In this document: positions 1 through 64,000 of the stretch, in pieces
Layout: every line of letters starts with the position of its first letter
Numbering within the stretch: the stretch's first letter is position 1
NCBI GenBank assembly: GCA_013389115.1
Contig: JACADY010000031.1
Location: forward strand, 1 to 64,000
Direction of reading: 5' to 3'
Length of the DNA stretch: 64,000 nucleotides
Source of the DNA: Alphaproteobacteria bacterium
GTDB taxonomy: Bacteria > Pseudomonadota > Alphaproteobacteria > Micropepsales > Micropepsaceae
Notes under the pieces: model-generated
Database searches by the model: none
Seen by the model: only the letters and a program-made list of their open reading frames with translations
Told to the model about the DNA's origin: nothing
Translations under genes and position numbers: made by a program

Positions 1-401
1 ATGGTCGCACCTCCCGGCGCGCGGAGCATCGCGATCAGCGCGGCCTGCTTGGTGCCTTCTCGCGGTATCCGCGCCTTGGGCGCTTCCGTCTGCTCGGCGG
101 GGGTGTCCGGCGCGCTTTCGGGCGCGGTGCTGGTGCCCTCGGGCTCGATGCCAATGGCGGCGAGGCCTGCGTCGGTCGCCACCAGCGTGGTGCCGTGACC
201 GTCCCCGGTCTCGCGCCAGACAAGCTCGCCCTTGCGGACGTCGGCATCGACTTCCTCGATGAAGCCTTTGGCGATCATCGTCTCCACCACCTTGGTGGCG
301 GCGCCTCCGCGCAGGGAACCGGGAAGCGGCAGGACATTGTAGCTGTCGCGCTGAGCGGCGGCGCTGAGAATTACGGCTTGCGTGTCGGTGAGCTTGGTCA
401 T
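1..401 (-). CDS. DUF3489 domain protein (partial, runs off left edge)
   Basis: The - strand from an ATG at 401 is open to the window edge, giving 133 visible residues. It starts MTKLTDTQAVILSAAAQR and contains a GGAATKVVETMIAKGFIEEV-type segment, an acidic, Pro/Thr-rich linker, and a second segment beginning KQAALIAMLRAPGGAT. This is the arrangement of DUF3489 proteins: two small winged-helix-like halves joined by a low-complexity linker. The family is common in alphaproteobacterial prophages and integrated elements and its function is not established; a DNA-binding role is only an inference from the fold-like pattern. The C-terminus is outside the window. Confidence 0.75.
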   Translation of the reverse strand, partial: MTKLTDTQAVILSAAAQRDSYNVLPLPGSLRGGAATKVVETMIAKGFIEEVDADVRKGELVWRETGDGHGTTLVATDAGLAAIGIEPEGTSTAPESAPDTPAEQTEAPKARIPREGTKQAALIAMLRAPGGAT

Positions 402-499
402 GGGGTCGTCTCCTTGGTCGGGACCGCGACCGTCGCGGCCCTTCTACGACCCCAAGCCGCGCGGCACGGCGCGGCCGGAGTTCAGGCAGGTGCAGGATT

Positions 500-724
500 T
501 CACGCGGCGTGCTCGCTCTCGCGGAACGCCATGTCGGTGATCTCGCGCAGCTTGTCGCGGTAGTGGCTCAGGGAGCCGACATGGCCCCAGTTGATCTCGT
601 CGGGACTGGTCTCGAAGTGGTCGTCGCTGAGCGCCTTGAGGCGTTCCAGCATGGTGTCGATCTCCAGCTTGGCGGCGATGAAGGCGTCGAGTGCCTTCGA
701 GTTGTCGGTGGCGCGGTGGGTCAT
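500..724 (-). CDS. Small conserved phage-associated protein, function unknown
   Basis: A 74-residue ORF with an ATG at 724, rich in Asp, Glu, Lys and Leu, predicted mostly helical, with no membrane segment or metal motif. I recognise no family. It is divergent from the small terminase gene, and the 114-base gap between them holds a palindrome at 789-807 that could control both. It lies just upstream of the DUF3489 gene on the same strand, separated by about 100 bases, and the two may be cotranscribed. Codon use looks genuinely coding. Confidence 0.5.
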   Translation of the reverse strand: MTHRATDNSKALDAFIAAKLEIDTMLERLKALSDDHFETSPDEINWGHVGSLSHYRDKLREITDMAFRESEHAA

Positions 725-788
725 CTCTGTGGCTCCTCGTGGCGAGTTGCAGCGTGCTCTCGAAAGCCACGTTCGCTCTGTCCGAACC

Positions 789-807
789 GCTTATCAACTC
801 GATAAGC
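789..807. promoter_or_regulatory. Inverted repeat in the divergent intergenic region before the terminase
   Basis: GCTTATC-aactc-GATAAGC is a perfect 7-bp inverted repeat with a 5-base spacer. It sits in the only non-coding gap between the leftward small gene (start 724) and the rightward small terminase gene (start 839), about 30 bases before the terminase ATG. Size and placement suit a repressor or late-activator operator. No binding protein can be named. Confidence 0.45.
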
Positions 808-838
808 ACCTGAATTTGAACAATAATCGGAGAACGCC

Positions 839-1402
839 ATGCAGGGGCTGAGCGAGCGCCAATACGCCGCGCGCGTCGGTCTCTCGCGGGGCGCGATCCA
901 GAAGGCGAAGGCGGCTGGACGGCTGGTCCTCCATGAAGACGGCAGCATCGACGCAGAGGCGAGCGATGCACGCCGGGCGGCGATGACGGACCCGTCGAAG
1001 TCCCGGCGCACCATGGCGTCCAAGCTCAAGCCGGTACCCGACGCGGCCGTGTCCGCCGTTGGCGACACTCTGCGGGAACAAGGGCTTGCCGCGCCACCCG
1101 TCGGCAGCGGCACGACCTTCCTGCAGGCCAAGACCGCGAATGAGGTGCTGAAGGCCCAGGAGCGACGCATCCGGCTTCAGAAGCTCAAGGGAGAACTCGT
1201 CGACCGCGCCCGGGCGGTTGCGGTCGTGTTCCGGCTGGCACGCGAGGAGCGCGATGCCTGGGTGAACTGGCCGGCGCGCGCGGCGGCGCTGATGGCGGCC
1301 GAACTCGGCGTGGAGGCGGCCACCATGCAGAAGGCCTTGGAGAAACATGTACGCGCCCACCTCGACGAACTCGCCGAGGTCCGGCCCTATTTCCGGTTAT
1401 GA
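839..1402 (+). CDS. Terminase small subunit (DNA packaging, Nu1-like)
   Basis: A 187-residue protein directly upstream of and overlapping the large terminase. The N-terminus (about residues 5-35) reads as a helix-turn-helix with ARVGLSRGAIQKAKAAGRL, as in Nu1/TerS proteins that recognise the packaging site. A basic linker follows, then a helical region (FLQAKTANEVLKAQERRIRLQKLKG is the style of the segment from about residue 98) that would oligomerise and contact TerL. The ATG at 839 has a GGAG-type ribosome site about 8 bases upstream. It is the first gene of the rightward late operon. Assignment rests on position and HTH pattern rather than strong sequence identity. Confidence 0.75.
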   Translation: MQGLSERQYAARVGLSRGAIQKAKAAGRLVLHEDGSIDAEASDARRAAMTDPSKSRRTMASKLKPVPDAAVSAVGDTLREQGLAAPPVGSGTTFLQAKTANEVLKAQERRIRLQKLKGELVDRARAVAVVFRLAREERDAWVNWPARAAALMAAELGVEAATMQKALEKHVRAHLDELAEVRPYFRL

Positions 1403-3350
1403 AGATGGCTTGAGGGATTTCGAAGGCGCGGCTGAGATCCTGCGCGCCTGGGGCAACGGGATCCGACCGGATCCCGACCTCACCGTCTCGGAATGGGCGG
1501 ACCGGCACCGGATGTTGGCGTCCCGCGCTTCGGCCGAACCGGGCCGCTACCGCACAATGCGAACGCCCTACATGCGGGAGATCATGGACCGGCTGTCGCC
1601 CGGAGACGCGGCGCAACGGGTCGTGTTCATGAAGGCCGCGCAGGTCGGGGCGACGGAAGCGGGCAACAACTGGATCGGCTTCGCGATCCACCAGGCGCCG
1701 GGCCCCATGCTCGCGGTCCAGCCGACCGTGGAACTGGCGAAACGCAACTCGCGGCAGCGGATTGACCCGCTGATCGACGAAAGCCTGGAGCTGCGGGAGC
1801 GGGTCAAACCGGCCCGATCCCGCGACGCCGGGAACACAATGCTGTCCAAGGAATTCGCGGGCGGCATCCTGATCATGACCGGCGCGAATTCTGCGGTCGG
1901 CCTGCGCTCGACCCCCGCGCGCTACATCTTCCTCGATGAGGTCGATGCCTATCCGGCCTCAGCCGACGAGGAAGGCGATCCGGTGACCCTGGCCGAGGCG
2001 CGGTCGCTGACCTTCGCCCACCGGCGCAAGGTGTTCCTGGTCTCGACGCCGACGATCCGGGGGCTCAGCCGCATAGAGCGCGAGTTCGAGGCGTCCGACC
2101 AGCGTCGCTACTTCGTCCCGTGCCCGCATTGCGGGGCGATGCAGTGGCTGAAGTTCGAGCGGCTGCGCTGGCAGAAGGGCAAGCCGGAAACGGCGGAGTA
2201 TCTCTGCGAGAGCTGCGATCAGCCCATCGCAGAGTATCACAAAACGGCGATGCTGGAGCGCGGCGAATGGCGGGCAACCGCCACGGCCGCTGATCCCACG
2301 ACGGTCGGCTACCACCTCTCTGCACTCTACTCGCCGGTGGGCTGGCTCAGCTGGTCCCGGATCGCGCGCAGCTGGGAGGCGGCGCAAGGCTCTGACGAGG
2401 CGATCAAGGCGTTCCGCAACACCATCCTCGGCGAGACATGGGTCGAGACCGGTGAGGCGCCGGACTGGCAGCGGCTCTACGACCGCCGAGAAGCGTGGCG
2501 GCCAGGCACGGTGCCAGCGGGCGGGCTGTTCCTGACGGCGGGTGCGGATGTCCAGAAGGACCGCATCGAGGTCGATGTCTGGGCCTGGGGCCGAGGACTG
2601 GAGAGCTGGCTCGTCGATCACGTAGTGATCAAGGGCGGGCCGGACCGGCATGATGCTTGGGAACAGTTGACGGCACTCCTCGACCGGTCGTGGCCGCATG
2701 AAAACCGCGCGCACCTTCGGATCGCGCGGCTCGCCATCGACACGGGCTACGAAGCCCCGGCCGTCTACGCCTGGTCGCGCAAAGTCGGCTTTGCGCAGGT
2801 CGCGCCAGTCAAGGGGCTCGAAGGCTTCAATCGCTCCAGTCCGGTCTCCGGCCCCACTTTCGTGGATGCGACCGAGGGCGGGAAGCGCCTGCGTCGCGGC
2901 GCCCGGCTCTGGACGGTGGCGGTCTCGACCTTCAAGGCCGAAACCTACCGCTTCCTGCGGCTGGAGCGCCCGACGGCCGAGGAACGTGCCGAGGGCGCGG
3001 CGTTCCCGCCCGGCACGATCCACCTGCCGACATGGGTCGAGAGCGAGTGGCTGAAGCAGGTCGTGGCCGAACAGCTGGTTACGGTGCGCACGAAGCGCGG
3101 CTTCGCCAACCTCGAATGGCAGAAGCTGCGCGAGCGCAACGAGGCGCTCGATTGCCGGGTCTACGCCCGCGCGGCCGCCTGGATCGCAGGTGCCGACCGC
3201 TGGCCCGAAGAGAAATGGCGTGACCTCGAGGACCAGCTCTGGGCGGCCCCTACAGACAGCGATCCCGCCGGGCAGATCCACAGGCCGGGACAGGTACCCC
3301 AAGGCAAGCGCCGTTCCGACTGGATCGGGCGGCGAGAAGGATGGTTCTGA
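1347..3350 (+). CDS. Terminase large subunit (GpA family packaging ATPase/nuclease)
   Basis: The motor that cuts concatemeric phage DNA and pumps it into the prohead. From the ATG at 1347 it is 667 residues, typical for GpA-family TerL. A Walker-A-like loop KAAQVGATE is at about residues 96-104 and the Walker B FLDEVD at 195-200. A zinc-finger-like CPHC...CESC pair follows at about 260-295, as in lambda gpA. The C-terminal half has the nuclease-type GADVQKDRIEVDVWAWG segment. The listed ATG overlaps the small subunit by 56 bases; a TTG at about 1410, just after the small-subunit stop, is a reasonable alternative start. Confidence 0.95.
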   Translation: MYAPTSTNSPRSGPISGYEDGLRDFEGAAEILRAWGNGIRPDPDLTVSEWADRHRMLASRASAEPGRYRTMRTPYMREIMDRLSPGDAAQRVVFMKAAQVGATEAGNNWIGFAIHQAPGPMLAVQPTVELAKRNSRQRIDPLIDESLELRERVKPARSRDAGNTMLSKEFAGGILIMTGANSAVGLRSTPARYIFLDEVDAYPASADEEGDPVTLAEARSLTFAHRRKVFLVSTPTIRGLSRIEREFEASDQRRYFVPCPHCGAMQWLKFERLRWQKGKPETAEYLCESCDQPIAEYHKTAMLERGEWRATATAADPTTVGYHLSALYSPVGWLSWSRIARSWEAAQGSDEAIKAFRNTILGETWVETGEAPDWQRLYDRREAWRPGTVPAGGLFLTAGADVQKDRIEVDVWAWGRGLESWLVDHVVIKGGPDRHDAWEQLTALLDRSWPHENRAHLRIARLAIDTGYEAPAVYAWSRKVGFAQVAPVKGLEGFNRSSPVSGPTFVDATEGGKRLRRGARLWTVAVSTFKAETYRFLRLERPTAEERAEGAAFPPGTIHLPTWVESEWLKQVVAEQLVTVRTKRGFANLEWQKLRERNEALDCRVYARAAAWIAGADRWPEEKWRDLEDQLWAAPTDSDPAGQIHRPGQVPQGKRRSDWIGRREGWF

Positions 3351-3351
3351 G

Positions 3352-3561
3352 ATGACCGACTGGACCGAAACCGAGCTTTCGGCACTGCGCCGGGCCTATG
3401 CCAGTGGCACGACCCGCGTCAGCTATGACGGCAAGTCCGTGGACTACGGCTCGGCGGAGGATCTGCTCGCCCGCATCCGCACCATCGAGCGCGCGATTGC
3501 GAGTGTGGGGCGGCCGCTTCCGGTCGCCGGGCTCGCGGGCTTCTCGCGCGGGGATCGCTGA
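3352..3561 (+). CDS. gpW-like head-tail joining protein
   Basis: A 69-residue protein whose length and position between terminase and portal match lambda gpW (68 residues), which closes the DNA-filled head and makes the surface on which the tail docks. The ATG at 3352 is one base after the terminase stop, and its TGA at 3559-3561 overlaps the portal ATG. The sequence has the gpW pattern: an N-terminal helix with LSALRRAYASGTTRVSYDGK, a beta hairpin carrying a Tyr, then a helix ARIRTIERAI. A longer in-frame reading starting inside the terminase gene is not needed. Confidence 0.85.
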   Translation: MTDWTETELSALRRAYASGTTRVSYDGKSVDYGSAEDLLARIRTIERAIASVGRPLPVAGLAGFSRGDR

Positions 3562-5081
3562 TGGCGGCGAACTGGTTCGACCGCACCATCGCTTCGGTCG
3601 CCCCTCGGGCCGCCGCGCGGCGGGTCCTGGCGCGACAGGCGTTCGAGACGCTCGCGCGCGGCTACGAAGGCGCCGCGCGAGGACGCCGCACGGAGGGCTG
3701 GCGTGCACCGGGATCCTCGGCTGACACCGAGATCGGCGTGGCCGGGGCGCTCTTGCGTGATCGGATGCGCGATCTCGTCCGCAACAACCCGCACGCGGCC
3801 AAGGCGGTTGCGGTGCTGGTGAACAACATCGTTGGCGCAGGCATCATGCCGCGTGCCGCCAGCGGGGACGAGGCGCTGGACCGCCGCGTCGACGATCTTT
3901 TCGAACGATGGGCCGAGGCCTGTGACGCCGATGGCCAGCTCGACTTCTACGGGCTTCAGACGCTGATCTGCCGTGAGATGGTCGAGGCCGGCGAAGTGCT
4001 GGTGCGCCGTCGCCTGCGCCGCGCTGCGGACGGCCTTGCCGTCCCGCTGCAATTGCAGGTGCTGGAGGCCGATTTCCTCGACGCCACCAAATCCGGCGCG
4101 CTCGGTGCGGGCCGCCTCGTGCAGGGGATCGAGTTCGATCCGCTCGGCAGGCGCCGGGCCTACTGGCTCCATGCCGAGCATCCGGGCGACGCCTATGGCG
4201 CCCTGCAAAACGGCCTGCAGAGCCGCCCGGTCCCGGCGAGCGAGATCGTGCATGTCTATGAGAAGCAGCGCACGCAGGCGCGTGGCGTCCCGTGGGGTGC
4301 GCCGGTGATCCGCGCCCTTCGTGATCTCGACGATTACGAGGTGGCCGAGATCGTCCGCAAGAAGACCGAGGCTTGCGTCACGGCCATCGTCTTCGGCGAA
4401 GACGAGGCGCAGCAGGGCATCGCCCCGGCGGTGGTCGACGCCGACGGCAACCGGGTTGAGCAGTTCGAGCCGGGGCTAATCGCCTACGCCCGCGGCGGCA
4501 AGGACATCCGCTTCAACCAGCCGGCCGCCACCGGCGGCTATGGCGAATACAAGCGCGCCAGCCTGCACACGATCTCAGCCGGGTTCCGGGTGCCCTACGA
4601 GCTACTCACCGGCGATCTCAGTCAGGTGAACTACTCCTCCATCCGGGCGGGGCTCGTCGAGTTCCGTCGGATGATCGACGCTGTCCAGTGGCAGCTCTTC
4701 ATTCCGATGCTGTGCACCCCGGTCTGGCGCTGGTTCACCGAGGCCGCATGGGCCGCGGGGCAGATCCCGACACCGGACGTGCCGGTCGAATGGTCGCCGC
4801 CCAAGTTCGAGGCGGTCGACCCGCAGAAGGACGCGATGGCGAACCTTCTGGCGATCCGCTCGGGCACGATGACTCTGGCCGAGGTGATCGCCCGGCAGGG
4901 CCGCAATCCCGACGCCGTGCTGGCGGAGATCGCCGCGACGAACGCCAAGCTCGACGCCCTCGGGCTCGTGCTCGACAGCGACCCCCGCCGCGTCACCAAG
5001 ACCGGCAGCGCGCAATCGAGCGACCCGGCAACCGATCCGGAACCCGACCAGGGGCAGCCGGACACCGCGCAACAGGACTGA
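3561..5081 (+). CDS. Phage portal protein (lambda gpB family)
   Basis: Forms the dodecameric ring at the head vertex through which DNA passes. At 506 residues it has the size of lambda-type portals. It begins with the family's basic N-terminus (MAANWFDRTIASVAPRAAARR), has the NNPHAAKAVAVLVNNIVGAG segment near residue 80, and the conserved stretch GDLSQVNYSSIRAGLVEFRR near residue 355, which is diagnostic. The C-terminal 30 residues are acidic, Gln/Asp/Pro-rich and probably disordered. Translation is coupled to the gpW-like gene through an ATGA-type overlap, and the protease-capsid gene follows 4 bases after the stop. Confidence 0.95.
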   Translation: MAANWFDRTIASVAPRAAARRVLARQAFETLARGYEGAARGRRTEGWRAPGSSADTEIGVAGALLRDRMRDLVRNNPHAAKAVAVLVNNIVGAGIMPRAASGDEALDRRVDDLFERWAEACDADGQLDFYGLQTLICREMVEAGEVLVRRRLRRAADGLAVPLQLQVLEADFLDATKSGALGAGRLVQGIEFDPLGRRRAYWLHAEHPGDAYGALQNGLQSRPVPASEIVHVYEKQRTQARGVPWGAPVIRALRDLDDYEVAEIVRKKTEACVTAIVFGEDEAQQGIAPAVVDADGNRVEQFEPGLIAYARGGKDIRFNQPAATGGYGEYKRASLHTISAGFRVPYELLTGDLSQVNYSSIRAGLVEFRRMIDAVQWQLFIPMLCTPVWRWFTEAAWAAGQIPTPDVPVEWSPPKFEAVDPQKDAMANLLAIRSGTMTLAEVIARQGRNPDAVLAEIAATNAKLDALGLVLDSDPRRVTKTGSAQSSDPATDPEPDQGQPDTAQQD

Positions 5082-5085
5082 CTTC

Positions 5086-7125
5086 ATGGACACGATGATC
5101 GAACTGCCGGCGCTTCGCCGGTCGGCGGAGCTTGCGCCGAACACCGTCGATGCCGACGCACGCACCGTCGAGGTGATCTGGTCGGCGGGCGCGCGCGTCC
5201 GGCGGGCGAGCTTCTTCGGCGAGCCCTACGACGAGGAACTCAGCCTCGACCCTGCCCATGTGCGCCTCGACCGGCTGAATGCGGGCTCGCCGTTCCTGAA
5301 GGTGCATGAGATCGACACACTCGACGCCGTCATCGGCTCGGTGGTGCCTGGCTCCGCGCGGATCGAGAACGGCCGCGGCATCGCGCAGGTCCGCATCAGC
5401 GAGCGCGCCGATGTCGAGCCGATCTGGCGCGACATCCAGGCCGGGCACATCCGCGCGGTCTCCATCGGCTACCAGGTCCATCGCTTCGACATCTCGAAAC
5501 CCGACGGCGGGCGGGAGCTCTGGCGGGCGGTGGACTGGACCCCGTTCGAGATTTCAGCGGTCCCGGTCGGGGCCGACCCCGCCGCGGGCTTCCGCAGCCA
5601 GAGCCCTCTTGAAACCTGCGTCCTTCACCGCCGGGACGCGCCCTCAAACCCGCAAGGAGCATCCCCGATGACGGAGAAGACCCAGACCCCGGCCGCGACT
5701 GAAGAGGTCGTGGCCGACCAGACGAGCGAAACGGCAGCGACCGAGGAGACCACCATGACCGACACGCCCCCGAGCGCGGCCGACACGCAGACCCGCGCGC
5801 GTCCGAAGACCCCCAAGCCCGATATCCCGGATCCCGATGCCGCAGCGAACCGCGCCCGCGAAGCCGAACGTGAGCGTGTCTCGACCATCTACGATCTGGC
5901 CGGTCGCCTGAACCTCGAACGCGGCTTCGCCGAGGATCTGGTCAAGCGCGGCACTGGTCTCGACGAAGCGCGTCGCCTGATCCTCGATCAGGTCGCAGCG
6001 AAGTCTGAGGAGACGCGGACCTTCGGCCAAGTCTCCGTCCCGCTCGGCGGCCGGGATGAGCGCATCACCCGCCGCGATGCCGTGGCCAATGCGCTTCTGC
6101 ACCGCTACAGCCCGACGCTGTTCCCGCTTGAGGACGCTGCGCGTCAGTATCGCGGCATGACGCTGCTGGAACTCGCCCGCGAAAGCCTCGGCAATGCCGG
6201 GGTGAACACGCGGGGGCTCTCGCGTGACGAGGTGGCGACGCGCGCGCTGCATTCGACCTCGGACTTCCCCGAGATCCTCGCGGCCGTCACCAACAAGACG
6301 CTCCGGCAGGCCTACGAGGCCTATCCGCGGACCTTCGCGCTCTTCTGCCGTCAGGTGCTGGCGACCGACTTCAAGGCGATGCACCGCGTGCAGCTCGGCG
6401 AGGCGCCGCAGCTCCTGGAAGTGGGCGAGAGCGGCGAGTTCAAGCGCGGAACGCTCGGCGAGAGCAAGGAAAGCTACCGCGTGAAGACCTACGGCCGGGT
6501 CGTCGCCATCACCCGGCAGGTGCTGATCAACGACGATCTGGACGCCTTCACCCGGATCCCGGCGCTGTACGGCAACTCCATCGCCCAGCTGGAGTCGGAC
6601 GTGGTCTGGGGCATCATCACCTCGAACCCGGCCATGGCCGATGGCAATGCGCTGTTCCACACGACTCACAAGAACCTCGCGGGCACTGGCGCGGCGCTCG
6701 ATGTCACAAGCGTCGGTGCGGCTCGTGCGGCGATGGCCAAGCAGACCGGGCTCGACAAGAAGACGGTGCTCAACATCCGCCCGGCCTTCCTGATCGTGCC
6801 GGCATCTCTGGAACTGAAGGCCGAGCAGCTGGTCGCGCAGAACCTTGTGCCCGCGTCGAGCGGCAACGTGGTGCCGCAGTCGATCCGCACGCTCAGCCCC
6901 ATCGCCGAGCCGCGTCTCGATGCAGGCAGCGAAACCGCCTGGTATCTGGCCGCCAGCCCCAACCAGATCGACACGATCGAGTACGCCTATCTCGAAGGCC
7001 AACAGGGCGCCTACATCGAGACGCGCAATGGCTTCGACGTCGACGGGGTCGAGATCAAGTGCCGCCTCGACTTCGGCGCCAAGGCCATCGACTGGCGCGG
7101 CCTCTACAAGAACCCGGGCGCCTGA
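5086..7125 (+). CDS. Prohead protease - major capsid protein fusion
   Basis: One 679-residue reading frame carries three parts. Residues 1 to about 170 match HK97-type prohead proteases, with the conserved His in FLKVHEID and the Ser in GHIRAVSIGYQV as likely catalytic residues. About 185-330 is Ala/Thr/Glu/Pro-rich then helical, resembling a scaffold/delta region that would be cleaved off. From about 330 to the end is a Mu gpT-like major capsid protein (for example GESKESYRVKTYGRVVAITRQ). Self-cleavage would release mature capsid protein. An internal ATG at the MTEKTQTP segment (about 5668) could allow separate scaffold-capsid synthesis. Such fusions are known in alphaproteobacterial prophages. 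Confidence 0.92.
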   Translation: MDTMIELPALRRSAELAPNTVDADARTVEVIWSAGARVRRASFFGEPYDEELSLDPAHVRLDRLNAGSPFLKVHEIDTLDAVIGSVVPGSARIENGRGIAQVRISERADVEPIWRDIQAGHIRAVSIGYQVHRFDISKPDGGRELWRAVDWTPFEISAVPVGADPAAGFRSQSPLETCVLHRRDAPSNPQGASPMTEKTQTPAATEEVVADQTSETAATEETTMTDTPPSAADTQTRARPKTPKPDIPDPDAAANRAREAERERVSTIYDLAGRLNLERGFAEDLVKRGTGLDEARRLILDQVAAKSEETRTFGQVSVPLGGRDERITRRDAVANALLHRYSPTLFPLEDAARQYRGMTLLELARESLGNAGVNTRGLSRDEVATRALHSTSDFPEILAAVTNKTLRQAYEAYPRTFALFCRQVLATDFKAMHRVQLGEAPQLLEVGESGEFKRGTLGESKESYRVKTYGRVVAITRQVLINDDLDAFTRIPALYGNSIAQLESDVVWGIITSNPAMADGNALFHTTHKNLAGTGAALDVTSVGAARAAMAKQTGLDKKTVLNIRPAFLIVPASLELKAEQLVAQNLVPASSGNVVPQSIRTLSPIAEPRLDAGSETAWYLAASPNQIDTIEYAYLEGQQGAYIETRNGFDVDGVEIKCRLDFGAKAIDWRGLYKNPGA

Positions 7126-7162
7126 TCCGGCCCCGTCCCTGACACCTGAACCCCTACGAGAT

Positions 7163-7192
7163 GGGCGGTCCTGACGGGCCGCCCTTCGTCTT
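7163..7192 (+). terminator. Hairpin between capsid and decoration genes (attenuator or processing site)
   Basis: A 9-bp stem (GGGCGGTCC pairing with GGGCCGCCC, one G-U) with a TGAC loop lies in the 85-base gap after the capsid stop. It is followed by a pyrimidine-rich TTCGTCTTTCC rather than a clean T run. It would weaken rather than stop transcription, which fits adjusting protein ratios downstream of the capsid gene. Only the folding potential is seen. Confidence 0.5.
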
Positions 7193-7210
7193 TCCAAGAG
7201 GATCAAGCCC

Positions 7211-7546
7211 ATGAAAAACTACGTCCAGCCCGGCAACACCATCACCCTGACCGCGCCCTATGCGGTCGTTTCCGGCGACGGCCTGCTCGTCGGCTCCATC
7301 TTTGGCGTGGCGGCGGGCAGCGCTGCCCTCGGCGAGACCGTCGAGGCGTCGCTCGTCGGCGTCTTCGACCTGAAGAAGGTCGCCTCGCAGGCCTGGGCCG
7401 CGGGCGACAAGGTCTACTGGGACAACACCAACAAAGAGGCGACGAAGACCGCCACCGCCAATACGCTGATCGGCGTTGCGACCGAAGCCGTCGCCGGTGG
7501 CGCCGGTGACGTCATCGGGCGGGTTCGCCTGAATGGCAGCTTCTGA
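7211..7546 (+). CDS. DUF2190 family capsid cement/decoration protein
   Basis: A 111-residue, small-residue-rich beta protein immediately after the capsid gene. It begins MKNYVQPGNTITLTAPYAV and contains GDKVYWDNTNKEATKTATAN, both typical of DUF2190. Members of this group bind outside the assembled shell at three-fold axes and stabilise it against internal DNA pressure. A ribosome site (CCAAGAGGATC) precedes the ATG. The TGA overlaps the ATG of the next gene by one base, so translation is coupled. Confidence 0.88.
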   Translation: MKNYVQPGNTITLTAPYAVVSGDGLLVGSIFGVAAGSAALGETVEASLVGVFDLKKVASQAWAAGDKVYWDNTNKEATKTATANTLIGVATEAVAGGAGDVIGRVRLNGSF

Positions 7547-7857
7547 TGTCGGCCATCGCCGCTGCGTTCCAGTCGCTGTTTGCCGACCCGAACATGGCGC
7601 GGGACGCGACCTTTACGCCAAAGGGCGGCAGCGCCGTCTCCGTTCGGGTCGTCTTGCGCCGGCCCGACCGTGTCTTCGAATTCGGAGAGACACGGTTGCA
7701 TGCCGCTACGACGCTGCTCGACATTCGCGTCGCCGATGCTCCCAGCCTCGCCGAAGGCGACGGGTTCCAGTTCGACGGTGTCTCCTATGTCGTCCAGGGG
7801 GAACCGAGCCGGGACGCGGAGCGACTGATCTGGACGGCGGAGCTGCGCGAGGCATGA
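7546..7857 (+). CDS. Head-tail joining/attachment protein (lambda gpFII-like)
   Basis: A 103-residue protein starting MSAIAAAFQSLFADPNMARDAT and ending in the strand-rich VVQGEPSRDAERLIWTAELRE. The N-terminal helix, short beta core and the phrase describing position-dependent remapping (GVSYVVQGEP, then DAERLIWTAEL) match the gpFII/head-tail attachment group, which forms part of the neck between portal and tail tube. It lies exactly where this protein belongs, between decoration protein and tail completion genes, and overlaps both neighbours by 1 and 4 bases. Confidence 0.7.
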   Translation: MSAIAAAFQSLFADPNMARDATFTPKGGSAVSVRVVLRRPDRVFEFGETRLHAATTLLDIRVADAPSLAEGDGFQFDGVSYVVQGEPSRDAERLIWTAELREA

Positions 7858-8513
7858 GGTTCTCGGTCAGCACGATAGGCGACCTCGGCAAGCTGATGAG
7901 CGACGAGATCAAGTCCGCCGAGAAGGCTGTCACGGCCGGGATCTCACAGGCCACCGAAGGCCTGAAGACCGAGCTCCGGACGCAGGTCACCTCGGCGGGG
8001 CTGGGGCTCAGACTGGCGCGTACCTGGCGCGGACAAGTCTACCCCAAGGGCGAAGACAGCATCCGGGCGGCGGGACTCGTCTGGTCCAAGGCGCCGGGCA
8101 TCATCCGCATCTACGAGGACGGCGCGACCATTCGCTCGAAGAACGGCTTCTTCCTCGCGATCCCGACGGCGGCCGCTGGCCGGTACGGGGATGGCGGCCG
8201 GAAGATCACGCCGGGTGGATGGGAGCGACGGACCGGGCAACGGCTGCGCTTCGTCTATCGACGACGCAGTCCCTCTCTCCTCGTGGCTGACGGGATGCGT
8301 GCCCGGACAGGCAAGCGCGGTGGCTTCTCTCGCGCGAGCGCTTCCGCACTCCGGACGGGCCGAGGACTGGTGACCGTGCCGATGTTCATCCTGGTTCCGC
8401 AGGTCACGATCCGCAAACGCCTCGAGGTGGCCGGCGCTGCCGAGCGCTGGGTGAGCCGGCTACCCAGTCTGGTCGTGCGCAACTGGATTTCTGATGAGGA
8501 CGGGAGCCGCTGA
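7854..8513 (+). CDS. DUF6441-type phage tail completion protein
   Basis: A 219-residue basic protein. The ATG at 7854 overlaps the previous stop (ATGA), which supports this start over a longer upstream reading that would run through the previous gene. The N-terminus has a long helix (LGKLMSDEIKSAEKAVTAGISQ), then ARTWRGQVYP and FFLAIPTAAA. These features are seen in DUF6441 proteins found between neck and tail terminator genes of alphaproteobacterial phages. By position it replaces lambda gpZ as tail completion protein; that role is inferred. Confidence 0.68.
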   Translation: MRFSVSTIGDLGKLMSDEIKSAEKAVTAGISQATEGLKTELRTQVTSAGLGLRLARTWRGQVYPKGEDSIRAAGLVWSKAPGIIRIYEDGATIRSKNGFFLAIPTAAAGRYGDGGRKITPGGWERRTGQRLRFVYRRRSPSLLVADGMRARTGKRGGFSRASASALRTGRGLVTVPMFILVPQVTIRKRLEVAGAAERWVSRLPSLVVRNWISDEDGSR

Positions 8514-8944
8514 TGTCTCGACGTGAACAGATCCTCGCCGCGCTTTCGGTTGTTCTCGCGGGGCAGTTGGCGGCGCCGGTGCGGCGCAACGAGGTGCTGC
8601 CCGAGAAGGTGCCTGCCGCCGGTCTCGTCATCCTGCGCGATGGCGAGCCCGGCGAACCCGATATCACCCTCAATCCCCGCACCGAGTTCTACGCGCACCG
8701 GGTCGAGTTCGAAGTCTATGTGCCGCGAGATCCCAGCGGCGGCGGCGAAGCGGCGCTCGATCAGCTGCTTGGTGCGATCGGGGCCGCCCTGCGTGTCGAT
8801 GAGACGCTCGGCGGCCTCGCCGAGAACCTGACGCCGTCAGCCCCGGAAACGGGTGCGCTCGCTCTCGAAGGAGCGCCGCCGATGCTGACCGCCCGGATCA
8901 TCGTCACGATCGAATACCTGGTGAGCGATCCGCTCACCGCCTGA
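8513..8944 (+). CDS. Tail terminator-like protein
   Basis: A 143-residue protein coupled to the gene before it by a one-base TGATG overlap. It begins MSRREQILAALSVVLAG, and has the alternating strands and short helix of tail terminators (lambda gpU-like), including a C-terminal ARIIVTIEYLVSDP strand. This protein caps the tail tube when it reaches full length. Identification depends on gene order: it sits after tail completion and just before the tail tube gene. Sequence identity to a named family is weak. Confidence 0.6.
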   Translation: MSRREQILAALSVVLAGQLAAPVRRNEVLPEKVPAAGLVILRDGEPGEPDITLNPRTEFYAHRVEFEVYVPRDPSGGGEAALDQLLGAIGAALRVDETLGGLAENLTPSAPETGALALEGAPPMLTARIIVTIEYLVSDPLTA

Positions 8945-8984
8945 CCCAACCACGACCCAATCACAGACAAGACGGGAGTCATCC

Positions 8985-10256
8985 ATGCCCAAGGCGCGCG
9001 CATATGGCGCGGACGCCACCCTCAAGGCGTGCCGGGAGGCAAGCTACGGGGTCGCGCCGCTCACCGGCTATCAGAGCCTCGATTTCAAATCGACCGATCT
9101 CTCCTCGGCCCAGCCGCTCGGGGACGACCCGCTGCTCGGACGCGGGCGCAATGCGCAGGATCCCTATCGCGGCCTCATCACCGACGAGGGCCAGCTCGAC
9201 ATTCCGCTAGACCTGCGTGGAACGGGCTTTTGGCTGACGGGCCTTTTCGGAGACCCGGTGACCGCGCCCACGAACGCCAGCGGCTCGATCGTCTTCGCCG
9301 TCAATCCCACGGCAGGCGACACGGTCACCTTGAACGGTACGGTCTGGACGTTCGTCTCCGGTACTGCCGGCGCAGAGGAGACGCAGATCCAGGGAACGGT
9401 CACGCAGACCGTCGATCAGCTGGTCAGCGACCTCAACGCATCGGGCGATCCCGAAATCGCCAAATGCACGTATTCCCGGCCGACCAGCACGCAGACGCTG
9501 GTGATCGCGTTCGACACGGCAGGCCCGTCTGGCAACGGCTTCACCATCGCTGCATCGGCGGCGAATGTCCCTTCACCGACCTTGACGGGCGGCGGCTATT
9601 CGCATGTCTGGGAGAGCGGCGCCGACGACATCCCGAGCTACACGATCGAAGTCGGCCATCCGAAGCTCACGACACCGGTGTTCTTCCGTCACCTCGGCAC
9701 CGTGATGGAGAGCCTGAACTTCGAGATGGGCCAGGAGGGACCGGCAAACGCCCGTCTCCAGCTCGTGGCTCAAGGCGAGGAACGCTTCTCGGCGACGGTC
9801 GATGCCAATCCAACGGCCTACGCGCTCCGGCGCTTCAGCCAGGGGCGCGGCTTCATCCGGCGCGGCGGTGCGGCGCTCGCCGGCGTCACGGGCGGCAGTC
9901 TGACTTTCTCCAACAATCTCGAACGCGTCCGGGTGATCCGCGAGGACGGCAAGATCGAGGCGGCCGATCCGACCTTTGCCTCGGCGGAAGGATCGATGTC
10001 GGTTCGCTTCGATGGTGCGACGCTCGTGGCCGAGGCCGCCAATGGCGATCCCGTGGCGCTCGAATACGGGTTCACCTTCCCGGAGGGCTACGCGCTCCGC
10101 TTCGAGCTGCCGCGAGTCTTTCTGCCCAAACCCAAATATGCCGTCTCCGGCCCCGGCGGGGTCGAGGCGAGCTTCGACTGGCGCGCCGCCTACGATGACA
10201 GCGAAGGCACGATGCTGCGCGCTCACCTCCTAAACGACGTCACAAGCTACACCTGA
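8985..10256 (+). CDS. Phage tail tube protein with inserted domain
   Basis: A 423-residue major tail protein beginning MPKARAYGADATLKACREASYG. The flanking parts (about 1-95 and 205-423) form the tube fold, with the conserved segment KLTTPVFFRHLGTVMESLNFEM. Between them, about residues 98-200, is a Thr/Val/Gly-rich block including GDTVTLNGTVWTFVSGTAG. That block resembles small beta domains inserted in or appended to phage structural proteins and probably projects from the tail surface. The family without the insert is roughly 300 residues. A GACGGGAG ribosome site precedes the ATG. Confidence 0.85.
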   Translation: MPKARAYGADATLKACREASYGVAPLTGYQSLDFKSTDLSSAQPLGDDPLLGRGRNAQDPYRGLITDEGQLDIPLDLRGTGFWLTGLFGDPVTAPTNASGSIVFAVNPTAGDTVTLNGTVWTFVSGTAGAEETQIQGTVTQTVDQLVSDLNASGDPEIAKCTYSRPTSTQTLVIAFDTAGPSGNGFTIAASAANVPSPTLTGGGYSHVWESGADDIPSYTIEVGHPKLTTPVFFRHLGTVMESLNFEMGQEGPANARLQLVAQGEERFSATVDANPTAYALRRFSQGRGFIRRGGAALAGVTGGSLTFSNNLERVRVIREDGKIEAADPTFASAEGSMSVRFDGATLVAEAANGDPVALEYGFTFPEGYALRFELPRVFLPKPKYAVSGPGGVEASFDWRAAYDDSEGTMLRAHLLNDVTSYT

Positions 10257-10266
10257 GGCCATTCCC

Positions 10267-10704
10267 ATGATCCGCCTGAACCTGTCGCGCGAGCCGAGCT
10301 GGCTCGACCTCGGATATGACGTGCGCGTGCGCGTCGCTCCCCTGACCACCTCGCTCATGGCCGCCGCCCGCAGTGATCCGGCGGTGGCTGCCTTGCCCGA
10401 GGGCGCGTCGAACGAGACCATCGCGGTCACCATGGCCAAGGCCCTGGCACGGCTGGTCGTGCTGGAATGGGAAGGGGTGGGCGACGCCGAGGGCGAGCCC
10501 GTCCCGGTCACACCGGAAGGCATCGAAGCGCTGCTGGACATCCTGCCGATCTTCGAGGCCTTCCAGCTCCGCTACGTGTCGAAGGGCCTGTTGCTGGAAG
10601 CGGAAAAAAACGGCTCCGCGCCCTCGCCGAATGGCACTTCAGCGGGGGCGACCAGTATTGCCGATCCTGTCGCGGCACCTGCAGCGAATGCCCCGCCGTC
10701 CTGA
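10267..10704 (+). CDS. Tail assembly chaperone, zero-frame product (gpG-like)
   Basis: A 145-residue protein between the tail tube and tape measure genes, where lambda places gpG. It begins MIRLNLSREPSWLDLGYDVRV, is helical from about residue 45 to 115, and ends in a low-complexity Ala/Pro/Ser tail (PSPNGTSAGATSIADPVAAP). That composition suggests the tail is readthrough-frame DNA, not a folded domain. The heptamer A_AAA_AAC, in the correct phase, lies at codons 113-115, and a -1 frame continues to 10934. The short and extended forms would be the two chaperones that bind the tape measure during tail assembly. Confidence 0.82.
   Translation: MIRLNLSREPSWLDLGYDVRVRVAPLTTSLMAAARSDPAVAALPEGASNETIAVTMAKALARLVVLEWEGVGDAEGEPVPVTPEGIEALLDILPIFEAFQLRYVSKGLLLEAEKNGSAPSPNGTSAGATSIADPVAAPAANAPPS
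10605..10611 (+). promoter_or_regulatory. Programmed -1 ribosomal frameshift site (A AAA AAC)
   Basis: In the zero frame the codons read GAA-AAA-AAC, giving the heptamer A_AAA_AAC in exact X_XXY_YYZ phase, one of the best slippery sequences known in bacteria. The -1 frame is open from here to the TGA at 10932-10934. About 8 bases downstream CGCCC (10619-10623) could pair with GGGCG (10646-10650) as a weak stimulatory stem; this stem is uncertain. Confidence 0.8.
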
Positions 10705-10934
10705 ACCGTCCGCAGACGGTCGAAGGCTGGCAGGTCTGGGATCTCGCCAAAAAGCTCACGGGGCAACTGCGTGCCGTCCCCGGTGCGATCCTCGGGCTCG
10801 ACATGACGGCCGCTCTCGCCTGTGCGCACGCGCTTGGAGTGGACACGCTCGTCTGCGCGGAACTGCTGCCCGAGGTCGAGGGCATGATGGTGCGCGGGCT
10901 GAACGCGCAAATCAGGACTGATCAAGATGGCTGA
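10611..10934 (+). CDS. Tail assembly chaperone, -1 frame extension (gpT-like part of a GT fusion)
   Basis: The -1 frame after the slippery site encodes 107 residues. A frameshifted protein would have 115 residues from the first frame plus these, 222 in all. The segment begins RLRALAEWHFSGGDQ and carries four cysteines in CRSCRGTCSEC, a possible zinc site, then helices (GWQVWDLAKKLTGQLR, GLDMTAALACAHALG). There is no convincing independent start with a ribosome site, which favours frameshift expression. The stop overlaps the tape measure ATG by 8 bases, the usual layout for GT-type chaperones. The annotated range is only the extension. Confidence 0.75.
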   Translation, partial: RLRALAEWHFSGGDQYCRSCRGTCSECPAVLNRPQTVEGWQVWDLAKKLTGQLRAVPGAILGLDMTAALACAHALGVDTLVCAELLPEVEGMMVRGLNAQIRTDQDG

Positions 10935-13443
10935 GAAACGCGTCTCCGTTCGCCTTGCCGTGGTCGGAGGGCGTGAAGTCCGTGCTGAACTGCAGGGCAT
11001 CGGCGATGCGGGCGAGCAAGGCTTCCGTCGGCTGTCGCGGGAGATGGACGCCGCCAACGGCCGTGTCGCGGCCTTTTATCGGCGCGTGCAGATCGCAGCC
11101 GCCGCTGCGGCGACCGCCTTCGCCGCGGGCGCTGCGGCCATGATCCGCTCCAGTCTTCAGGTAGTCGATGCGCAGGCCAAGCTCGCCCAATCGCTCGGGA
11201 CGACCGTCGAGAGCATTCAGGTTCTCGAACGAGCCGGCGAATTGGCCGGCGTGTCGATGTCCGGCATCGAGCAGGCGACCAAGGACCTCACCCGCCGCCT
11301 CAGCCAGGCGGCCGCCGGGACCGGTCCTGCCGTCGCGGCGCTCGAACGGCTCGGGCTCTCGGCCTCGGCCTTGCTCGCCCTGCCGCTGGATGAGCGTGTC
11401 GGTCGTATCAATCAGGCGATCGAAGACTTCGTGCCCGCGGCCGAGCGGGCGGCGGTCGCCGGGCAGCTGTTCGGCGAGGAAGGCAGCATTGCCATCTCCC
11501 GGATCGACACGGCGACTCTCCGTCAGGCGACACAGGACGTTCGCGACTTCGGCGTGGTCGTGTCCGAACAGGACGCCGATCAGATCGAGCGGACGAACGA
11601 TGCGATCTCACGCCTCGGTCTGATCTGGCGCGGGCTGTCGAACCAGCTGGCCGTTGCTGCCGCCCCGGCGCTCGAAGCCGTGGCCGACGCGCTGGCGGCG
11701 ATCTCACGCACGGCCGGTCCGCTTGGCCAGGGCATTCGGCTTCTGTTCGACAACATCGGCCGTCTGGCATCGATTGCTGCCGCCTTCGCCGCCTTCATGG
11801 CCGGACGATGGGTAGGCGGGATGGTTGTGGCCGCCGCCTCGGTTCGCGGTCTTGCCACCGCGCTGGTCTTCCTGCGCGGCGCGTTGATCCGAACGGGGAT
11901 CGGGGCGCTCATCGTGGCGGCGGGTGAGCTGATCTACCAGTTCGGTCGGCTGGTGCAGGCGACCGGCGGCTTCGGCGCCGCGCTTGGCCTTCTTGGCGAC
12001 GTGGCAGCCGAGGTCTGGGACAGGATCGGACTGCTGGCCGGCGTCCTGAAAGCGCGGATCGACGCCGCCTGGAGTGGCATTCAAGCGAGCATCGCCGACG
12101 CGCTGCAGGCGTCGCTCGAGGCCGTCGTCGCCTTCGGCAATCGTACCATCGGGACGTTTCAGGGCGCTTTCGATGCGATGGTCGTCATCTGGAGCAACCT
12201 GCCTCGGGCCATCGGCGATCTGACGATCCAGGCGGCGAACTTGGCTGTAGCCGGGCTAGAATCGATGCTGAACGGCGCGATCGACGGCATCAATTCGCTC
12301 CTCGATGGCGTCAATGCGGGTCTGGCGGCGATCGGCATCGAGCGGGCCATCGAACTGGTGCCGGACGTCGATCTCGGCCGGATCGAGAACGAGTTTGCGG
12401 GCGCCGCGAGCCGGGCTGGCAATGCAGCGCGTGATGCCTTCGCCGCCGCGTTCGAGACCGATAACTTCGCGACGCCGGATTTCGGTCTCTCGGCTTTCGC
12501 CGAGGATGCGCGCGCTGCCGCAGACGGTGCGCGAGAGACGGCGACGGCGCTGGGAGAGTTGGCGGGCGCGCCCCTCGCGTCCATCGCGGCGCTTCGGGAG
12601 GCCATGGCGGGCGCGAATACCGAAATCGACAATGCGGCCGGGGCGACGGAGCGGCTCGATGAAGCTTTCGCCGCCATCGGCGGCACCGGAGGCGATGCCG
12701 CGGGAGATGGCGAAGGCTCGGCCGGTTCCGCCGCACGCGCCGCGGAGGCAAGCCGGGCCGCCGGGGAGGCAGCGGCTTCGGCGGCCACACAGGCGGCAAG
12801 CGGCTGGGCGGCGGTTCGCGAGGAGCTGTCGCGCTATGCCAGCGAGGCGATGGATTGGGGCAAGGGGCTGGGAAGCGCTCTCACCAGCGCCTTTCGCAGC
12901 GCCGAAGACGCCATCGCCAACTTCGTGACCGGCGGCAAAATCGACTTCAAGGCACTCGCCGACAGCATCCTCGCCGACATCACCCGCATCGCTGTTCGTT
13001 CCGCGATCCTCGGGCCGCTTGCCAATGCGCTCGGCGGAAGCGGCGGAGGACTGCTCGGCGGCTTGTTCGGGGGCGGAGGCGGGCTGTTCGCCGGCATCTT
13101 CCATCAAGGCGGTGTCGCCGGTGGTCCCGCTCAGCAGCGGCTCGTCCCGGCATTCGCTTTTGCGGGTGCGCCGCGCTTCCATAGTGGTGGTTTTGCGGGC
13201 CTTCGCCCCGGGGGCGGCCTCGCGGGGCTTCGTGCCGATGAGGTGCCCGCGATCCTGCAGCGCGGTGAGATGGTGCTGTCACGGGCTCAGCTCGCCGCGA
13301 TCGGCGCCGCACGCGAAAACCGTCCACCGGTCAACGTGGTGATGAACATCTCCACCCCGGACGCGGGCAGCTTTCGCTACGCCCAAGGGCAGATCGCCGC
13401 CGACGCCGCCCGCGCCATGGAGCGGGCCCGACGTAATCTCTGA
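10927..13443 (+). CDS. Tail tape measure protein
   Basis: An 838-residue protein that sets tail length and is later ejected to help DNA cross the host envelope. It is Ala/Gly-rich with a helical N-terminus (MAEKRVSVRLAVVGGREVRAEL is the family's usual opening style). Hydrophobic segments near residues 45-75 and 275-345 could insert in membranes. The C-terminus contains the Gly-rich GGSGGGLLGGLFGGGGGLFAG-type stretch followed by AFAGAPRFHSGGFAGLRPGG and LRADEVPAILQRGEMVL, which is characteristic of lambda-like tape measures. Length would predict a medium tail, of the order of 120 nm by the usual proportionality. Confidence 0.93.
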   Translation: MAEKRVSVRLAVVGGREVRAELQGIGDAGEQGFRRLSREMDAANGRVAAFYRRVQIAAAAAATAFAAGAAAMIRSSLQVVDAQAKLAQSLGTTVESIQVLERAGELAGVSMSGIEQATKDLTRRLSQAAAGTGPAVAALERLGLSASALLALPLDERVGRINQAIEDFVPAAERAAVAGQLFGEEGSIAISRIDTATLRQATQDVRDFGVVVSEQDADQIERTNDAISRLGLIWRGLSNQLAVAAAPALEAVADALAAISRTAGPLGQGIRLLFDNIGRLASIAAAFAAFMAGRWVGGMVVAAASVRGLATALVFLRGALIRTGIGALIVAAGELIYQFGRLVQATGGFGAALGLLGDVAAEVWDRIGLLAGVLKARIDAAWSGIQASIADALQASLEAVVAFGNRTIGTFQGAFDAMVVIWSNLPRAIGDLTIQAANLAVAGLESMLNGAIDGINSLLDGVNAGLAAIGIERAIELVPDVDLGRIENEFAGAASRAGNAARDAFAAAFETDNFATPDFGLSAFAEDARAAADGARETATALGELAGAPLASIAALREAMAGANTEIDNAAGATERLDEAFAAIGGTGGDAAGDGEGSAGSAARAAEASRAAGEAAASAATQAASGWAAVREELSRYASEAMDWGKGLGSALTSAFRSAEDAIANFVTGGKIDFKALADSILADITRIAVRSAILGPLANALGGSGGGLLGGLFGGGGGLFAGIFHQGGVAGGPAQQRLVPAFAFAGAPRFHSGGFAGLRPGGGLAGLRADEVPAILQRGEMVLSRAQLAAIGAARENRPPVNVVMNISTPDAGSFRYAQGQIAADAARAMERARRNL

Positions 13444-13470
13444 ATTGGGCAATCTCCGACGGATCGACAG

Positions 13471-14073
13471 ATGAGCGGCTTTCACGAAGTTCAGTTCCCG
13501 CCGGACATTTCCTACGGGGCGTCCGGCGGCCCTGGCTACTCGACCACCGTGGTGACAACGGTTTCGGGACACGAGCGGCGCAACGCCAACTGGGCAGCCG
13601 CGCGGGGCAAATGGAACGTGGCGCACGGCCTGAAGAAACGCGATCAGGTGGCCGCCCTCATCGCCTTCTTTCGCGCGCGACGCGGGCGTGCCTACGGTTT
13701 CCGCTTCAAGGACTGGACCGACTACCAGGCGCTGGCCCAACTGCTCGGTCAAGGCGACGGCGTGACCAAGACGTTCCAGCTCCTGAAGACCTACGCGAGC
13801 GGCGGCGAGGTCGAAACCCGGATCATCACCAAGCCCGTTCCCGGAACGGTGAAGATCTACCGCGACGGCGTCGAGGCGGTCTCGGGCTGGAGCGTCAACA
13901 CGGCGACCGGGCTCGTGACCTTCACCGTAGCCCCCGCATCCGGCGTCCAAGTGACGGCGGACTTCGAGTTCGACGTGCCCGTCCGCTTCGACAGCGATCA
14001 GATGGACCTCACCATTGAAACCTATCAGCTCGGCAGTTGGGGCCAGATCCCGGTGCTGGAGATCAGATCATGA
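13471..14073 (+). CDS. DUF2460 distal tail protein
   Basis: A 200-residue protein beginning MSGFHEVQFPPDISYGASGGPGY, the hallmark of DUF2460. It includes RRGRAYGFRFKDWTDYQ and GDGVTKTFQLLKTY. Homologues sit right after the tape measure in gene transfer agents and alphaproteobacterial siphophages and form the distal tail ring joining tube to baseplate. It starts 27 bases after the tape measure stop with a weak ribosome site, and its TGA overlaps the next ATG. Confidence 0.92.
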   Translation: MSGFHEVQFPPDISYGASGGPGYSTTVVTTVSGHERRNANWAAARGKWNVAHGLKKRDQVAALIAFFRARRGRAYGFRFKDWTDYQALAQLLGQGDGVTKTFQLLKTYASGGEVETRIITKPVPGTVKIYRDGVEAVSGWSVNTATGLVTFTVAPASGVQVTADFEFDVPVRFDSDQMDLTIETYQLGSWGQIPVLEIRS

Positions 14074-15146
14074 AATCGACTTCGGCAGCCCTCGCGGCGC
14101 ACCTCGCCGGACCGGTGACGACGCTCGCCACCTGCTGGCGCATCTCGCGCGTTGACGGCAAGGAGTTCTTCTTCACCGACCACGACCGGGATCTGTCGTT
14201 CGAGGGCAACGTCTACAAGGCGAGTTCCGGCTATTCGCGCACGGCCATCGCCAACGATGCGAGCCTGAGCGTCGACAATCTCGACGTCGAGGGCGTCTTC
14301 GACAGCGCGTCGATCACCGAAGAAGAGCTGCGCGCGGGGCTCTTCGATCAGGCCGAGGTGCGGATCTTCCTCGTCAACTGGGCGGACCCCGCCATGGGCG
14401 CTCTTCGGATGCGCCGCGGCTGGTTCGGCGAGGTCGTGCTGACCGAACAGGGCATTTTCCGGACCGAACTGCGCGGCATGACCCAAGCGCTGCAGCAACG
14501 CATCGGCGAGCTCTACAGCCCGGAATGCCGGGCCGATCTCGGCGACCACCGCTGCAAGGCGCCGATCCATCCGCCGGTGGTCGCCCGCGAGACCGCCTAT
14601 GCGCTGGGCGAGCATGTGCGCGTCGCAACCGGGTCGGGCGGCGGGTCGGAGGTCTACGAGAACCGCATCTATGCTTGCGTCGTCGCCGGCACGACCGCCG
14701 CGGTCGAGCCCGCCTACGACACGACCGTCGGCCAGCAGACCGCGGACGGCGGCGCCGTGTTCGAGGCGATGGAGGCGTGGAGCCGCGCCGGCGTCGTCAT
14801 AAGTGTCATCGACCGCGCCATCTTCACCGCGGCGATCGACGAGCCGCGTGCGGCCCTCGATGAATCGAATGGGGGCTGGTTTGCCGGCGGCGTGCTCACC
14901 TGGGAGAGCGGGGCCAACGCGGGCCGCTCGATCGAGGTCAAGACCTGGACGCGAGACGCGGGCCAGATCGAGCTCTTCCTGCCCATGGGCTACGCGATCG
15001 AGACCGGTGATCTCTTCCGCATCCACCCGGGCTGCGACAAGCGCCTCGACACCTGCATCACCCGCTTCGCCAACGTCCTCAACTTCCGCGGCGAGCCCTA
15101 CGTGCCGGGGCAGGACGCCATGATGAGCTACCCCGATGCCCGCTGA
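14070..15146 (+). CDS. DUF2163 baseplate hub protein
   Basis: 358 residues from the ATG at 14070, which overlaps the DUF2460 stop by 4 bases and is preferred to an upstream in-frame start. The N-terminal half has DUF2163 features: CWRISRVDGKEFFFTDHDRD and the LSVDNLDVEG segment. The C-terminus contains the BR0599-type GCDKRLDTCITRFANVLNFRG with paired cysteines. In related tails this protein forms the hub between distal tail and tail tip and its cysteine region binds an iron-sulfur cluster. A 60-residue insertion near residues 180-240 (ENRIYACVVAGTTAAVEPAY) looks like a small carbohydrate-binding-type beta module. Confidence 0.9.
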   Translation: MKSTSAALAAHLAGPVTTLATCWRISRVDGKEFFFTDHDRDLSFEGNVYKASSGYSRTAIANDASLSVDNLDVEGVFDSASITEEELRAGLFDQAEVRIFLVNWADPAMGALRMRRGWFGEVVLTEQGIFRTELRGMTQALQQRIGELYSPECRADLGDHRCKAPIHPPVVARETAYALGEHVRVATGSGGGSEVYENRIYACVVAGTTAAVEPAYDTTVGQQTADGGAVFEAMEAWSRAGVVISVIDRAIFTAAIDEPRAALDESNGGWFAGGVLTWESGANAGRSIEVKTWTRDAGQIELFLPMGYAIETGDLFRIHPGCDKRLDTCITRFANVLNFRGEPYVPGQDAMMSYPDAR

Positions 15147-15594
15147 GACCGTCACGCCCGAGCGCATCGTTGCGGAGGCGCGGAGCTGGCTCGGCGTGCC
15201 CTGGCGGCACCAGGGACGAAGCCGCGCCGGGATCGACTGCGTCGGGCTCGTGGTGCAGGTCGCGCGCGCGCTCGGGCTCTCGGACTACGACCACACCGCC
15301 TATGGCCGCCGGGCGCAGGGCTTGGGGCTAGTCGAGCATTTCCGCGCCAACATGGACGGCGTCGCCATCCCTGACGCCCAGTCGGGCGACATTCTCGTCT
15401 TCGCAGACCAAGCCTATCCCTGCCACTGCGGTTTTCTCTCCGAGCAACTGGGCCATCCGCATCTCATCCACGCCCATGCGCTCCGCCGCAAGGTGATCGA
15501 GGAGCCCTACGCCGGCGAGTGGCTCGCCAAGATCAAGTTCGCCTTCCGCTTCCGCAAGCAAGCCCCGGACACCGATCCGGGGCCCGTCATCTGA
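15136..15594 (+). CDS. NlpC/P60 tail peptidase (peptidoglycan hydrolase)
   Basis: 152 residues with the NlpC/P60 pattern. The catalytic Cys35 is in AGIDCVGLV, GDILVF is at 84-89, and a His (H97) is in HCGF. Tail-associated members locally open peptidoglycan during DNA entry. The ATG at 15136 overlaps the DUF2163 stop by 11 bases, and the tail-tip gene begins 3 bases after its stop. Homologues occupy the same place in the gene transfer agent cluster. No signal peptide is seen, consistent with incorporation in the virion rather than secretion. Confidence 0.93.
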   Translation: MPAETVTPERIVAEARSWLGVPWRHQGRSRAGIDCVGLVVQVARALGLSDYDHTAYGRRAQGLGLVEHFRANMDGVAIPDAQSGDILVFADQAYPCHCGFLSEQLGHPHLIHAHALRRKVIEEPYAGEWLAKIKFAFRFRKQAPDTDPGPVI

Positions 15595-15597
15595 TCC

Positions 15598-18500
15598 ATG
15601 GCCATCCTCGTTGCAGTGGGCGGGGCCGCGCTCGGCTCCGCCATCGGTGTCGGCTGGCAGGCCGGCTGGCTGGTGGGCTCGGTGGTCGGCAGCCTGCTCT
15701 TTCCGGCCAAGGGCCAGAACATCACCACCGAGGGTCCGCGGCTCGGCGACCTCACCGTCTCGTCCTCCGCCTATGGGGCGTCCATCCCCATCGGCTACGG
15801 CACCCTGCGCATGGCCGGCAACATGATCTGGTCGTCCGGCATAGCTGAGCAGCAGAACGTGACCCGCACCCGCGCGGGCGGCAAGGGCGGCGGCGGAGCC
15901 ACCCAGACCTCGATCACCTACTCCTACTTTGCGTCCTTCGCGCTGAGCTTCGGCGAGGGGCCGGCGGAGGACGTGCTCCGCATCTGGGCCGACGGCAAGC
16001 TCATCTACGACAAGACCGGGTCGAGCCCGGACGTCGCCAAGCCGAACCTGCGCTTCCGTTTCTATCCGGGCAACGAGACCCAGCTGCCCGACCCCCTGAT
16101 CGAGGCCCATGTGGGCGCCGGGCGCGCGCCGGCGCATCGCGGGCTCTGCCTGATCGTGTTCGAGGATCTGGCGCTCGCCGACTACGGCAACCGCATCCCC
16201 AACATCACCGCCGAGATCACCTATCGGCGCGCCGCTGAGCAGCCCTATCAGCTGATCGACTTCATCACCACGGGCGAGGGCGGCGCCTTCGGCTCCTACC
16301 AGATCGACGATCTCGCGGTCGATTGGCGGCGCGGCTACGGCTACTTCCTGGACAGCGACGTCAACGCCGCCGAGGCCGGGATCCGCCGCTTCAGCCTGCG
16401 GACCATGAAAGAAGACCGCCAGGCGCGGATGACGGACATCACCGCCGTCGCGCCGAACAACTTCCCGAGCACGCTGTTCTGCGGCGAGGACGGTCACCTC
16501 TATGTCGTGACCGGATCGAGCAACTCACGCCCGATCCTGCGCGTCGAACCGAACGCCCTCAGGGAAGTCGGCCGCTTCGGTTCTACCAGCAGCGGCCTGA
16601 CCAATTCGACCCTGCGGTTCGTCGCCACGACGTGGATGGGGATGGTCTCCGCTTACGGCCCCTCAGGCCGCGTCGACTTCGTTCTCACCGGATCGCTCTT
16701 CGACGATGTCGGACTCATCCGCGCCGACACCATGGGCTATGTCTGGGGCGCCGGGCAGAGCGTCACCGAGCCTCGCGTTCGGGGCGTCATTGGTGGTGCG
16801 GTCGGCGAAGGCTTCGGGGATGGCTGGATCCTCGGCAGCGGGACGAGCACGAACCATGGAAGCCTCGGCCTCTATCGCCTGCGGGTCTCGGCGCTGGCAG
16901 GGTACGACGGCCTCACCGGCCAATCCCTCGGCGTCATCTTCGAGAAGGTTGCCACCTTCTCGCCATCGGATGTCGAGAGCGGCGCCACCGGCTTCTACGG
17001 CAGCGCGGGCGGGCTCACCTACGACACGACCGACGACAGCGTCATCTTTCAGGCGCGCATCTCGAACGGGGGATCACCCGGCGCGATCTATACGCTGAAA
17101 TGGCGCAGCGACACCGGCATCGTCTGGAAGACGATCGTTCCGATCCAGATCAACTACGAAGGGCCCTATTTCGGTCAGAGCCGCCTGCGCGGGCAGCGTT
17201 GGACGCTGATGCGGGGCACGCGCGTCATCCAGCTGGACACCGCCACGGGCGCTCTTGTTCTCAATGAGATCTGGCCGGGTGCGGTCAGCGAAGGCGGTGC
17301 TCAGGTTTACGATGCCGTCACCGACACGCATCTGGTCCGCGGCAGCCAGGGCTGGGCGAAGCTCTTCCTCAATCGCGGCGGCGGTGGTGGAGAGACGCTC
17401 TCCGGCATCGTCTCCGACCTTTGCGCCCGTGCCGGCCTGGGTCTGTCCGATATCGACGTCGCCGATCTCGGGGCGACGGTTCCCGGCTATGTCATCGGGC
17501 GGCAGACCACCGTGCGGGGCGCGATCGAACCGCTGGCGCAGGCCTATTTCTTCGACGCTGCGGAAAGCGACGATGCCCTGCGGTTCCGGACGCGGGGACG
17601 GCCGCCCGCCGCGACCATCGACGCGGATCTTCTGCTGCCGCTGGATGAGCGGACCGGCGAGAGCTGGCGTGAGCGTCGCCGCCAAGAGGTCGAGCTGCCG
17701 GAACGGGTCAGCGTCGTCTACATGGATCGCGGCGCCGACTACCAGCAGGGCACGCAGAGCGAAAAACGCACCTCCCTTCCGCTGCCGACCATGCATTCGC
17801 GCAACCAGGCCAGCGTAGAGCTGGCGCTTGCGCTGGACGCGACGACGGCCAAGCAGATCGCGGCCAAGACGCTCTACAGCGCCTGGATCGAGCGCAGCGC
17901 CTACGAAGCAGAGCTGCCGTCCGACTGGCTGCACCTCGATCCCACCGATGTCGTGGACGTGGTCTTTGCCTCGGGCTCGACCTTTCGGACCCGCATCACC
18001 CGTCTCGATGTCGGGGCCGATTTCTCGCTCGCGGTGAAAGGGGTTTCGGAGACTGCCGCTACCTACGTCTCCAACGTGGCTGCCGATGGCGGCTCCGGCA
18101 AACCCGTCCAAATCGTCGGCAGTCAGGCCGCGACGCGGCTGATCCTGCCGGACTTGTCCCTGCTGCGCGACACCGATGACACCGGCGGGTCAGGATCGCG
18201 GATCTATTACATGATGGGCGGGTACGGCACGACTGGCTGGCCAGGCGCATCTCTCTACCGCAGCGCCGACGGCACGGCATGGGCGCAGGTCGGGCGTTCC
18301 TTGAGCGAGGCGGCCTGGGGCGCCACGGCAAATGCCCTCGGCACGCCGACATCCCCGTTCGCGACCGATGAGACGAACAGCCTCACGGTGTTCATGACCA
18401 CCGGCGGCGAACGGTTGGAGAGCGTCACGCAGGACTCGATGCTCAGCGGCGCCAACGCGGCCCTCGTGCTCAAGGCCAACGGCGAGCCCGAGATCATCCA

Positions 18501-19101
18501 GTTCCGCGACGTGACGCTGAATCCGGACGGCTCCTATACCCTGTCCGGGCTTTTGCGCGGCCGACGTGGCACCGATGTCTTCGTGGACGGGCACGAGGCC
18601 GGCGAGTTGTTTGTCCTCCTCGATCCCGACGATGTCGAGACCATGGTCACCTCGCTCGGGGATCTCGATCTCCCCCGGTCCTGGAGAGCGGTTGGCTTCG
18701 GCACGATCTTCGAGGATGCCGAGACGCTGGTCGCCAGCCACACCGGCCGAGACCTCAAACCCTACGCGCCCTGGAACGTGCAGGCGGCTCTGACCGGCAA
18801 TCCGGCCAACATCAGCCTCTCCTGGGTCCGGCGGACCCGGATTGGTGGCGAGTTGAAGGACGGCACCGGCCTCGTGCCGCTCGGCGAGACTTCAGAGGCC
18901 TACGAGATCGACATCCTCTCCGCACCTGGCGGCGCGGTAAAGCGGACGCTCACCGCGACGAGCCCGAACGTCGTCTACGCCAATGCCGACATCCTCGCCG
19001 ACTTCGGTGCCGTCCCGTCGTCCCTGACCGTCACCGTCTTCCAGATCAGCGCCGTCGCGGGCCGCGGCTTCCCGCGCACCGTCACATTGGAGATCAACTG
19101 A
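15598..19101 (+). CDS. Tail-tip/central fibre protein (gpJ-like, GTA tail-hub type)
   Basis: A 1167-residue protein. The N-terminus is hydrophobic and Gly-rich (AILVAVGGAALGSAIGVGW), as in the pre-hub region of these proteins, followed by the conserved SSAYGASIPIGYGTLRMAGN and YSYFASFALSFGEGP segments. The middle (about 240-600) is beta-rich with repeated strands resembling a propeller. From about 600 the sequence turns into the hub domains with the ERVSVVYMDRGADYQQG segment, and LSGLLRGRRGTD lies near residue 980. This protein forms the tip and usually contacts the receptor. Gene end TGATG overlaps the next start. Confidence 0.9.
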   Translation: MAILVAVGGAALGSAIGVGWQAGWLVGSVVGSLLFPAKGQNITTEGPRLGDLTVSSSAYGASIPIGYGTLRMAGNMIWSSGIAEQQNVTRTRAGGKGGGGATQTSITYSYFASFALSFGEGPAEDVLRIWADGKLIYDKTGSSPDVAKPNLRFRFYPGNETQLPDPLIEAHVGAGRAPAHRGLCLIVFEDLALADYGNRIPNITAEITYRRAAEQPYQLIDFITTGEGGAFGSYQIDDLAVDWRRGYGYFLDSDVNAAEAGIRRFSLRTMKEDRQARMTDITAVAPNNFPSTLFCGEDGHLYVVTGSSNSRPILRVEPNALREVGRFGSTSSGLTNSTLRFVATTWMGMVSAYGPSGRVDFVLTGSLFDDVGLIRADTMGYVWGAGQSVTEPRVRGVIGGAVGEGFGDGWILGSGTSTNHGSLGLYRLRVSALAGYDGLTGQSLGVIFEKVATFSPSDVESGATGFYGSAGGLTYDTTDDSVIFQARISNGGSPGAIYTLKWRSDTGIVWKTIVPIQINYEGPYFGQSRLRGQRWTLMRGTRVIQLDTATGALVLNEIWPGAVSEGGAQVYDAVTDTHLVRGSQGWAKLFLNRGGGGGETLSGIVSDLCARAGLGLSDIDVADLGATVPGYVIGRQTTVRGAIEPLAQAYFFDAAESDDALRFRTRGRPPAATIDADLLLPLDERTGESWRERRRQEVELPERVSVVYMDRGADYQQGTQSEKRTSLPLPTMHSRNQASVELALALDATTAKQIAAKTLYSAWIERSAYEAELPSDWLHLDPTDVVDVVFASGSTFRTRITRLDVGADFSLAVKGVSETAATYVSNVAADGGSGKPVQIVGSQAATRLILPDLSLLRDTDDTGGSGSRIYYMMGGYGTTGWPGASLYRSADGTAWAQVGRSLSEAAWGATANALGTPTSPFATDETNSLTVFMTTGGERLESVTQDSMLSGANAALVLKANGEPEIIQFRDVTLNPDGSYTLSGLLRGRRGTDVFVDGHEAGELFVLLDPDDVETMVTSLGDLDLPRSWRAVGFGTIFEDAETLVASHTGRDLKPYAPWNVQAALTGNPANISLSWVRRTRIGGELKDGTGLVPLGETSEAYEIDILSAPGGAVKRTLTATSPNVVYANADILADFGAVPSSLTVTVFQISAVAGRGFPRTVTLEIN

Positions 19102-20381
19102 TGCCCAGCCCCAATCTGGCCGTGACCCATGTCGCGGCCGCCCAGAACCAGAAAGAGGTCACGATCAACGACGCAGTCGATGCCCTCGACAACGCCATGA
19201 ATCAGGCACTGTCGGTGGCGATGGCCGACGCCAACCTGACGCTGACTGGCACCCAAGCCAACCGTAACGGTCTGATCATCCTCACCGGCACGCTGACGGC
19301 CTCCCGGATCCTGACGCTGCCCGCCAATCACCGGCGGCTCGCGATCCGAAACGCCACCAATGGCGGCCAGGACGTTCGCGCCAAATATGCGGGCTCCGGC
19401 GCGGAGGTCGTCATCGTACCGGGCGCGACGGTGCTGGTTCAGGGCAATGGCGGCGATCTCTACGGGGTCGGCGGCGGCGCTGGCGCGCTGGGTGATCTCA
19501 CCGACGTCTCCATCGCCGGCGCCGCCAACGGCGACGTGCTCCAGTTCGATGGAGCCGCGTGGGGCGCCACAGGCGTCGGTATCTTCAACCGCGCTCTGCT
19601 GCCCTTCCGGGGTGCGCTGCTGCGACGCTCGACCAATTTCAGCGTCGCGACGACCGGCGTCTACGTCGCCTTGCCATGGCAAAGCGCCGAGTATGATAGC
19701 GGCGCTTTCTGGGATGCGGGCCAGCCCTCCCGCCTGACCATTCCCGCCGGAGTGACGAAGGTCCGGATCGTCGGCAACATCGAGTGGCAGACCTCGCCGA
19801 CCAGTCAGCTGGTCGAGGTGCGGAAGAACGGCAACAGCGTGCTGGGCGGCGGGTCCTTCATCGTGCGCGGCGACAGCGGCTACTCCAACCAGATGCGCAA
19901 CCTGTCGAGCGCGGTCCTGCCGGTATCGGCGGGCGACTGGTTCGAATTGGCCGTCTATGTCGGCACGACCGGGGAGCTGCGCGGCCTCGAGCGCACTTGG
20001 CTGGCAATCGAGGTCGTCGAGACTGCGGATGCGGCCGATCCCCCGGCCGACATCAGCGGTTACAAGGCCGGGAAACCGGCAGCGGACGAGGTGATCGTGC
20101 GGATTCCGATAGCCCGACGCACCCGGCTGAAGATTGATCTTGCCGGTAGCCATGCCAGTGCCGAGGTCGCGGCAACCGCGAGCGCGGATTTCGACATCCG
20201 GATCGACGGCGTGAGCAGCGCCACCATGCGCTTTGCCGCCGCCGCCACGAGCGCCACCTTCATCGCCGCCAGCGAAACCGTGCTGGAGCCCGGCCAGGTG
20301 CTCAGCGTGGTCGCGCCATCGACGCCCGACGCCACGCTCGCCGGGATCGGGTTCACGTTGGCCGGCACGCTGGTCCTCTGA
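19101..20381 (+). CDS. Tail fibre/appendage-like protein
   Basis: A 426-residue protein beginning MPSPNLAVTHVAAAQNQKEVTIN, an opening found in tail-associated proteins that follow the hub in alphaproteobacterial phages. The first 140 residues have a Thr/Leu-rich beta pattern (LTLTGTQANRNGLIILTG), then a Gly-rich linker, and two C-terminal beta domains (about 165-315 and 320-426). The second of these has jelly-roll-like alternation (TRLKIDLAGSHASAEVAAT). A receptor-binding role is inferred from position and fold pattern. There is no recognisable enzyme motif. Its start overlaps the tail-tip stop by one base. Confidence 0.68.
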   Translation: MPSPNLAVTHVAAAQNQKEVTINDAVDALDNAMNQALSVAMADANLTLTGTQANRNGLIILTGTLTASRILTLPANHRRLAIRNATNGGQDVRAKYAGSGAEVVIVPGATVLVQGNGGDLYGVGGGAGALGDLTDVSIAGAANGDVLQFDGAAWGATGVGIFNRALLPFRGALLRRSTNFSVATTGVYVALPWQSAEYDSGAFWDAGQPSRLTIPAGVTKVRIVGNIEWQTSPTSQLVEVRKNGNSVLGGGSFIVRGDSGYSNQMRNLSSAVLPVSAGDWFELAVYVGTTGELRGLERTWLAIEVVETADAADPPADISGYKAGKPAADEVIVRIPIARRTRLKIDLAGSHASAEVAATASADFDIRIDGVSSATMRFAAAATSATFIAASETVLEPGQVLSVVAPSTPDATLAGIGFTLAGTLVL

Positions 20382-20399
20382 TCGCTGCCGGATTGCGTC

Positions 20400-20690
20400 A
20401 TGGACAAGGAACCAGACAGCGGGGCGCTCATCGCGCTGCCGGCCGCCGATTTTGAAGCCCTGCTGGAGCGCGCGGCCGAGACGGGTGCGCGGCGCGCCTT
20501 GCACGAGGTCGGCCTCGATGGCCAGGATGCCGCCGAGGACATCCGCGATCTTCGCTCGTTGCTCGCGGGTTTCCGCCTCGCGAAACAGACGGCCGTCCAG
20601 ACCGCGGTGCGGCTGATCACCACCGGCGTCCTGCTCGCCCTGATGGCCGGCATCGCCATTAAGCTGAAGCTCTTCGGGCCGACGCCTTAA
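20400..20690 (+). CDS. DUF6127 small membrane protein
   Basis: A 96-residue protein with a soluble acidic N-terminus and one hydrophobic segment at about 72-90 (LITTGVLLALMAGIAIKL), followed by a short basic tail. It starts at an ATG 18 bases after the fibre gene and ends just before a terminator-like hairpin. DUF6127 proteins occur at this place in alphaproteobacterial prophages. Being next to the lysis genes with one membrane span, it may contribute to holin function, but this is only an inference. Confidence 0.65.
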   Translation: MDKEPDSGALIALPAADFEALLERAAETGARRALHEVGLDGQDAAEDIRDLRSLLAGFRLAKQTAVQTAVRLITTGVLLALMAGIAIKLKLFGPTP

Positions 20691-20717
20691 CCCCTCCGCC
20701 CGAGTTTCGTGACCACC

Positions 20718-20748
20718 GCCCGCCCTCGCTGAGGGGCGGGCTTTTTTT
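20718..20748 (+). terminator. Rho-independent terminator after the structural genes
   Basis: GCCCGCCCTC pairs with GAGGGGCGGGC (one bulged G) around a GCT loop, followed directly by seven T residues at 20742-20748. It separates the morphogenesis operon from the lysis cassette. The lysis gene ATG is only 18 bases further, so partial readthrough or a weak internal promoter must serve it. Confidence 0.88.
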
Positions 20749-20765
20749 GTGCCTGGAGACCTGCG

Positions 20766-21440
20766 ATGACGACCATGACCTACAAACACTGGCGCGACGT
20801 GCCCGAGCGCTCGTGGCGCTGGCCGAACTTCTCGCCCGACGAAATCGCCTGCCGGCGCAGCGGCTCCCTGCGGATCAACGAGGAAGCGCTCGACAAGCTC
20901 CAGGCCCTTCGCGACCGGCTGGGCAAGCCGCTGATCGTCCGCTCGGCCTACCGCAGCCCGGCGCACAACCGCGCCGTCGGTGGCGCGCCGCGCTCAAAGC
21001 ACCTCGACGGCACCGCCTTCGACATCGCCATGGCGAACCACGATCCGGTCGCCTTCGAAGCCGCCGCCCGAGCCGTCGGCTTCCTCGGCTTCGGCTACTA
21101 TCCGCGCTCGGGCTTCATGCACATCGATCTCGGCCCGGCTCGGCAATGGGGCGAGCGTTTCCCGGTGCGGGCGACGGCGTTCGCCGCAGAAACGGCGCCC
21201 GTGCGGGAGGTCTTGGCCGACAGTCGCACGATGAAGGGCAGCGGCGCAGCAGGCGTGGCGACGCTTGGCGCCGCGGGCGTCGAGGTGGCGCAGAACGTCC
21301 TGGCGGAAACCCAGACCGCGATCCTGCCGCTCGTGCCCTATCTCGACAACTTGCGCTGGGTGTTCATCGCCGTGGCGCTCGCGGGCCTTGCCGTGACGAT
21401 CTACGCCCGCATCGACGACTGGAAGCGGGGGCGTCGATGA
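20766..21440 (+). CDS. Endolysin: M15-type peptidase with C-terminal membrane anchor
   Basis: A 224-residue protein. Residues about 15-135 are a D-Ala-D-Ala-carboxypeptidase-like M15 domain, with zinc ligands in SKHLDGTAFDIAM (His and Asp) and GFMHIDLG (His) and the usual VRSAYRSPAHN loop. It would cleave peptide crosslinks in peptidoglycan at lysis. The C-terminus has a hydrophobic segment at about 198-216 (WVFIAVALAGLAVTIYA) and a basic end, so the enzyme is probably held on the inner membrane until release. It lacks an N-terminal signal. The stop overlaps the next ATG (ATGA). Confidence 0.9.
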   Translation: MTTMTYKHWRDVPERSWRWPNFSPDEIACRRSGSLRINEEALDKLQALRDRLGKPLIVRSAYRSPAHNRAVGGAPRSKHLDGTAFDIAMANHDPVAFEAAARAVGFLGFGYYPRSGFMHIDLGPARQWGERFPVRATAFAAETAPVREVLADSRTMKGSGAAGVATLGAAGVEVAQNVLAETQTAILPLVPYLDNLRWVFIAVALAGLAVTIYARIDDWKRGRR

Positions 21441-21694
21441 TCGCTGCTCTGTTCACCGGGATCGCCGCCGCCCCGTGGATGCGGGCGGCCCTACGCTACG
21501 GCGCCATCGCACTCGCGGTGCTCCTGTTCCTGCTCGCGCTCCGGCGCTCCGGCGAGCGTGCTGGCCGCCTCGCCGAACGCCTCGAAACCTCGGAGAAGAC
21601 CAATGACGTCCAACGCCGGATGCTCGATGCGGCGGCTCGCCGTCCTCGCGATCGTAACGATCTCGCTGACCGGCTGCGCGACGGTCGCTTCTGA
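21437..21694 (+). CDS. Inner-membrane spanin (Rz-like) candidate
   Basis: 85 residues from the ATG at 21437, which overlaps the endolysin stop by 4 bases. A transmembrane segment is at about 20-37 (YGAIALAVLLFLLAL), followed by a charged helical stretch with coiled-coil potential (RSGERAGRLAERLETSEKTN). This is the N-in, single-span, coiled-coil layout of Rz proteins that help fuse inner and outer membranes at the end of lysis. The strongest support is the lipoprotein encoded in the overlapping frame. It could also be read as a small holin; I judge spanin more likely. Confidence 0.72.
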   Translation: MIAALFTGIAAAPWMRAALRYGAIALAVLLFLLALRRSGERAGRLAERLETSEKTNDVQRRMLDAAARRPRDRNDLADRLRDGRF

Positions 21695-21866
21695 TCTTCG
21701 CGTCACGACCGTCTGCCCACCCGTTGTCGAGTATAGCCGCGAGTTCCAGGCGCGCGCAGCCGACGAGCTCAATCTGCTGCCGGAGGCGTCGGCTATCGCC
21801 GAAATGCTCGCCGACTACGGCGTCATGCGGGATCAGGCACGGGCATGTGGGATGCGGCTCGATTGA
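21603..21866 (+). CDS. Outer-membrane spanin (Rz1-like lipoprotein) candidate, overlapping the inner spanin
   Basis: 87 residues from the ATG at 21603, or 79 from a second in-frame ATG at 21627. The second gives a textbook lipoprotein signal: MRRLAVLAIVTISLTGCA, with lipobox ISLTGC. The mature part is about 63 residues with a VCPPVVEYSREFQ segment. The gene starts inside the Rz-like frame in another reading phase, the arrangement known for Rz/Rz1 pairs. An outer-membrane lipoprotein paired with a membrane-anchored coiled-coil partner next to an endolysin supports a two-component spanin. The 21627 start is the more probable. Confidence 0.75.
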   Translation: MTSNAGCSMRRLAVLAIVTISLTGCATVASDLRVTTVCPPVVEYSREFQARAADELNLLPEASAIAEMLADYGVMRDQARACGMRLD

Positions 21867-21894
21867 TCGTCGGGCAGTCGAACCGGATACCAAC

Positions 21895-21910
21895 TATTAT
21901 GTTGATAATA
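21895..21910. promoter_or_regulatory. AT-rich inverted repeat upstream of a small ORF
   Basis: TATTAT-gttg-ATAATA is a perfect 6-bp inverted repeat in the AT-rich gap between the lysis genes and the small ORF at 21965. Its position just before that ORF suggests an operator or promoter element. No binding protein can be assigned. Confidence 0.35.
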
Positions 21911-21964
21911 AACATGAAAAGAGCCTTCTGAGTGTGAGGGCTGAGAACTGTTGGATCTTGTAGA

Positions 21965-22165
21965 ATGAACCCAAAATATCCCAACATAACCGTGCAGCTG
22001 ACTGGTCAGGATGGGAATGCCTTCATGGTTCTTGGTCTCTGTCAGCGCGCTGCTAAGGAGGCCGGGCTTTCCAAGGAGGAAATCGACTCGTTCTTGCAGG
22101 AGGCGACGAGCGGAGACCACGATCACCTTCTGCAAACGGCGATGCGCTGGTTCAACTGCCAATAG
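21965..22165 (+). CDS. Small conserved protein of unknown function
   Basis: 66 residues, beginning MNPKYPNITVQLTGQDGNAF. It has a beta strand then two helices (LGLCQRAAKEAGLSKEEIDSF and a His/Asp-containing end). Similar short proteins of this style occur in many bacteria and plasmids near restriction and conjugation genes; their function is unknown. The gene has its own AT-rich upstream region and its 3' end overlaps the convergent hsdR gene by 14 bases. It is at the seam between phage and defence island and belongs clearly to neither. Confidence 0.7.
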   Translation: MNPKYPNITVQLTGQDGNAFMVLGLCQRAAKEAGLSKEEIDSFLQEATSGDHDHLLQTAMRWFNCQ

Positions 22166-25124
22166 AAGCCGAGCCGACTTTTGACGCAGTGTCCGCATAG
22201 GTTGCCGCGAAGATCGTCTCGGAAAGCCACTTCTTGAACGAGGGGTTGTCGCTGAACTGCTTGAACAGTTCCGTGTGGTCAGACAGCAGTTCGATCACGG
22301 CACGTTCAAGCGCCTTGTCGTGCTCGATACGCGCGTTCTGCTTGTCCGAGTTCTTCATGGCGTTCTGATACGCCTTGTCGGCCGACACCTTAGCCGGAAG
22401 CTCCTCCGCGATGACCTTCCCGATTTTGTCCCTGTCCTTCCAATCGATGTTGCCGAACATCTCGTTGAAAGTCTTGAGGATGTTGCTCAGCAGATCGAGC
22501 TCGGGCTCGGGTTTGCGGCCGCCGCCAGCCGCTGGCACGGGCCCGATTTCGGAGTCTTCATCAGGCAGCGCGATGGCCATGGTTGCCTGTGCTTCGACGC
22601 GGTAGCTGTCCATGTCGATCGCTTCGAGGATCCCCTTGGACAGATCCTGCTCCTCAGGCGCCGGCAGCTTGGGCGTCAGGAAGTTGAGGAAGATAGATAG
22701 CTTCTCCCAATCCGCATTGCTGTAGGGAAGGATCGCGGCCAGAAAGCCATATGTCCTCGTGAACGCCTTCGCCTTACCCTTGAAGTCGACTTGCCCATCC
22801 TCATCGAGATCGGTCTTGTAGACGGCGACACAGGCGTCGAGAATCGGGTCGAGCTTGTCCCGGTCTGCACCGCCGAGGTAGAGCGCCACCAAGTCTTCCA
22901 CCTGGTCCCATGCATAAACCTGATAGCCATCAAGCGCAGCCTTCAGGTCGTGGAGCTTGTTGGGGTCGGTTTCCTCGCTGAGTATCGTGGTCCGGTAATA
23001 TGGCTCGAAGGAAGCCTTGATGGCCTCGAAATCGTTCATGAAATCGAGCACGAACGTGTCGTGCTTCTGCGGATGCGCCCGGTTCAAGCGCGACAGCGTT
23101 TGCACCGCCTTCACGCCGGACAGCGTCTTGTCCACATACATTGTGTGCAGCAGCGGCTCGTCATAGCCGGTCTGGAACTTGTCCGCGACGATCAGGAACC
23201 GGTACGGGTCCTTCTGGATCAGTTCCTCGATCTGGTTGCTTGGAAAGCCGTTCAAGGTCGCTTCAGTGACCTTCTGGCCGCCGTATTCATGCTCGCCCGA
23301 AAAGGCGACGATGGCCTGATAGGGGCTTTTGCGCTCCTTCAGATATTCCTGGAAGGCGTGGAAGTACTGGATTGCACGCTGGATCCCGTTGGTGATGACC
23401 ATCGCCCGGGCCGCGCCGCCGATCTTGCGATGCGCCATGACCAGGTCGTGGAAGTGATCGACCATGATCTCGGCCTTCTTTCGGATCGCATGGTCATGGG
23501 ATTCCACATACTTGCGCAGCTTCTTCTGTGCCCGCTTGGTGTCGAACTTGGGGTCGTCCTCCACCGTCTTCATAAGCCGATAATAGCTGTCGACCGGCGT
23601 GTAGTGTTTCAGCACGTCGAGGATGAAGCCCTCCTGAATCGCCTGCTTCATCGTGTAGCTGTGGAAGGGTACGTGCTTGATCTTGTCCCCTTGCGGGACC
23701 GGCGCACCGAAAACCTCCAGGGTCTTGTTCTTTGGCGTGGCGGTGAACGCGAAATAGCTGGCGTTCGGCAGCACCTTCCGCGCCTCCATCAGACGGTTGA
23801 TGGCGTCCTCGACCGTCTCCTCTTCCTCCTCGGCGCCATTCGCGGCGAGCGCGATGTTCATCTTCGCTGCGGTCCGGCCACCCTGACTGGAATGAGCCTC
23901 GTCGATGATGATGGCAAAGGTTCGCCCGCGATGCTCGTCGCCGATCTCGTCGAGGATGAAGGGGAACTTCTGGACCGTCGTGATGATGATCTTCTTGCCG
24001 GCCTTCAGGAAGGCCCGCAGGTCGCCAGACTTTTCGGCGTGTCCCACCACGGATGAAACCTGCGCGAACTGTTTGATCGTATCGCGGATCTGCTTGTCGA
24101 GAACACGGCGGTCGGTGACCACGATGACGGAGTCGAAGGTCGTCTTGCCGCCGGTCTCCAGCCCGATCAGCTGGTGAGAGAGCCAGGCAATCGAGTTGCT
24201 CTTGCCCGAACCGGCCGAGTGCTGGATCAGGTAGCGCTTGCCCGCCCCCTTGGCTTCGGCGTCGGCCAGCAGCTTGCGCACCACGTCCAGCTGATGGAAG
24301 CGCGGGAAGACCTGCTTGGGCGGCTTCTTCTTGCCGCGCTCGTCGACCTCCTCGACCACCTGGGCGTAGTTTTCCAGAATGTCGGTGAGGTTCCGCTTCG
24401 TCAGGTATTCCTTCCAGAGGTAGTCGGTCTTCAGCCCGTGGGGGTTCGGCGGGTTGCCCGCGCCATCGTTCCAGCCCTTGTTGAACGGCAGGAACCAGGA
24501 CGCCTTGCCCTTCAGGTGCGTGCACATCCGCACCTCGTGGTCGTCCACGGCGAAATGGACGACGCAGCGGCCGAACTGGAACAGCAGCTCCTTCGGATCG
24601 CGGTCGCGCTTGTACTGCTCGACCGCGTCCTCGACCGTCTGCTTGGTCAGACTGTTCTTCAACTCGAAGGTGGCGACCGGCAGGCCGTTGATGAACAGCG
24701 CAGCGTCGAGCGACAGCTTGGTCGCGTCCTTGGAATAATGCAGTTGGCGGGTGACGCTGAAGACGTTGGCGGCAAACAGCGCCTCGGCCTTCGCGTTCCC
24801 CGGCGTCGGCGTGCCATAGAACAGCTCCACCGAGCCCGGGCCGTGCTTCACGCCGTTGCGCAGCACGTCGATAACACCGCGCTTGGCGATCTCGCCCTGC
24901 AGCCGATGCAGGAATTGCAGGCGCTTCGGGCCGTCCACGCCGATCCCCAGCGCCTCCACAGCCTGTGGCTGCGTAGCGTTCAGGAAGTCGAACAGCTTTG
25001 CGACATCAAGAGCGTGGTCACGGTCGAAATCCGTCGAGTCGCCCGCGACATAACCCGCCTCGTCGACCAGCGAACGAACGATCAGGGCTTCGAGGCCTTT
25101 TTCACTGGTGTCAGTCGTCGGCAT
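22152..25124 (-). CDS. hsdR: Type I restriction endonuclease, R (motor/nuclease) subunit
   Basis: 990 residues from the ATG at 25124, a normal HsdR length. The N-terminal nuclease domain has the PD-(D/E)XK signature: Asp140 followed by FELK at 153-156. The SF2 translocase follows, with Walker A SAGSGKS at about 303-309 and DEAH at 408-411 (IIIDEAHSSQGG). The C-terminal helical part docks with the methyltransferase. It cleaves unmethylated DNA after translocating between sites. The gene overlaps the 3' end of hsdS by 14 bases. A longer reading starting at 25250 uses only sequence inside hsdS and is rejected. Reading frame appears intact. Confidence 0.96.
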   Translation of the reverse strand: MPTTDTSEKGLEALIVRSLVDEAGYVAGDSTDFDRDHALDVAKLFDFLNATQPQAVEALGIGVDGPKRLQFLHRLQGEIAKRGVIDVLRNGVKHGPGSVELFYGTPTPGNAKAEALFAANVFSVTRQLHYSKDATKLSLDAALFINGLPVATFELKNSLTKQTVEDAVEQYKRDRDPKELLFQFGRCVVHFAVDDHEVRMCTHLKGKASWFLPFNKGWNDGAGNPPNPHGLKTDYLWKEYLTKRNLTDILENYAQVVEEVDERGKKKPPKQVFPRFHQLDVVRKLLADAEAKGAGKRYLIQHSAGSGKSNSIAWLSHQLIGLETGGKTTFDSVIVVTDRRVLDKQIRDTIKQFAQVSSVVGHAEKSGDLRAFLKAGKKIIITTVQKFPFILDEIGDEHRGRTFAIIIDEAHSSQGGRTAAKMNIALAANGAEEEEETVEDAINRLMEARKVLPNASYFAFTATPKNKTLEVFGAPVPQGDKIKHVPFHSYTMKQAIQEGFILDVLKHYTPVDSYYRLMKTVEDDPKFDTKRAQKKLRKYVESHDHAIRKKAEIMVDHFHDLVMAHRKIGGAARAMVITNGIQRAIQYFHAFQEYLKERKSPYQAIVAFSGEHEYGGQKVTEATLNGFPSNQIEELIQKDPYRFLIVADKFQTGYDEPLLHTMYVDKTLSGVKAVQTLSRLNRAHPQKHDTFVLDFMNDFEAIKASFEPYYRTTILSEETDPNKLHDLKAALDGYQVYAWDQVEDLVALYLGGADRDKLDPILDACVAVYKTDLDEDGQVDFKGKAKAFTRTYGFLAAILPYSNADWEKLSIFLNFLTPKLPAPEEQDLSKGILEAIDMDSYRVEAQATMAIALPDEDSEIGPVPAAGGGRKPEPELDLLSNILKTFNEMFGNIDWKDRDKIGKVIAEELPAKVSADKAYQNAMKNSDKQNARIEHDKALERAVIELLSDHTELFKQFSDNPSFKKWLSETIFAATYADTASKVGSASIGS

Positions 25125-27252
25125 CGGCCCCCTCCATCGCTTCGGCGTCGCTGTCTTCCAACGCGTCGTCCAGCGCCTCGTCCTCGGTGATCGGTTCAGC
25201 AGCGATCTCGACATGGCGCACGTCCAGCTTGCCAGTAACGATATCGGCAATCAGGCGTTCGCGGTACTCGCGTATCAGCGTGATCTCGTCCTGAGCCTTC
25301 TCGATTGCCTTGTCGAAAGCGGCAGTCTCAGCCGCGATGTGATCGAGGATGGCCTTCTGTTCGACAAGCTCAGGTGGAAATGCCACATGAAGGGTGCCTA
25401 GACGCCCTTCTGAAATCGCGGGATACGCGACGCCGATCGATGCCCGGATGACGCGCTCGATGAACGTGCTGCTCTGAAGGACGTAGCCAAGCAGCCGTGG
25501 CTCCACGCTTTTAACGGGCCGCAGCACGGCGAAACCCGTCGATGCGATCAGGTCGGGCCAATCGTCCTCGATGAAGTAGACCGCCTTCAGATAGGTCCGG
25601 ACGGTTGAGAGGATAGTGTCGCCTTTCTGGACTATCTGGCGTGCGCGGGACGGAGCATCTTCGAACTTCATGCGCTCCGGTTTCGCAGTCAAAAATCCAG
25701 TCCCGACGCAGCTGATGTCGAGGTACTCGAACTCATATTCCGGTGGAGTCCTGTCACTGAGCGACTTAGCACGTTCGCGAAGCCAATGCTTGAGCGGCTT
25801 GACCTCCCAATGCGCCGGAACCTCGGGCATCCAGTCGATGCCGGTGGGCTTCATCGGGGCGTCGGGGTTCAGACCGCGCGTGACGGCGCGGTTGATGATC
25901 GCCTGCTTCTGCTCGTTCAACAGCCCGATCAGCCGCCGCTTGTTGCGGATCAGGCGGCGAACCTGCACGTCCTTGGCACGGAGAAAAGTGACCATGCGCT
26001 CCTGCTCTTCGCGCGGCGGGCAGGGAAACGCGATGTCCAGGAACTTGTCCGGGTAGAGACGCAGGCGCGATGAACGAATTCCCGTAGACCGGCAGATATA
26101 CTCCCAACGCAGCATCGGCGTGCGGAGAAGGTAATCGAGGTAGGCAGGTAGGAAATCGCGGCCGTTCAGGGGGCGGTAAACCCCATAGGCGGGGCTGACG
26201 ATACCGATATCCTTCGAGACGCCAAGCGCCGACATCCATGCCCACATCGTGTTGATGACGATATCGTTCGGCCTCGCGAGCTTGTGGCCGACATAGGATT
26301 CGGCCTTAAACATCGTGACGTTCTTCTGGCTGCGAGGCGTCACGCCGGTGGTGTGCGAGACAGAGAGCAGTTCTTCTTCGCCGGTCTGGGAGCGTTCGTC
26401 GATCTCGCGGAAGAAATACTTTCCGCGCTTCTCAGACCAGTGTGCTGGGATTTCTCCAAGCCAATGCACACGCGCAGGCCGATAGCTAGGGTAGCGGCTC
26501 GGTTCCGCATCTGCTTCAATCGGAGTGTTGGGTGCTTGCGTTTCGGAAGTTTGTGCTTCGGCAATCATTGGCTGCTCAAATAGAGATGGCTGGGGATCGT
26601 TGTGCGATGGCGCGGCGATAGCCGCAGGCGACTGCCGAGCCGCCCAGCCCGGAATCTGCGCATTATTCGGGGCCTGCACGGCCTCGATGGGCTCTCCGAA
26701 CAGCAGGAAGTCGGGTATGGCCAGCGGCTCGATGAACCGCAGGCTCTCCGCCTCATCGCCCTTAAGCTGCTCGCGCAGCTCCATCAGCAGCCGTCCAAGC
26801 ACGTTCATGCCGATGAGCGTGCCGTCCGGCTGCTCCGTGGCGCCCCAGAAATCCTTGCGGCGGACCTTCTTCTCGACGATCGGCATGTCCGCGGTGGACA
26901 GCAGAAGCTTGCCGAAGGTCTGCCAGTTCTGCGCCAGCTTCACGCGCAGGCACCAGCGCATGATCTTCACCCGCACCGCATCCCAGTCCGGTCGGGTCTC
27001 CGACCGGAACGGCTTGCTCCGCATCTTTGCGGTCATGGGGCTGGGGTCGTCGATGATCTGGCGCTGGACGTCCGGCCGGCGGGGGAAGCGGCAGGCCTGG
27101 TAGAGCGCCTCCGATGTGCGGATCCGCACGCCGTTCAGGACAATTGGGAAGCCCGGCGCCATGTTCGACAGCCCGCCGAAGCGCTCGTTCGTCTTGAGGA
27201 AGACGGCGCTCTCGGCTGGGTGGTATGTGCGAACCTGGCTGGGCTGGGCCAT
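25111..27252 (-). CDS. hsdS: NADAR-HsdS fusion: type I specificity subunit with an ADP-ribose-processing domain
   Basis: 713 residues from the ATG at 27252. Residues about 8-165 match the NADAR/YbiA fold: FGGLSNMAPGFPI near 25, TSEALYQACRF near 47, RVKIMRWCLRVKLAQN near 94, and FWG...GMNVLGRLLMELR near 136-160. A linker (about 175-250) rich in Pro, Gln and Ala follows. Residues about 255-690 are a standard HsdS with two target recognition domains, each opened by HW (AHWSEKRGK and AHWEVKPLK), and two long conserved helices. The acidic C-terminus is DDALEDSDAE-like. NADAR enzymes hydrolyse ADP-ribosyl or related N-glycosidic bonds; fusion to the DNA-recognition subunit suggests a DNA-directed activity, which is inference. 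Confidence 0.9.
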   Translation of the reverse strand: MAQPSQVRTYHPAESAVFLKTNERFGGLSNMAPGFPIVLNGVRIRTSEALYQACRFPRRPDVQRQIIDDPSPMTAKMRSKPFRSETRPDWDAVRVKIMRWCLRVKLAQNWQTFGKLLLSTADMPIVEKKVRRKDFWGATEQPDGTLIGMNVLGRLLMELREQLKGDEAESLRFIEPLAIPDFLLFGEPIEAVQAPNNAQIPGWAARQSPAAIAAPSHNDPQPSLFEQPMIAEAQTSETQAPNTPIEADAEPSRYPSYRPARVHWLGEIPAHWSEKRGKYFFREIDERSQTGEEELLSVSHTTGVTPRSQKNVTMFKAESYVGHKLARPNDIVINTMWAWMSALGVSKDIGIVSPAYGVYRPLNGRDFLPAYLDYLLRTPMLRWEYICRSTGIRSSRLRLYPDKFLDIAFPCPPREEQERMVTFLRAKDVQVRRLIRNKRRLIGLLNEQKQAIINRAVTRGLNPDAPMKPTGIDWMPEVPAHWEVKPLKHWLRERAKSLSDRTPPEYEFEYLDISCVGTGFLTAKPERMKFEDAPSRARQIVQKGDTILSTVRTYLKAVYFIEDDWPDLIASTGFAVLRPVKSVEPRLLGYVLQSSTFIERVIRASIGVAYPAISEGRLGTLHVAFPPELVEQKAILDHIAAETAAFDKAIEKAQDEITLIREYRERLIADIVTGKLDVRHVEIAAEPITEDEALDDALEDSDAEAMEGADADD

Positions 27253-28286
27253 CAGAAGTCTTCCTGTGCCAGCATCGCCATGAACCTGCGCAGCGACGTG
27301 TCGCTGTTCGTCGTGCGGGGGAACAGCGGATACCAAGGGTCCCCCGCCCACAGCGCCAGCGGCGCATTGTTGGGGCAGTTTCTGAAGGTCACGATCAGCG
27401 AGCCGAAACCGAGCGTTTCAAGGATCATGTTGCCCAGCGGCCGCTGGTATTGATTTAGATGCGGGCACATCTGCCGGATGCGCACGCCCGCCTTCAGGAA
27501 TTCCGATTCCAGCAGCTGGCGTCCGGCATCGCTGGAGAAGATGCCGTTTCCGCCGACATGGCCTGCAGTGCGCAGATTGGGCTGATAGCGCATTGCCCCG
27601 ACATAGGCTTTCACGCCCTCGTCGTCTGGAATCGCGACCGGCCGTAGAACATCGGACGTAGTGGTGTGAGCCCTGCGGTCCTCAAGCTCAATCGCGCGCC
27701 ACCACGTCAGGTCGATTGACTTTCCGGCGGCCTTTGCCGCCTCCTTGATTTTTCCATTGGCGTAGTACTGGCCGCCGCTATGCAGCGCGATCGTGATGAC
27801 GTGCACCTTCGCTTCGGCCGGAGCCTGCTCAGCGATCCATGTTTCGAGATCGCGCCTGACACGGTTCCCGGTGAAGATGGCGTCATCCAGATACACGAAG
27901 GCGTGGGGAGCTGCGCCGCAGTCGGCAGCTTCGAACCCACACTGCTTCTCCAACACTTTGCTGAACAGCGCGAGCATCTCCTTCTGGCTCGCGCCGCCGC
28001 CCTGAATGTCGAGGAACTTCACGCCCTTCCAGAAGGCACATGGGTCCTCGCCGACGAGCTTTTCGGTTTGGAATAGTCCCGCCAAAAACTTTCTCGTTCC
28101 ATCGCGGGAGAAGTAGGTCTGCTTCAGGACATGGTCCATTTCCCGCAAAATTGGCAGCTGAACTGCGGCGTCGAACTGACCGACCCAACGCTCGATACGT
28201 TCTGGCGTCGGGGCTTCCCCATCAGCCTCACGATAGTCGGCCGTCGTCGCTGCGATGGACGCGATGAGATCGTCCCGCTCAGCCAT
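27252..28286 (-). CDS. Phosphoribosyltransferase-fold protein of a conflict system
   Basis: 344 residues from the ATG at 28286; an upstream extension to 28511 looks non-coding and is rejected. The segment HAFVYLDDAIFTGNRV, near residue 150, is the PRPP-binding motif of type I phosphoribosyltransferases: four hydrophobics, DD, three residues, TG. The N-terminal part is helical (REMDHVLKQTYFSRDG), and the C-terminal third carries cysteines and an aromatic-rich stretch. It resembles PRTase-fold proteins found in bacterial conflict loci, whose substrates are unknown. It overlaps the NADAR-HsdS start by one base (ATGA), implying coupled translation and a joint role, perhaps making or removing a ribosyl-type adduct. 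Confidence 0.75.
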   Translation of the reverse strand: MAERDDLIASIAATTADYREADGEAPTPERIERWVGQFDAAVQLPILREMDHVLKQTYFSRDGTRKFLAGLFQTEKLVGEDPCAFWKGVKFLDIQGGGASQKEMLALFSKVLEKQCGFEAADCGAAPHAFVYLDDAIFTGNRVRRDLETWIAEQAPAEAKVHVITIALHSGGQYYANGKIKEAAKAAGKSIDLTWWRAIELEDRRAHTTTSDVLRPVAIPDDEGVKAYVGAMRYQPNLRTAGHVGGNGIFSSDAGRQLLESEFLKAGVRIRQMCPHLNQYQRPLGNMILETLGFGSLIVTFRNCPNNAPLALWAGDPWYPLFPRTTNSDTSLRRFMAMLAQEDF

Positions 28287-28327
28287 TTCCGCTTTCCCTG
28301 TGTCTGTTGCTTGCCCCCAGCTGCATC

Positions 28328-30124
28328 TCAAAGCCCCTCGAAGTAGGTCTTGATCTTCGCCGCCATCAGCTTTCGGCGCGCTTCGAGGAAGTCTCCAAAA
28401 TCGGGAATTTCCCCATCGAGCAGCGCTTCGGGCAGGCAGCTCATGCGGAGATTGGCCCGCATCTCGGCCATGTCCGTGATGCCGCCGTACTTCCTTGGCC
28501 CGCCGTTGCACTGCTCGGCAAGCTCGGCGAAGTAGACCTCGGGCGCTTTGTCGCCGATGGCGATGTTGATCTCGCTCTGGGCCAGGACAAAGTTGGCGAT
28601 CTGGTTGTAGCGCCCCCGCGTCAGCCCCTGGTTCTTCAAGTGGTTGCGCGGGTAGACGTGATGCACGTCGCTGCGGTTCAGCAGCAGGTCGCGCACGGTG
28701 ATATCCCGCGACAGGAAGCCGAGATCTCCCAACTTCACCTGCGCGGCCTGGTAGACGAGGAAGTAGGGGCTCGATGCCGAGGAGGTATCCATCTCCTGCG
28801 GGAGCAGCGTGGACCAGAAGCTCTCAGGGAGCTCCGCATCGATCACCGCCTCGCAATAGGTCGCGAGGCCACGCGCTTCGATCTGGCGGATATCGAAGTC
28901 GAACGCCGTCTCCGGGCTGCCGGAGTAGCGTCCCCTTAGCAGCGACATGACATACCAGCGTCTTACCAGCCGCTCGATGTCGGCAGCCGGCATGCCTTCC
29001 GCACGGCCGCGCAGGTAGAGGATGTAGGCGAAGTTGATGGCATTCTGGCTACGGATGAGGTTCGAAGTGATGAACCCGGCCGAGCGCAGAATCATCGTCA
29101 GACGGTCGAAATGGGTCTTGTTGATGAAGTTGAGAACGCCGGTCTTCAGGCGGGCGAACGCCTCCTCGGCGACGGCTTCCTCATACTGCTTGGTCTCGAA
29201 GTTCCGCCCTGATAGCAAGGCCACGAGATCCTGCAGCTTGCCGCGCTGGAACTCGGACGTGAATGCCACGCGCAGCATGTCGGTGTAGGAAGGGTCGTAG
29301 AGGTCGTCGTTGACGTCCTTCAGCCACCGCATTTTCGGGAGGAATTCGGACGAGGCGAACGCCTTGTCGCCCTTCTCAATGCGCGAGAGGAACTCGGGCG
29401 CGACGGCCAGATGGCAGAAATAGTCGATGGCCTTGCGCAGCATGTTGCCGCCGTAGGTGTCGTTGGCCGCGATCTTCGACATAGCGAAGTCCGCCTGGCT
29501 GAGCGACGCACCGGCCGAGTTCACGCGGATGAAGATCTCGGTCACGGTTTCGATGTCGAGGTCTTCGGCCAGTTCGATGATGCCGACGTGGTTGTTGATG
29601 ATCTTCCGGACGCGTTCCAGGATGCGCGAGACCTGCTTGCGGTCGGCATCGGGGTTACGTTCGGAATACTCGTCTGTCAGCTCGGTGAGGCTGGCATCCG
29701 GCGAAAAGACCGCCGCGAGATCGGGAATCCAGGCCGCGTCCTTGCGGATTGCGGGGTTCGAAACCTCGAACCGCTCATCAACCGGATGAAATGCGATCCT
29801 GATTCGGACGGTCTCGTAGTCCTTGGTCAGAACCTCTTGTCCGAGCAGCGCCGCCATCAGCGCCGTCACGCGCTGCTGCCCGTCGATCAGGATGCGCTTG
29901 CCGGACGATGTGGTACCGTCCTTCAACCGGACGGATGGATTTCGCCAGGCGATGAGGTATCCGACCGGATAGCCCTGATAGAGGGAGTCAAGCAGGTTCC
30001 GGACCTTCGTCGCATCCCACACGAACGGACGCTGGATCTCAGGGATCGCAATCTCACCGGACTTCACCCAAGTCAGAAGCGTTTCGATCGGATGGGGAGT
30101 GACGGAGTAGCGCTGGGTGGCCAT
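28328..30124 (-). CDS. DUF262/GmrSD-type restriction nuclease (single chain)
   Basis: 598 residues. The N-terminal DUF262 half has [11 protein letters not shown] at 27-37, IDGQQR at 80-85 and FIRVNSAG at 198-205, the NTP-binding ParB/sulfiredoxin-like motifs of GmrS-type proteins. The C-terminal DUF1524-type HNH nuclease has [12 protein letters not shown] at about 486-497 with an Asn in NQIANFVL after it. Single-chain relatives cut DNA carrying modified (for example glucosylated hydroxymethylated) cytosine. It starts 2 bases after the hsdM stop, so it is in the operon. All key residues appear present. Its target could be modified phage DNA that evades the type I enzyme. Confidence 0.9.
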
Positions 30125-30126
30125 TC

Positions 30127-32259
30127 TTAGTGCCCTCCCATGAGGACGTCTTCGAGCAAGCCCTCCGTCTCTTTCTCCAGCGCTCGGATATCGGCCTCGA
30201 TTTCATCGAGTGTGCGCAGCGGCTGCGGCTTGTAGAAATGCCGCGTGAACGAAATTTCGTAACCAATCACCGTTTTCGAGGCGTCGATCCAAGCGTCGGG
30301 GGCATGCGGCAATACCTCGCGCCGGAAGAAGGCTTCGATGCCGCCGTCTTCGAGGAACGGTACCTGTTCGGTATCCCTGAGCTCGGTGTCAGGCTCATAC
30401 TCCACGACCGACGCTTTGCCGCCAATCGTCGTGTGATAGCTGCCATACAGCGCTTCCTGCGTCGCATCCGACCCCGCCTTCGGCTTCGAGGTCTTGCGGA
30501 TCACCGGTTCCGCTGCGGCATCTTTCTGGCCGAGCGCCGACATGAGCAGCTTCTGCCGCTTGGCCGTCATACGGAGGCCAAGCGAGCTGGCGGCATCCTC
30601 CACCTCGGCAACGAAGGCATTGAAGTCCAAATGCGGGCCCGGACCACGGGCTTCCGCCACCGCCTCGATGGCGCGGACGAGATCGCTTTCTCCCGCTTCG
30701 GAGCACGTCTTGCGGAATCGCCGTAAGGCGCCTTCCGTCAGCTCCGTCTTCAAGCGCAAGGGACGCTCGACCGTGATCTTCCAATAGCCGAACGCATCGT
30801 TTGGGAAGACCTTGGACGTCTCGTCCTCTTTCTGGTGGAGGAACGCGTCACAGATGCGTTTGATATCGTCAACGCCGAGTTCGCAGTTCTTTTTCCCGAG
30901 ATTTTTGCGGAGCGGCTTGAACCAAGCGGTGGCGTCAATGAGCTGGACCTTGCCCTTGCGGTTCTCGGCCTTCCGGTTGCTGAGGACCCAGATGTAGGTC
31001 GCGATGCCGGTGTTGTAGAAAATGTTCAGCGGTAGGGCGATGATGGCTTCCAACCAATCGTTCTCGATGATCCAGCGGCGGACGTTGCTTTCACCTGAAC
31101 CCGCATCCCCCGTGAAAAGCGAGGACCCGTTATGGACCTCGGCGATCCGGCTCCCGAGGGGAGACGCCTTCTTCATCTTGCTGAGCATGTTGGCCAGGAA
31201 CATCATCTGGCCATCGATCGACCGGGTAATCAGGCTGAACTCAGGATCGCCGCCGTGCTCAATCACGAAGCGCGGATCAAGCAGTTCCTTTTTCCCTCCC
31301 ATGCGCTCCAAGTCGGTCTTCCAAGACTTACCGTAGGGAGGATTGGACAGCATGATGTCGAACTCGCGGGACGGGAACGCATCCGCCGACAACGTAGATC
31401 CGAATTTCATGTTTTCGGCCTCAACGCCTTCTCCCTTCAGGATCAGGTCGGCCTTGCTGATGGCGAATGTTTCCGGGTTGACTTCTTGTCCATAGAGGTG
31501 AACGGAAACTTCCTTCCCGTGGTCGGTTGCCAGCTTGATCAGCGTCTCTTCGGCGACAGTGAGCATGCCGCCCGTGCCGCAAGCGCCGTCGTACACGAGG
31601 TATGTGCCCGACTGGATGTGGTCGGCGATTGGCATGAAGATGAGGTAGGCCATGAGCTCTACCACGTCGCGCGGCGTGAAGTGCTCGCCTGCCTCCTCAT
31701 TGTTCTCTTCGTTGAAGCGGCGGATGAGCTCCTCGAAGATCGTGCCCATAGAATGGTTGTCGAGGCCGGGAAGCCGGACGCTCCCGTCTTGGTGGAGGAC
31801 CGGCTTTGGGCTCAGGTTAACTGAGGGGTCCAGAAATTTTTCGAGCAGGAAACCGAGGACATCTGCTTCGACGAGCGTGGGAATCTGATTGCGGAACTTG
31901 AACTTATCCAGCACTTCCTGAACGTTCGGCGAGAATCCGTCGAGGTACGCCTCGAAATCGGCCTTCAGCTGCTGCCGTCGCGCTCTGGAGGTCAAATCGC
32001 GCAGGCGGAACTGAGATGTGTTGTAAAATGCCTCTCCCGATGCTTGGCACAGAGCGGCATGCTGGTTCGCGACCCCCGCCTTATCGAGCTGGGTCTTCAT
32101 GGAGAGCACCGCTTCCTTCGTCGGCTCCAGCACAGCATCGAGACGACGAATAACGGTCATGGGCAGAATGACATCTCGGTACTTCCCCCGGACGTAAACG
32201 TCTCGAAGGACATCGTCGGCAATATTCCAGATGAAGTTGCTGATATTCAAATCGCTCAC
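30127..32259 (-). CDS. hsdM: Type I restriction-modification methyltransferase, M subunit
   Basis: 710 residues from a GTG at 32259, preceded by GAGGGG; a longer reading into the upstream gene is unlikely. The N-terminal helical HsdM domain is followed by the N6-adenine methyltransferase: [13 protein letters not shown] at 191-203, AdoMet motif DGACGTGG at 224-231, and catalytic NPPY at 306-309. The C-terminal 150 residues (about 560-710) extend beyond short HsdM forms, with [23 protein letters not shown]. It methylates host recognition sites, with HsdS giving specificity. The operon order is unusual because DUF262 and PRTase genes lie between hsdM and hsdS. Confidence 0.96.
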
Positions 32260-32269
32260 GTGCCGCCCC

Positions 32270-32470
32270 TCACGCCTTGTTCTGCGCTGCTTTTTTCTGC
32301 TGATCGATCCAGCTATCGAGGTCCGACCGCTTAAACCGCCATGCACCGGCGACCTTAAAGCCCGGCAGATCCCCGCGCTTGGCGAGCCTGTAAACGGTCT
32401 TCTCGTCGACGTTCAGGTAACCTGCCACGTCCCTTACGGTCATGGCCTGGTCAGGCGTGTCCGCCATCAT
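32270..32470 (-). CDS. AlpA/excisionase-like helix-turn-helix regulator
   Basis: 66 residues from the first of two adjacent ATGs (32470 or 32467), with GAGGG upstream. The core MTVRDVAGYLNVDEKTVYRL...FKVAGAWRF is a MerR-type winged helix of the excisionase family that binds DNA through TVRDVAGYLNVDEKTVYRLA. It ends 10 bases before the hsdM start and is therefore the first gene of the restriction operon. Such small regulators often precede hsdM and may delay restriction until methylation is established. A longer reading to 32896 is not supported. Confidence 0.85.
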   Translation of the reverse strand: MMADTPDQAMTVRDVAGYLNVDEKTVYRLAKRGDLPGFKVAGAWRFKRSDLDSWIDQQKKAAQNKA

Positions 32471-32661
32471 CCAGCCCTCACTGTTTTTCTGACCATAACA
32501 GGAGAACGCAGGGCAAACTAGTCCATTCTGGGCGCTCCAAGGTTGGCAAGGGGTAAAGTCGTAACCCAGGAATCCGTCTCGCAAGCTGAACGTCGTCTTT
32601 CCGATCCAAAGATGGGCCGAAGGAGCAAGAGGGAGACCAGTGCGACGTGAAGGCCCAGGAA

Positions 32662-32689
32662 AAGGGTCGGCCAACAGGGGCCGACCCTT
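32662..32689 (-). terminator. Terminator downstream of the second AlpA-like gene
   Basis: AAGGGTCGGCC and GGCCGACCCTT form a perfect 11-bp stem around a 6-base loop. On the minus strand the hairpin is followed by TTTTCC, as for an intrinsic terminator, 17 bases after the stop of the 32706-32921 gene. It insulates the restriction operon from upstream transcription. Confidence 0.8.
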
Positions 32690-32705
32690 GCTCGTCCTCG
32701 GATTG

Positions 32706-32921
32706 TTAGGCTTCCGCCTGCTGAGTGTGACCCGGGTCGGAGGTGCTGGAACGGATAATCGACTGCTCGTATTCCTCGACGTCGGACAGGCGATAGACCA
32801 CCCGGCCGCCCACCTTGAGGAACTTCGGCCCTTCACCGGTCCAACGCCACCGCTCAAGTGTGCGATGGCTGATCCCCCAGCGCACGGCCAGTTCAAGTTG
32901 GTTCATGCATGTTGCCTTCAT
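32706..32921 (-). CDS. Second AlpA-like DNA-binding protein
   Basis: 71 residues from the ATG at 32921, with an AAAGGAC ribosome site 8 bases upstream. The core NQLELAVRWGISHRTLERWRW...GPKFLKVGGRVVYRL is a helix-turn-helix of the phage AlpA/excisionase type, common next to integrases on mobile elements. It may act as an excisionase or regulator of the island. It is followed by an intrinsic terminator, so it is transcribed separately from the AlpA-like gene in front of hsdM. Extension further upstream (to 33035) lacks a better start. Confidence 0.82.
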   Translation of the reverse strand: MKATCMNQLELAVRWGISHRTLERWRWTGEGPKFLKVGGRVVYRLSDVEEYEQSIIRSSTSDPGHTQQAEA

Positions 32922-33603
32922 TTTCGTGTCCTTTCGTCCTGGCAAGTTGGAATGCGACACGACGAAGGCGTGGCCGGAAAACACTATCAAGGTAATACTG
33001 GCGGGAGCGCCAAACACCGAGCGCTGCGCTGCCATTCTTGAACAGAGAATTTCTGCGGTGGCGAAGATTTACTTAATAATACGAAGGCGTTCTGGCGCAC
33101 TGTGGGGCATACTTCGAGCGAGTTTGTCGAAGATTCCTTTCCCTCCGCCACTATCCCATTGCGAACCGCGAGCGGCGCGCCTTGAGCCTCGAAATTTCTT
33201 TTGGTTTCAAAGGGGTTTGCGAGAGCTGACCGAACCTCAGAGACTGGCGCGACGTCAATTTCAGGTCTCTGAACGGCTTACGTCTCTTTCCGAGCGAACC
33301 TCGTCCGACTTAGTTCGATCACAGAAAATTCTGTATTTTCAATCGATTGATTATTTCGCCTGAGCTAACTTTGTGCGGCATGGTAATCGCTAGGCATGCA
33401 AACAGAGATATCCGAGGTAGGCGTTTCGCGGCGCAAGGTGACGCAGTGCGGTGGGGACCAACCCCATGCACCATTAGAGACCTTCACGAAGGAACCTTGG
33501 CGTTCGCCTCGTCTGTACGAACGAGTAACGAGCGCCGAGGAACGAACAAATTTTTTGGAGCAACCCGAACTGTCTGTTTTGATCGCCGGAGAAGGCATAG
33601 CGA
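32922..33603. other. Gene-poor, lower-GC stretch in the defence island
   Basis: This 682-base interval has no convincing gene. Short open frames on both strands lack ribosome sites and recognisable sequence. It is visibly less GC-rich than the rest, for example near 33060-33080 and 33325-33360. It must contain the promoter of the AlpA-like gene starting at 32921 and the 3' region of the nuclease gene ending at 33604. No repeat, tRNA or att-like sequence was identified. Confidence 0.5.
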
Positions 33604-34923
33604 TCAATTTTCACCGTTTTGCGCCGCTTTCCGCCGCGCGAGCCGCTTGTCCCAGTACTCCCGGCGAGCCTGATGGAAAGAGGGCAAGCCCAAATAGATT
33701 TGCTGGGTCGCATCGGCCATATCCAACAGGGTGCGGGTGTGCTCATAGTCAGCGAAGAGGGCGTGTGAGCCGCCGAGGTCCTTCCATGTCGCCGACAGGA
33801 GGTGGTCCATGGTAAGCTCGTGCGCGGTGAGCAGCAGCACCGGGTTCGTTGGCTCGCCGTGGACATTCACTCGACGGCCCCACTTTACGAATCTTTCGAG
33901 AAGAAGCTTCTCGGCCGGGGTGAAATATTCGCGCAGAACCGTAATGACAAAGACGGCATCCGGGAGCTTCGCGGCTACCGACTTCAGCTTGGCGAGGTCG
34001 CCCGCCGTGATCAGTTCGCCCTGCCCGAGTGACTTAGCCTCGCCGATGATGAGTTGCGGCGGGCGCCGGTTCTCGCGGCCCAAACGGTCATCTCCGCGCC
34101 AGGCGATGAAGTCCACCTCGCGTTGCACGCCGTCGAACGAAAGATTCATTGCCGTAGAGAACGTCATTTCGTTGGTAGAGGAGTTAAACCGTTCGAGTAC
34201 GCGTAGCGTTAGCAGCGCGCTGTAGGAGCCGCGTCCGTAGTCCGGCACCGAGAACGGACCGATGACACGGTATGTGAAATTCCGGTTGTGCTCGCGCAGC
34301 GCGGCCTGCGGGAAGTCATAGGATTTGAGACACCGCTCGCACGTCACGCGATAGTCAACGCCCGTCAGCGTGGTCCAGTTCTTGGCACTGCAGTGAGGGC
34401 AGTCGGTCTCCAGGCCGAGCCGGATGACATTGCCCTTCGTGAAGTCTTCGAGGCTATGCCGCGGTAGAGGACGCCGAGCCTTTCGCGCCGAGATCAAATC
34501 GGTCCAATCCTTGAGCGGGGCGGTCCGGAGCTCAAAGGTTTCTTCGATTGTGTCTGCGTCATTGCTCTTGCGCCGTAGCCCGCCCGCCATCTTGTTGAGG
34601 AGCTTCAGCGTCTCGATGTCGGCGAGCAGATGAACGCCCCATAGGCCACCAAGGTGCTCCAGCATCTGCCGCGCGATGTGACCGGGCTCCGACAATTCAG
34701 CCTTGACTCCGAACTGCCCGAGTGAGCCGACAATGGCGTCGTCGGCGCTCAGCAGGGACTCATACTGACCCAGCTTGGTGTATTGCTGTGGAAACACCCA
34801 CCCCTCGCTGCCGACGGGAACAGCGTCGCCGCCCATAGCGAGGCGCGGCCACGTGCGGTCGAACGTGTTGAAGGGCAGGACCGTTGCGATGCTACGGTTG
34901 TTGTAGTTGGAGATGTTCAACAC
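33604..34923 (-). CDS. Zinc-ribbon PD-(D/E)XK-like nuclease (defence), possibly the 3' part of a broken gene
   Basis: 439 residues from a GTG at 34923. A zinc ribbon CPHC...CERC lies at about 182-205, and further on REVDFIAWR followed by LIIGEAKSLG gives the Asp and the E-x-K of a PD-(D/E)XK nuclease core. The end is basic. I recognise no named system. The GTG has no convincing ribosome site; upstream the same frame is open for 14 more codons (FSERYGRGDHRW) until a TAG at 34966-34968, beyond which lies the previous gene in the same frame. So this may be the downstream half of a longer protein split by an amber codon. Confidence 0.65.
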   Translation of the reverse strand: MLNISNYNNRSIATVLPFNTFDRTWPRLAMGGDAVPVGSEGWVFPQQYTKLGQYESLLSADDAIVGSLGQFGVKAELSEPGHIARQMLEHLGGLWGVHLLADIETLKLLNKMAGGLRRKSNDADTIEETFELRTAPLKDWTDLISARKARRPLPRHSLEDFTKGNVIRLGLETDCPHCSAKNWTTLTGVDYRVTCERCLKSYDFPQAALREHNRNFTYRVIGPFSVPDYGRGSYSALLTLRVLERFNSSTNEMTFSTAMNLSFDGVQREVDFIAWRGDDRLGRENRRPPQLIIGEAKSLGQGELITAGDLAKLKSVAAKLPDAVFVITVLREYFTPAEKLLLERFVKWGRRVNVHGEPTNPVLLLTAHELTMDHLLSATWKDLGGSHALFADYEHTRTLLDMADATQQIYLGLPSFHQARREYWDKRLARRKAAQNGEN

Positions 34924-34965
34924 GTTGACCCAGCGATGGTCGCCTCTGCCGTAACGCTCGGAAAA

Positions 34966-36101
34966 CTAAGGCTCCAGGGTCTCAAAGGTGGTGCGGAGCT
35001 CTCCGTCCTCCTTCAGGGCGAGATCGGCCCGGCGCTCTTTGGCCACCACCTTGAGACGGTTGTCGCGGTGAACGCGGTCGTCACGATTCTCGACCCAGAT
35101 TGCGTTGCGCCAGTACTTGACGACGAGCGCGCCGCGCGGGAGTTCGGGTTTGAGGCTACGAATGAGGTCTTCCGCCTTCGCCCTCGGAATCGAGCGGCCG
35201 AACTCGATCGTGGCATTGTGCATCACGCCGTTCGGGTTGCCTATGATCGGACGATGCTCCGCCTTAAGGATCTTGTGAATGTCATCACCCAGCGCTTCGA
35301 ACCATTCGAGCGGGACTGGCAAGACGGGATGCGGTTCTAATCTCAAATTCCACAAATCGATGAGGTCGGTAGCCCGTGCGGGGTCGAAAACGAAGATGAG
35401 GAGATCGTGATACCAGTACCGCTGCGTTTCGAGGCCGTAGCGCGTGACGCGCAATGGCGTTTCCGCTGCCTTCAGAAACACCCGCCGCCAAGTGTCGAGA
35501 TTAGCTTCCACCTTCTCGGGCTGATAAACATCCGCATAGCCCGTTTCGATATATTCCAGGTCCTTTGATATGGGGTAGACCCCGAACATCGCCTCGGTGA
35601 GCGCATTGCCGCGCTCTGGCGCAACGTACAAGCTCTCGCGCTTGTCGCGCCGGACGAATTGTTCCTCGGTCTTATAAATGTGGGCGAGGACATCTTGGAT
35701 GTTGAGTCCGAAGGCGGGTTCGGACCAGTCGCGGCCTTGTTCAGGTCGAGAAGCTTCTTCAGCGTGATCACTTGGGGGTGAAGCTTGTCCTTTTGGCGGA
35801 GCGCGCCGAGTCCGGCTTCCTCAAGCAGACCCTTCTTGGTCTCGACATAGACGTCGGGCTCGAAAAACCGCGCATAGCCCATTGCGACCTCGGCGCCCTT
35901 GAAGCGCCGGTAAATCTCTGGGCGCCACTCCTTGGGCGCACGCTTGAAAACCGGAATGATCGGATTGTAGACGCCGCCCCACAGGCAGGCGCAAGCGCGC
36001 ATGATCGCGCGGACCGATACAAAGTCGGTCGGCGATGTGAGAAAGCCAATGCGAGTTGGCCTCAAAAGAATCTCTGCCGAGAGTTCGAGCATGGCTCTCA
36101 T
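34966..36101 (-). pseudogene. Frameshifted gene upstream of the PD-(D/E)XK-like nuclease
   Basis: From the ATG at 36101 the frame encodes a protein with PTRIGFLTSPTDFVSVRA and VYNPIIPVFKRAPKEWRP, reads sensibly to KKLLDLNK at about 35740, and then becomes low-quality. From the same point another frame continues with RDWSEPAFGLNIQDVLAHIY and remains good to the TAG at 34966. The junction around 35735-35742 is explained by loss of one base in AACAAGGCC (ancestrally perhaps AACAAAGGCC). The joined protein would be about 378 residues with no family I recognise. It lies in the same frame as, and just upstream of, the nuclease gene. Sequencing error is an alternative. Confidence 0.7.
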
Positions 36102-36189
36102 TTTGGCGAGTCTTCCGCCCGCAGGAAAGGACAGCGTTTTCAGGCTGCTGTCCTGTTCGGCTCAAAGGGGGCCTTGGCGCCGGGCGGTA

Positions 36190-36585
36190 CTAATCGCGCG
36201 ATGCGCCAAACACCGTGTCCATCTGCTCCGCCCACGGCCGTTCGGCGACCGCGACCAAGTCGTTGAGCGAGAGCGCTGGCGGCACACGCCTGATGACGAG
36301 GAGCTCGAGAACCTCCGGCGACAGATAGGCGAGCCGCATCATTCGGCTCACGAACCGGTCGGAGACCTTCTCGGCAGCGGTGACATCCTGGATCGTGGAA
36401 GCGGTACCGGTTTCCAATTGCCGTCGCCAGCTCCATGCGCGAGCAATGGCGCGCAGCACATGGGGGTCTTGTGGTCGGCCCTGCCGGACGGTGACATCGT
36501 CGGGCGGCAGGATCTTTGGCCGCCCGTTTCGTTTGCGGATCGTCAGCGGAATGACAACGCGGATGGTTTTCGATGAGCCGGTCAT
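36190..36585 (-). CDS. Recombinase-associated small protein with HTH-like segment
   Basis: 131 residues. The N-terminus is basic (SSKTIRVVIPLTIRKRNGRPK), and the middle TIQDVTAAEKVSDRFVSRMMRLAYLSPEVLELL resembles the KorB/ParB-type helix-turn-helix. It overlaps the upstream recombinase by 4 bases. In many alphaproteobacteria such a gene is found directly after large serine recombinase genes, suggesting an accessory role in recombination or its regulation; this is inference. The frame is intact even though the recombinase is truncated. Confidence 0.72.
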   Translation of the reverse strand: MTGSSKTIRVVIPLTIRKRNGRPKILPPDDVTVRQGRPQDPHVLRAIARAWSWRRQLETGTASTIQDVTAAEKVSDRFVSRMMRLAYLSPEVLELLVIRRVPPALSLNDLVAVAERPWAEQMDTVFGASRD

Positions 36586-37035
36586 GCGCAGGCCTGCATC
36601 TGGCGGGGCGCCATCATGTCCCGCAGGACCGAGCCCAACCCCTCATGGAGCAGGTCGATGGCGATGCCGTTCTCTCCGACGGTCACCCGCTCGACCAGAA
36701 GCTGGACGATGCGGTTCTGCTCCGCCGGATAGAGCGCCGCCCAAAGCTGATCGAACTCGCCGAGCGCCTTGACGACCGCCTGCTCGTCAACCGTCGGGCT
36801 CTCGTCTCGGAAGGCCTTGATCGCTCGGGCCGCGATCTCGGGCGCGCGGATCATGCGGCGGATTTTGCCGATGACGGCGTCCTCGACCATGCCTGCGGGC
36901 AAGCGCAGCGGACCGGCGGCGTCGCCGGTCGGGCGGTTGCGGATTAGGTCCATCGACGCGTAGTAGCGGTAGAGGCGCGTGCCCTTCTTCGTCGCCGTCG
37001 GCGTCATCGCCGCGCCCGTCTCGGTGAAGATGATC
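36582..37035 (-). pseudogene. Large serine recombinase, C-terminal fragment
   Basis: Only the 3' end of a large serine recombinase remains. The frame has TETGAAMTPTATKKGTRLYRYYAS, the C-terminal Tyr/Arg-rich region after the zinc-ribbon, a helical part (AEIAARAIKA-type segment), and the end ERVTVGENGIAIDL. An ATG at 37007 exists but is internal. Upstream, recognisable recombinase sequence (GIIFTETGAAM) ends near 37035, and the N-terminal catalytic domain with its active Ser is missing. The adjacent DNA on the other strand is a truncated vapC. This fragment cannot catalyse recombination. Confidence 0.85.
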
Positions 37036-37271
37036 CCTTCACCAAGGCGCTCGAGGAAGACTTCGAAGGCCGTGTCCTATCCTTCGATCAGGCGGCGGCC
37101 GAGACCGCTGCCGCGATCGCCGCGGAGCAGCGCCGGATCGGGCGCCCCGTCGAAATCCGCGACGCTCAGATCGCCGGCATTGTCGCTGCGCGCAAAGCCA
37201 CACTCGCGACGCGCAACACCCGTCATTTCGACGGAACCCGAATTTCCCTTGTCAATCCGTGGTCCGTCTGA
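37029..37271 (+). pseudogene. vapC toxin gene, 3' fragment (PIN domain C-terminal half)
   Basis: The + strand frame reads GEDDPFTKALEEDFEGRVLSFDQ and then AAAETAAAIAAEQRRIGRP, VEIRDAQIAGIVAA, and ATLATRNTRHFDG, ending NPWSV at the TGA 37269-37271. This is the C-terminal half of VapC: the D in RDAQIA and the TRNTRHF segment are the conserved PIN residues. The first half with the initial catalytic Asp and any vapB are absent, being cut at about 37030 where the serine recombinase fragment starts. It is a remnant of chromosomal DNA at the island edge. Confidence 0.82.
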
Positions 37272-37435
37272 AGTCGGTGTTCGTGCGGTTTCGCTCCACT
37301 GCAACCGGCTTTGCACAGCGACCCGGCGAGGGTTGGATACCAGGTGTTTTGCCTCCGCCAGATTCTGCATGTGGTGAGGGGTAGTCTGTGCCGCTTCTGG
37401 CTCGACGCCATGTCCGCCGTTGTGGCGTCAACGGC

Positions 37436-37479
37436 GACGCCCGGGCGCGGCTCTAGGCCAGCAGCGTCCGGGCGTCTTT
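37436..37479 (+). terminator. Inverted repeat between vapC remnant and katG, weak terminator candidate
   Basis: GACGCCCGG (37436-37444) pairs with CCGGGCGTC (37468-37476) across a 23-base loop, followed by TTT on the + strand. No T run follows on the minus strand, so it does not clearly end katG transcription. It could be a weak terminator for rightward transcripts. Confidence 0.35.
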
Positions 37480-37503
37480 GTCTGCAATTCAGCCTTATGC
37501 TCT

Positions 37504-39705
<2,202 letters not shown>

Positions 39706-39957
39706 CTATTCAGAGCCGCGTGGAACTCAGATTTGAAGGATTCTAAAGAGAATGCCTCTACGTTGCAAGGCATATCCTGCGGTACAAGTTTTCCGGGTGG
39801 TTAATGGCCGATGCGCGGATCGGAACGACGCGCGAACGAGAGGCCAGTGTCCCACTTGCACAGGCAGTCGCCGTCGCCGCCGGGCCTGAGCCCTGAACTT
39901 GACGCAGCCATACCGCTCGTTTACCCTGCCTCACAGTGGGATATTGGAGGACCTTTG

Positions 39958-40674
39958 GTGACTGATACGGCAATGCTCGGGCCCGAACGCCGGGAACGAG
40001 GATTTTTCGTTGGGATGGCCATACTCATCGCCATCACAATCGTTGCGGGCTTCGGTTCGTTCTCATTGCGAGGGCTGGTTGTTTATCCGGTTCCCCCGCT
40101 CGTGCATGTGCACGGCCTCGTCTTTCTTACATGGATTGGCGTTTTCATCGGGCAAACCCTGCTGATCCAGCGCGATCAATTGCAAATGCATCGCCGGCTG
40201 GGGTGGTTCGCGATCCTGCTTGCCGCAGCGATGATCGCGATCGGCAGCGCTACCGCGCTTGAGAGTGTCAGGCTCGATCGGGTGCCGCCCTTTTTCACGC
40301 CCAGCATATTTCTTGCCTTGAGCTTCCTTGAGCTGGCTAGCTTTGGTGCGCTGCTTGCTGCTGCCATCGTGCTGCGGCGCGAGAGCGACTGGCACCGCCG
40401 CTTCATGCTGGGGGCAACCATCGCCATCCTCGGCCCAGCCTGGGGACGGATCCTCCCCATGCCTCTGCTGGGGGCCCATGGCGGCCTTGCGGTCATGAGC
40501 ATGCAGATGCTGTTCGTCGGGGGCGCGATGGCATTCGATTGGCGTCAGCGGGGGGCCATTCACCCCGCTCACTTCTGGATCTTACTCGCCATCTTCATCC
40601 AAGGTGTCGGCACGCCGCTCTTGGCGATGACGCCGCCATTCATTGCGCTTGCTGCGCAATTGGCCCCCGCCTGA
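39958..40674 (+). CDS. Polytopic membrane protein of unknown function
   Basis: 238 residues from a GTG at 39958, chosen because ATTGGAGG lies 8 bases before it; a further upstream start at 39811 lacks this and would add a soluble, low-complexity extension. There are about seven hydrophobic segments (for example GMAILIAITIVAGFGSF, VHGLVFLTWIGVFIGQTLLI). Polar conserved-looking bits are HVHGLVF and RRLGWFA. Similar proteins are annotated only as integral membrane proteins. It is divergent from katG and convergent with the CoA ligase gene, so it is not in either operon. Confidence 0.75.
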   Translation: MTDTAMLGPERRERGFFVGMAILIAITIVAGFGSFSLRGLVVYPVPPLVHVHGLVFLTWIGVFIGQTLLIQRDQLQMHRRLGWFAILLAAAMIAIGSATALESVRLDRVPPFFTPSIFLALSFLELASFGALLAAAIVLRRESDWHRRFMLGATIAILGPAWGRILPMPLLGAHGGLAVMSMQMLFVGGAMAFDWRQRGAIHPAHFWILLAIFIQGVGTPLLAMTPPFIALAAQLAPA

Positions 40675-40721
40675 ACGCCATGGCGGCCGGCCGGCAACAG
40701 GCAGGATAGCGGTGGTGCGGA

Positions 40722-42308
40722 TCAGGAGTCCTCGCCAAGGCGGCGGCGCAATTCGGCCTTGTTGATCTTCTCGAGCGTGGCGCGCGGCAATTCATCGACA
40801 ATGAGCAGCCGGCGCGGACGCTTGAAATCCGCAAGCTCCCGCCTGCATGCCTCACGGACGGCGGCTTCGATGGTGCGCGGATCGCTGCCGGCGGCCAGGG
40901 TCATGAAGGCGACCGGAACTTCGTCCAGCATCGGGTCCGGCTTGCCCACGACCGCCGTCTCGATGATGCCTGGAACAGTGAGGATGACGGCCTCGATCTC
41001 GGAGGCGGCGACATTCTCGCCGCCCACCTTCAGCATGTCCTTCGCCCGATCGGCAAAGTAGAGGATGCCGCCCTCACCCAGCGTGATGCGGTCGCCCGTC
41101 ATCATGTAGCCATCGTCCGTGTACGCCGCTTCGGTTGCGGTCTCGTTGTTGAGATAGGCGTGAAACAGCGACAGCCCGGGAATGCCCCTTATGTAGAGAT
41201 CTCCCGTCTCGCCAGGCTTTGCGGGGGCGCCCGATGGGCCGAGCACCGCGATTTCATATTCAGGCGCCGCGCGTCCGATGGAACGGAACGGCTCAGCCTC
41301 GGTGAGACTTGTGAGGATTCCGTGCGTGATCGTCTCCGTCATGCCCCACCAGCCTTGCGTCTTTACACGGAAATGCGGCTCGGCATCGGGTATGGCAATC
41401 GCGGGCGCCCAGACGCGGTAGGCGTGCCGTTCGGGCACGGGCTGCTCCAGAAGCGCACGCAGGCAGAAGGGAACCATCGAGGACCAGGTGCAGCCGTGCT
41501 TCAGCGAAACCTCCCAGAAGCGCGAGGCCGAGAAGCGCGGGGCCAGCACCATCGTCGCGCCGGCCCACAAGGTCGCCATCGCCGAATAGATCTGGGCATT
41601 GGTGTGAAAGAGCGGCAAGTGGACGTAGTGAACGTCACTGGCGAGCAGGCCCTCATGCCTTGCTGAGACTTCGCCTCCCCAGAGGGCATTGGCATGGGTC
41701 CACACGACGCCCTTGGGCCGCGATGTGGTGCCGGAGGTGTATTGAACGCTTAGCTCTCGCCAGGGATCGGGCGGCAGGCGTTCAAAACCTTCTGGCGCTG
41801 CATAGAGGTTTGCGAAACGGTCAGCCTTGTCCGGCGCGGGACCTTGCGTGCCCGTCGCATCGCCATCCGTTTCGGTCACGGCTAGGAAGCGTATGCCCCT
41901 ACAGGCAGCGCGCACCATGGATGCAAATTTCGGCTGGGTTATGGCCGCGATGGGCGCTGAATGCTCCGCAAAATAGACGAGTTCCTTCTCGCTTGAGCGC
42001 GTGTTCGTCGTGACGGCGACCGCGCCCAGCCTTGCGCAGGCATGCCAGGCAAGCAGGGCCTCGGGGCAATTCTCCAGATGGATGAGGACATGCTCGCCCG
42101 CGCGCACGCCGTTTCGCCTGAGGCCCGCGGCCAGGCGGGCGACGTCGGCATCAAATTGCGCATAAGTCCAGGTGCGGGCCTCGCCCTCAAACGGCTCCCA
42201 AATGAAAAAGGGGTGGGTGGGGCGCTGTGCCGCCCGCTCCATCAGGAGCGAGGACACATCGCGGCCCGCATAAGGTAAGGTCCAAGGCGATTTCCAACGG
42301 GGTCTCAC
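40722..42308 (-). CDS. AMP-dependent acyl-CoA synthetase/ligase
   Basis: 528 residues from a GTG at 42308 that overlaps the upstream monooxygenase stop (GTGA). ANL-superfamily motifs are present: YTSGTTSRPKG near 190-200, GWWGMTET near 317-324, TGD near 405 and the C-terminal Lys in LEKINKAELRR. It adenylates a carboxylic acid and forms its CoA thioester. As last gene of the TetR-dioxygenase-hydrolase-monooxygenase operon it probably activates a ring-cleavage product or the aromatic acid itself. The substrate cannot be told from motifs. Confidence 0.93.
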   Translation of the reverse strand: MRPRWKSPWTLPYAGRDVSSLLMERAAQRPTHPFFIWEPFEGEARTWTYAQFDADVARLAAGLRRNGVRAGEHVLIHLENCPEALLAWHACARLGAVAVTTNTRSSEKELVYFAEHSAPIAAITQPKFASMVRAACRGIRFLAVTETDGDATGTQGPAPDKADRFANLYAAPEGFERLPPDPWRELSVQYTSGTTSRPKGVVWTHANALWGGEVSARHEGLLASDVHYVHLPLFHTNAQIYSAMATLWAGATMVLAPRFSASRFWEVSLKHGCTWSSMVPFCLRALLEQPVPERHAYRVWAPAIAIPDAEPHFRVKTQGWWGMTETITHGILTSLTEAEPFRSIGRAAPEYEIAVLGPSGAPAKPGETGDLYIRGIPGLSLFHAYLNNETATEAAYTDDGYMMTGDRITLGEGGILYFADRAKDMLKVGGENVAASEIEAVILTVPGIIETAVVGKPDPMLDEVPVAFMTLAAGSDPRTIEAAVREACRRELADFKRPRRLLIVDELPRATLEKINKAELRRRLGEDS

Positions 42309-43801
42309 GCGATCATCTCTCCCCAGGCCTTGATGAGTGCCACAGGCCCGCCGGTGCCAAAGATGTAACGATCCGGCCGGACGATAACGGCACTCACGCC
42401 ATGATTATCGAACCAGGCGTGCAGCGGCGCTGCAAACGGCGACAGCTCTGCGCTGCCGAGGGTTGCGGGCCGCAACGGCACGCGCAGGCCCTCGCAAGAC
42501 CTTAAATCCACCTTCTCCCTCGTCAACAGCCAGGCGCCCGGGCCTAAAACGTCATCGAGCCTCGCCGCGTCGGCACCTTCGCCTAGGACTTGCGGGAAGT
42601 AGCTGCCCGCCTTGACGCTGCCCTTCAAGATGATGCCGGCCGCGATGGGGGGAACGGGAGGCGCCGCATTTGAATCAGGCTGTGCCTTGCGCAATGCGAG
42701 CATCTGCGCGTCGCGCTTGGCCGCCGCCTCCTTGTCGGTCGTGCAAACGGTCTGGCCCATCATGATCGCAAACTCGATGAGCGCACGGGCGTTTTCCTCG
42801 CGCTCCGGCTGGTAGGTATCGAGCAGGGTGTCGGGCGCGCCCTTGCGCACAGCCGCCAGCTTCCAGGCGAGGTTCGCCGCATCGCGCGATCCGGCGCACA
42901 GCCCTTGACCCGCAAATGGCGGCGTTTGATGCGCGGCATCTCCTGCAAGCAGCACGCACCCCTTTCGCCACTCCTTGGCAATGCGCGCGTTGAAACGATA
43001 GACCGCCTTGCGCTCGAGCGTGACGGCGCCCTCGACATTCCAGGGCTTCAGAAGGGTCGCGATCAATTCGTCGTTCAAGAAGTCGTCCGGGCTCTCGCCA
43101 GGCTTGATCATGAACTCCCAGCGATGACGCCCCTCGCCCATAAGGACGCAAGTCGTCGGACGCTCGGGATCGCAGATCTGAAGGTTCACCGGCGGAAGGC
43201 GGGAATAGTCGTGCACGATGGCATCGATGACGAGCCAGTGCTCATCAAAGTGCATATCGTTGAAGGCGATGCCGCAGGTCTCGCGCACGGTGCTGCGCGC
43301 GCCGTCGGCACCCACGACGTAGCGGGCCTTGATTGCCGCCTCGCCCTCTGGCGTATCGACACGGGTGAGCACTGCCTCGCCGTCCGCTTCGAGCGACTTG
43401 AACTTCCAGCGGCGCTTCATCGACACGTGCCTTGCGCGGGCAAGCCTTTCGGCGAGCACGCTTTCAAGCGCGGGCTGATGGATCATGTTGGCGACAGGCC
43501 AGCCGCCAGCGCCGATCTGATCGGTTCCTTCGAACCGCATCAGCACCTCACCCTTTGCATTGAGGAAGTCATAGCGGCTTGTCGTCCGGCAGGTCGCCGC
43601 AAGGGCGTTGGCAGCGCCGATCTGCTGAAAGATCCGCATCACCTCGTGATCGATATGGGCGGCGCGGGGCAGCGGATAGATCGCCGCCTCCTTGTCGATG
43701 ATGAGCGTGTCGATGCCAAATTGTTCAAGCAGCAGTCCGAGGGTCGCGCCCGTGGGACCGCCGCCCACGATGAGAACATCGTGAGAGAGCGTTGCTGACA
43801 T
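42305..43801 (-). CDS. FAD-dependent aromatic monooxygenase (MhpA/PheA-type)
   Basis: 498 residues. The Rossmann FAD motif VLIVGGGPTGATLG is at 9-22, with YVVGADGARSTVRE near 160 (the DG motif) and LLAGDAAHQTPPFAGQG near 285 (the GD motif), as in class A flavin hydroxylases. Residues from about 400 form the thioredoxin-like C-terminal part of the MhpA/PHBH-like group. It would insert oxygen into a phenolic ring using NAD(P)H. It is 6 bases after the FAH gene stop and overlaps the CoA ligase start. Position suggests ortho-hydroxylation to a catechol cleaved by the neighbouring dioxygenase. Confidence 0.92.
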   Translation of the reverse strand: MSATLSHDVLIVGGGPTGATLGLLLEQFGIDTLIIDKEAAIYPLPRAAHIDHEVMRIFQQIGAANALAATCRTTSRYDFLNAKGEVLMRFEGTDQIGAGGWPVANMIHQPALESVLAERLARARHVSMKRRWKFKSLEADGEAVLTRVDTPEGEAAIKARYVVGADGARSTVRETCGIAFNDMHFDEHWLVIDAIVHDYSRLPPVNLQICDPERPTTCVLMGEGRHRWEFMIKPGESPDDFLNDELIATLLKPWNVEGAVTLERKAVYRFNARIAKEWRKGCVLLAGDAAHQTPPFAGQGLCAGSRDAANLAWKLAAVRKGAPDTLLDTYQPEREENARALIEFAIMMGQTVCTTDKEAAAKRDAQMLALRKAQPDSNAAPPVPPIAAGIILKGSVKAGSYFPQVLGEGADAARLDDVLGPGAWLLTREKVDLRSCEGLRVPLRPATLGSAELSPFAAPLHAWFDNHGVSAVIVRPDRYIFGTGGPVALIKAWGEMIA

Positions 43802-43807
43802 GCGCCA

Positions 43808-44647
43808 TCACTCCTCGGCCACGAAGGTGGCTTCGATGGCGCCGAGCTGCTCGATTTCACAGCGCACCTTGTCGCCCGCCTTCAGAAACTGGCGAGGATC
43901 CATGGCGGCGCCGATGCCACCCGGTGTGCCCGTGAAAATGAGGTCGCCCGGCTCCAGCGTCATCGCCTTTGAGAGATGCGCGATCTGCTGCCAGACATTG
44001 AACACGAGGTGGCGCGTGTTCGAGTTCTGGCGGGTTTCACCATTGACGATGCAGCGAAGCCCAAGCGCGTGCGGGTCGGGGATTTCATCGCGCGTCGTGA
44101 TCCAGGGGCCGATCGGCGCATGGGTGTCGAAGGATTTGCCCAGGCTCCATTGCGGCGTCTGGTGCTGCCAGAACCGCTCGGTGACGTCGTTGCCAACGCA
44201 ATAACCGAAAACGTGCTTGGCCGCTTGGTCGGGCTCAATATGACGGCCGCGCTTGCCGATGACGGCGACAAGCTCAACCTCATAGTCGACGAAGGGTCCG
44301 GCCTTGGGCACTTGAACGGGATCGAAGGGGCCGTTGATGGCGGTCACGGCCTTCGTAAACCATACCTGGTGCTTGGGCGTTTCCATCTTGCTCTCGGCGA
44401 TATGGTCCGCGTAGTTGAGGCCAATGGCGAAGATCTTGCCAGGCCGCAGCACGGGCGCGCGCAAGTGAACGCTGGCCAGCGGAACCGCCTTTGCCGATGC
44501 CGCCGCGCGCGCGATGCTGTCCCTCTTTGCATCCCAATCCGCAATCAGATCGATCATCGTGCCGGCAAAACCCAGCGGACGGATCGTTTCGCCCTCAACG
44601 GCGCCCAGTTGCAGCGTATTGCCGCTCTCGAATGTGGCGAGCTTCAT
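43808..44647 (-). CDS. Fumarylacetoacetate hydrolase (FAH) family protein
   Basis: 279 residues from the ATG at 44647, which overlaps the dioxygenase stop (ATGA). It shows the FAH family pattern: KIFAIGLNYADHIAES, metal-ligand glutamates in DYEVELVAVIG, GYCVGNDVTERFWQ, and MTLEPGDLIFTGTPGG. The group hydrolyses or decarboxylates beta-diketo acids from aromatic ring cleavage (fumarylpyruvate, 2-hydroxymuconate-type compounds). In this operon it would process the product of the extradiol dioxygenase. Hydrolase and hydratase/decarboxylase activities cannot be distinguished here. Confidence 0.92.
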   Translation of the reverse strand: MKLATFESGNTLQLGAVEGETIRPLGFAGTMIDLIADWDAKRDSIARAAASAKAVPLASVHLRAPVLRPGKIFAIGLNYADHIAESKMETPKHQVWFTKAVTAINGPFDPVQVPKAGPFVDYEVELVAVIGKRGRHIEPDQAAKHVFGYCVGNDVTERFWQHQTPQWSLGKSFDTHAPIGPWITTRDEIPDPHALGLRCIVNGETRQNSNTRHLVFNVWQQIAHLSKAMTLEPGDLIFTGTPGGIGAAMDPRQFLKAGDKVRCEIEQLGAIEATFVAEE

Positions 44648-45588
44648 GACATGTTTCCTTTCGCGGCGGCGGCGAGCGGGTGTAGCGGACCCCATTGCAC
44701 GCCAAGCAGGTCTTCAACGGTGGCAACGCGCGAGCCATCAGCGGCGGTGAAAAGATCGCCGTCCGTCCAATGCTCCAACTCGTTCCCCCAAGGATCCTTC
44801 CAATAGTCAAACACCTGGCTGCCAAGGATGTGGCGGCCGACACCCCATGCCGCATTTCGGTGCGCCGCCTTCAAGTGGGTGTGCCCGCGCATCAGATCAT
44901 CGAAGGATGCGACTTCGAAGGCCGCGTGGTTGAGCTTGGGCGCGGCGGGCGACTGAAGAAGGAAGAGGGTGTGGTGGTCCGTCGGGACATCGCCCCGATC
45001 GCAGCGCATGAAGGCGCCAACCGCAAAATCCGGCGCCGCCTCGATCTCATCGGAAGTGATGAACCCGAAGCGGGATTTGAACCAGGCTTCGCTAACGCGA
45101 AAATTCTTAACCTCAAGTACGGCGTGGCCAAGCCGCATCACGGTGGCGGCCCCAGCCCTCAAGCGCAAGGTCTGGCGCAGGCGCGTCTTTGCGTAAGCTG
45201 AATTATGCGCCTGCTCTTTTTCTAGTGGCAGGGGCGCGGCGTGCGACTGGCCCGCGACCACTTCTATCGTGCAGCCATCCGGGTCGCTCAGCGTCACGAT
45301 GTAACCACCACCGGGGGCAGAGGAGGGCTCAACGGCCGCGTTCTCCGCCTTCGCCAGGCGGTGCAAGTCTTCCACGCTTTCCGCGCGAAGACCCAGGGCC
45401 AGAAATGCCGGGTCGCCCTTTGTCGTGACGTGGAGAAAGGGCGATGGTCCCGCGCCACGGGCATAGAGCCGGCCGTCTCCCGCCTCAAAGGGGACAAGGC
45501 CGAATTCAATCAGGAACTGGCGCATCGCGGCCAGATCTGGGGCCGAGAAGCGGACATAGGCGATATCCTCGATTTTAATGACACTCAT
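44644..45588 (-). CDS. VOC-superfamily extradiol ring-cleavage dioxygenase
   Basis: 314 residues in two VOC modules, as in type I extradiol dioxygenases. Residues 1-120 form the degenerate N-terminal module and 150-285 the catalytic one. The likely iron ligands are H155 (LGHAVLEV), H221 (LNHAAFEV) and E272 (ELEHW), and Y262 and H205/H206 occupy positions of the usual active-site residues. It would open a catechol next to its hydroxyls. The gene overlaps the FAH gene by 4 bases and the TetR gene by 4 bases, so the set is one operon. Confidence 0.9.
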   Translation of the reverse strand: MSVIKIEDIAYVRFSAPDLAAMRQFLIEFGLVPFEAGDGRLYARGAGPSPFLHVTTKGDPAFLALGLRAESVEDLHRLAKAENAAVEPSSAPGGGYIVTLSDPDGCTIEVVAGQSHAAPLPLEKEQAHNSAYAKTRLRQTLRLRAGAATVMRLGHAVLEVKNFRVSEAWFKSRFGFITSDEIEAAPDFAVGAFMRCDRGDVPTDHHTLFLLQSPAAPKLNHAAFEVASFDDLMRGHTHLKAAHRNAAWGVGRHILGSQVFDYWKDPWGNELEHWTDGDLFTAADGSRVATVEDLLGVQWGPLHPLAAAAKGNMS

Positions 45589-46229
45589 GGGGTTTCCATT
45601 CGCCTTCTTGTGTTGGAGCGTTTGTTTCTTGGCGGCGCGGGCAGTTCCTCGCGTGCGATCCTTGCTGCTTCTTCCGCGTCGAGCCCAAGCGCACGCAGCA
45701 TCAGGGTCGCGGTTGCCGTTCCAGCTTCGCGCCAGGTCTGGCGGCCGGCAATTACCGTGTGGATGGCGCCGAAGGTGGCGCCGACCAGGGCCGAGACGAT
45801 GCTCTCAGGCGTCAGCGATCCCGGCTTGAAGCGGCCCGTCTCGATACCGTTCGCGATGTCAAGCAGCGGGGGCTCGTTCATGAGCAATCGCAGATTGTCG
45901 TCATGCGCTGCAAAGCGAACGAGAAAGCGGCCCCATTGCGGCTCCTCGTGCGCGCGGCGGAGGAACATGCGCACGCCGGTGGCGACGCGCCGGGCGGGAT
46001 CGGCGGTATCGAAAAGCGCGGCGGAGACGGTCAAATGCATCTCGTGCACCAAACCCGCAGCGACGGTCTCATAAAGGGCGTCGATGTGCTCGACATTATT
46101 GTAGATCGTGCCACGCGATACGCCCGCGGTCTCGGCCAATTCGCTCACCGTAATGGCGCGCGAGCCGCGCTCGGCGTAGAGGCGAAGGGCGGCCTCCTGG
46201 ATCCGGGCCAATGCGCTTGGGGCAGCCAT
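45585..46229 (-). CDS. TetR-family regulator of the aromatic operon
   Basis: 214 residues. The N-terminal helix-turn-helix is about 8-55, with ITVSELAETAGVSRGTIYNNV. The C-terminal ligand-binding part has no recognisable subgroup. It is the first gene of the operon, overlapping the dioxygenase gene (ATGA), so it would control its own transcription together with the enzymes. A perfect inverted repeat 22 bases upstream of its ATG is a good operator candidate. The effector is presumably a pathway intermediate. Confidence 0.9.
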   Translation of the reverse strand: MAAPSALARIQEAALRLYAERGSRAITVSELAETAGVSRGTIYNNVEHIDALYETVAAGLVHEMHLTVSAALFDTADPARRVATGVRMFLRRAHEEPQWGRFLVRFAAHDDNLRLLMNEPPLLDIANGIETGRFKPGSLTPESIVSALVGATFGAIHTVIAGRQTWREAGTATATLMLRALGLDAEEAARIAREELPAPPRNKRSNTRRRMETP

Positions 46230-46250
46230 GCGTTCACAATCCCGCCGTAA

Positions 46251-46270
46251 ATTGAACAGTAGCGTTCAAT
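46251..46270. promoter_or_regulatory. Probable TetR operator (inverted repeat)
   Basis: ATTGAAC-agtagc-GTTCAAT is a perfect 7-bp inverted repeat with a 6-base spacer, starting 22 bases upstream of the tetR ATG. Many TetR repressors bind such 18-22-base palindromes between promoter and start, and autoregulation would follow. The -35/-10 elements cannot be picked out with confidence. Confidence 0.65.
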
Positions 46271-46281
46271 ATCAAACGCGA

Positions 46282-46303
46282 GTGCACGTCAAGAGGCGTG
46301 CAC
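46282..46303. promoter_or_regulatory. Second inverted repeat in the tetR upstream region
   Basis: GTGCACG-tcaagagg-CGTGCAC is a perfect 7-bp inverted repeat with an 8-base spacer, about 12 bases beyond the first repeat and 50 bases from the enoyl-CoA hydratase stop. It may be a further operator, or a processing hairpin of the hydratase transcript. No T run follows. Confidence 0.4.
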
Positions 46304-46354
46304 ATCCAGGCGTGCCGATCCTGCCAATGCGTGCGCCGGGTTGCCGCGTCTTGG

Positions 46355-47158
46355 CTATTCAGTCGCGAACACGGGCGGCCGGTTTTGCAACTGGGCCATG
46401 ACCGCCTCGACCTGGTTCGGCCTGCCAATGATCGCCGTCTGCTCCACCGATTCCGCCATCAGCGCGTCAGCATCGCTCGCCAAAGGCGCGGCATTGAGAA
46501 GCCGCTTGGCGGCGCGAATGGCGTCGGGGTTTTTGCCCGCAATATCACGCGCGAGGGCGAAGGCTTCGGCGCGGGGATCCTCGCAGATGCGCGTGACAAG
46601 CCCGAGCCGGGCGCCTTCCTCGGCATCAAAGACGCGGCCGGTATAGGTCAGCTCACGGATGACATCCTCGCGCGCTAGATTGCGCATCAGGGCCGTGCCG
46701 CCCATGTCGGGGACAAGGCCCCATTTGATTTCCATCACCGAGAAGCGGGTCGCAGGCGCCGCATAACGGATGTCGGCGCCCAGCATCACTTGAAAGCCGC
46801 CGCCAAAGGCAACGCCATGGACTGCCGCAATGACCGGCACCGGCACTTCGCGCCAGACCCAGGCTGCATATTGCGGCCGATTGGCGATCCCGTGGGTGCG
46901 GGGGAGAAGGCGGCCCTCGGGCCTCGTCTCGCGGCCATTCTCTGCCGTGCGCTGAAAATTGCCCATGTCAAGGCCGGCGCAAAATGCCTTGCCCTCGCCT
47001 GAGATCACCGCCGCCCGCACGGCCTTATCCTTTTTGAGCCGTATGCCCGTTTCGATGAGCGCGTGGAACATCGCCTCATCGAGTGCGTTCATTTTCTCTG
47101 GCCGCGCGAGGCGGACATCGGCGATGCCGTTCTCGATTGTCGTGCGAACACGTTCCAT
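46355..47158 (-). CDS. Enoyl-CoA hydratase/isomerase (crotonase family)
   Basis: 267 residues with crotonase oxyanion motifs GEGKAFCAGLDMG near 54-66 and VHGVAFGGGFQVML near 112-126, and KWGLVPDMGG near 143. It adds water across, or moves, the double bond of an acyl-CoA. It is on the same strand as and upstream of the tetR operon, but a 125-base gap with palindromes separates them, so it is likely its own unit. It could act on the product of the CoA ligase. The active-site glutamate is not clearly identifiable. Confidence 0.9.
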   Translation of the reverse strand: MERVRTTIENGIADVRLARPEKMNALDEAMFHALIETGIRLKKDKAVRAAVISGEGKAFCAGLDMGNFQRTAENGRETRPEGRLLPRTHGIANRPQYAAWVWREVPVPVIAAVHGVAFGGGFQVMLGADIRYAAPATRFSVMEIKWGLVPDMGGTALMRNLAREDVIRELTYTGRVFDAEEGARLGLVTRICEDPRAEAFALARDIAGKNPDAIRAAKRLLNAAPLASDADALMAESVEQTAIIGRPNQVEAVMAQLQNRPPVFATE

Positions 47159-47470
47159 GGCGTCACTCCCTTTAGCCGTTCATAATTTCTGCGGCACCCA
47201 TTAAAGCGGTGGCACATTTCAAAAGGGAAGGGCGAGTAGCCTGCGGGGCTGCGTCGCTGCGCGTGCTCTCGGGCAATTATTTCTGGCGCTGATGCGCCAC
47301 AGCGGCGGGTAAAATGCGCAACTAATCTTCGGACCTCATTGCAGAATTGACCAACATCCCCATCTCTGTGCGGAGGGGAATACTTATGGCAGTATCTGTG
47401 CGTGGCAATCGGCTATGGCCCTGCCGCAAATATGGTCTTGAGTTCAAAAACAGCATGAGGGGCCATCGGG
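47159..47470. other. Divergent intergenic region between the enoyl-CoA hydratase and exporter operons
   Basis: 312 bases without a gene. It must hold two divergent promoters. A GAGGGGCC ribosome-like site is seen at the right end, just before the adaptor GTG. No clear palindrome or operator was found here. Confidence 0.45.
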
Positions 47471-48484
47471 GTGGCACAGTCCAAAAGTGAATTGCTGGGG
47501 CAGTTGTCGCTCGATACCGATGCGCGGGAAAACTCCCCCCGGCAGGGCGGAGGATTCTGGCGCAGTTTCGTTCTCGCCGTGCTCTTCGCGGCGGCAGGCG
47601 CCGCGGGCGCGTTCGCCTATGTCCAATTCTTCAGTGCTTCACCGGCCGTCATCGATGCCGGGGCGCCGCCACGGGCGGAAAATGCAGGCGGCGCGGCGGT
47701 CGAGCCTGCGCCACTCAAGCCGGCGGCGAAGGGTGGGGCCATCCTCTCTGCGTCGGGCTATGTCGTGGCGCGCCGGCAGGCCACCGTTTCGGCGGAAATC
47801 ACGGGCCGGGTCGCCGAAGTTCTCATCGAGGAAGGGATGAGGGTCGAGGAGGGCCAGGTCGTCGCCCGTCTCGATGCCACGCTTGCCCGGATCGATCTTG
47901 CGGTGGGGGAAGCCAATGCGCGTGCGGCGGCCGCGACCGCGCTTGAGGCCGAGCGCACGCTGCGCCGCAGGCAGAACCTCTCCATCGGCAGCAGCGTCAG
48001 CGAAGCACAATTGACCGAGGCCGAGGCGGGCGCCGCCGCCGCGCGCGCGCAGTCCGATCTCGCGGTCGAGGAGGTTGCGCGGCTGCGGGCCCTGCTCGAC
48101 AAATATGAGATCCGCGCGCCGTTCACCGGCATCGTGACGACGAAGGATGCCCAGCCGGGCGAAATCATCTCGCCCGCCGCGGCGGGGGGCGGATTTACCC
48201 GTACCGGCATTTGCACGGTTGTCGATATGGAAAGCCTCGAAATCGAGGTCGATGTGAACGAGGCCTATATCAGCCGCGTCGTGCCGGGGCAGCGTGCACG
48301 CGCAACGCTCGATGCCTATCCCGACTGGCCGATCAAGGCGTCCGTCATTGCCATCATTCCAACGGCGGACCGGGCCCGCGCCACGGTCAAGGTCCGCATC
48401 AAGCTTGAAGAGCGCGATGCGCGCGTTCTTCCTGAGATGGCGGCGAAGGTGCAGTTCCTCGACAGTTCCGATGTGACCCAATAA
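47471..48484 (+). CDS. Membrane-fusion adaptor of an ABC efflux pump (MacA-like)
   Basis: 337 residues from a GTG at 47471, preceded by GAGGGGCC. It has one N-terminal transmembrane segment (about 31-50, SFVLAVLFAAAGAAGAFAYV) and a biotinyl-lipoyl-like domain (SASGYVVARRQATVSAEITG). A helical hairpin of about 80 residues follows (ALEAERTLRRRQNL), then beta-barrel domains. It spans the periplasm and couples the inner-membrane pump to an outer-membrane duct. The next three genes encode ATPase and two permeases, so the set is a four-gene exporter operon. No outer-membrane factor lies nearby. Confidence 0.88.
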   Translation: MAQSKSELLGQLSLDTDARENSPRQGGGFWRSFVLAVLFAAAGAAGAFAYVQFFSASPAVIDAGAPPRAENAGGAAVEPAPLKPAAKGGAILSASGYVVARRQATVSAEITGRVAEVLIEEGMRVEEGQVVARLDATLARIDLAVGEANARAAAATALEAERTLRRRQNLSIGSSVSEAQLTEAEAGAAAARAQSDLAVEEVARLRALLDKYEIRAPFTGIVTTKDAQPGEIISPAAAGGGFTRTGICTVVDMESLEIEVDVNEAYISRVVPGQRARATLDAYPDWPIKASVIAIIPTADRARATVKVRIKLEERDARVLPEMAAKVQFLDSSDVTQ

Positions 48485-48515
48485 ACAATTCCCTCAGCCG
48501 CGGAGACGTTGCCCG

Positions 48516-49211
48516 ATGACAAGCGATCCCCTCATCCGCCTTTCCGGCGTCTCGAAGCGCTTCATGAAGGCGAAGCAATCGCTGACGATCTTCGAGCATT
48601 TGGACATGACCATTCCGCGCGGCGACTTCGTTGCGATCATGGGGCCGTCGGGCTCGGGAAAGACGACGCTGCTCAACATGCTGGGCGGGATCGACCGGCC
48701 GACGGGCGGCGAAATCCAGTTCGATGGCACGCGCATCGACAGGCTGGGCGAGGGAAAGCTCGCCGCCTGGCGCGCCTCCAATGTCGGCTTCATCTTTCAA
48801 TTCTACAATCTGATGCCGATGCTGACAGCGGCGCAGAATGTCGAAGTGCCGCTGCTGCTGACCAATCTTTCCACCAAGGCGCGGCGCGATCGGGTGAAGA
48901 CGGCGCTCACCGTCGTCGAACTTGCCGACCGGATGGGCCACAAGCCTGCGGAGCTGTCGGGCGGCCAGCAACAGCGCGTCGCGATCGCGCGGGCGATCGT
49001 CTCTGATCCCAAGCTTCTGCTCTGCGATGAGCCAACGGGCGATCTCGATCGCGAAACGGCGGTGCAAATCCTCTCCACCTTGCAGCTCCTCAACAAGGAT
49101 TTCGGCAAGACGATCGTGATGGTGACGCACGATCCGGAAGCGGCGAAATATGCCAAGCGCGTGCTGCATCTCGACAAGGGACATTTCGTCGAGAAGGAAC
49201 TGGCGGCATGA
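48516..49211 (+). CDS. ABC transporter ATPase (MacB/LolD-like)
   Basis: 231 residues. Walker A GPSGSGKTT is at about 45-53, the Q-loop region follows, and LSGGQQQRVAIARAI is the ABC signature, followed by Walker B LLLCDEPTGDLD. The ending and size match LolD/MacB-type ATPases that serve FtsX-like permeases. It drives export of a lipid, lipoprotein, peptide or drug; the substrate is unknown. The stop overlaps the first permease ATG by 4 bases (49208-49211), showing co-translation. Confidence 0.93.
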   Translation: MTSDPLIRLSGVSKRFMKAKQSLTIFEHLDMTIPRGDFVAIMGPSGSGKTTLLNMLGGIDRPTGGEIQFDGTRIDRLGEGKLAAWRASNVGFIFQFYNLMPMLTAAQNVEVPLLLTNLSTKARRDRVKTALTVVELADRMGHKPAELSGGQQQRVAIARAIVSDPKLLLCDEPTGDLDRETAVQILSTLQLLNKDFGKTIVMVTHDPEAAKYAKRVLHLDKGHFVEKELAA

Positions 49212-50362
49212 CCTTTCTTGGCCTTGCGCGAAAGAACCTGTTCCGCAAGAAACTGCGGCTCATCCTGACGACGGTCGCGATCATCGTCGCATTCTTGATC
49301 TTCGGCGTCCTTGGCGCGTTTCAGGCGACACTCACTTCGGGTGTCGATCTGGCCGGGGCCGATCGCCTCATCGTCACGCACAAGATCAATTTCACCCTCA
49401 ACCTGCCGCGCGCGCATGTGGCGAAAATCGCCGCCATTCCCGGCGTGAAGCGGCTCACCTATCATGACTGGTTCGGCGGCTATTACCAGGAACCGCGGAA
49501 TTTCATCGTCGCCATCGCGGTCGAGCCTGAAAGCTTTCTCGAGGTCTATCCCGAATACCAGCTTACGCCTCAGGAGCGCGCCCAGTTTCTCTCGACGCTC
49601 GATGGCATCATCGTTGGCAAGACGCTTGCCGATCAGTATGGCTGGAAGGTCGGGGATCGCCTGCCGCTGCACAGCAACATCTATTCGCAAGAGAGCGGCG
49701 GCAGCACCTGGGACTTCGTCGTCTCCGGCATCTTCACAGGCGCCGATGCGCGCACGGACACGAGCGCTGTCTATTTCAACCACAAGTACTTCGATGAATC
49801 GCGCAGCTTCGGCCGCGATACGATCGGGTGGCTGACCGTACAGACCGAGGATGCCAAGCTGAATCCCGAGGTCATCAAGGCGATCGACGAGACCTTCGCC
49901 AATTCGGCCTACGAGACGGCCACGACGACGGAGGCGCAGTTTCAGGCGGCGTTCGTCAATCAGCTCGGCGATATCGGCTTCATGGTCACCGCTGTTTCAG
50001 GGGCGGCATTCTTCACGATCCTGCTCATCGTCGGGAACACGATGATGCTCGCCGTGCGCGAGCGCACGACAGAGATCGCCGTTCTGAAGACGATCGGCTT
50101 CACGAGCGGCCGCATCTTCGTGCTCATCCTTGGCGAATCGCTGCTCCTTGCGCTTCTGGGCGGGATTATCGGGCTGCTCCTTGCCTCGCTCGCGACGATG
50201 GTGGTGAGCCAGGCGGGCGGATTCCTCGCCACCATGACGATGACGCCTTCTGTCGCGCTCACCGGTGTGGGCATCATGGCGGCGCTGGGACTGGTTACAG
50301 GGCTGTTTCCCGCCATGCGCGCCATGAATCTCAACGTCGTACAAGGCCTCGAGCGGAGATAG
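49208..50362 (+). CDS. FtsX-like ABC permease 1
   Basis: 384 residues with the MacB/FtsX topology: an N-terminal transmembrane segment (LILTTVAIIVAFLIFGVLGAF), a large periplasmic domain (about 45-265), then three segments at about 270-375 (FTILLIVGNTMMLAVRER, LLALLGGIIGLLLASL, ALTGVGIMAALGLV). It pairs with permease 2, forming a heterodimer rather than a MacB homodimer. Overlaps the ATPase gene by 4 bases. Confidence 0.9.
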   Translation: MTFLGLARKNLFRKKLRLILTTVAIIVAFLIFGVLGAFQATLTSGVDLAGADRLIVTHKINFTLNLPRAHVAKIAAIPGVKRLTYHDWFGGYYQEPRNFIVAIAVEPESFLEVYPEYQLTPQERAQFLSTLDGIIVGKTLADQYGWKVGDRLPLHSNIYSQESGGSTWDFVVSGIFTGADARTDTSAVYFNHKYFDESRSFGRDTIGWLTVQTEDAKLNPEVIKAIDETFANSAYETATTTEAQFQAAFVNQLGDIGFMVTAVSGAAFFTILLIVGNTMMLAVRERTTEIAVLKTIGFTSGRIFVLILGESLLLALLGGIIGLLLASLATMVVSQAGGFLATMTMTPSVALTGVGIMAALGLVTGLFPAMRAMNLNVVQGLERR

Positions 50363-50365
50363 ACC

Positions 50366-51556
50366 ATGCGCCAGTGGAACCAGATCTCTGCCGTGACGAT
50401 GATGAATCTGCGGTCAATCCCGCAGCGGATATGGCAGTCGCTGTCGACCGTCGTGTCGGTCGGCATCGTCGTCGGCGTGCTCCTTGCCTTTCAGGCGCTC
50501 GGGAACGGATTCCAGGAAACCGTGCGCGGAACGGGCTCCGACAATGTGGCGATCTTCCTGCGCAGCGGGTCGGAATCCGAACTCAACTCGACCGTCACGC
50601 GTGAGCAGGTGCAGCTGCTTTCCGATGCGCCCGGTATCGCGGCGGGCGCGGACGGCCAACCGGCGCTTTCGGGCGAGCTCTATGTAATCGTCGATGGCAT
50701 CAAGCGGTCCAGCGGGACGAAGGCCAATGTTCCCTTGCGCGGCGTTGGCGCGAAGGCGCTGGAGGTGCGCGACGGGGTGCGGATCGTCGAGGGCCGCATG
50801 CTCGAGCCGGGACGCAATGAACTGGTCGTCGGGCGCGGCGTTGCGAAGGAGTTCGAAGGGTTCGATTTCGGCTCGACCATCCGGCTTGGCACCTCGAACT
50901 GGGAAATCGTCGGCGTCTTCGAGGCCGGCGGCAGTGTATTCGAATCGGAAGTCTGGGCCGACACGGCCATCATTCAAGGCGTCTTTCAGCGCGGATCAAC
51001 CGTGCAGAGCGTGCGGGTGCGGCTCAGCGATCCGGCGAGCGGCGTTCAGGCGCTCAAGGCCTTTTCGGAGGGCGATCCCCGCCTCAAGCTCGATGTGCAG
51101 TCCGAGCGCAGCTATTTCGCGGGCCAGGCGCAGGGATTTGTGAACATCATCTTCTATCTCGGCTGGCCGCTGGCGATCGCGATGAGCTTCGGTGCGCTCG
51201 CTGGCGCGCTCAACACCATGTATTCCAGCGTCGATGCCCGCATGCGGGACATCGCAACCTTGCGCGCCATCGGCTTTGGCGGCTTTCCCGCCTTTGCTGG
51301 CACTATGGTGGAGGCGCTGCTGCTGGCCTCGATCGGCGGCGTCATCGGCGCGGTTGCGACCTGGGCGCTCTTCAGCGGCCTTACCGCCTCGACGCTGGGC
51401 GGCGGCTTCACGCAAGTCGTCTTCGGCTTTTCCTTCACGCCGATGCTGATCGTGGAGGGGCTTTTGCTCGCGCTCGTCATCGGCTTTCTTGGTGGCTTCC
51501 TGCCGGCGATCCGCGCCGCGCGCATCCCGCTGCTGGCGGCGTTCCGCGACGCCTGA
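50366..51556 (+). CDS. FtsX-like ABC permease 2
   Basis: 396 residues, again with a single N-terminal membrane segment (VVSVGIVVGVLLAFQALG), a large periplasmic domain with strands (GELYVIVDGIKRSSG) and three C-terminal segments (LAIAMSFGALAGALNTM, MVEALLLASIGGVIGAV, LLALVIGFLGGFLPAIRAA). Conserved residues DIATLRAIGF precede the third. It starts 3 bases after permease 1 and is the last gene of the exporter operon, convergent with the T1SS adaptor 15 bases later. Confidence 0.9.
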   Translation: MRQWNQISAVTMMNLRSIPQRIWQSLSTVVSVGIVVGVLLAFQALGNGFQETVRGTGSDNVAIFLRSGSESELNSTVTREQVQLLSDAPGIAAGADGQPALSGELYVIVDGIKRSSGTKANVPLRGVGAKALEVRDGVRIVEGRMLEPGRNELVVGRGVAKEFEGFDFGSTIRLGTSNWEIVGVFEAGGSVFESEVWADTAIIQGVFQRGSTVQSVRVRLSDPASGVQALKAFSEGDPRLKLDVQSERSYFAGQAQGFVNIIFYLGWPLAIAMSFGALAGALNTMYSSVDARMRDIATLRAIGFGGFPAFAGTMVEALLLASIGGVIGAVATWALFSGLTASTLGGGFTQVVFGFSFTPMLIVEGLLLALVIGFLGGFLPAIRAARIPLLAAFRDA

Positions 51557-51571
51557 GAGGGGGTGCGCGTT

Positions 51572-52906
51572 TCACTTCTCGCGCAGGCCGCGGTCCATGC
51601 CGTGGATGATGGGTGTGAGGAGATAGGCAAGGAGGCTTTGCTCGCCCGTCTCGATGAACACCGCCGCAGGCATGCCGGGATAGAGGGTCACGGCGTCGTC
51701 CACGTCCTTATCCGTCAGCGTCACGCGGATGCGGGCGATAAAATGCGTGCGTTCCTGACGCTGATCGACGACGCGGTCGGCCGAGACATATTCGACCGTA
51801 CCTGAGAGCGTGCTTTCCCATCTGGCGCTCAAGCCCGTCAGGCGGATGCGCGCCTTGGCGCCCAGCGCAACGTCATCGATGTCCTCGGGCCGCAGCTGCG
51901 CTTCGATGAGCAAGTCGCCTGTGTCGGGAAGGATTTCCATGATCGTGTCGCCGGGGCGGATGACACTGCCTTGCGTCTTCTGGCCGATCATGACGATGCG
52001 GCCGCTGGCGGGGGCGCGCACGAGCAGGCGATCGGTCGCGTCCGACGCCGCAGCGATCTGTTCCTCGATGTCGGCAAGCTTCGTCTGGGTCTCGCGCAGT
52101 TGGGCGACGGTTTCATCGATGCGCGTCGCCTTGCTGCGTGCTCGCTCGTCCTCCAGCTCGGCGATCTGGCGCCTTGAGCGCGCAATATCGGCCTCGCGCG
52201 CCCGCACACGGCCCTCAAGATCCGCGGCGCTGCGTTCGAGTGCCAAGAGGCGGGGGCGGCGCTCATAGCCCTGTTCAACCATTTTCCGAACCGTCGTCAG
52301 CTCTTCGCGGATGAAGGTCTGCTGGCGCCTTTCCGCTTCGGCCTGGGATTGCGTGGCCCTGATTTCGGCCTCGGATTGCGCGATGCGCTGGTCGATGATG
52401 GCGGATTCGCTGCGCGCCTTTTCGGCGCGTGTCGCAAAAAGGATCTCCTGGCCGCGCAAGGCTTCCTTCACGCGCGGATCGCTCAGCTTGCCGGTGAGTG
52501 CCGCAGGGAAGGCGATCTGCGCCATGCCGTCGCGCTCGGCCAACAGGCGGGCCTCCTCCGCCAGCAGCGAAAGCCTTGTCGTCTCAAGGCGCCCGAGCCC
52601 GGCGGTCGCGGTCGCGCTCTTGAGGCGGGCGAGGATCTCACCCTCTCTCACCGTGTCGCCTTCGTTCACCAATACCGCCTCGATGAGGCCGCCTTCGAGA
52701 TGCTGGACCGGCTTGTTGCGGCCATCGGCGATGACGATGCCGGGAGCCACAGCAGCGCTTGTCAGCGGGGCAAGGGATGCCCACGCGATGAAGCCGCCAA
52801 AGCCGACTAGCGTGAGGATGGCGCCGCGACGAATGGGGTGGAAGAGATCGATGCGCAGAGCTGAGGCCCGTTCGGGCACCGCTGGGTGATGGCGCCTTTC
52901 GCTCAT
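51572..52906 (-). CDS. Type I secretion adaptor (HlyD/PrtE-like)
   Basis: 444 residues. A transmembrane segment is near 32-55 (LTLVGFGGFIAWASLAPLTSAA), a lipoyl half near 65-100 (KPVQHLEGGLIEAVLVNEGDTVREG), a long coiled-coil (about 145-285) and a second lipoyl half with VRAPASGRIVMIGQKTQGSVIRPGDTIMEI, then a beta-barrel ending LPAAVFIETGEQSLLAYLL-like. This architecture is diagnostic for T1SS membrane-fusion proteins. The start overlaps the ABC gene stop by 4 bases. Confidence 0.93.
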   Translation of the reverse strand: MSERRHHPAVPERASALRIDLFHPIRRGAILTLVGFGGFIAWASLAPLTSAAVAPGIVIADGRNKPVQHLEGGLIEAVLVNEGDTVREGEILARLKSATATAGLGRLETTRLSLLAEEARLLAERDGMAQIAFPAALTGKLSDPRVKEALRGQEILFATRAEKARSESAIIDQRIAQSEAEIRATQSQAEAERRQQTFIREELTTVRKMVEQGYERRPRLLALERSAADLEGRVRAREADIARSRRQIAELEDERARSKATRIDETVAQLRETQTKLADIEEQIAAASDATDRLLVRAPASGRIVMIGQKTQGSVIRPGDTIMEILPDTGDLLIEAQLRPEDIDDVALGAKARIRLTGLSARWESTLSGTVEYVSADRVVDQRQERTHFIARIRVTLTDKDVDDAVTLYPGMPAAVFIETGEQSLLAYLLTPIIHGMDRGLREK

Positions 52907-54690
52907 GCCTGGGTTGCTCCTGGACGCGGATGGTTCGCGCTCAAGGGAACGATGGTCGCGCCACCCTCCTGCTGCGGGCGAGGTGTCAGGCGCGCCAGTA
53001 CCGCGTCACGCGCATCGAAGGCGGCGATCTGCCCTTCGCGCAGAATCATGAGCTTGTCGATCTGGCGCAGAATGCCGAAGCGGTGCGCAATCACGATCAG
53101 GGTGATGCCCCGGGATTGTGCCTGCGTCATCGCCTCGATGAGTGCCGTTTCGCCGTCGGCATCGAGATTGGCGTTGGGCTCATCGAGCACGAGGATCTTC
53201 GGCGCGCCATAGAGCGCGCGTGCAAGGGCGATGCGCTGGCGCTGGCCGGGCGTGAGCATCAGGCCACCGCTCATGATATGCGTGTCATAGCCCTTGGGGA
53301 GACGCATGATCAGCTCATGCACGCCCGCCCATTTGGCGGCCGCGATGACGGCCTCAGGATCGGCCAGGCCCATGCGGGCGATATTGTCTGCAACCTTGCC
53401 GGGGAAGAGTTCCACACCTTGCGGCAGATAGCCGATATGGGGGCCGAGGCGCTCACGCGGCCATTGCGCTACGTCGGCGCCGTCGAGACGGACCTTGACA
53501 CTCGTCAGGGGTAGCACACCCAGCACGGCACGGGCGAGGGTCGACTTGCCCGAGGCGGCGGGCCCCGTGATGCCCAGGCTCTCGCCTGCCTTGAGCGAGA
53601 AGGTGATGCCTTTGAGGATCTGCCTGCGCTCCCGACCGGCCGTGACGATGAGCTGTTCGACATCGATGGCGCCTGAGGGTGTGGGCAGCGGCATGGGCGC
53701 GGGGTCCCTTCCCAGCCGCGCCAGCGCGGCGTTGATCCGGTTCCAGGATTGCCGGCCCGCGAGGAACATGCGCCAGGAGCCCACGAGCGTCTCGATCGGC
53801 TGCATCGCACGGGCCGAAATGATCGATGCGGCAAACATCACGCCCGCGGTGATCTCCGCATTGATGACAAGAAGCGCGCCAAGTCCCAACAGCGCGATCT
53901 GCAAGGCCAAACGGGTGAAGCGGGTCGCAGTCAGGAAAATGCCGCCGCGGCCGTTGCCTTGCATCAGCCCCGCCAAGACCCTGTCCTGGCCCTCCCGCCA
54001 ATGGCCTTCGAGCGCCGGAGCAAGGCCCATCGCGTGCACCGCATCGGCATTGCGCGCGATGTGCTCGGCCTCGCGCAGCAACGCATTCATGCGCTCCGTC
54101 CCCCTCTCATTGAGGTGCCCGGCGGCGCGCTGATTGAGGATCGAAAGGCCCAGCATGAGGAGCGCGCCCAGTAAGGCCGTGGCGCCCAGGAGCGGGTGGA
54201 AGACAAAGAGCAGGGCCACGAACAGGACGATCAGGGGCGCGTCGAATGCTGCCATGGCGAGGGGGCTTGCAATCACGCTGCGCAGACCGACCAGGTCGCG
54301 CAGGGGCTGGCTTGCGTCCGGGTGGCCTTGCAGATGATCGGCAACGGCCGCCTTGAGCAGGGGCCCTGCGAGGCTTTGCTCAAGGCGCATGGCGCCGCGC
54401 TGGAGGATGTCCAAGCGTACGCCATCAAGCAATGCAAGCAGCAGGACAAGGCCGAGCGCGATCAGCGTCAGCATCACCAGCGTTTCGATGCTGTAACTCG
54501 ACAGGACGCGGTCAAAGACCTCCGTCATGTAAAGGGGGACGGTCAGCGTGAGCAGTCCGGTGATGAGGCTGAACAGTCCAACGCCAAGTACTGCGTGACG
54601 CAGGCTGTCCTTTACCCACTCCGGGATCGGAGCGTTTGCGTATGGCAGCGGCTCGTTCGCGCCGGAAGCCGGCTTTTCGTGCGTCAGCAT
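52903..54690 (-). CDS. Type I secretion ABC transporter (PrtD-like)
   Basis: 595 residues. The membrane part comprises about residues 30-320 (for example AVLGVGLFSLITGLLTLTVPLYM). The NBD has Walker A GPAASGKST and Walker B KILVLDEPNANLD. The ABC signature is LTPGQRQRIALARALYG, a variant of LSGGQ found in some PrtD relatives. There is no C39 peptidase or CLD domain at the N-terminus, so substrates carry a C-terminal signal. Upstream of the adaptor in one operon. No RTX protein or TolC homologue is encoded in the visible neighbourhood. Confidence 0.93.
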   Translation of the reverse strand: MLTHEKPASGANEPLPYANAPIPEWVKDSLRHAVLGVGLFSLITGLLTLTVPLYMTEVFDRVLSSYSIETLVMLTLIALGLVLLLALLDGVRLDILQRGAMRLEQSLAGPLLKAAVADHLQGHPDASQPLRDLVGLRSVIASPLAMAAFDAPLIVLFVALLFVFHPLLGATALLGALLMLGLSILNQRAAGHLNERGTERMNALLREAEHIARNADAVHAMGLAPALEGHWREGQDRVLAGLMQGNGRGGIFLTATRFTRLALQIALLGLGALLVINAEITAGVMFAASIISARAMQPIETLVGSWRMFLAGRQSWNRINAALARLGRDPAPMPLPTPSGAIDVEQLIVTAGRERRQILKGITFSLKAGESLGITGPAASGKSTLARAVLGVLPLTSVKVRLDGADVAQWPRERLGPHIGYLPQGVELFPGKVADNIARMGLADPEAVIAAAKWAGVHELIMRLPKGYDTHIMSGGLMLTPGQRQRIALARALYGAPKILVLDEPNANLDADGETALIEAMTQAQSRGITLIVIAHRFGILRQIDKLMILREGQIAAFDARDAVLARLTPRPQQEGGATIVPLSANHPRPGATQA

Positions 54691-55011
54691 CGAGGCCTCA
54701 TTTTCCCAACCACCGCAGACCCGCGCAAGTCATTGCCAAGCTCTTGGCCCCTGCCATCGTCCTTTGTCCTTCATAGCAGACGCGAGGGCGGTGAAGGATT
54801 CGCCCTCAGTGCCGATTTTGCCGGCTTGCATTTCGCCGGTTCTCCAAATTCCCACAGCATTTGTGGTCTTTTGATTTCGATCAAGGTGGCGCCCACCCCC
54901 AATATGATTATTTGTCACCGAGGGAAAAGTTTGAAATATTGGCTTCAGGACCGATGCCAAAAGAGCGCGGCCTGGCCCTCGTTGGAAACGTGAACCCAAA
55001 GGACGCCTATC
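54691..55011. other. Divergent intergenic region with FNR-like box
   Basis: 321 bases separating the T1SS ABC gene and the flavoprotein monooxygenase. The right part is AT-rich (54840-54930) and includes the palindrome described separately at 54871-54884. No ORF with coding character was found. Confidence 0.5.
54871..54884. promoter_or_regulatory. FNR/Anr-type box upstream of the monooxygenase
   Basis: TTGATttcgATCAA is an exact match to the FNR consensus TTGAT-N4-ATCAA, lying about 130 bases before the monooxygenase ATG in an AT-rich region. In alphaproteobacteria this box is bound by FnrL/FixK-type regulators under low oxygen. The match is unlikely to be random, but the promoter position is not shown. 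Confidence 0.6.
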
Positions 55012-56517
55012 ATGGCCGAAGCCACAACCCTTACCAGGCCCACAAGTCAGAAGGCCGAGCACTTCGATGTTCTCATCGTCGGCGCCGGAATTTACGGCGT
55101 GGGCGGCGCCTATCACTTGCAGCAGCAATGCCCCGGTACGCGATTTGTCGTGCTCGATGCCTTGGAGAGTTTCGGGGGAACCTGGCTCACGCACAAATAT
55201 CCCGGCATCCGATCGGACAGCGACCTGTACACGTTCGGCTATCGCTTCAAGCCTTGGGTCGGCGCGCCGATCGCGACAGCGGAGGAAATCCTCTCCTACA
55301 TGGGCGAGGTGATTGAAGAGAACGACCTTGCGCGGCATATCCGCTATAAGCACAAGATCACCGCGGCGCGCTGGTCAAGCAAAGACAATCTCTGGACTGT
55401 CGAGGCGGTCAGGACCGACACCAACGAAAAGCTCCTCTTCACGGCGAACTTCCTGTGGATGTGCCAGGGCTATTACCGGCACGAGAAAGGCTATACGCCC
55501 GAGTGGAAGGGCATGGACGAATTCAAAGGTGAGATCGTTCATCCCCAAACCTGGCCAGAGTCGATCGATCTGAAGGACAAGAAGGTGGTCGTCATCGGGT
55601 CGGGCGCGACGGCGGCAACGCTCGTGCCAGCGATCGCAGGCGATTGCGGGCATGTGACGCTTCTCCAGCGGTCACCGACCTATTTCGTCGCGGCGCGCAA
55701 TGCCAATGACGTCGCGGACATGCTGCGCAAGCTGGAGATCGATGAGACCTGGATTCACGAGATTGTCCGGCGAAAAATTCTCTTCGATCAGGCCGAGCTG
55801 ACTAAGATCTGCATCGATATGCCGGATTTCGCGCGCGATGAACTCATCAAGGGCGTGAAGGCGTTTCTGCCGGAAGGGTTCGATGTGGCCAAGCATTTCA
55901 CGCCCAAGTACCGGCCCTGGCAACAGCGCCTCGCCTTCGTGCCGGACGGAGACCTGTTCCAGGGCATCGCTTCGGGCAAGGCCTCCGTCGTCACCGACGA
56001 GATCGAGCGCTTCACCGAAAAGGGAATTCTGCTGCGCTCGGGGCAGGAGCTGGAAGCGGACATCATCATCACAGCGACGGGCTTCAATCTCAGCGTCCTT
56101 GGCGATATCCCCTTCACCGTCGATGACAAGAGGGTCGATTTCTCGCAGACCGTCACCTATCGCGGCATGATGTTCACGGGCGTTCCCAACATGGTCTGGG
56201 TGTTCGGGTATTTCCGTGCAAGTTGGACGCTGCGCGTCGATCTGCTTGGCGATTTCGTGTGCCGTCTTCTCAATCACATGAAGGCGATCGGCGCGAAGCG
56301 GGTGAGCGTGGCGCTGAGGCCGGAAGACAAGGATATGCCCATCCTGCCGTGGATCGATCCTGAGAACTTTAATCCAGGCTATCTCATGCGGTCGATGGAC
56401 TTGATGCCCAAACGGGGCAACAAGCCGGAATGGCAGCATACGCAGGATTACTGGACCGAGCGCAGCGAATTGCCGAAGATCGCGCTCGACGGCAAGGAGT
56501 TCGTCTACGGACGCTGA
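55012..56517 (+). CDS. Flavin-containing (Baeyer-Villiger-type) monooxygenase
   Basis: 501 residues. The FAD motif VLIVGAGIYGVGG is at about 20-32, and the BVMO fingerprint FKGEIVHPQTW (FxGxxxHxxxW) at 171-181. The NADPH motif KKVVVIGSGATAAT is near 190-203. It would oxygenate ketones to esters/lactones, or heteroatoms, using NADPH and O2. It is monocistronic between the FNR-like box and a terminator. Similar enzymes occur in clusters for terpenoid and alicyclic compounds, but nothing else of that kind is nearby. Confidence 0.93.
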   Translation: MAEATTLTRPTSQKAEHFDVLIVGAGIYGVGGAYHLQQQCPGTRFVVLDALESFGGTWLTHKYPGIRSDSDLYTFGYRFKPWVGAPIATAEEILSYMGEVIEENDLARHIRYKHKITAARWSSKDNLWTVEAVRTDTNEKLLFTANFLWMCQGYYRHEKGYTPEWKGMDEFKGEIVHPQTWPESIDLKDKKVVVIGSGATAATLVPAIAGDCGHVTLLQRSPTYFVAARNANDVADMLRKLEIDETWIHEIVRRKILFDQAELTKICIDMPDFARDELIKGVKAFLPEGFDVAKHFTPKYRPWQQRLAFVPDGDLFQGIASGKASVVTDEIERFTEKGILLRSGQELEADIIITATGFNLSVLGDIPFTVDDKRVDFSQTVTYRGMMFTGVPNMVWVFGYFRASWTLRVDLLGDFVCRLLNHMKAIGAKRVSVALRPEDKDMPILPWIDPENFNPGYLMRSMDLMPKRGNKPEWQHTQDYWTERSELPKIALDGKEFVYGR

Positions 56518-56535
56518 GTTTTTCCTGTCCTGACA

Positions 56536-56572
56536 AAGGGGCCGCGTCACTCCCGCGGCCTCTTCCTTTTTT
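56536..56572 (+). terminator. Rho-independent terminator after the monooxygenase
   Basis: GGCCGCG pairs perfectly with CGCGGCC (extended by G-T, G-C and A-T pairs) around a TCACTCC-type loop, and the hairpin is followed by TCTTCCTTTTTT. It lies 19 bases after the stop at 56517 and before the convergent permease gene. Confidence 0.9.
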
Positions 56573-56575
56573 GTC

Positions 56576-57700
56576 TCAACGCGCCGCCGACATCGTGGCG
56601 CGATAACGCGCAAGGGCAAAGGTGAAGCAGGCAAAGCCGATGAGACCTGTGAACAGCATGTAGCGCCACACGATGTCGATACCGGCTCCACGGTAGAGAA
56701 CACCTTGCGAGAACTTCACAAAATGCGTCGTAGGCGAGATCTGCATCACATATTGCAGAAACTCGGGCATGCTCTCGAGCGGTGTCACGCCCCCGGACAA
56801 CAGGTTCAGGACAACGAAAATGGGGATCGAGAGCAGCGAGAATTGCGGCATCGTCGTTGCTATGGTCGAGATCATGATGCCTAGCGATGTGATCGCGAAG
56901 AGGTAGAGGGCCGCGCCACAGGCAAAGAGCAGCAGCGAGCCCTGCAAAGGGACTTCAAGCAGACCGCCCACCACAAATACGAGACTGAGCAGCGCGCTTG
57001 CGACGATGACAAGCCCGTTCGACCAGATCTTGGCGATGATGATCTCATGGGATCGCACAGGCATGACGAGGAGGTGCTCGATCGTGCCATGCTCGCGCTC
57101 GCGGATGACGGCGGCGCCAGAGAGAATGAGGGCGAGGATCGTGATGTTGTTGATGATCTGGAAGACGGCCTGGAACCAGGTGGAATCCATGTTGGGATTG
57201 AAGAATGCGCGCGTCACGAGCGTGATGGCGGGGGGCTGATCGGCTTCGGTTCGCGCGAGATATTTTCCGATTTCGGCATCAATGATCTGCTGGATGTAGC
57301 CGGCGCCATTCCCCGCCGTTGCCATCGCCGTCGCGTCGACATTGAGTTGAAGGGCCGGTTCGCGATTGAGCAGCAAATCATGCTCGAACTCTGAAGGGAT
57401 CACGAGCACGAAGGAGAAGTTGCCGGTATCCATCTGCTCATCGACCTGCGCAAACGAAATGGCAATTGCAGGCTTGAAATAGGGCTCGCGAAAGGCGGAC
57501 GCGATCTGGCGCGAAAGGGCGGAGCCATCCTCATCGACGATGGCAATGGCGGCGTCCTCGATTTCCGTCTTCACACCCTTCGTCACGACGTAAACGGCCG
57601 CGGTGAACGAATAAAGAATGAGCACCATCAGCACGGGATCGTGCAGCAGGCTGTAGATCTCCTTGATGCCAAGTTTCCAGATCGCGATGAGCGGGCGCAT
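56576..57700 (-). CDS. ABC-2 permease (YhhJ-like)
   Basis: 374 residues with the ABC-2 exporter topology: one N-terminal segment (LMVLILYSFTAAVYVV), a periplasmic domain (about 45-185), and five C-terminal segments (for example NNITILALILSGAAVI, LLFACGAALYLFAITSLGIM, LLFTGLIGFACFTFALARY). Position and size match YhhJ, the partner of RbbA. It is 3 bases after the RbbA-like stop, so is cotranscribed. Likely exports a hydrophobic compound together with the upstream genes. Confidence 0.9.
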   Translation of the reverse strand: MRPLIAIWKLGIKEIYSLLHDPVLMVLILYSFTAAVYVVTKGVKTEIEDAAIAIVDEDGSALSRQIASAFREPYFKPAIAISFAQVDEQMDTGNFSFVLVIPSEFEHDLLLNREPALQLNVDATAMATAGNGAGYIQQIIDAEIGKYLARTEADQPPAITLVTRAFFNPNMDSTWFQAVFQIINNITILALILSGAAVIREREHGTIEHLLVMPVRSHEIIIAKIWSNGLVIVASALLSLVFVVGGLLEVPLQGSLLLFACGAALYLFAITSLGIMISTIATTMPQFSLLSIPIFVVLNLLSGGVTPLESMPEFLQYVMQISPTTHFVKFSQGVLYRGAGIDIVWRYMLFTGLIGFACFTFALARYRATMSAAR

Positions 57701-57703
57701 GGG

Positions 57704-60442
57704 TTATCGCTCCTGCTTTTCAAGGAGCATCGTCGCTGCCAACCAATAAACGACGACGAAGACCGCCAGCGCGAAGTGGTTTGCGCTGAGATCAGCAAGG
57801 CCGAGGCCCTTGTTGAAGACGCCCGAGGCGATGTCGCGGAAATAGACGGTCGGAAAGGCTTTGCCGATCGTTCGCGAGATGGTGTCAAGCGTCGCGACGG
57901 GGTAGAGCATGCCTGAAAAATTGACCGCCGGTACGGTCAGCACGATCGCGGTTGCAAAGGTCGCCGCCACCTGCGAGCTCACAAATGTCGATACGATGAG
58001 GCCAAAGCCGGTCGCGGCGGTCACATAGAGCACCGCCCCCAAGAGCAATGCCAGAAAGCTTCCAGAAGGCCTGTTCTCAAACAGGGTCAGCATCAGGATG
58101 ACGAGGGTCGCGAAACTGAACAGCGCGACCGCGATGTAGGGGAGCTGCTTGCCCAGAAGAAACTCGAACCGGCGGACGGGCGCTGCGTAAAAATTCGTGA
58201 TGGAGCCCATCTCCTTTTCCCGCACGACGGCAAGCGCGGTCAGCATGGCGGGGATGAGGATGAGTACGAGCATCAAGATGCCCGGCGGAATCGCGTAGAT
58301 GGAATCGAAAGACTGATTGTAACGAAAGCGCGTCTCGACGGGCGTCAATTGCAGCCTTGGCGGCGCCCCGTCCTCAGCAAGCGAGAGGTCGCGCAGAAAC
58401 GTTGCAAACATGCCCTCCACATAGCGCCGGCCCGTTTCGCCGCGCACCGTGTTGGACCCGTCCACCCATGTTGAAACCACAGGGCTGTGGCCGCGCGCGA
58501 TGTCACGGCCGAAATCGGGCGGGATGACGATGGCAAGGCTGATGTCGCCCGCCTTCAGCCGCGCATCGATCTCGCCAAGCGACAGGAGCGGGCGCTTCTC
58601 ATTGAAATAGCGCGAGCTTGAAAGCTCCTCGAGCAACATGCGGCTCTCGGAGCTTCGATCCTGGTCGAGAGCGGCATAGGTGAGATGCTCGACGTCAAAG
58701 GTGATGCCATAGCCGGTCGCGATCATGAGGATGAGCGGTCCGAAGACGGCGAAGGCAAGGCGAATGGGATCGCGCATGAGCTCAAGGGACTCGCGATAGG
58801 CAAAGGCCCATATGCGCCGCCAAGTGTCGCGCAACAGCCGCGCGCGCCGATCTTGGAGCGGGCGCTCCGGATGAGAAAAATCGGTCGGGGGCGCAACACC
58901 TGGTTCTTCTTCAACCACGTCGTTGAGATAGGCGATGAAGGCCTCTTCCAATGAGGCAACGCTGCGCGCCCTGCACAAGGCCTTGGGCTCGCCCACGGCG
59001 AGAACCTTGCCGGCATGCATCAGCGAGATTCGGTCGCAACGCTCCGCCTCGTTCATGAAGTGGGTCGAGATGAAGATGGTGACGCCTTCGTTGCGCGAGA
59101 GGTCAATGAGGAGCTGCCAAAAGGCGTCGCGCGCGACCGGGTCGACGCCCGAGGTCGGCTCATCGAGGATGAGCATCTCCGGGCGGTGGAGAACGGCGAC
59201 GGCCAGTTGAAGGCGCTGGCGAACGCCCAGGGGCAGACTTTCCGGGAGGGAATCGGCCGCCTCTTCCAACTCAAACTTTGCCAGCAGTTCCGCGATGCGC
59301 GCAGCGCCTGCCTTTTCTCCCAATCCAAAGAGATCGGCGTGAAGCTGAAGGTTCTGCTGCACGGTCAGCTCTGTGTAGAGCGAAAAGGATTGGGACATGT
59401 AGCCGACGCGGCGGCGCGCCTTGAGGCCGCCCGCGCGCAGCGGCTCGCCAAAGAGGTGCGCGGTGCCCTCGGTCGGACTGAGGAGGCCCGTCAGCATCTT
59501 CATCGTCGTCGTCTTGCCGCAGCCGTTCGATCCCAAAAAGCCGAAGATCTCGCCCGGTTCGATACGAAAACTTACCTTGTCGACCGCGGTGAAATCGCCG
59601 AAGCGCTGCGTCAAATGATCAGCTTCGATGGCCGGCGGGCCGCCCGTCTGCACACGCGGTGGGACGCTGATCTCGACATGGCCCTGGCGCTTCTCCTCGG
59701 GCAGAAGGCGAATAAAGGCATCTTCCAATGTTGCCTGACGCGTGCGTGCCTTCAGCTCATCCGCCGTGCCCGCTGCCAGGATCTTGCCGTCATCCATGGC
59801 AATGAGCCGTCCAAAGCGCTCGGCCTCCGACATATAGGCGGTCGCAACGATGACGGTCATGCCCTTCGAGCGGGCGCGAATGGAATCAATCAGTGTCCAG
59901 AATTGCTGACGCGAGAGCGGGTCGACACCCGTTGTCGGTTCATCAAGGATGAGAAGCTCAGGGTCGTGCACCAGCGCGCAGCACAAGGAGAGTTTCTGCT
60001 TCATGCCGCCCGACAATTTTCCCGACGGCCGGTCGGGAAACGGGGCAAGGCCCGTTGCCTCCAAGAGCTCATAGATGCGGCCAGCGCGCTCGCGCTCGCC
60101 CTGGCCGAAGAGACGGGCAAAGAAGTCGATGTTCTCACGCACAGAGAGAGTCGGATAGAGATTGCGCCCAAGACCTTGCGGCATATAGGCGATTTGCTCG
60201 CAGACGGCGCTGCGGTGGCTTGCATCGGCCAGGTCACCGCCCAGCACATGAACCGTGCCTTCCTGGATTTTCCGAACGCCCGCAATGAGCGCAAGCAGCG
60301 TCGATTTGCCGACGCCGTCAGGGCCGATCACCGCCAGCATCTCGCCCCTTGGAATGCTCAGCGAGACGGCATCAAGGGCGAGATTGCCGTTGTAGCGATG
60401 GGTGACATTGGTCAGCGTTGCCAAAGGCGCCGGGCTATCCAT
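57704..60442 (-). CDS. rbbA: RbbA-like fused ABC ATPase-ATPase-permease
   Basis: 912 residues from the ATG at 60442; an upstream TTG at 60451 is less likely. Residues about 1-230 are a first ATPase (Walker [10 protein letters not shown] at 40-48, signature [11 protein letters not shown]), 260-500 a second ([28 protein letters not shown] in place of the canonical signature), and about 545-912 an ABC-2 permease. E. coli RbbA, called ribosome-associated ATPase, has this architecture and sits with yhiI and yhhJ, exactly as here. Whether it acts on ribosomes or as an exporter is debated. The non-canonical signature of the second ATPase is worth noting. Confidence 0.93.
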
Positions 60443-60458
60443 GGGCCTCAAGCCTTAG

Positions 60459-61448
60459 TCAGGGGGTTTCTGGAAGCCTGATGCTCAAAGCCTCAGGCCA
60501 ATGCGCGTTCGGATCCTTGCGGAAGTAGGCGGTTCCAGGAACGCCGGCCTTCACGATCGCTTGGTATTTCTCCAAGATCTCGACGGGAACGGTGATCTTC
60601 ACCCGAAAAAGGAGCTTCTCGCGCTCGCTTTCGGTTTCGACATATTTGGGCGTGAACTGTGCCTCTGTCGCGACAAAGGTGACCCTTGCCGGCACAACAT
60701 ATTGCGGGGCGGCATCGAAAATGATCCTTGCCTCCTCGCCATATTGAAGCCGCGCCGCGATCGCGGTGGGCAGATAGACCGTCATGTAGACATCGGTGAT
60801 ATCGAGGAGCGACAGGACCCTTCCGCCCGAGGCCACGATCTCACCAGGCTCGGCCAGGCGATACTGCACGCGGCCCTCGCGCGGCGCCTTCAGCGCGTGT
60901 TCGGCGATCTCGGCTGCGAGACGGTCGAGGGTCGCCTCGGCGGCGGCGATCGCGGCCTTGGCCTTCTCGATGGTGGCCTGCGCGGAGACCATGGCCGCTT
61001 CGGCGGCCGCCTTCTGCTGAATGCGCGTGTCCAGGAGCTCCTGGCTTGCAACGCCCTTGCCGCCAAGGGCGCGGGCACGAACCAGTTCCTGGGCGGCCAA
61101 GGTGAGTTCGCTCTTGCGCAGGCTCAATTGCGCCTGCGCTTCGGCGAGGCTCTGCTCTGCCTGGGTGACGCCAGCCTTCGCCTCTCGCCACTGCGCCTCT
61201 AGCGTTGTTGCGTCCAGACGCACGAGCACCTGGCCCTTGGTGACGAGTTCACCTTCCTTGGCCAGGATCTCCGTCACGCGGCCCGCATATTTGGCAGTTA
61301 TGTCCACGCGCTCAGCCTCGATACGGCCGTTGGTCGAGACGACGCCGTCGGGCCGTCCATCGTGCGAGGATTGAATCCAGAACCATGCCAGCGCGGCGAT
61401 GACCGCGACGATCACAGCAATACCGATCCGGGTGCGCGTGAGAGGCAT
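60459..61448 (-). CDS. HlyD-family membrane-fusion protein (YhiI-like)
   Basis: 329 residues. An N-terminal membrane anchor (about 8-26, IAVIVAVIAALAWFWI) precedes a lipoyl half (VTEILAKEGELVTKGQVLVRLDA), a helical hairpin of about 110 residues (EAQAQLSLRKSELTLAAQEL) and the second lipoyl half (LKAPREGRVQYRLAEPGEIVASGG) with a beta-barrel. It is the first gene of the operon with RbbA and YhhJ, 16 bases upstream of RbbA. It would connect that inner-membrane exporter to an outer-membrane channel. Confidence 0.92.
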   Translation of the reverse strand: MPLTRTRIGIAVIVAVIAALAWFWIQSSHDGRPDGVVSTNGRIEAERVDITAKYAGRVTEILAKEGELVTKGQVLVRLDATTLEAQWREAKAGVTQAEQSLAEAQAQLSLRKSELTLAAQELVRARALGGKGVASQELLDTRIQQKAAAEAAMVSAQATIEKAKAAIAAAEATLDRLAAEIAEHALKAPREGRVQYRLAEPGEIVASGGRVLSLLDITDVYMTVYLPTAIAARLQYGEEARIIFDAAPQYVVPARVTFVATEAQFTPKYVETESEREKLLFRVKITVPVEILEKYQAIVKAGVPGTAYFRKDPNAHWPEALSIRLPETP

Positions 61449-61602
61449 GCCATTCCCTTTGATACTTCGGCCGTTGAGGCAAATTCGCCGCGAGTCACTG
61501 ACGGGGGAGGGGGGCGTTCCGCAGCGACAGTTGAACCCAATATCAGTGCGGCGCGTCCGCTAAATTGACCGAAGTCAGCTTGACGAAATTTTCCTGATGC
61601 GG

Positions 61603-61618
61603 ATTACGGATGCGTAAT
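61603..61618. promoter_or_regulatory. Inverted repeat in the region upstream of the HlyD-RbbA-YhhJ operon
   Basis: ATTACG-gatg-CGTAAT is a perfect 6-bp inverted repeat in the 191-base gap between the HlyD start (61448) and the transglutaminase end (61640). It is about 155 bases upstream of the HlyD ATG, and could be an operator for that operon. It may equally be part of the transglutaminase transcript end. Confidence 0.35.
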
Positions 61619-61639
61619 ACTTGGTGGTTGGCGGCGGTC

Positions 61640-62518
61640 TCAGGAAACCGCTGTCACATCGACCGCGACCTGGATCCCTTGCGCGCCGGAGCCGAGGAAG
61701 ACGCCCTGGATCGGCGGCACGTCGGCATAGTCCCTACCGGTGGCAACGGCGATGTGGTCGTTGGAGACCCTCAAGGCATTGGTGGGGTCAAAGCCGATCC
61801 ATCCCAGACGCGGGCCGCACCAGGCTTCTATCCAGGCATGCATCGCGTCGGCGCCTTCGAGCCGAGGCTGGCCGGGCGCAGGCTTGGTGCGCAAATAGCC
61901 ACTCACATAGGCGGCAGGCAGACCCAGTCCGCGCAAGGCTGCGATCATAATATGCGCGAAGTCCTGGCAGACACCGTGCCTGCGGGCAAACGCTTCGGCC
62001 AAGGGGGTCGTGACAAGCGTTGCGCCGGTGTCATAAGCGAAGTCCTTGTGGATCCGCTCGGCCAGTTCCATCAGGGCCGGCAAGATCGGCCGACCGGGGG
62101 TGAAGCTGGCGCGGGCATATTCCGTCGCGGGCTCATGAAGCGGCGTCATCGCTGCGGGATAAAGGAACTGGGCGGGGGCTTGCGGCGCCCAGGCGGCCGT
62201 CTCGAGGGACGCGGCCTTCACCTCTTCCCAGGGCGAGCCCACATCGTCGGGATCAGGCTCGTCGCGGGTCACCTGCGCACGGGCGCGGGATTCAACCTTC
62301 AGCGTTTGATGCGCGCTTTCAATTTCAATGCACATGACGCGCTCGCCGAAAAATCCGGCCCGCTCCCACATGCGCTGCGGCGTCGGCGTGATCTGAAGCG
62401 CGTGGGCAAGCAGCTCCTGCGCACCGCCATGGGCGGGCGTCAGCCGGATGACACAGCGCGCGTCGGCAACGGGTGCGCCATACTCATAGATCGTCGTGTG
62501 GCGAATGTCGTAGATCAC
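61640..62518 (-). CDS. Transglutaminase-like protein
   Basis: 292 residues from a GTG at 62518, overlapping the upstream gene stop (GTGA). The N-terminal beta domain (MIYDIRHTTIYEYGAPV) is the bacterial-transglutaminase-like N domain. The catalytic domain carries Cys in RRHGVCQDFAH, His in DAMHAWIEAW and Asp in GFDPTN. Found with ATP-grasp/alpha-E proteins in many bacteria, the pair is predicted to make or cleave peptide or gamma-glutamyl bonds; the substrate is unknown. A second transglutaminase and other members of this set may lie outside the window. Confidence 0.92.
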   Translation of the reverse strand: MIYDIRHTTIYEYGAPVADARCVIRLTPAHGGAQELLAHALQITPTPQRMWERAGFFGERVMCIEIESAHQTLKVESRARAQVTRDEPDPDDVGSPWEEVKAASLETAAWAPQAPAQFLYPAAMTPLHEPATEYARASFTPGRPILPALMELAERIHKDFAYDTGATLVTTPLAEAFARRHGVCQDFAHIMIAALRGLGLPAAYVSGYLRTKPAPGQPRLEGADAMHAWIEAWCGPRLGWIGFDPTNALRVSNDHIAVATGRDYADVPPIQGVFLGSGAQGIQVAVDVTAVS

Positions 62519-64000
62519 GCGGAGCCATCAATGCGATAGGGGCGTTTCGCCGGCGCGCGGTGAGGGAAGAAGCGCTCCGCGATTGCATCGGAGAGATGGA
62601 GAATCTCTGCCTCGATCTCCTTTGCGCCTTCCGTGCCAATGGCGATGCCATCGACCGTCTCGACTGCGGCGGCAAGGCGGATCACCACACGCTGCGGCTC
62701 CTCCAGCACGCCGTCCTCGTGCAGACGGGGAAGCGCCTCCATGTGCTCCTTCAATTGCCGGATCTGAAAGGCCGCCGAGCGCGGATTGAACGGATCAAGC
62801 AGCACGAGGTCGCGCACCGGCGCAAGGGCAAGGCCGCCCATGTAACGCGAGCGGTAAATGATCTGGGAATCGATGAGGTCGAGCAGGACGTCGAGGTCAT
62901 CAAGACCGGCATCCTCGCGCGCGAAGATCTGCATGTATTGACAGCAATGGATCGCCCGCTCGAGGCGGCGGCCAATATCGAGAAAGCGCCAGCCCGCCGC
63001 GCGGTTCATGTTCTCCTGGGCGAGACCGGAAAAGGCGGCCAACGCCTGAAGGCCACGATCGGCGCGGGCAAGGGCTTCTGTCTCGGTCATGCGCACAGCG
63101 TCGTCGTCGCGGCTCGTCAACTGCGCGATATCTCCCAGCACCCGCCAGGCGTCGGGCGAGAGGCGCTCGCGCATGCCGGAGGCCGTGCGGCGGGCAGCCG
63201 CAACGAGGTTGTAGACGCTACCCATGGCCTCGCGATTGACCATCACGGCGGCGACGACCTCCGGCGCGGTTGCCTCCAGAAGCGCGCGGGGGGCGGCCTC
63301 CCAGGTGATGAGGAGATGGTGCAGGTGCTCCAACGTCGCGCCTTCGCCATGCCGGGGGCCGTCCGATTCCATCACGCTTGCGCAAGCCGTGCGGACAAGC
63401 CGCAACGTGCCTTCGAGACGCTCCAAGTAACGGCCGAGCCAGAAGAGATTGTCGGCGGCGCGGCTGGGAAGTGGGCCCGTGAGGCGCCTCACACGGGTGT
63501 GTTCGCCGCTCGTCAGAAGCGAGACGCGCTCGACCGGCTTGCTGCTCAACACCCAGACATCGGCGGATCGGACGCCTGCACCCATCGAAATCGCGCGCGC
63601 GTCGGCCTTTTCAGAGATGCGGGCAAAACCGCCAGGCATGACCGTCCAGCCCTGCGCGGTCGCGGCCGCGTAGACGCGCAGCACGAAGGGTTTGGGTGAA
63701 AGCCTGCCGTCCGCCCAGATGGGGGTCGTCGACAGACGAACGACTTCCTGAGCGACGAAATCCATGGGCCGGTCCTTGAACTGGCGGCGCAGGCGTGCCT
63801 TGGCGGGGGCGTCGAGCTCGGCAGGCAGGATATGGGGACCGCCGGTGAACGCGGGCGCAATGGCAAGGGCATCGAGCTCTGCTTCGACCTTTTGACGCTC
63901 CTTCGTCTGACCGCACCACCATGTGGCGGTATTGGGCAGGCGCAAAGGTTCACCCAGCAGCTTTTCGGCCAGCGCCGGCATGAAACTCAAAAGGGCACGC
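62515..64000 (-). CDS. Circularly permuted ATP-grasp/alpha-E fusion (partial, runs off right edge)
   Basis: The reading frame is open from 62515 to the window edge, about 494 residues; the nearest Met at 63990 is internal. The visible N-part (residues about 1-175) has EKLLGEPLRLPNTATWWCGQ and PMDFVAQEVVRLSTTP, the end of the circularly permuted ATP-grasp module. From about 180 to 490 is the alpha-E domain with AADNLFWLGRYLERLEGT, all helical, ending in a basic tail. The remaining ATP-grasp domain with ATP-binding residues is outside. It overlaps the transglutaminase by 4 bases, so the two act together, possibly in ligating a peptide-like compound. Confidence 0.9.
   Translation of the reverse strand, partial: RALLSFMPALAEKLLGEPLRLPNTATWWCGQTKERQKVEAELDALAIAPAFTGGPHILPAELDAPAKARLRRQFKDRPMDFVAQEVVRLSTTPIWADGRLSPKPFVLRVYAAATAQGWTVMPGGFARISEKADARAISMGAGVRSADVWVLSSKPVERVSLLTSGEHTRVRRLTGPLPSRAADNLFWLGRYLERLEGTLRLVRTACASVMESDGPRHGEGATLEHLHHLLITWEAAPRALLEATAPEVVAAVMVNREAMGSVYNLVAAARRTASGMRERLSPDAWRVLGDIAQLTSRDDDAVRMTETEALARADRGLQALAAFSGLAQENMNRAAGWRFLDIGRRLERAIHCCQYMQIFAREDAGLDDLDVLLDLIDSQIIYRSRYMGGLALAPVRDLVLLDPFNPRSAAFQIRQLKEHMEALPRLHEDGVLEEPQRVVIRLAAAVETVDGIAIGTEGAKEIEAEILHLSDAIAERFFPHRAPAKRPYRIDGSA

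Follow-up and report, generated by a model that had tools for sequence, protein, structure and literature searches.

An anti-phage gene pair lying inside a type I R-M operon, with one of its members joined to HsdS, was found in the window, the whole stretch of 64,000 nucleotides analysed here. Judged by profile scores, the PRTase and the NADAR protein of this operon are the already named pair DS32_1/DS32_2. By analogy with DarTG, the embedded DS-32-type pair would act as effector and eraser, with the eraser tethered to the DNA-methylating complex. This reading is given about an even chance of being correct.

The six genes run on the minus strand from 32470 to 22152 as one operon, in the order HTH_17 regulator, hsdM, DUF262, PRTase, NADAR::HsdS and hsdR. 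The earlier note had described such a composite operon with junctions of -14 to about +41; the profile matches and catalytic motifs confirmed all six genes at that place, on that strand and in that order, and the computed distances were +10, +2, +41, -1 and -14 nt. HsdM, an HsdS with recognition domains and a translocase-nuclease HsdR, the genes of a type I R-M system, are thus present in a single operon. In HsdR the PD-ExK (ELK at 154), Walker A (305) and DEAH (408) motifs were recognised. Rfam and tRNA scans gave no match at the operon. Among 11 loci, a single conserved stretch was found on the 5' side, the DNA further upstream being mostly unrelated; from its sequence conservation we infer that this stretch may act as the operon promoter. 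The regulator closely resembles MAD1 of the MADS system (78.5 bits, slightly below the NCBIfam cut-off of 80), and MAD2 and MAD5 models gave weak matches in the operon, far below the R-M models. MADS membership was rejected, the other MAD genes being absent and the MAD1 match lying below its cut-off.

Table. Features of the operon and its surroundings in the window.
Feature	Position	Strand	Basis
Putative promoter/operator-like element TGGACTAGTTTGCCC...TGTTATGGTC	32491..32525	-	Conservation directly 5' of the regulator gene
HTH_17/excisionase-type regulator, 66 aa	32270..32470	-	HTH_17 65 bits vs cut-off 27
hsdM, N6-adenine DNA methyltransferase, 710 aa	30127..32259	-	N6_Mtase, HsdM_N; NPPY motif
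GmrSD-type DUF262 protein, 598 aa	28328..30124	-	DUF262/GmrSD_N 105 bits vs cut-off 33
PRTase-CE protein (DS32_1-type), 344 aa	27252..28286	-	PRTase-CE 201 bits vs cut-off 27
NADAR::HsdS fusion, 713 aa	25111..27252	-	NADAR 75 bits vs cut-off 35; Specificity_I E 2e-102
NADAR domain (DS32_2-type) of the fusion	26593..27252	-	274 bits vs cut-off 240
HsdS part of the fusion, two recognition domains	25111..26500	-	After flexible linker, about residues 193-250
hsdR, 990 aa	22152..25124	-	SWI2_SNF2, HSDR_N, T1R_D3
Prophage structural genes (portal, head protease, tape measure, tail, tail fibre)	3561..21694	+	End beside the operon
Short recombinase-like ORF, opposite flank of the operon	36190..36585	-	phrog_14161, E 1.5e-22

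The PRTase passes the equivalog cut-off of NCBIfam NF053875 (DS32_1; 426 bits vs 250). The NADAR, directly downstream with a 1-nt overlap, passes that of NF053876 (DS32_2). A pair from an E. coli lambdoid prophage also scored above both cut-offs and hence belongs to the same two families. The DS-n numbering is that of DefensePredictor (PMC13092281), the main text of which does not carry the name DS-32. The pair also stands alone in prophages and on plasmids, and is complete without R-M in E. coli and Klebsiella. It is not free-standing here, and the operon was classed as a variant containing DS-32 rather than DS-32 itself, because the NADAR lies within HsdS and the pair inside an R-M operon. 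The earlier note had seen three combined chemistries; the set of R-M, modified-DNA-nuclease-type and ribosyl/PRPP-type functions stood, while PRTase and NADAR proved to be one named pair and not separate additions.

Pairing of the two genes was strict. A NADAR followed the PRTase directly in 55/55 loci (19/19 from genomes, 33/33 from IMG/VR and 3/3 from the plasmid collection), and no relative of the PRTase was found in the phage-genome collection. In a set of 399 genomes from the phylum, these particular PRTase and NADAR families exceeded their cut-offs in exactly the same three, which has a probability of about 1e-7 if they were independent. The earlier question whether they co-occur above expectation was thereby answered in the affirmative, and the identical genomes together with the strict pairing rule out chance. 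Similar NADARs do exist without a PRTase. This one-way dependence, in which the PRTase never occurs without NADAR and the reverse does occur, is the pattern expected if the PRTase needs an antidote.

The PRTase contains a PRPP-loop-like motif, DDAIFTG at 134, and the family signature RNCPNN at 302; the loop DDxxF[ST]G is near-invariant among the aligned PRTases. Its structure was predicted confidently (pLDDT 89); three rows from the plasmid collection were left out of the structure predictions. The best PDB fold matches of the model were all type I PRTases (UPRT/XGPRT/APRT/OPRT), at a marginal Foldseek E of 7e-3 and low TM-scores, so that the assignment to the type I PRTase fold, suggested by the PRPP loop and the predicted core, rests mainly on Pfam together with these weak, consistent matches. 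PRTases are known as effectors of type III retrons (PMC12548924). Operons that are otherwise 97-100% identical differ by a swap of the catalytic core (about residues 61-240). Between the window and L044, a Sphingopyxis operon, the silent sites of the core are 12-43% identical; they are equally diverged, which rules out fast point evolution and indicates that whole alleles were exchanged. This exchange resembles that of HsdS recognition domains. The NADARs of the same two operons are 97% identical; with such different PRTase cores beside one NADAR, no toxin-antitoxin co-specificity can be seen.

The NADAR::HsdS fusion is an uninterrupted frame of 713 aa. A frameshift or assembly artefact was ruled out because the single open frame recurs uninterrupted in 14 other loci, and in all complete R-M cases (15/15) NADAR and HsdS were joined. 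The fused HsdS alleles diverge to about 30-45% identity, with the fusion retained throughout. The linker is probably flexible, and the predicted structure of the fusion (pLDDT 70) was too uncertain for a fold search. In an alignment of 29 NADARs, which included both fused and unfused ones, residues E48, W90, R94, E127 and W136 are conserved. The domain is of the YbiA type of the superfamily, with the catalytic Glu pair, the Trp residues and Glu (not Asp or His) in the last strand. YbiA acts on riboflavin intermediates, and by analogy the NADAR of the operon may act on a metabolite. In the window allele, Lys stands three positions ahead of the conserved Trp in place of an Asp whose contact in the known structure is mediated by water.

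The DUF262 protein carries DGQQR at residue 81 and the DUF262 domain of GmrSD-type IV restriction enzymes, and resembles PADLOC HEC-05 (114 bits). HHVYP at 488 and downstream Asn residues, which would fit the HNH nuclease named in the earlier note, were seen by eye; Pfam gave no separate DUF1524/HNH nuclease match. DUF262 is an optional member of the operon, as L037, L045, L101 and L103 lack it and keep PRTase-NADAR::HsdS.

At least a dozen bacterial species carry the NADAR::HsdS arrangement. A search for conserved order, as proposed earlier, showed that all 12 members of a single HsdM clade keep the operon order, although DUF262 is missing from one, and that the whole gene order is conserved across orders of Alphaproteobacteria. 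The expectation that close relatives retain NADAR and PRTase held for 12/12 with HsdM at least 84% identical; relatives at 64-80% mostly lack both. A single origin with vertical descent of all NADAR::HsdS operons was unsupported, the HsdM tree requiring at least four gains or losses; the NADAR and PRTase trees are compatible with one fusion event that may have spread with HsdS. Prophage linkage and horizontal movement of the operon are the best explanation, and its prophage-side flank from 17.3 kb onward is common to L036 and L100. In L088, a 65%-identical R-M relative, DarT and DarG lie between hsdS and hsdR in place of PRTase/NADAR. A Fic gene is embedded in L084.

Several described systems share parts of this arrangement. 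Stand-alone DS-32 consists of these two protein families, likewise in this order; here, in contrast, the pair lies inside type I R-M, HsdS has NADAR as its N-terminal domain and alleles of the PRTase core are swapped. The RRDM island (RptR, type I R-M, DarTG2 and M48; PMC12255303), in which DarTG2 within type I R-M functions as a defence island, likewise begins with a small DNA-binding regulator and embeds a ribosyl-transfer/removal module in type I R-M, but it uses an ADP-ribosyltransferase and a macrodomain, its eraser is not fused to an Hsd subunit and hsdS and hsdR flank the module. TgvAB of V. cholerae VPI-2 (PMC11411939) is a published case of GmrSD/DUF262-type genes in a type I R-M operon, covering modified phages, but is a two-protein GmrSD-type system without PRTase or NADAR. 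In Hma (helicase-methylase-ATPase; PADLOC HmaABC), a different host system, the same PRTase-NADAR pair lies between HmaA and HmaB; the Hma and R-M arrangements are convergent. Two Hma systems (L047 and L147/L185) have NADAR joined to the methylase HmaB, and fusion is not obligatory, since the Magnetococcales Hma loci keep it unfused. DarTG1 (DarT1-NADAR; PMC11543638) also couples a ribosyl-transferring toxin to a NADAR eraser, but its toxin is of ART fold and uses NAD+, and its NADAR is of the Asp type (BC4488) and not the Glu type found here. DarTG membership of the operon was ruled out, as PRTase-CE is present instead of an ART-fold domain; the likeness is one of working.

In the literature searched, no paper was found with NADAR together with HsdS, nor a description of the fusion in a conserved operon order, of the pair within Hma with NADAR fused to HmaB, or of a swapped PRTase catalytic core. 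The earlier claim that the exact set is undescribed held for the full set in that literature, the DS-32 part being already named. Neither the pair nor the idea of embedding is new, because DS-32 has a name and both GmrSD-type and DarTG-type modules in type I R-M have been published.

In the favoured mechanism, HsdM2S methylates host sites and HsdR cuts unmethylated DNA, as is known for the family, and the GmrSD-type protein, going by its relatives, would handle phages whose modified bases mask R-M sites. The PRTase would be the effector; unrestrained, it would ribosylate guanine-type bases, either in nucleic acid or in nucleotides, from PRPP or a related donor, and this would halt phage or cell. 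Its exchangeable core would be the phage-facing, rapidly renewed part. NADAR would be the cognate eraser or antitoxin, cleaving the ribosyl-base N-glycosidic bond. Its joint with HsdS would put the eraser on the host DNA-methylating complex, PRTase damage being restrained while the R-M complex is intact and released once a phage blocks, degrades or titrates it. This DarTG-like reading is supported by the DarT and DarG of L088, and the eraser chemistry by the fact that NADARs strip ADP-ribose from guanine and act as DarT1 antitoxins (PMC11543638), the catalytic E/W/R/E/W positions being conserved here. Given the DarTG analogy, any ribosyl adduct is more likely to be made by the operon's own PRTase and removed by NADAR.

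A possible reading, clearly less probable than the DarTG-like one, is that the R-M operon houses the DS-32 pair and the GmrSD-type protein as separate defences, for shared regulation and mobility, the fusion being a neutral by-product of gene overlap and NADAR working alone. The pair is indeed complete without R-M on plasmids and in E. coli and Klebsiella, DUF262 is variably present, and embedded passengers are frequent in type I R-M and Hma (PMC11411939; DarTG in L088, Fic in L084). However, if the fusion were neutral, split versions should turn up now and then, yet it persists in every complete R-M case over widely diverged HsdS alleles, and a second fusion, to HmaB, was seen twice. It is unlikely that NADAR-HsdS is a sequence-guided enzyme which, at the sites of HsdS, removes or reads a ribosyl-type DNA adduct that would mark self and non-self in addition to m6A. 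ADP-ribosyl-guanine in nucleic acid is a substrate of NADARs (PMC11543638, PMC11833690), a probably flexible linker ties the domain to the DNA-reading subunit, and fusions involve solely DNA-recognition or methylase subunits; site guidance is, however, not required, because the unfused pair is a named defence elsewhere, and the NADAR domain stays constant while the recognition domains change.

According to a published proposal (PMC9503650), soluble ADP-ribose derivatives are processed by NADAR and related domains during phage conflict, in line with a PRTase that makes a nucleotide second messenger on infection, which NADAR would sense or degrade and so switch HsdR or DUF262. The operon, however, contains no canonical sensor domain (SLOG, SAVED, CARF) and stand-alone pairs have no obvious downstream effector, which leaves such signalling quite improbable. 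That NADAR is a degenerate domain serving merely as a scaffold of HsdS is hardly credible: the one altered pyrophosphate-contact position of the window allele would fit, but the five catalytic positions are conserved in all 29 aligned NADARs. A further, rather doubtful proposal is a second, non-methyl layer of self/non-self discrimination in type I R-M and Hma. A PRTase that ribosylates nucleobases without discrimination would be countered by NADAR on the recognition or methylase subunit, which would clean host DNA at its own sites while phage DNA stays poisoned; the PRTase core would be traded like recognition domains, renewing its target or its escape from phage inhibitors.

The repeated fusion of NADAR to DNA-recognition or methylase subunits points to the intended place of action of the eraser, and so the question of the PRTase target becomes testable on DNA and nucleotides. 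That the PRTase core is exchangeable points, unexpectedly, to an arms race over an enzyme core and not over a DNA-reading domain. If the DarTG-like reading is true, restriction and toxin-antitoxin control would be joined in one polypeptide, with a built-in guard against phage anti-restriction proteins.

The operon had been proposed to hold a composite restriction-modification (R-M) system with an embedded nuclease, a PRTase and a NADAR-HsdS fusion. All six genes were placed accordingly on the minus strand (32470-22152), with successive junctions of 10, 2, 41, -1 and -14 nt. Every catalytic motif sought in HsdM, DUF262, PRTase, NADAR and HsdR was found. The DUF262 gene product, previously described as an HNH nuclease, carries the DUF262/GmrSD_N domain with its DGQQR motif, while its C-terminal HNH is a motif-based assignment. 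In the fusion protein, NADAR and HsdS are connected by residues 193-250, which were modelled with low confidence and presumably form a flexible linker.

Genes of the R-M operon with the embedded PRTase/NADAR module
Gene	Position	Strand	Product and motifs
HTH_17 regulator	32470-32270	-	66 aa
hsdM	32259-30127	-	710 aa, GTG start; NPPY
DUF262/GmrSD_N	30124-28328	-	598 aa; DGQQR, HHVYP
PRTase-CE	28286-27252	-	344 aa; DDAIFTG (PRPP-loop-like), RNCPNN
NADAR::HsdS	27252-25111	-	713 aa; NADAR motifs TSEALYQ, PIVE, DFWG
hsdR	25124-22152	-	990 aa; ELK, Walker A, DEAH

The PRTase and the NADAR part were assigned to the NCBIfam families DS32_1_antiphage (426 bits, cut-off 250) and DS32_2_antiphage (274 bits, cut-off 240). 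A copy of the pair passing both cut-offs lies between replication gene P and ybcN/ninE of an E. coli lambdoid prophage; located via NADAR, this prophage-type pair was detected in 62 of 5,426 complete genomes (two loci inspected). One such prophage, in E. coli STN0717-20 (L132:1-6574), carries a HipA-kinase/DUF3037 pair (DS-6-type) besides the DS-32 pair. The DS-n numbering originates from DefensePredictor (PMC13092281), where a PRTase is listed among validated systems in a figure legend and NADAR-domain proteins are mentioned in the text; the string 'DS-32' is not printed in its main text, and the names suggest that the DS32_1/DS32_2 pair is a DefensePredictor system. The PRTase gave a confident structural model (pLDDT 89, pTM 0.87), of which the best matches among solved structures, with marginal E-values, were uracil, xanthine-guanine, adenine and orotate phosphoribosyltransferases. 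The NADAR belongs to the YbiA (Glu) type; E48, W90, R94, E127 and W136, motif-based equivalents of described catalytic and ADP-ribose-binding positions, are kept across 29 aligned sequences.

The suggested co-occurrence of both proteins was clearly observed. NADAR directly follows PRTase in 19/19 genome loci, 33/33 IMG/VR loci (including some near-copy contigs) and 3/3 loci from the plasmid collection, and in a sample of 399 genomes of the phylum each of the two families scored above its cut-off in the same three and no others. DS32_2-close NADARs lacking a PRTase occur on large IMG/VR contigs (L152/L153, L161, L174). At the loci found, PRTase is never without NADAR, yet NADAR is sometimes alone, the pattern expected of a toxin needing its antidote. 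On L152, L153 and L161 (contigs of 231-485 kb), the NADARs (6001-6552) score 216-232 bits, just below the DS32_2 cut-off, and are candidate phage-borne antidotes to PRTase. On L174 (4850-6567; 176 kb), a GmrSD_N (DUF262) gene lies directly 5' of the NADAR gene, possibly a separate DUF262-NADAR pairing. The Klebsiella record CP125156.1 (L057; 5.37 Mb), labelled 'plasmid unnamed2', looks from its size like a mislabelled chromosome.

A profile search of genome contigs with an alignment of three PRTase sequences returned 19 loci. The order HTH, hsdM, (DUF262), PRTase, NADAR::HsdS, hsdR, which the earlier note had proposed to look for, was conserved in 12 of them, one of which (L038) is broken off at the contig end and a few have no recognisable HTH in the stretch retrieved. 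Hosts include Chelatococcus, Sphingopyxis, Paracoccus, Roseibaca, Oceaniglobus, Poseidonocella, Swaminathania, Nitrococcus, Rhodobacteraceae, Rhodospirillales and one Opitutales MAG contig; IMG/VR supplied further loci (L100, L101/L110, L103). DUF262 is absent from L037, L045, L101 and L103, so that PRTase and NADAR::HsdS form the stable unit, to which DUF262 is optional. In the HsdM tree, 12 members 84-99% identical to the window HsdM (itself counted) form one clade (support 98/93) covering several orders. Module-free R-M relatives (HsdM 64-80% identical) fall outside it and among the Nitrococcus and L101/L103 lines, indicating at least four module gains or losses. In L049 (13114-16668) and L051 the HsdR N-terminus is extended, in L049 by an HNH domain.

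Operon pairs that are 97-100% identical over most HsdM, DUF262 and HsdR segments diverge at the expected site, the HsdS recognition domains, and at one further site, the PRTase core. Between the window and L044, PRTase identity is 98% over residues 1-60, 57% over 121-180, 60% over 181-240 and 100% over 301-344; similar core divergence was seen in L039/L042 and L049/L051. Rapid point change was ruled out, since four-fold-degenerate sites have diverged as well (between the window and L044, 12-43% identical in the core and mostly 80-100% in neighbouring genes). The difference is a whole-allele replacement, and the exchanged stretch takes in the core strands and the PRPP loop. As NADAR remains 97% identical between the window and L044 despite the divergent cores, the replacement is partly independent of NADAR. 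No report of such exchange was found in the open-licence literature searched.

The pair is also found in Hma systems (HmaA helicase, HmaB DUF1156 methylase, HmaC ATPase), between HmaA and HmaB. There, NADAR is unfused in Magnetococcales (L053/L054). In L047, from a Gemmataceae genome, and on the IMG/VR contig L147/L185, HmaB begins with a NADAR domain. NADAR is therefore joined to a DNA-recognition or methylating subunit in two unrelated systems; no fused PRTase occurred at any locus examined. The open-licence literature searched mentioned neither a NADAR-HsdS nor a NADAR-HmaB fusion and, as anticipated, did not describe the six-gene set. DUF262 genes within type I R-M loci are already published (TgvAB and references in PMC11411939), and so are embedded toxin-antitoxin modules; DS-32 is known by its family name.

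Prophage portal, head, tape-measure, tail and tail-fibre genes lie directly left of the operon. Homology among the window, Chelatococcus L036 and viral contig L100 extends over about 17.3-33.3 kb, including tail genes, and again 36.2-37.0 kb. At several other loci it barely exceeds the operon, stopping on one side at a promoter-like element that is conserved (32525-32491) and on the other close to the stop codon of hsdR, so that the operon is a self-contained cassette, which in the window is linked to a prophage. Just upstream of the operon, in DNA common only to the window, L036, L044 and L100, is another small HTH/excisionase-like ORF (32706-32921, minus strand).

Other R-M relatives carry different embedded genes: a Fic-domain protein between hsdM and hsdS (L084:4166-5455; HsdM about 80% identical) and, in a more distant type I relative, an AAA_21 (AbiEii-like) ATPase with an unknown gene as a pair between hsdS and hsdR (L093:8771-10713). 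In L088 (HsdM 65% identical), hsdS and hsdR flank genes for DarT (NF048013) and DarG (NF048014) at 5389-7093. DarT puts ADP-ribose onto DNA bases. NADARs strip ADP-ribose off guanine and act as antidotes to DarT1 (PMC11543638), and type III retrons use PRTases as effectors (PMC12548924). The closest working parallel is the RRDM island, with DarTG embedded in type I R-M (PMC12255303); in contrast, the window operon carries its NADAR on HsdS, a new feature. By analogy, the PRTase would act as writer or effector and NADAR as eraser. The enzymatic activities, the substrate and the toxicity are inferred, and an eraser carried on HsdS would tie control of the effector to whether the HsdM2S complex is intact, so that this complex may be guarded.

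What the first reader, a model, noticed from the sequence alone, without database searches (positions are those of the whole stretch)
26750..27252. NADAR domain fused to the N-terminus of a type I specificity subunit
The first 165 residues of HsdS carry NADAR-type motifs (FGGLSNMAP, SEALYQACRF, GMNVLGRLL) and are joined to a normal two-TRD HsdS. NADAR members studied so far act on ADP-ribosylated substrates, including ADP-ribosyl-guanine in DNA. Placing such an activity on the DNA-binding subunit would guide it to specific sequences; this is inference.
Basis: partly seen in the sequence, partly recalled or inferred. Interest (0 to 1): 0.85.

Follow-up and report, generated by a model that had tools for sequence, protein, structure and literature searches.

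The report
NADAR–phosphoribosyltransferase defence module built into restriction
A recently described two-gene anti-phage module (a phosphoribosyltransferase plus a NADAR sugar-removing enzyme) has been wired into a type I restriction-modification system by fusing the NADAR enzyme to the DNA-recognition subunit, and the same wiring recurs in many bacteria and in a second defence system, which links two kinds of immunity and suggests how the little-understood module may work.

Summary
In detail: residues 18-164 of the HsdS protein (window 25111-27252, minus strand) are a NADAR domain by Pfam, NCBIfam and structure (best fold matches: E. coli YbiA and a NADAR bound to ADP-ribose). Both catalytic acids are kept; the usual lysine is arginine in all 83 family members compared. 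The fusion is real and conserved: 44 other loci show it. The NADAR always sits directly after a PRTase-CE gene, and the two exceed the curated cut-offs for the two proteins of DS-32, a two-gene anti-phage system. The module occurs free, fused to HsdS inside complete type I operons, or fused to HmaB, the methylase of the Hma defence system; a tree needs several fusions or fissions. The otherwise variable NADAR-HsdS linker keeps a motif like the replication-clamp binding motif (Q-x-S-L-F; 40 of 45). Recognition domains are swapped while NADAR stays nearly identical, so NADAR does not depend on one DNA sequence. Most likely it is the eraser/antitoxin of the PRTase, docked on host DNA through the restriction complex and replication clamp. 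ADP-ribose as substrate is unproven; a phosphoribosyl adduct fits at least as well. New variant of a known kind.

The parts
26686..27252 (-). NADAR domain, residues 1-189 of the fusion protein (catalytic E48 and E127; R55 in place of the usual Lys)
   Evidence: PF08719 E=1e-20; NF053876 (DS32_2) E=2.4e-82 over cut-off; AF2/Foldseek match to YbiA and 8bau
26497..26685 (-). Variable linker between NADAR and HsdS, residues 190-252
   Evidence: low conservation in alignment A1; composition rich in P/A/Q/S
26578..26592 (-). Q-P-S-L-F, beta-sliding-clamp-binding-like motif in the linker (residues 221-225)
   Evidence: pattern Q..LF in 40/45 linkers, best pattern of shuffled linkers mean 14.6, max 19; absent elsewhere in the 45 proteins and from 19 HsdS homologues without NADAR
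25111..26496 (-). HsdS part with two target recognition domains, residues 253-713
   Evidence: PADLOC Specificity_I E=4e-102; PF01420; TRDs swapped between relatives
27252..28286 (-). PRTase-CE, phosphoribosyltransferase-like partner (344 aa), PRPP loop DDAIFTG at residues 134-140; stop overlaps NADAR start
   Evidence: PF24390 E=1.7e-59; NF053875 (DS32_1) E=3.4e-128, 427 bits over cut-off 250; DD and loop G 81/81; AF2 pLDDT 92.9
28328..30124 (-). DUF262/GmrSD_N-type protein with DGQQR and HHxxP (HNH-like) motifs; present in 17 of 42 complete NADAR-HsdS operons
   Evidence: PF03235 E=9.4e-30; motifs; counts
30127..32346 (-). HsdM methyltransferase (start uncertain), motifs DGACGTG and NPPY
   Evidence: HsdM_N, N6_Mtase; PADLOC MTase_I E=6.7e-254; motifs
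22152..25124 (-). HsdR, with E-x-K nuclease motif, GSGKS and DEAH motor motifs; overlaps the end of hsdS by 14 nt
   Evidence: HSDR_N, SWI2_SNF2, T1R_D3-like; motifs

Best explanation
This is a DS-32-type defence module (PRTase-CE + NADAR) integrated into a type I restriction-modification operon, carried next to prophage lysis genes. Proposed mechanism: the PRTase uses PRPP to put a (phospho)ribosyl group on a nucleobase, in phage or replicating DNA, RNA or a nucleotide. The YbiA-like NADAR hydrolyses that N-glycosidic adduct and so acts as antitoxin/eraser, much as NADAR does for DarT1. Fusion to HsdS, plus a clamp-binding-like motif in the linker, holds the eraser on DNA bound by the HsdMS complex and at host replication forks. 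Host DNA is kept clean while infecting DNA, or a cell whose restriction complex is disabled, suffers the PRTase. Shown: domains, intact active-site and PRPP-loop residues, strict pairing, recurrent fusion, motif conservation, TRD swapping. Inferred: direction of chemistry, substrate, antitoxin role, clamp binding.
For: NADAR identity, fold and catalytic acids: E48 and E127 in 83/83. PRTase-CE immediately upstream in every locus not cut by a contig edge, with NADAR starting within a few bases of the PRTase stop in nearly all HsdS-type loci. PRPP loop DDxxx[TS]G with DD and G in 81/81 and a confident model whose best fold matches are uracil and xanthine-guanine PRTases, although with weak scores. 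Both proteins exceed NCBIfam cut-offs for DS32_1 and DS32_2, which NCBIfam names as anti-phage proteins; the DefensePredictor paper reports validated systems with NADAR and PRTase domains (PMC13092281). Free-standing pairs on plasmids and chromosomes. Complete operons: HsdM and PRTase upstream in 42/42 loci with upstream sequence, HsdR downstream in 43/44. A second host: NADAR fused to an HmaB-type methylase in 8 loci. Tree: HsdS fusion needs 8 changes, at least 4 by strong branches; HmaB fusion 4, at least 3. Clamp-like motif in 40/45 linkers. Jumbo-phage-sized viral contigs carry NADARs of this family without the PRTase nearby, as expected if NADAR alone protects. NADAR as antitoxin of a base-modifying toxin is precedented by DarT1-NADAR (PMC11543638).
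Against: No biochemical data for either protein. The name DS-32 and its gene content come from NCBIfam; the paper's text does not spell it out and its supplement could not be read. PRTase fold matches are weak (no E<=0.001), so base-transferase chemistry is not shown. The active-site Lys is Arg in the whole family; in E. coli C7 NADAR the K95R change kept in vitro hydrolysis but lost antitoxin rescue (PMC11543638). A clamp motif is only five residues; binding is untested and 5/45 lack it. The free-standing pairs work without HsdS, so docking is not essential to the module.
Confidence: 0.4

Rival explanations
1. Guard model, as in PrrC/EcoprrI: the PRTase is a latent effector held inactive by contact with the NADAR on the restriction complex. 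When a phage antirestriction protein disturbs the complex, the PRTase is released and stops the cell. NADAR catalysis would be secondary.
For: PRTase gene lies inside the hsd operon between hsdM and hsdS in all complete loci; the antitoxin-like partner is fused to the RM subunit; PRTases occur as effectors with DprA-like antitoxins and in type III retrons (PMC9122126; PMC12548924).
Against: NADAR catalytic acids are invariant in 83/83, which mere binding would not require; free-standing pairs exist without RM.
Confidence: 0.25
2. One reading: HsdS carries a sequence-guided ADP-ribosyl-guanine hydrolase that removes ADP-ribose from DNA at the recognition site.
For: NADAR fold with catalytic acids; NADARs, including YbiA, hydrolyse guanosine-ADPr in vitro (PMC11125620); covalent link to a DNA-binding subunit.
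Against: No ADP-ribosyltransferase found among neighbours scanned; partner is a PRPP-loop PRTase. TRDs swapped while NADAR is constant. Adenine-stacking Tyr not conserved, D86 position is Arg and Lys to Arg throughout.
Confidence: 0.12
3. Soluble signal model: the PRTase makes a nucleotide-like signal on infection that activates HsdR or the DUF262 protein, and NADAR destroys it.
For: PRTases act naturally on free bases; soluble ADPr-derivative processing is the role proposed for many phage NADARs (PMC9503650); jumbo-phage NADARs without PRTase.
Against: No sensor or effector domain is shared by the free-standing, HsdS and HmaB contexts; tethering the degrader to DNA has no obvious purpose.
Confidence: 0.13
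4. NADAR-HsdS is a passive fusion: neighbouring genes merged by loss of a stop codon and NADAR adds nothing to restriction.
For: NADAR and HsdS would be adjacent genes in such an operon; fusions also seem to be lost (L033, L034, L043 in the tree).
Against: Fusion kept in 45 proteins over several phyla and formed more than once, also with HmaB; linker keeps Q-x-S-L-F while the rest varies.
Confidence: 0.1

Closest known systems
DS-32 (NCBIfam NF053875 + NF053876, anti-phage PRTase-like + NADAR pair)
   Same: Both proteins exceed curated cut-offs, adjacent and in the same order as in free-standing pairs
   Different: Here NADAR is fused to HsdS and the pair sits inside a type I RM operon; free-standing pairs have no RM neighbours
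DarTG1 (DarT1-NADAR toxin-antitoxin)
   Same: Two-gene pair with a NADAR next to a transferase that could modify nucleic acid
   Different: No DarT; transferase is a PRPP-type PRTase; NADAR has the YbiA-type Glu and Arg in place of Lys
YbiA (riboflavin intermediates N-glycosidase)
   Same: Closest solved relative by sequence (2.7e-28 with profile) and fold; same catalytic Glu pair
   Different: Lys to Arg; below the TIGR02464 cut-off (63 vs 73.7 bits); tied to a PRTase and RM or Hma proteins
Type I restriction-modification (HsdMSR)
   Same: Complete HsdM, two-TRD HsdS and HsdR with motor and nuclease motifs
   Different: NADAR at the HsdS N terminus, PRTase gene and DUF262 gene inside the operon
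Hma defence system
   Same: Carries the same PRTase-NADAR module, with NADAR fused to the N terminus of HmaB
   Different: Different methylase, helicase and ATPase set; not type I RM
PRTase effectors of type III retrons and PRTase-DprA (ShosTA-like) pairs
   Same: PRTase-type effector paired with a controlling partner in phage defence
   Different: Partner is NADAR rather than RT/msDNA or DprA; only weak similarity between the PRTases
PrrC in the EcoprrI locus
   Same: A putative toxic effector gene embedded in an hsd operon
   Different: PRTase instead of anticodon nuclease; RM subunit carries a fused enzyme

Membership tests
NADAR superfamily (YbiA subfamily) | NADAR/YbiA fold | tested here: met
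   AF2 pLDDT 91.7; Foldseek 2b3w E=2.9e-8, 8bau E=9.2e-7; PF08719 1e-20
NADAR superfamily (YbiA subfamily) | Catalytic acids (E43/E88 and E125/D171 equivalents), Glu type for YbiA | tested here: met
   E48 and E127, 83/83, aligned to 8bau and YbiA
NADAR superfamily (YbiA subfamily) | Active-site Lys (K50/K95 equivalent), conserved in most but not a defining residue of the fold | tested here: not met
   Arg in 83/83; K95R retains hydrolysis in vitro in C7 NADAR but not rescue
NADAR superfamily (YbiA subfamily) | De-ADP-ribosylation or N-glycosidase activity | not testable with these tools
   needs purified protein
DS-32 | PRTase-like protein over NF053875 cut-off | tested here: met
   427 bits vs 250
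DS-32 | NADAR protein over NF053876 cut-off, adjacent gene | tested here: met
   274 bits vs 240; start overlaps PRTase stop
DS-32 | Anti-phage activity | not testable with these tools
   needs a phage challenge
Type I RM specificity subunit | Two TRDs and conserved regions, hsdM and hsdR in operon with catalytic motifs | tested here: met
DarTG1 | DarT ADP-ribosyltransferase partner | tested here: not met
   no ART family in the operon or the neighbours scanned
PRPP-dependent type I phosphoribosyltransferase | PRPP loop (two acidic residues, then xxx[TS]G) | tested here: met
   DDAIFTG; DD and G in 81/81
PRPP-dependent type I phosphoribosyltransferase | PRTase fold | tested here: inconclusive
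   Best matches are UPRT and XGPRT but E>=3e-3 and TM low; PF24390 E=1.7e-59
Beta-clamp-binding protein | Conserved QxSLF motif in a flexible segment | tested here: met
   40/45 linkers
Beta-clamp-binding protein | Binds DnaN | not testable with these tools
   needs a binding assay

The most novel reading that the evidence does not exclude
Reversible base (phospho)ribosylation is a third DNA modification run by a restriction complex: a PRPP-dependent writer and an HsdS-tethered, clamp-docked NADAR eraser mark self and non-self at or behind the replication fork, alongside methylation. The same cassette is plugged into Hma.
Probability: 0.15. Interest if true: 0.92.

Novelty: new variant of a known kind. 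Interest (0 to 1): 0.64.

Why it matters
The chemistry of PRTase effectors and of most NADARs in phage defence is unknown. Recurrent fusion of the same NADAR to the DNA-recognition or methylating subunit of two unrelated defence systems, with a conserved clamp-like motif, points to DNA at the replication fork as the place of action and gives a direct test: is PRTase toxic, what adduct does it make, does NADAR remove it. If true, restriction systems would carry a second, sugar-based layer of self/non-self marking or a guarded toxin.

Tried and rejected
Reading the 1220-aa NADAR partner as unknown: rejected, it is HmaB. Loss of catalytic residues: rejected for both acids; only Lys to Arg. Chance or sequencing fusion: rejected by 44 further loci. 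Clamp motif as a general HsdS feature: rejected, 0 of 19 NADAR-less HsdS homologues. RNA element in the operon: none in Rfam; no tRNA in the window. Strong structural homologue for the PRTase: none at E<=0.001. ShosT resemblance: appears only at rank 50 with low probability, not used as evidence. A pairwise comparison with a YbiA sequence partly retyped by hand is not relied on. Papers describing NADAR-HsdS or NADAR-HmaB: none found in the open-access library; the 2012 NADAR classification paper is not held.

Full report
Observation. The protein at window 25111-27252 (-) is 713 aa. Its start codon overlaps the stop of the upstream gene (TGATG). Residues 18-164 are NADAR (PF08719, E=1e-20) and 8-189 match NCBIfam NF053876 (E=2.4e-82, above cut-off); 253-682 match type I specificity subunits (E=4e-102). 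The AlphaFold2 model of residues 1-201, made from 43 sequences, has mean pLDDT 91.7. Its only significant PDB matches are YbiA (2b3w, E=2.9e-8) and the P. nicotianae NADAR with ADP-ribose (8bau, E=9.2e-7).

Active site. By alignment to 8bau and YbiA, E48 corresponds to E43/E88, R55 to K50/K95, E127 to E125/D171, W90 to W89, R94 to R93 and W136 to W133. Across 83 family members E48, R55, K76, R87, W90, E127 and W136 are invariant. The Lys to Arg change is family-wide. In E. coli C7 NADAR the K95R change kept in vitro hydrolysis but did not rescue from DarT1 (PMC11543638). The Tyr that stacks on adenine in 8bau is not conserved, and the Asp that holds the adenine-side ribose is Arg, as it appears to be in YbiA. 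This leaves room for a substrate without the adenosine half. That YbiA acts on phosphoribosyl-amine intermediates of riboflavin synthesis is established knowledge, reflected in the name of TIGR02464.

The real unit is a pair. Directly upstream is a PRTase-CE gene (27252-28286; PF24390 E=1.7e-59; NF053875 'phosphoribosyltransferase-like anti-phage protein' E=3.4e-128). Of the 82 loci examined, only two lack the PRTase, and both are cut by a contig edge. The PRPP loop keeps DD and G in 81/81. The model is confident (pLDDT 92.9); its best PDB matches are uracil and xanthine-guanine PRTases, with weak E-values. NCBIfam calls the two proteins DS32_1 and DS32_2; the DefensePredictor paper reports validated systems with NADAR domains and a PRTase (PMC13092281), but its text does not name DS-32 and its supplement could not be opened.

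Three contexts. (A) NADAR fused to HsdS: 45 loci besides the window, one of them the same genome met twice. Of the 44 from genome contigs, HsdM and PRTase lie upstream in all 42 with upstream sequence, HsdR downstream in 43, and a DUF262 protein in 17. (B) NADAR fused to the N terminus of a long methylase-type protein in 8 loci; in the two examined this is a DUF1156 protein, HmaB, next to HmaA and HmaC. (C) Free-standing pairs in 29 loci with no conserved neighbours, also on plasmids of Methylobacterium, Vibrio and a Klebsiella record. A PRTase+NADAR tree needs 8 changes for the HsdS state (at least 4 by strongly supported branches) and 4 for HmaB (at least 3), so fusion and fission recur. The direction of each change is not determined.

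Linker. Conservation falls to about 0.33 in residues 201-220, yet an unbiased search for three-letter patterns finds Q..LF in 40 of 45 linkers; the best pattern of any kind in shuffled linkers averages 14.6 and never exceeds 19. Among 16 mutually dissimilar linkers 12 have it. It is absent from the rest of these proteins and from 19 HsdS homologues without NADAR. QxSLF resembles the bacterial sliding-clamp binding motif (own knowledge). HmaB fusions have similar motifs near the C terminus, and several free-standing NADARs end in one (for example QINMFDV). Binding is not shown.

Setting and TRD swapping. The window from 16.7 to 33.3 kb aligns at 93-96% with Chelatococcus locus L022 except for 25269-26563, apart from one short matching piece inside. 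That interval is the recognition-domain part of HsdS, where identity drops to 35% and 22% while NADAR is 98%. Downstream of hsdR lie phage tail and endolysin-type genes, and similar operons occur in IMG/VR contigs L129 and L130. So the operon looks like prophage-borne cargo whose specificity is exchanged while NADAR stays the same. A role for NADAR tied to one DNA sequence is therefore unlikely; a role tied to the complex remains possible.

Mechanism. Best reading: PRTase is a base-(phospho)ribosylating toxin or effector and NADAR removes the product, as in DarT1-NADAR but with PRPP-type chemistry; fusion and clamp-like motif place the eraser on host DNA. Orphan NADARs of this family without a PRTase in contigs of 49 to 485 kb, several of jumbo-phage size, are what one would expect if NADAR alone counters the effector, although other uses are possible. 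None can be excluded by sequence.

Novelty. NADAR, PRTase-CE, DS-32, type I RM and Hma are known. The integrated form, its recurrence in two systems and the clamp-like motif were not found in the open-access papers searched; older non-open work and protein databases may list the domain combination.

Noticed in passing
window 28328-30124 (-): DUF262/GmrSD_N protein with DGQQR and HHxxP motifs inside the hsd operon; such proteins act as modification-dependent nucleases elsewhere. Present in 17 of 42 complete NADAR-HsdS operons, so it may sense a mark made by this system.
   Followed up: partly
window 19101-21866 (+) and 32270-33035 (-): Phage tail-fibre, endolysin-type peptidase and AlpA/excisionase-like genes border the operon on both sides; similar operons appear in IMG/VR contigs L129 and L130, suggesting prophage-borne cargo.
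   Followed up: partly
L104, L106, L143-L148: Large viral contigs (up to 485 kb, also Dolichospermum phage Dfl-JY45) encode NADARs of this family but no PRTase nearby: possible counter-defence enzymes.
   Followed up: partly
L057, L059, L068, L077, L080, L089, L093, L100: NADAR fused to the N terminus of an Hma-type (DUF1156) methylase (family checked in L057 and L059), with PRTase-CE upstream; most carry a clamp-like motif near the C terminus of the methylase.
   Followed up: partly
L047, L052, L054, L055, L062: Free-standing NADARs with a C-terminal extension that looks like helix-hairpin-helix DNA-binding repeats (seen by eye, not scanned).
   Followed up: no
window 33604-36101 (-): Two or three ORFs upstream of the operon without informative Pfam or PHROG matches.
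   Followed up: no
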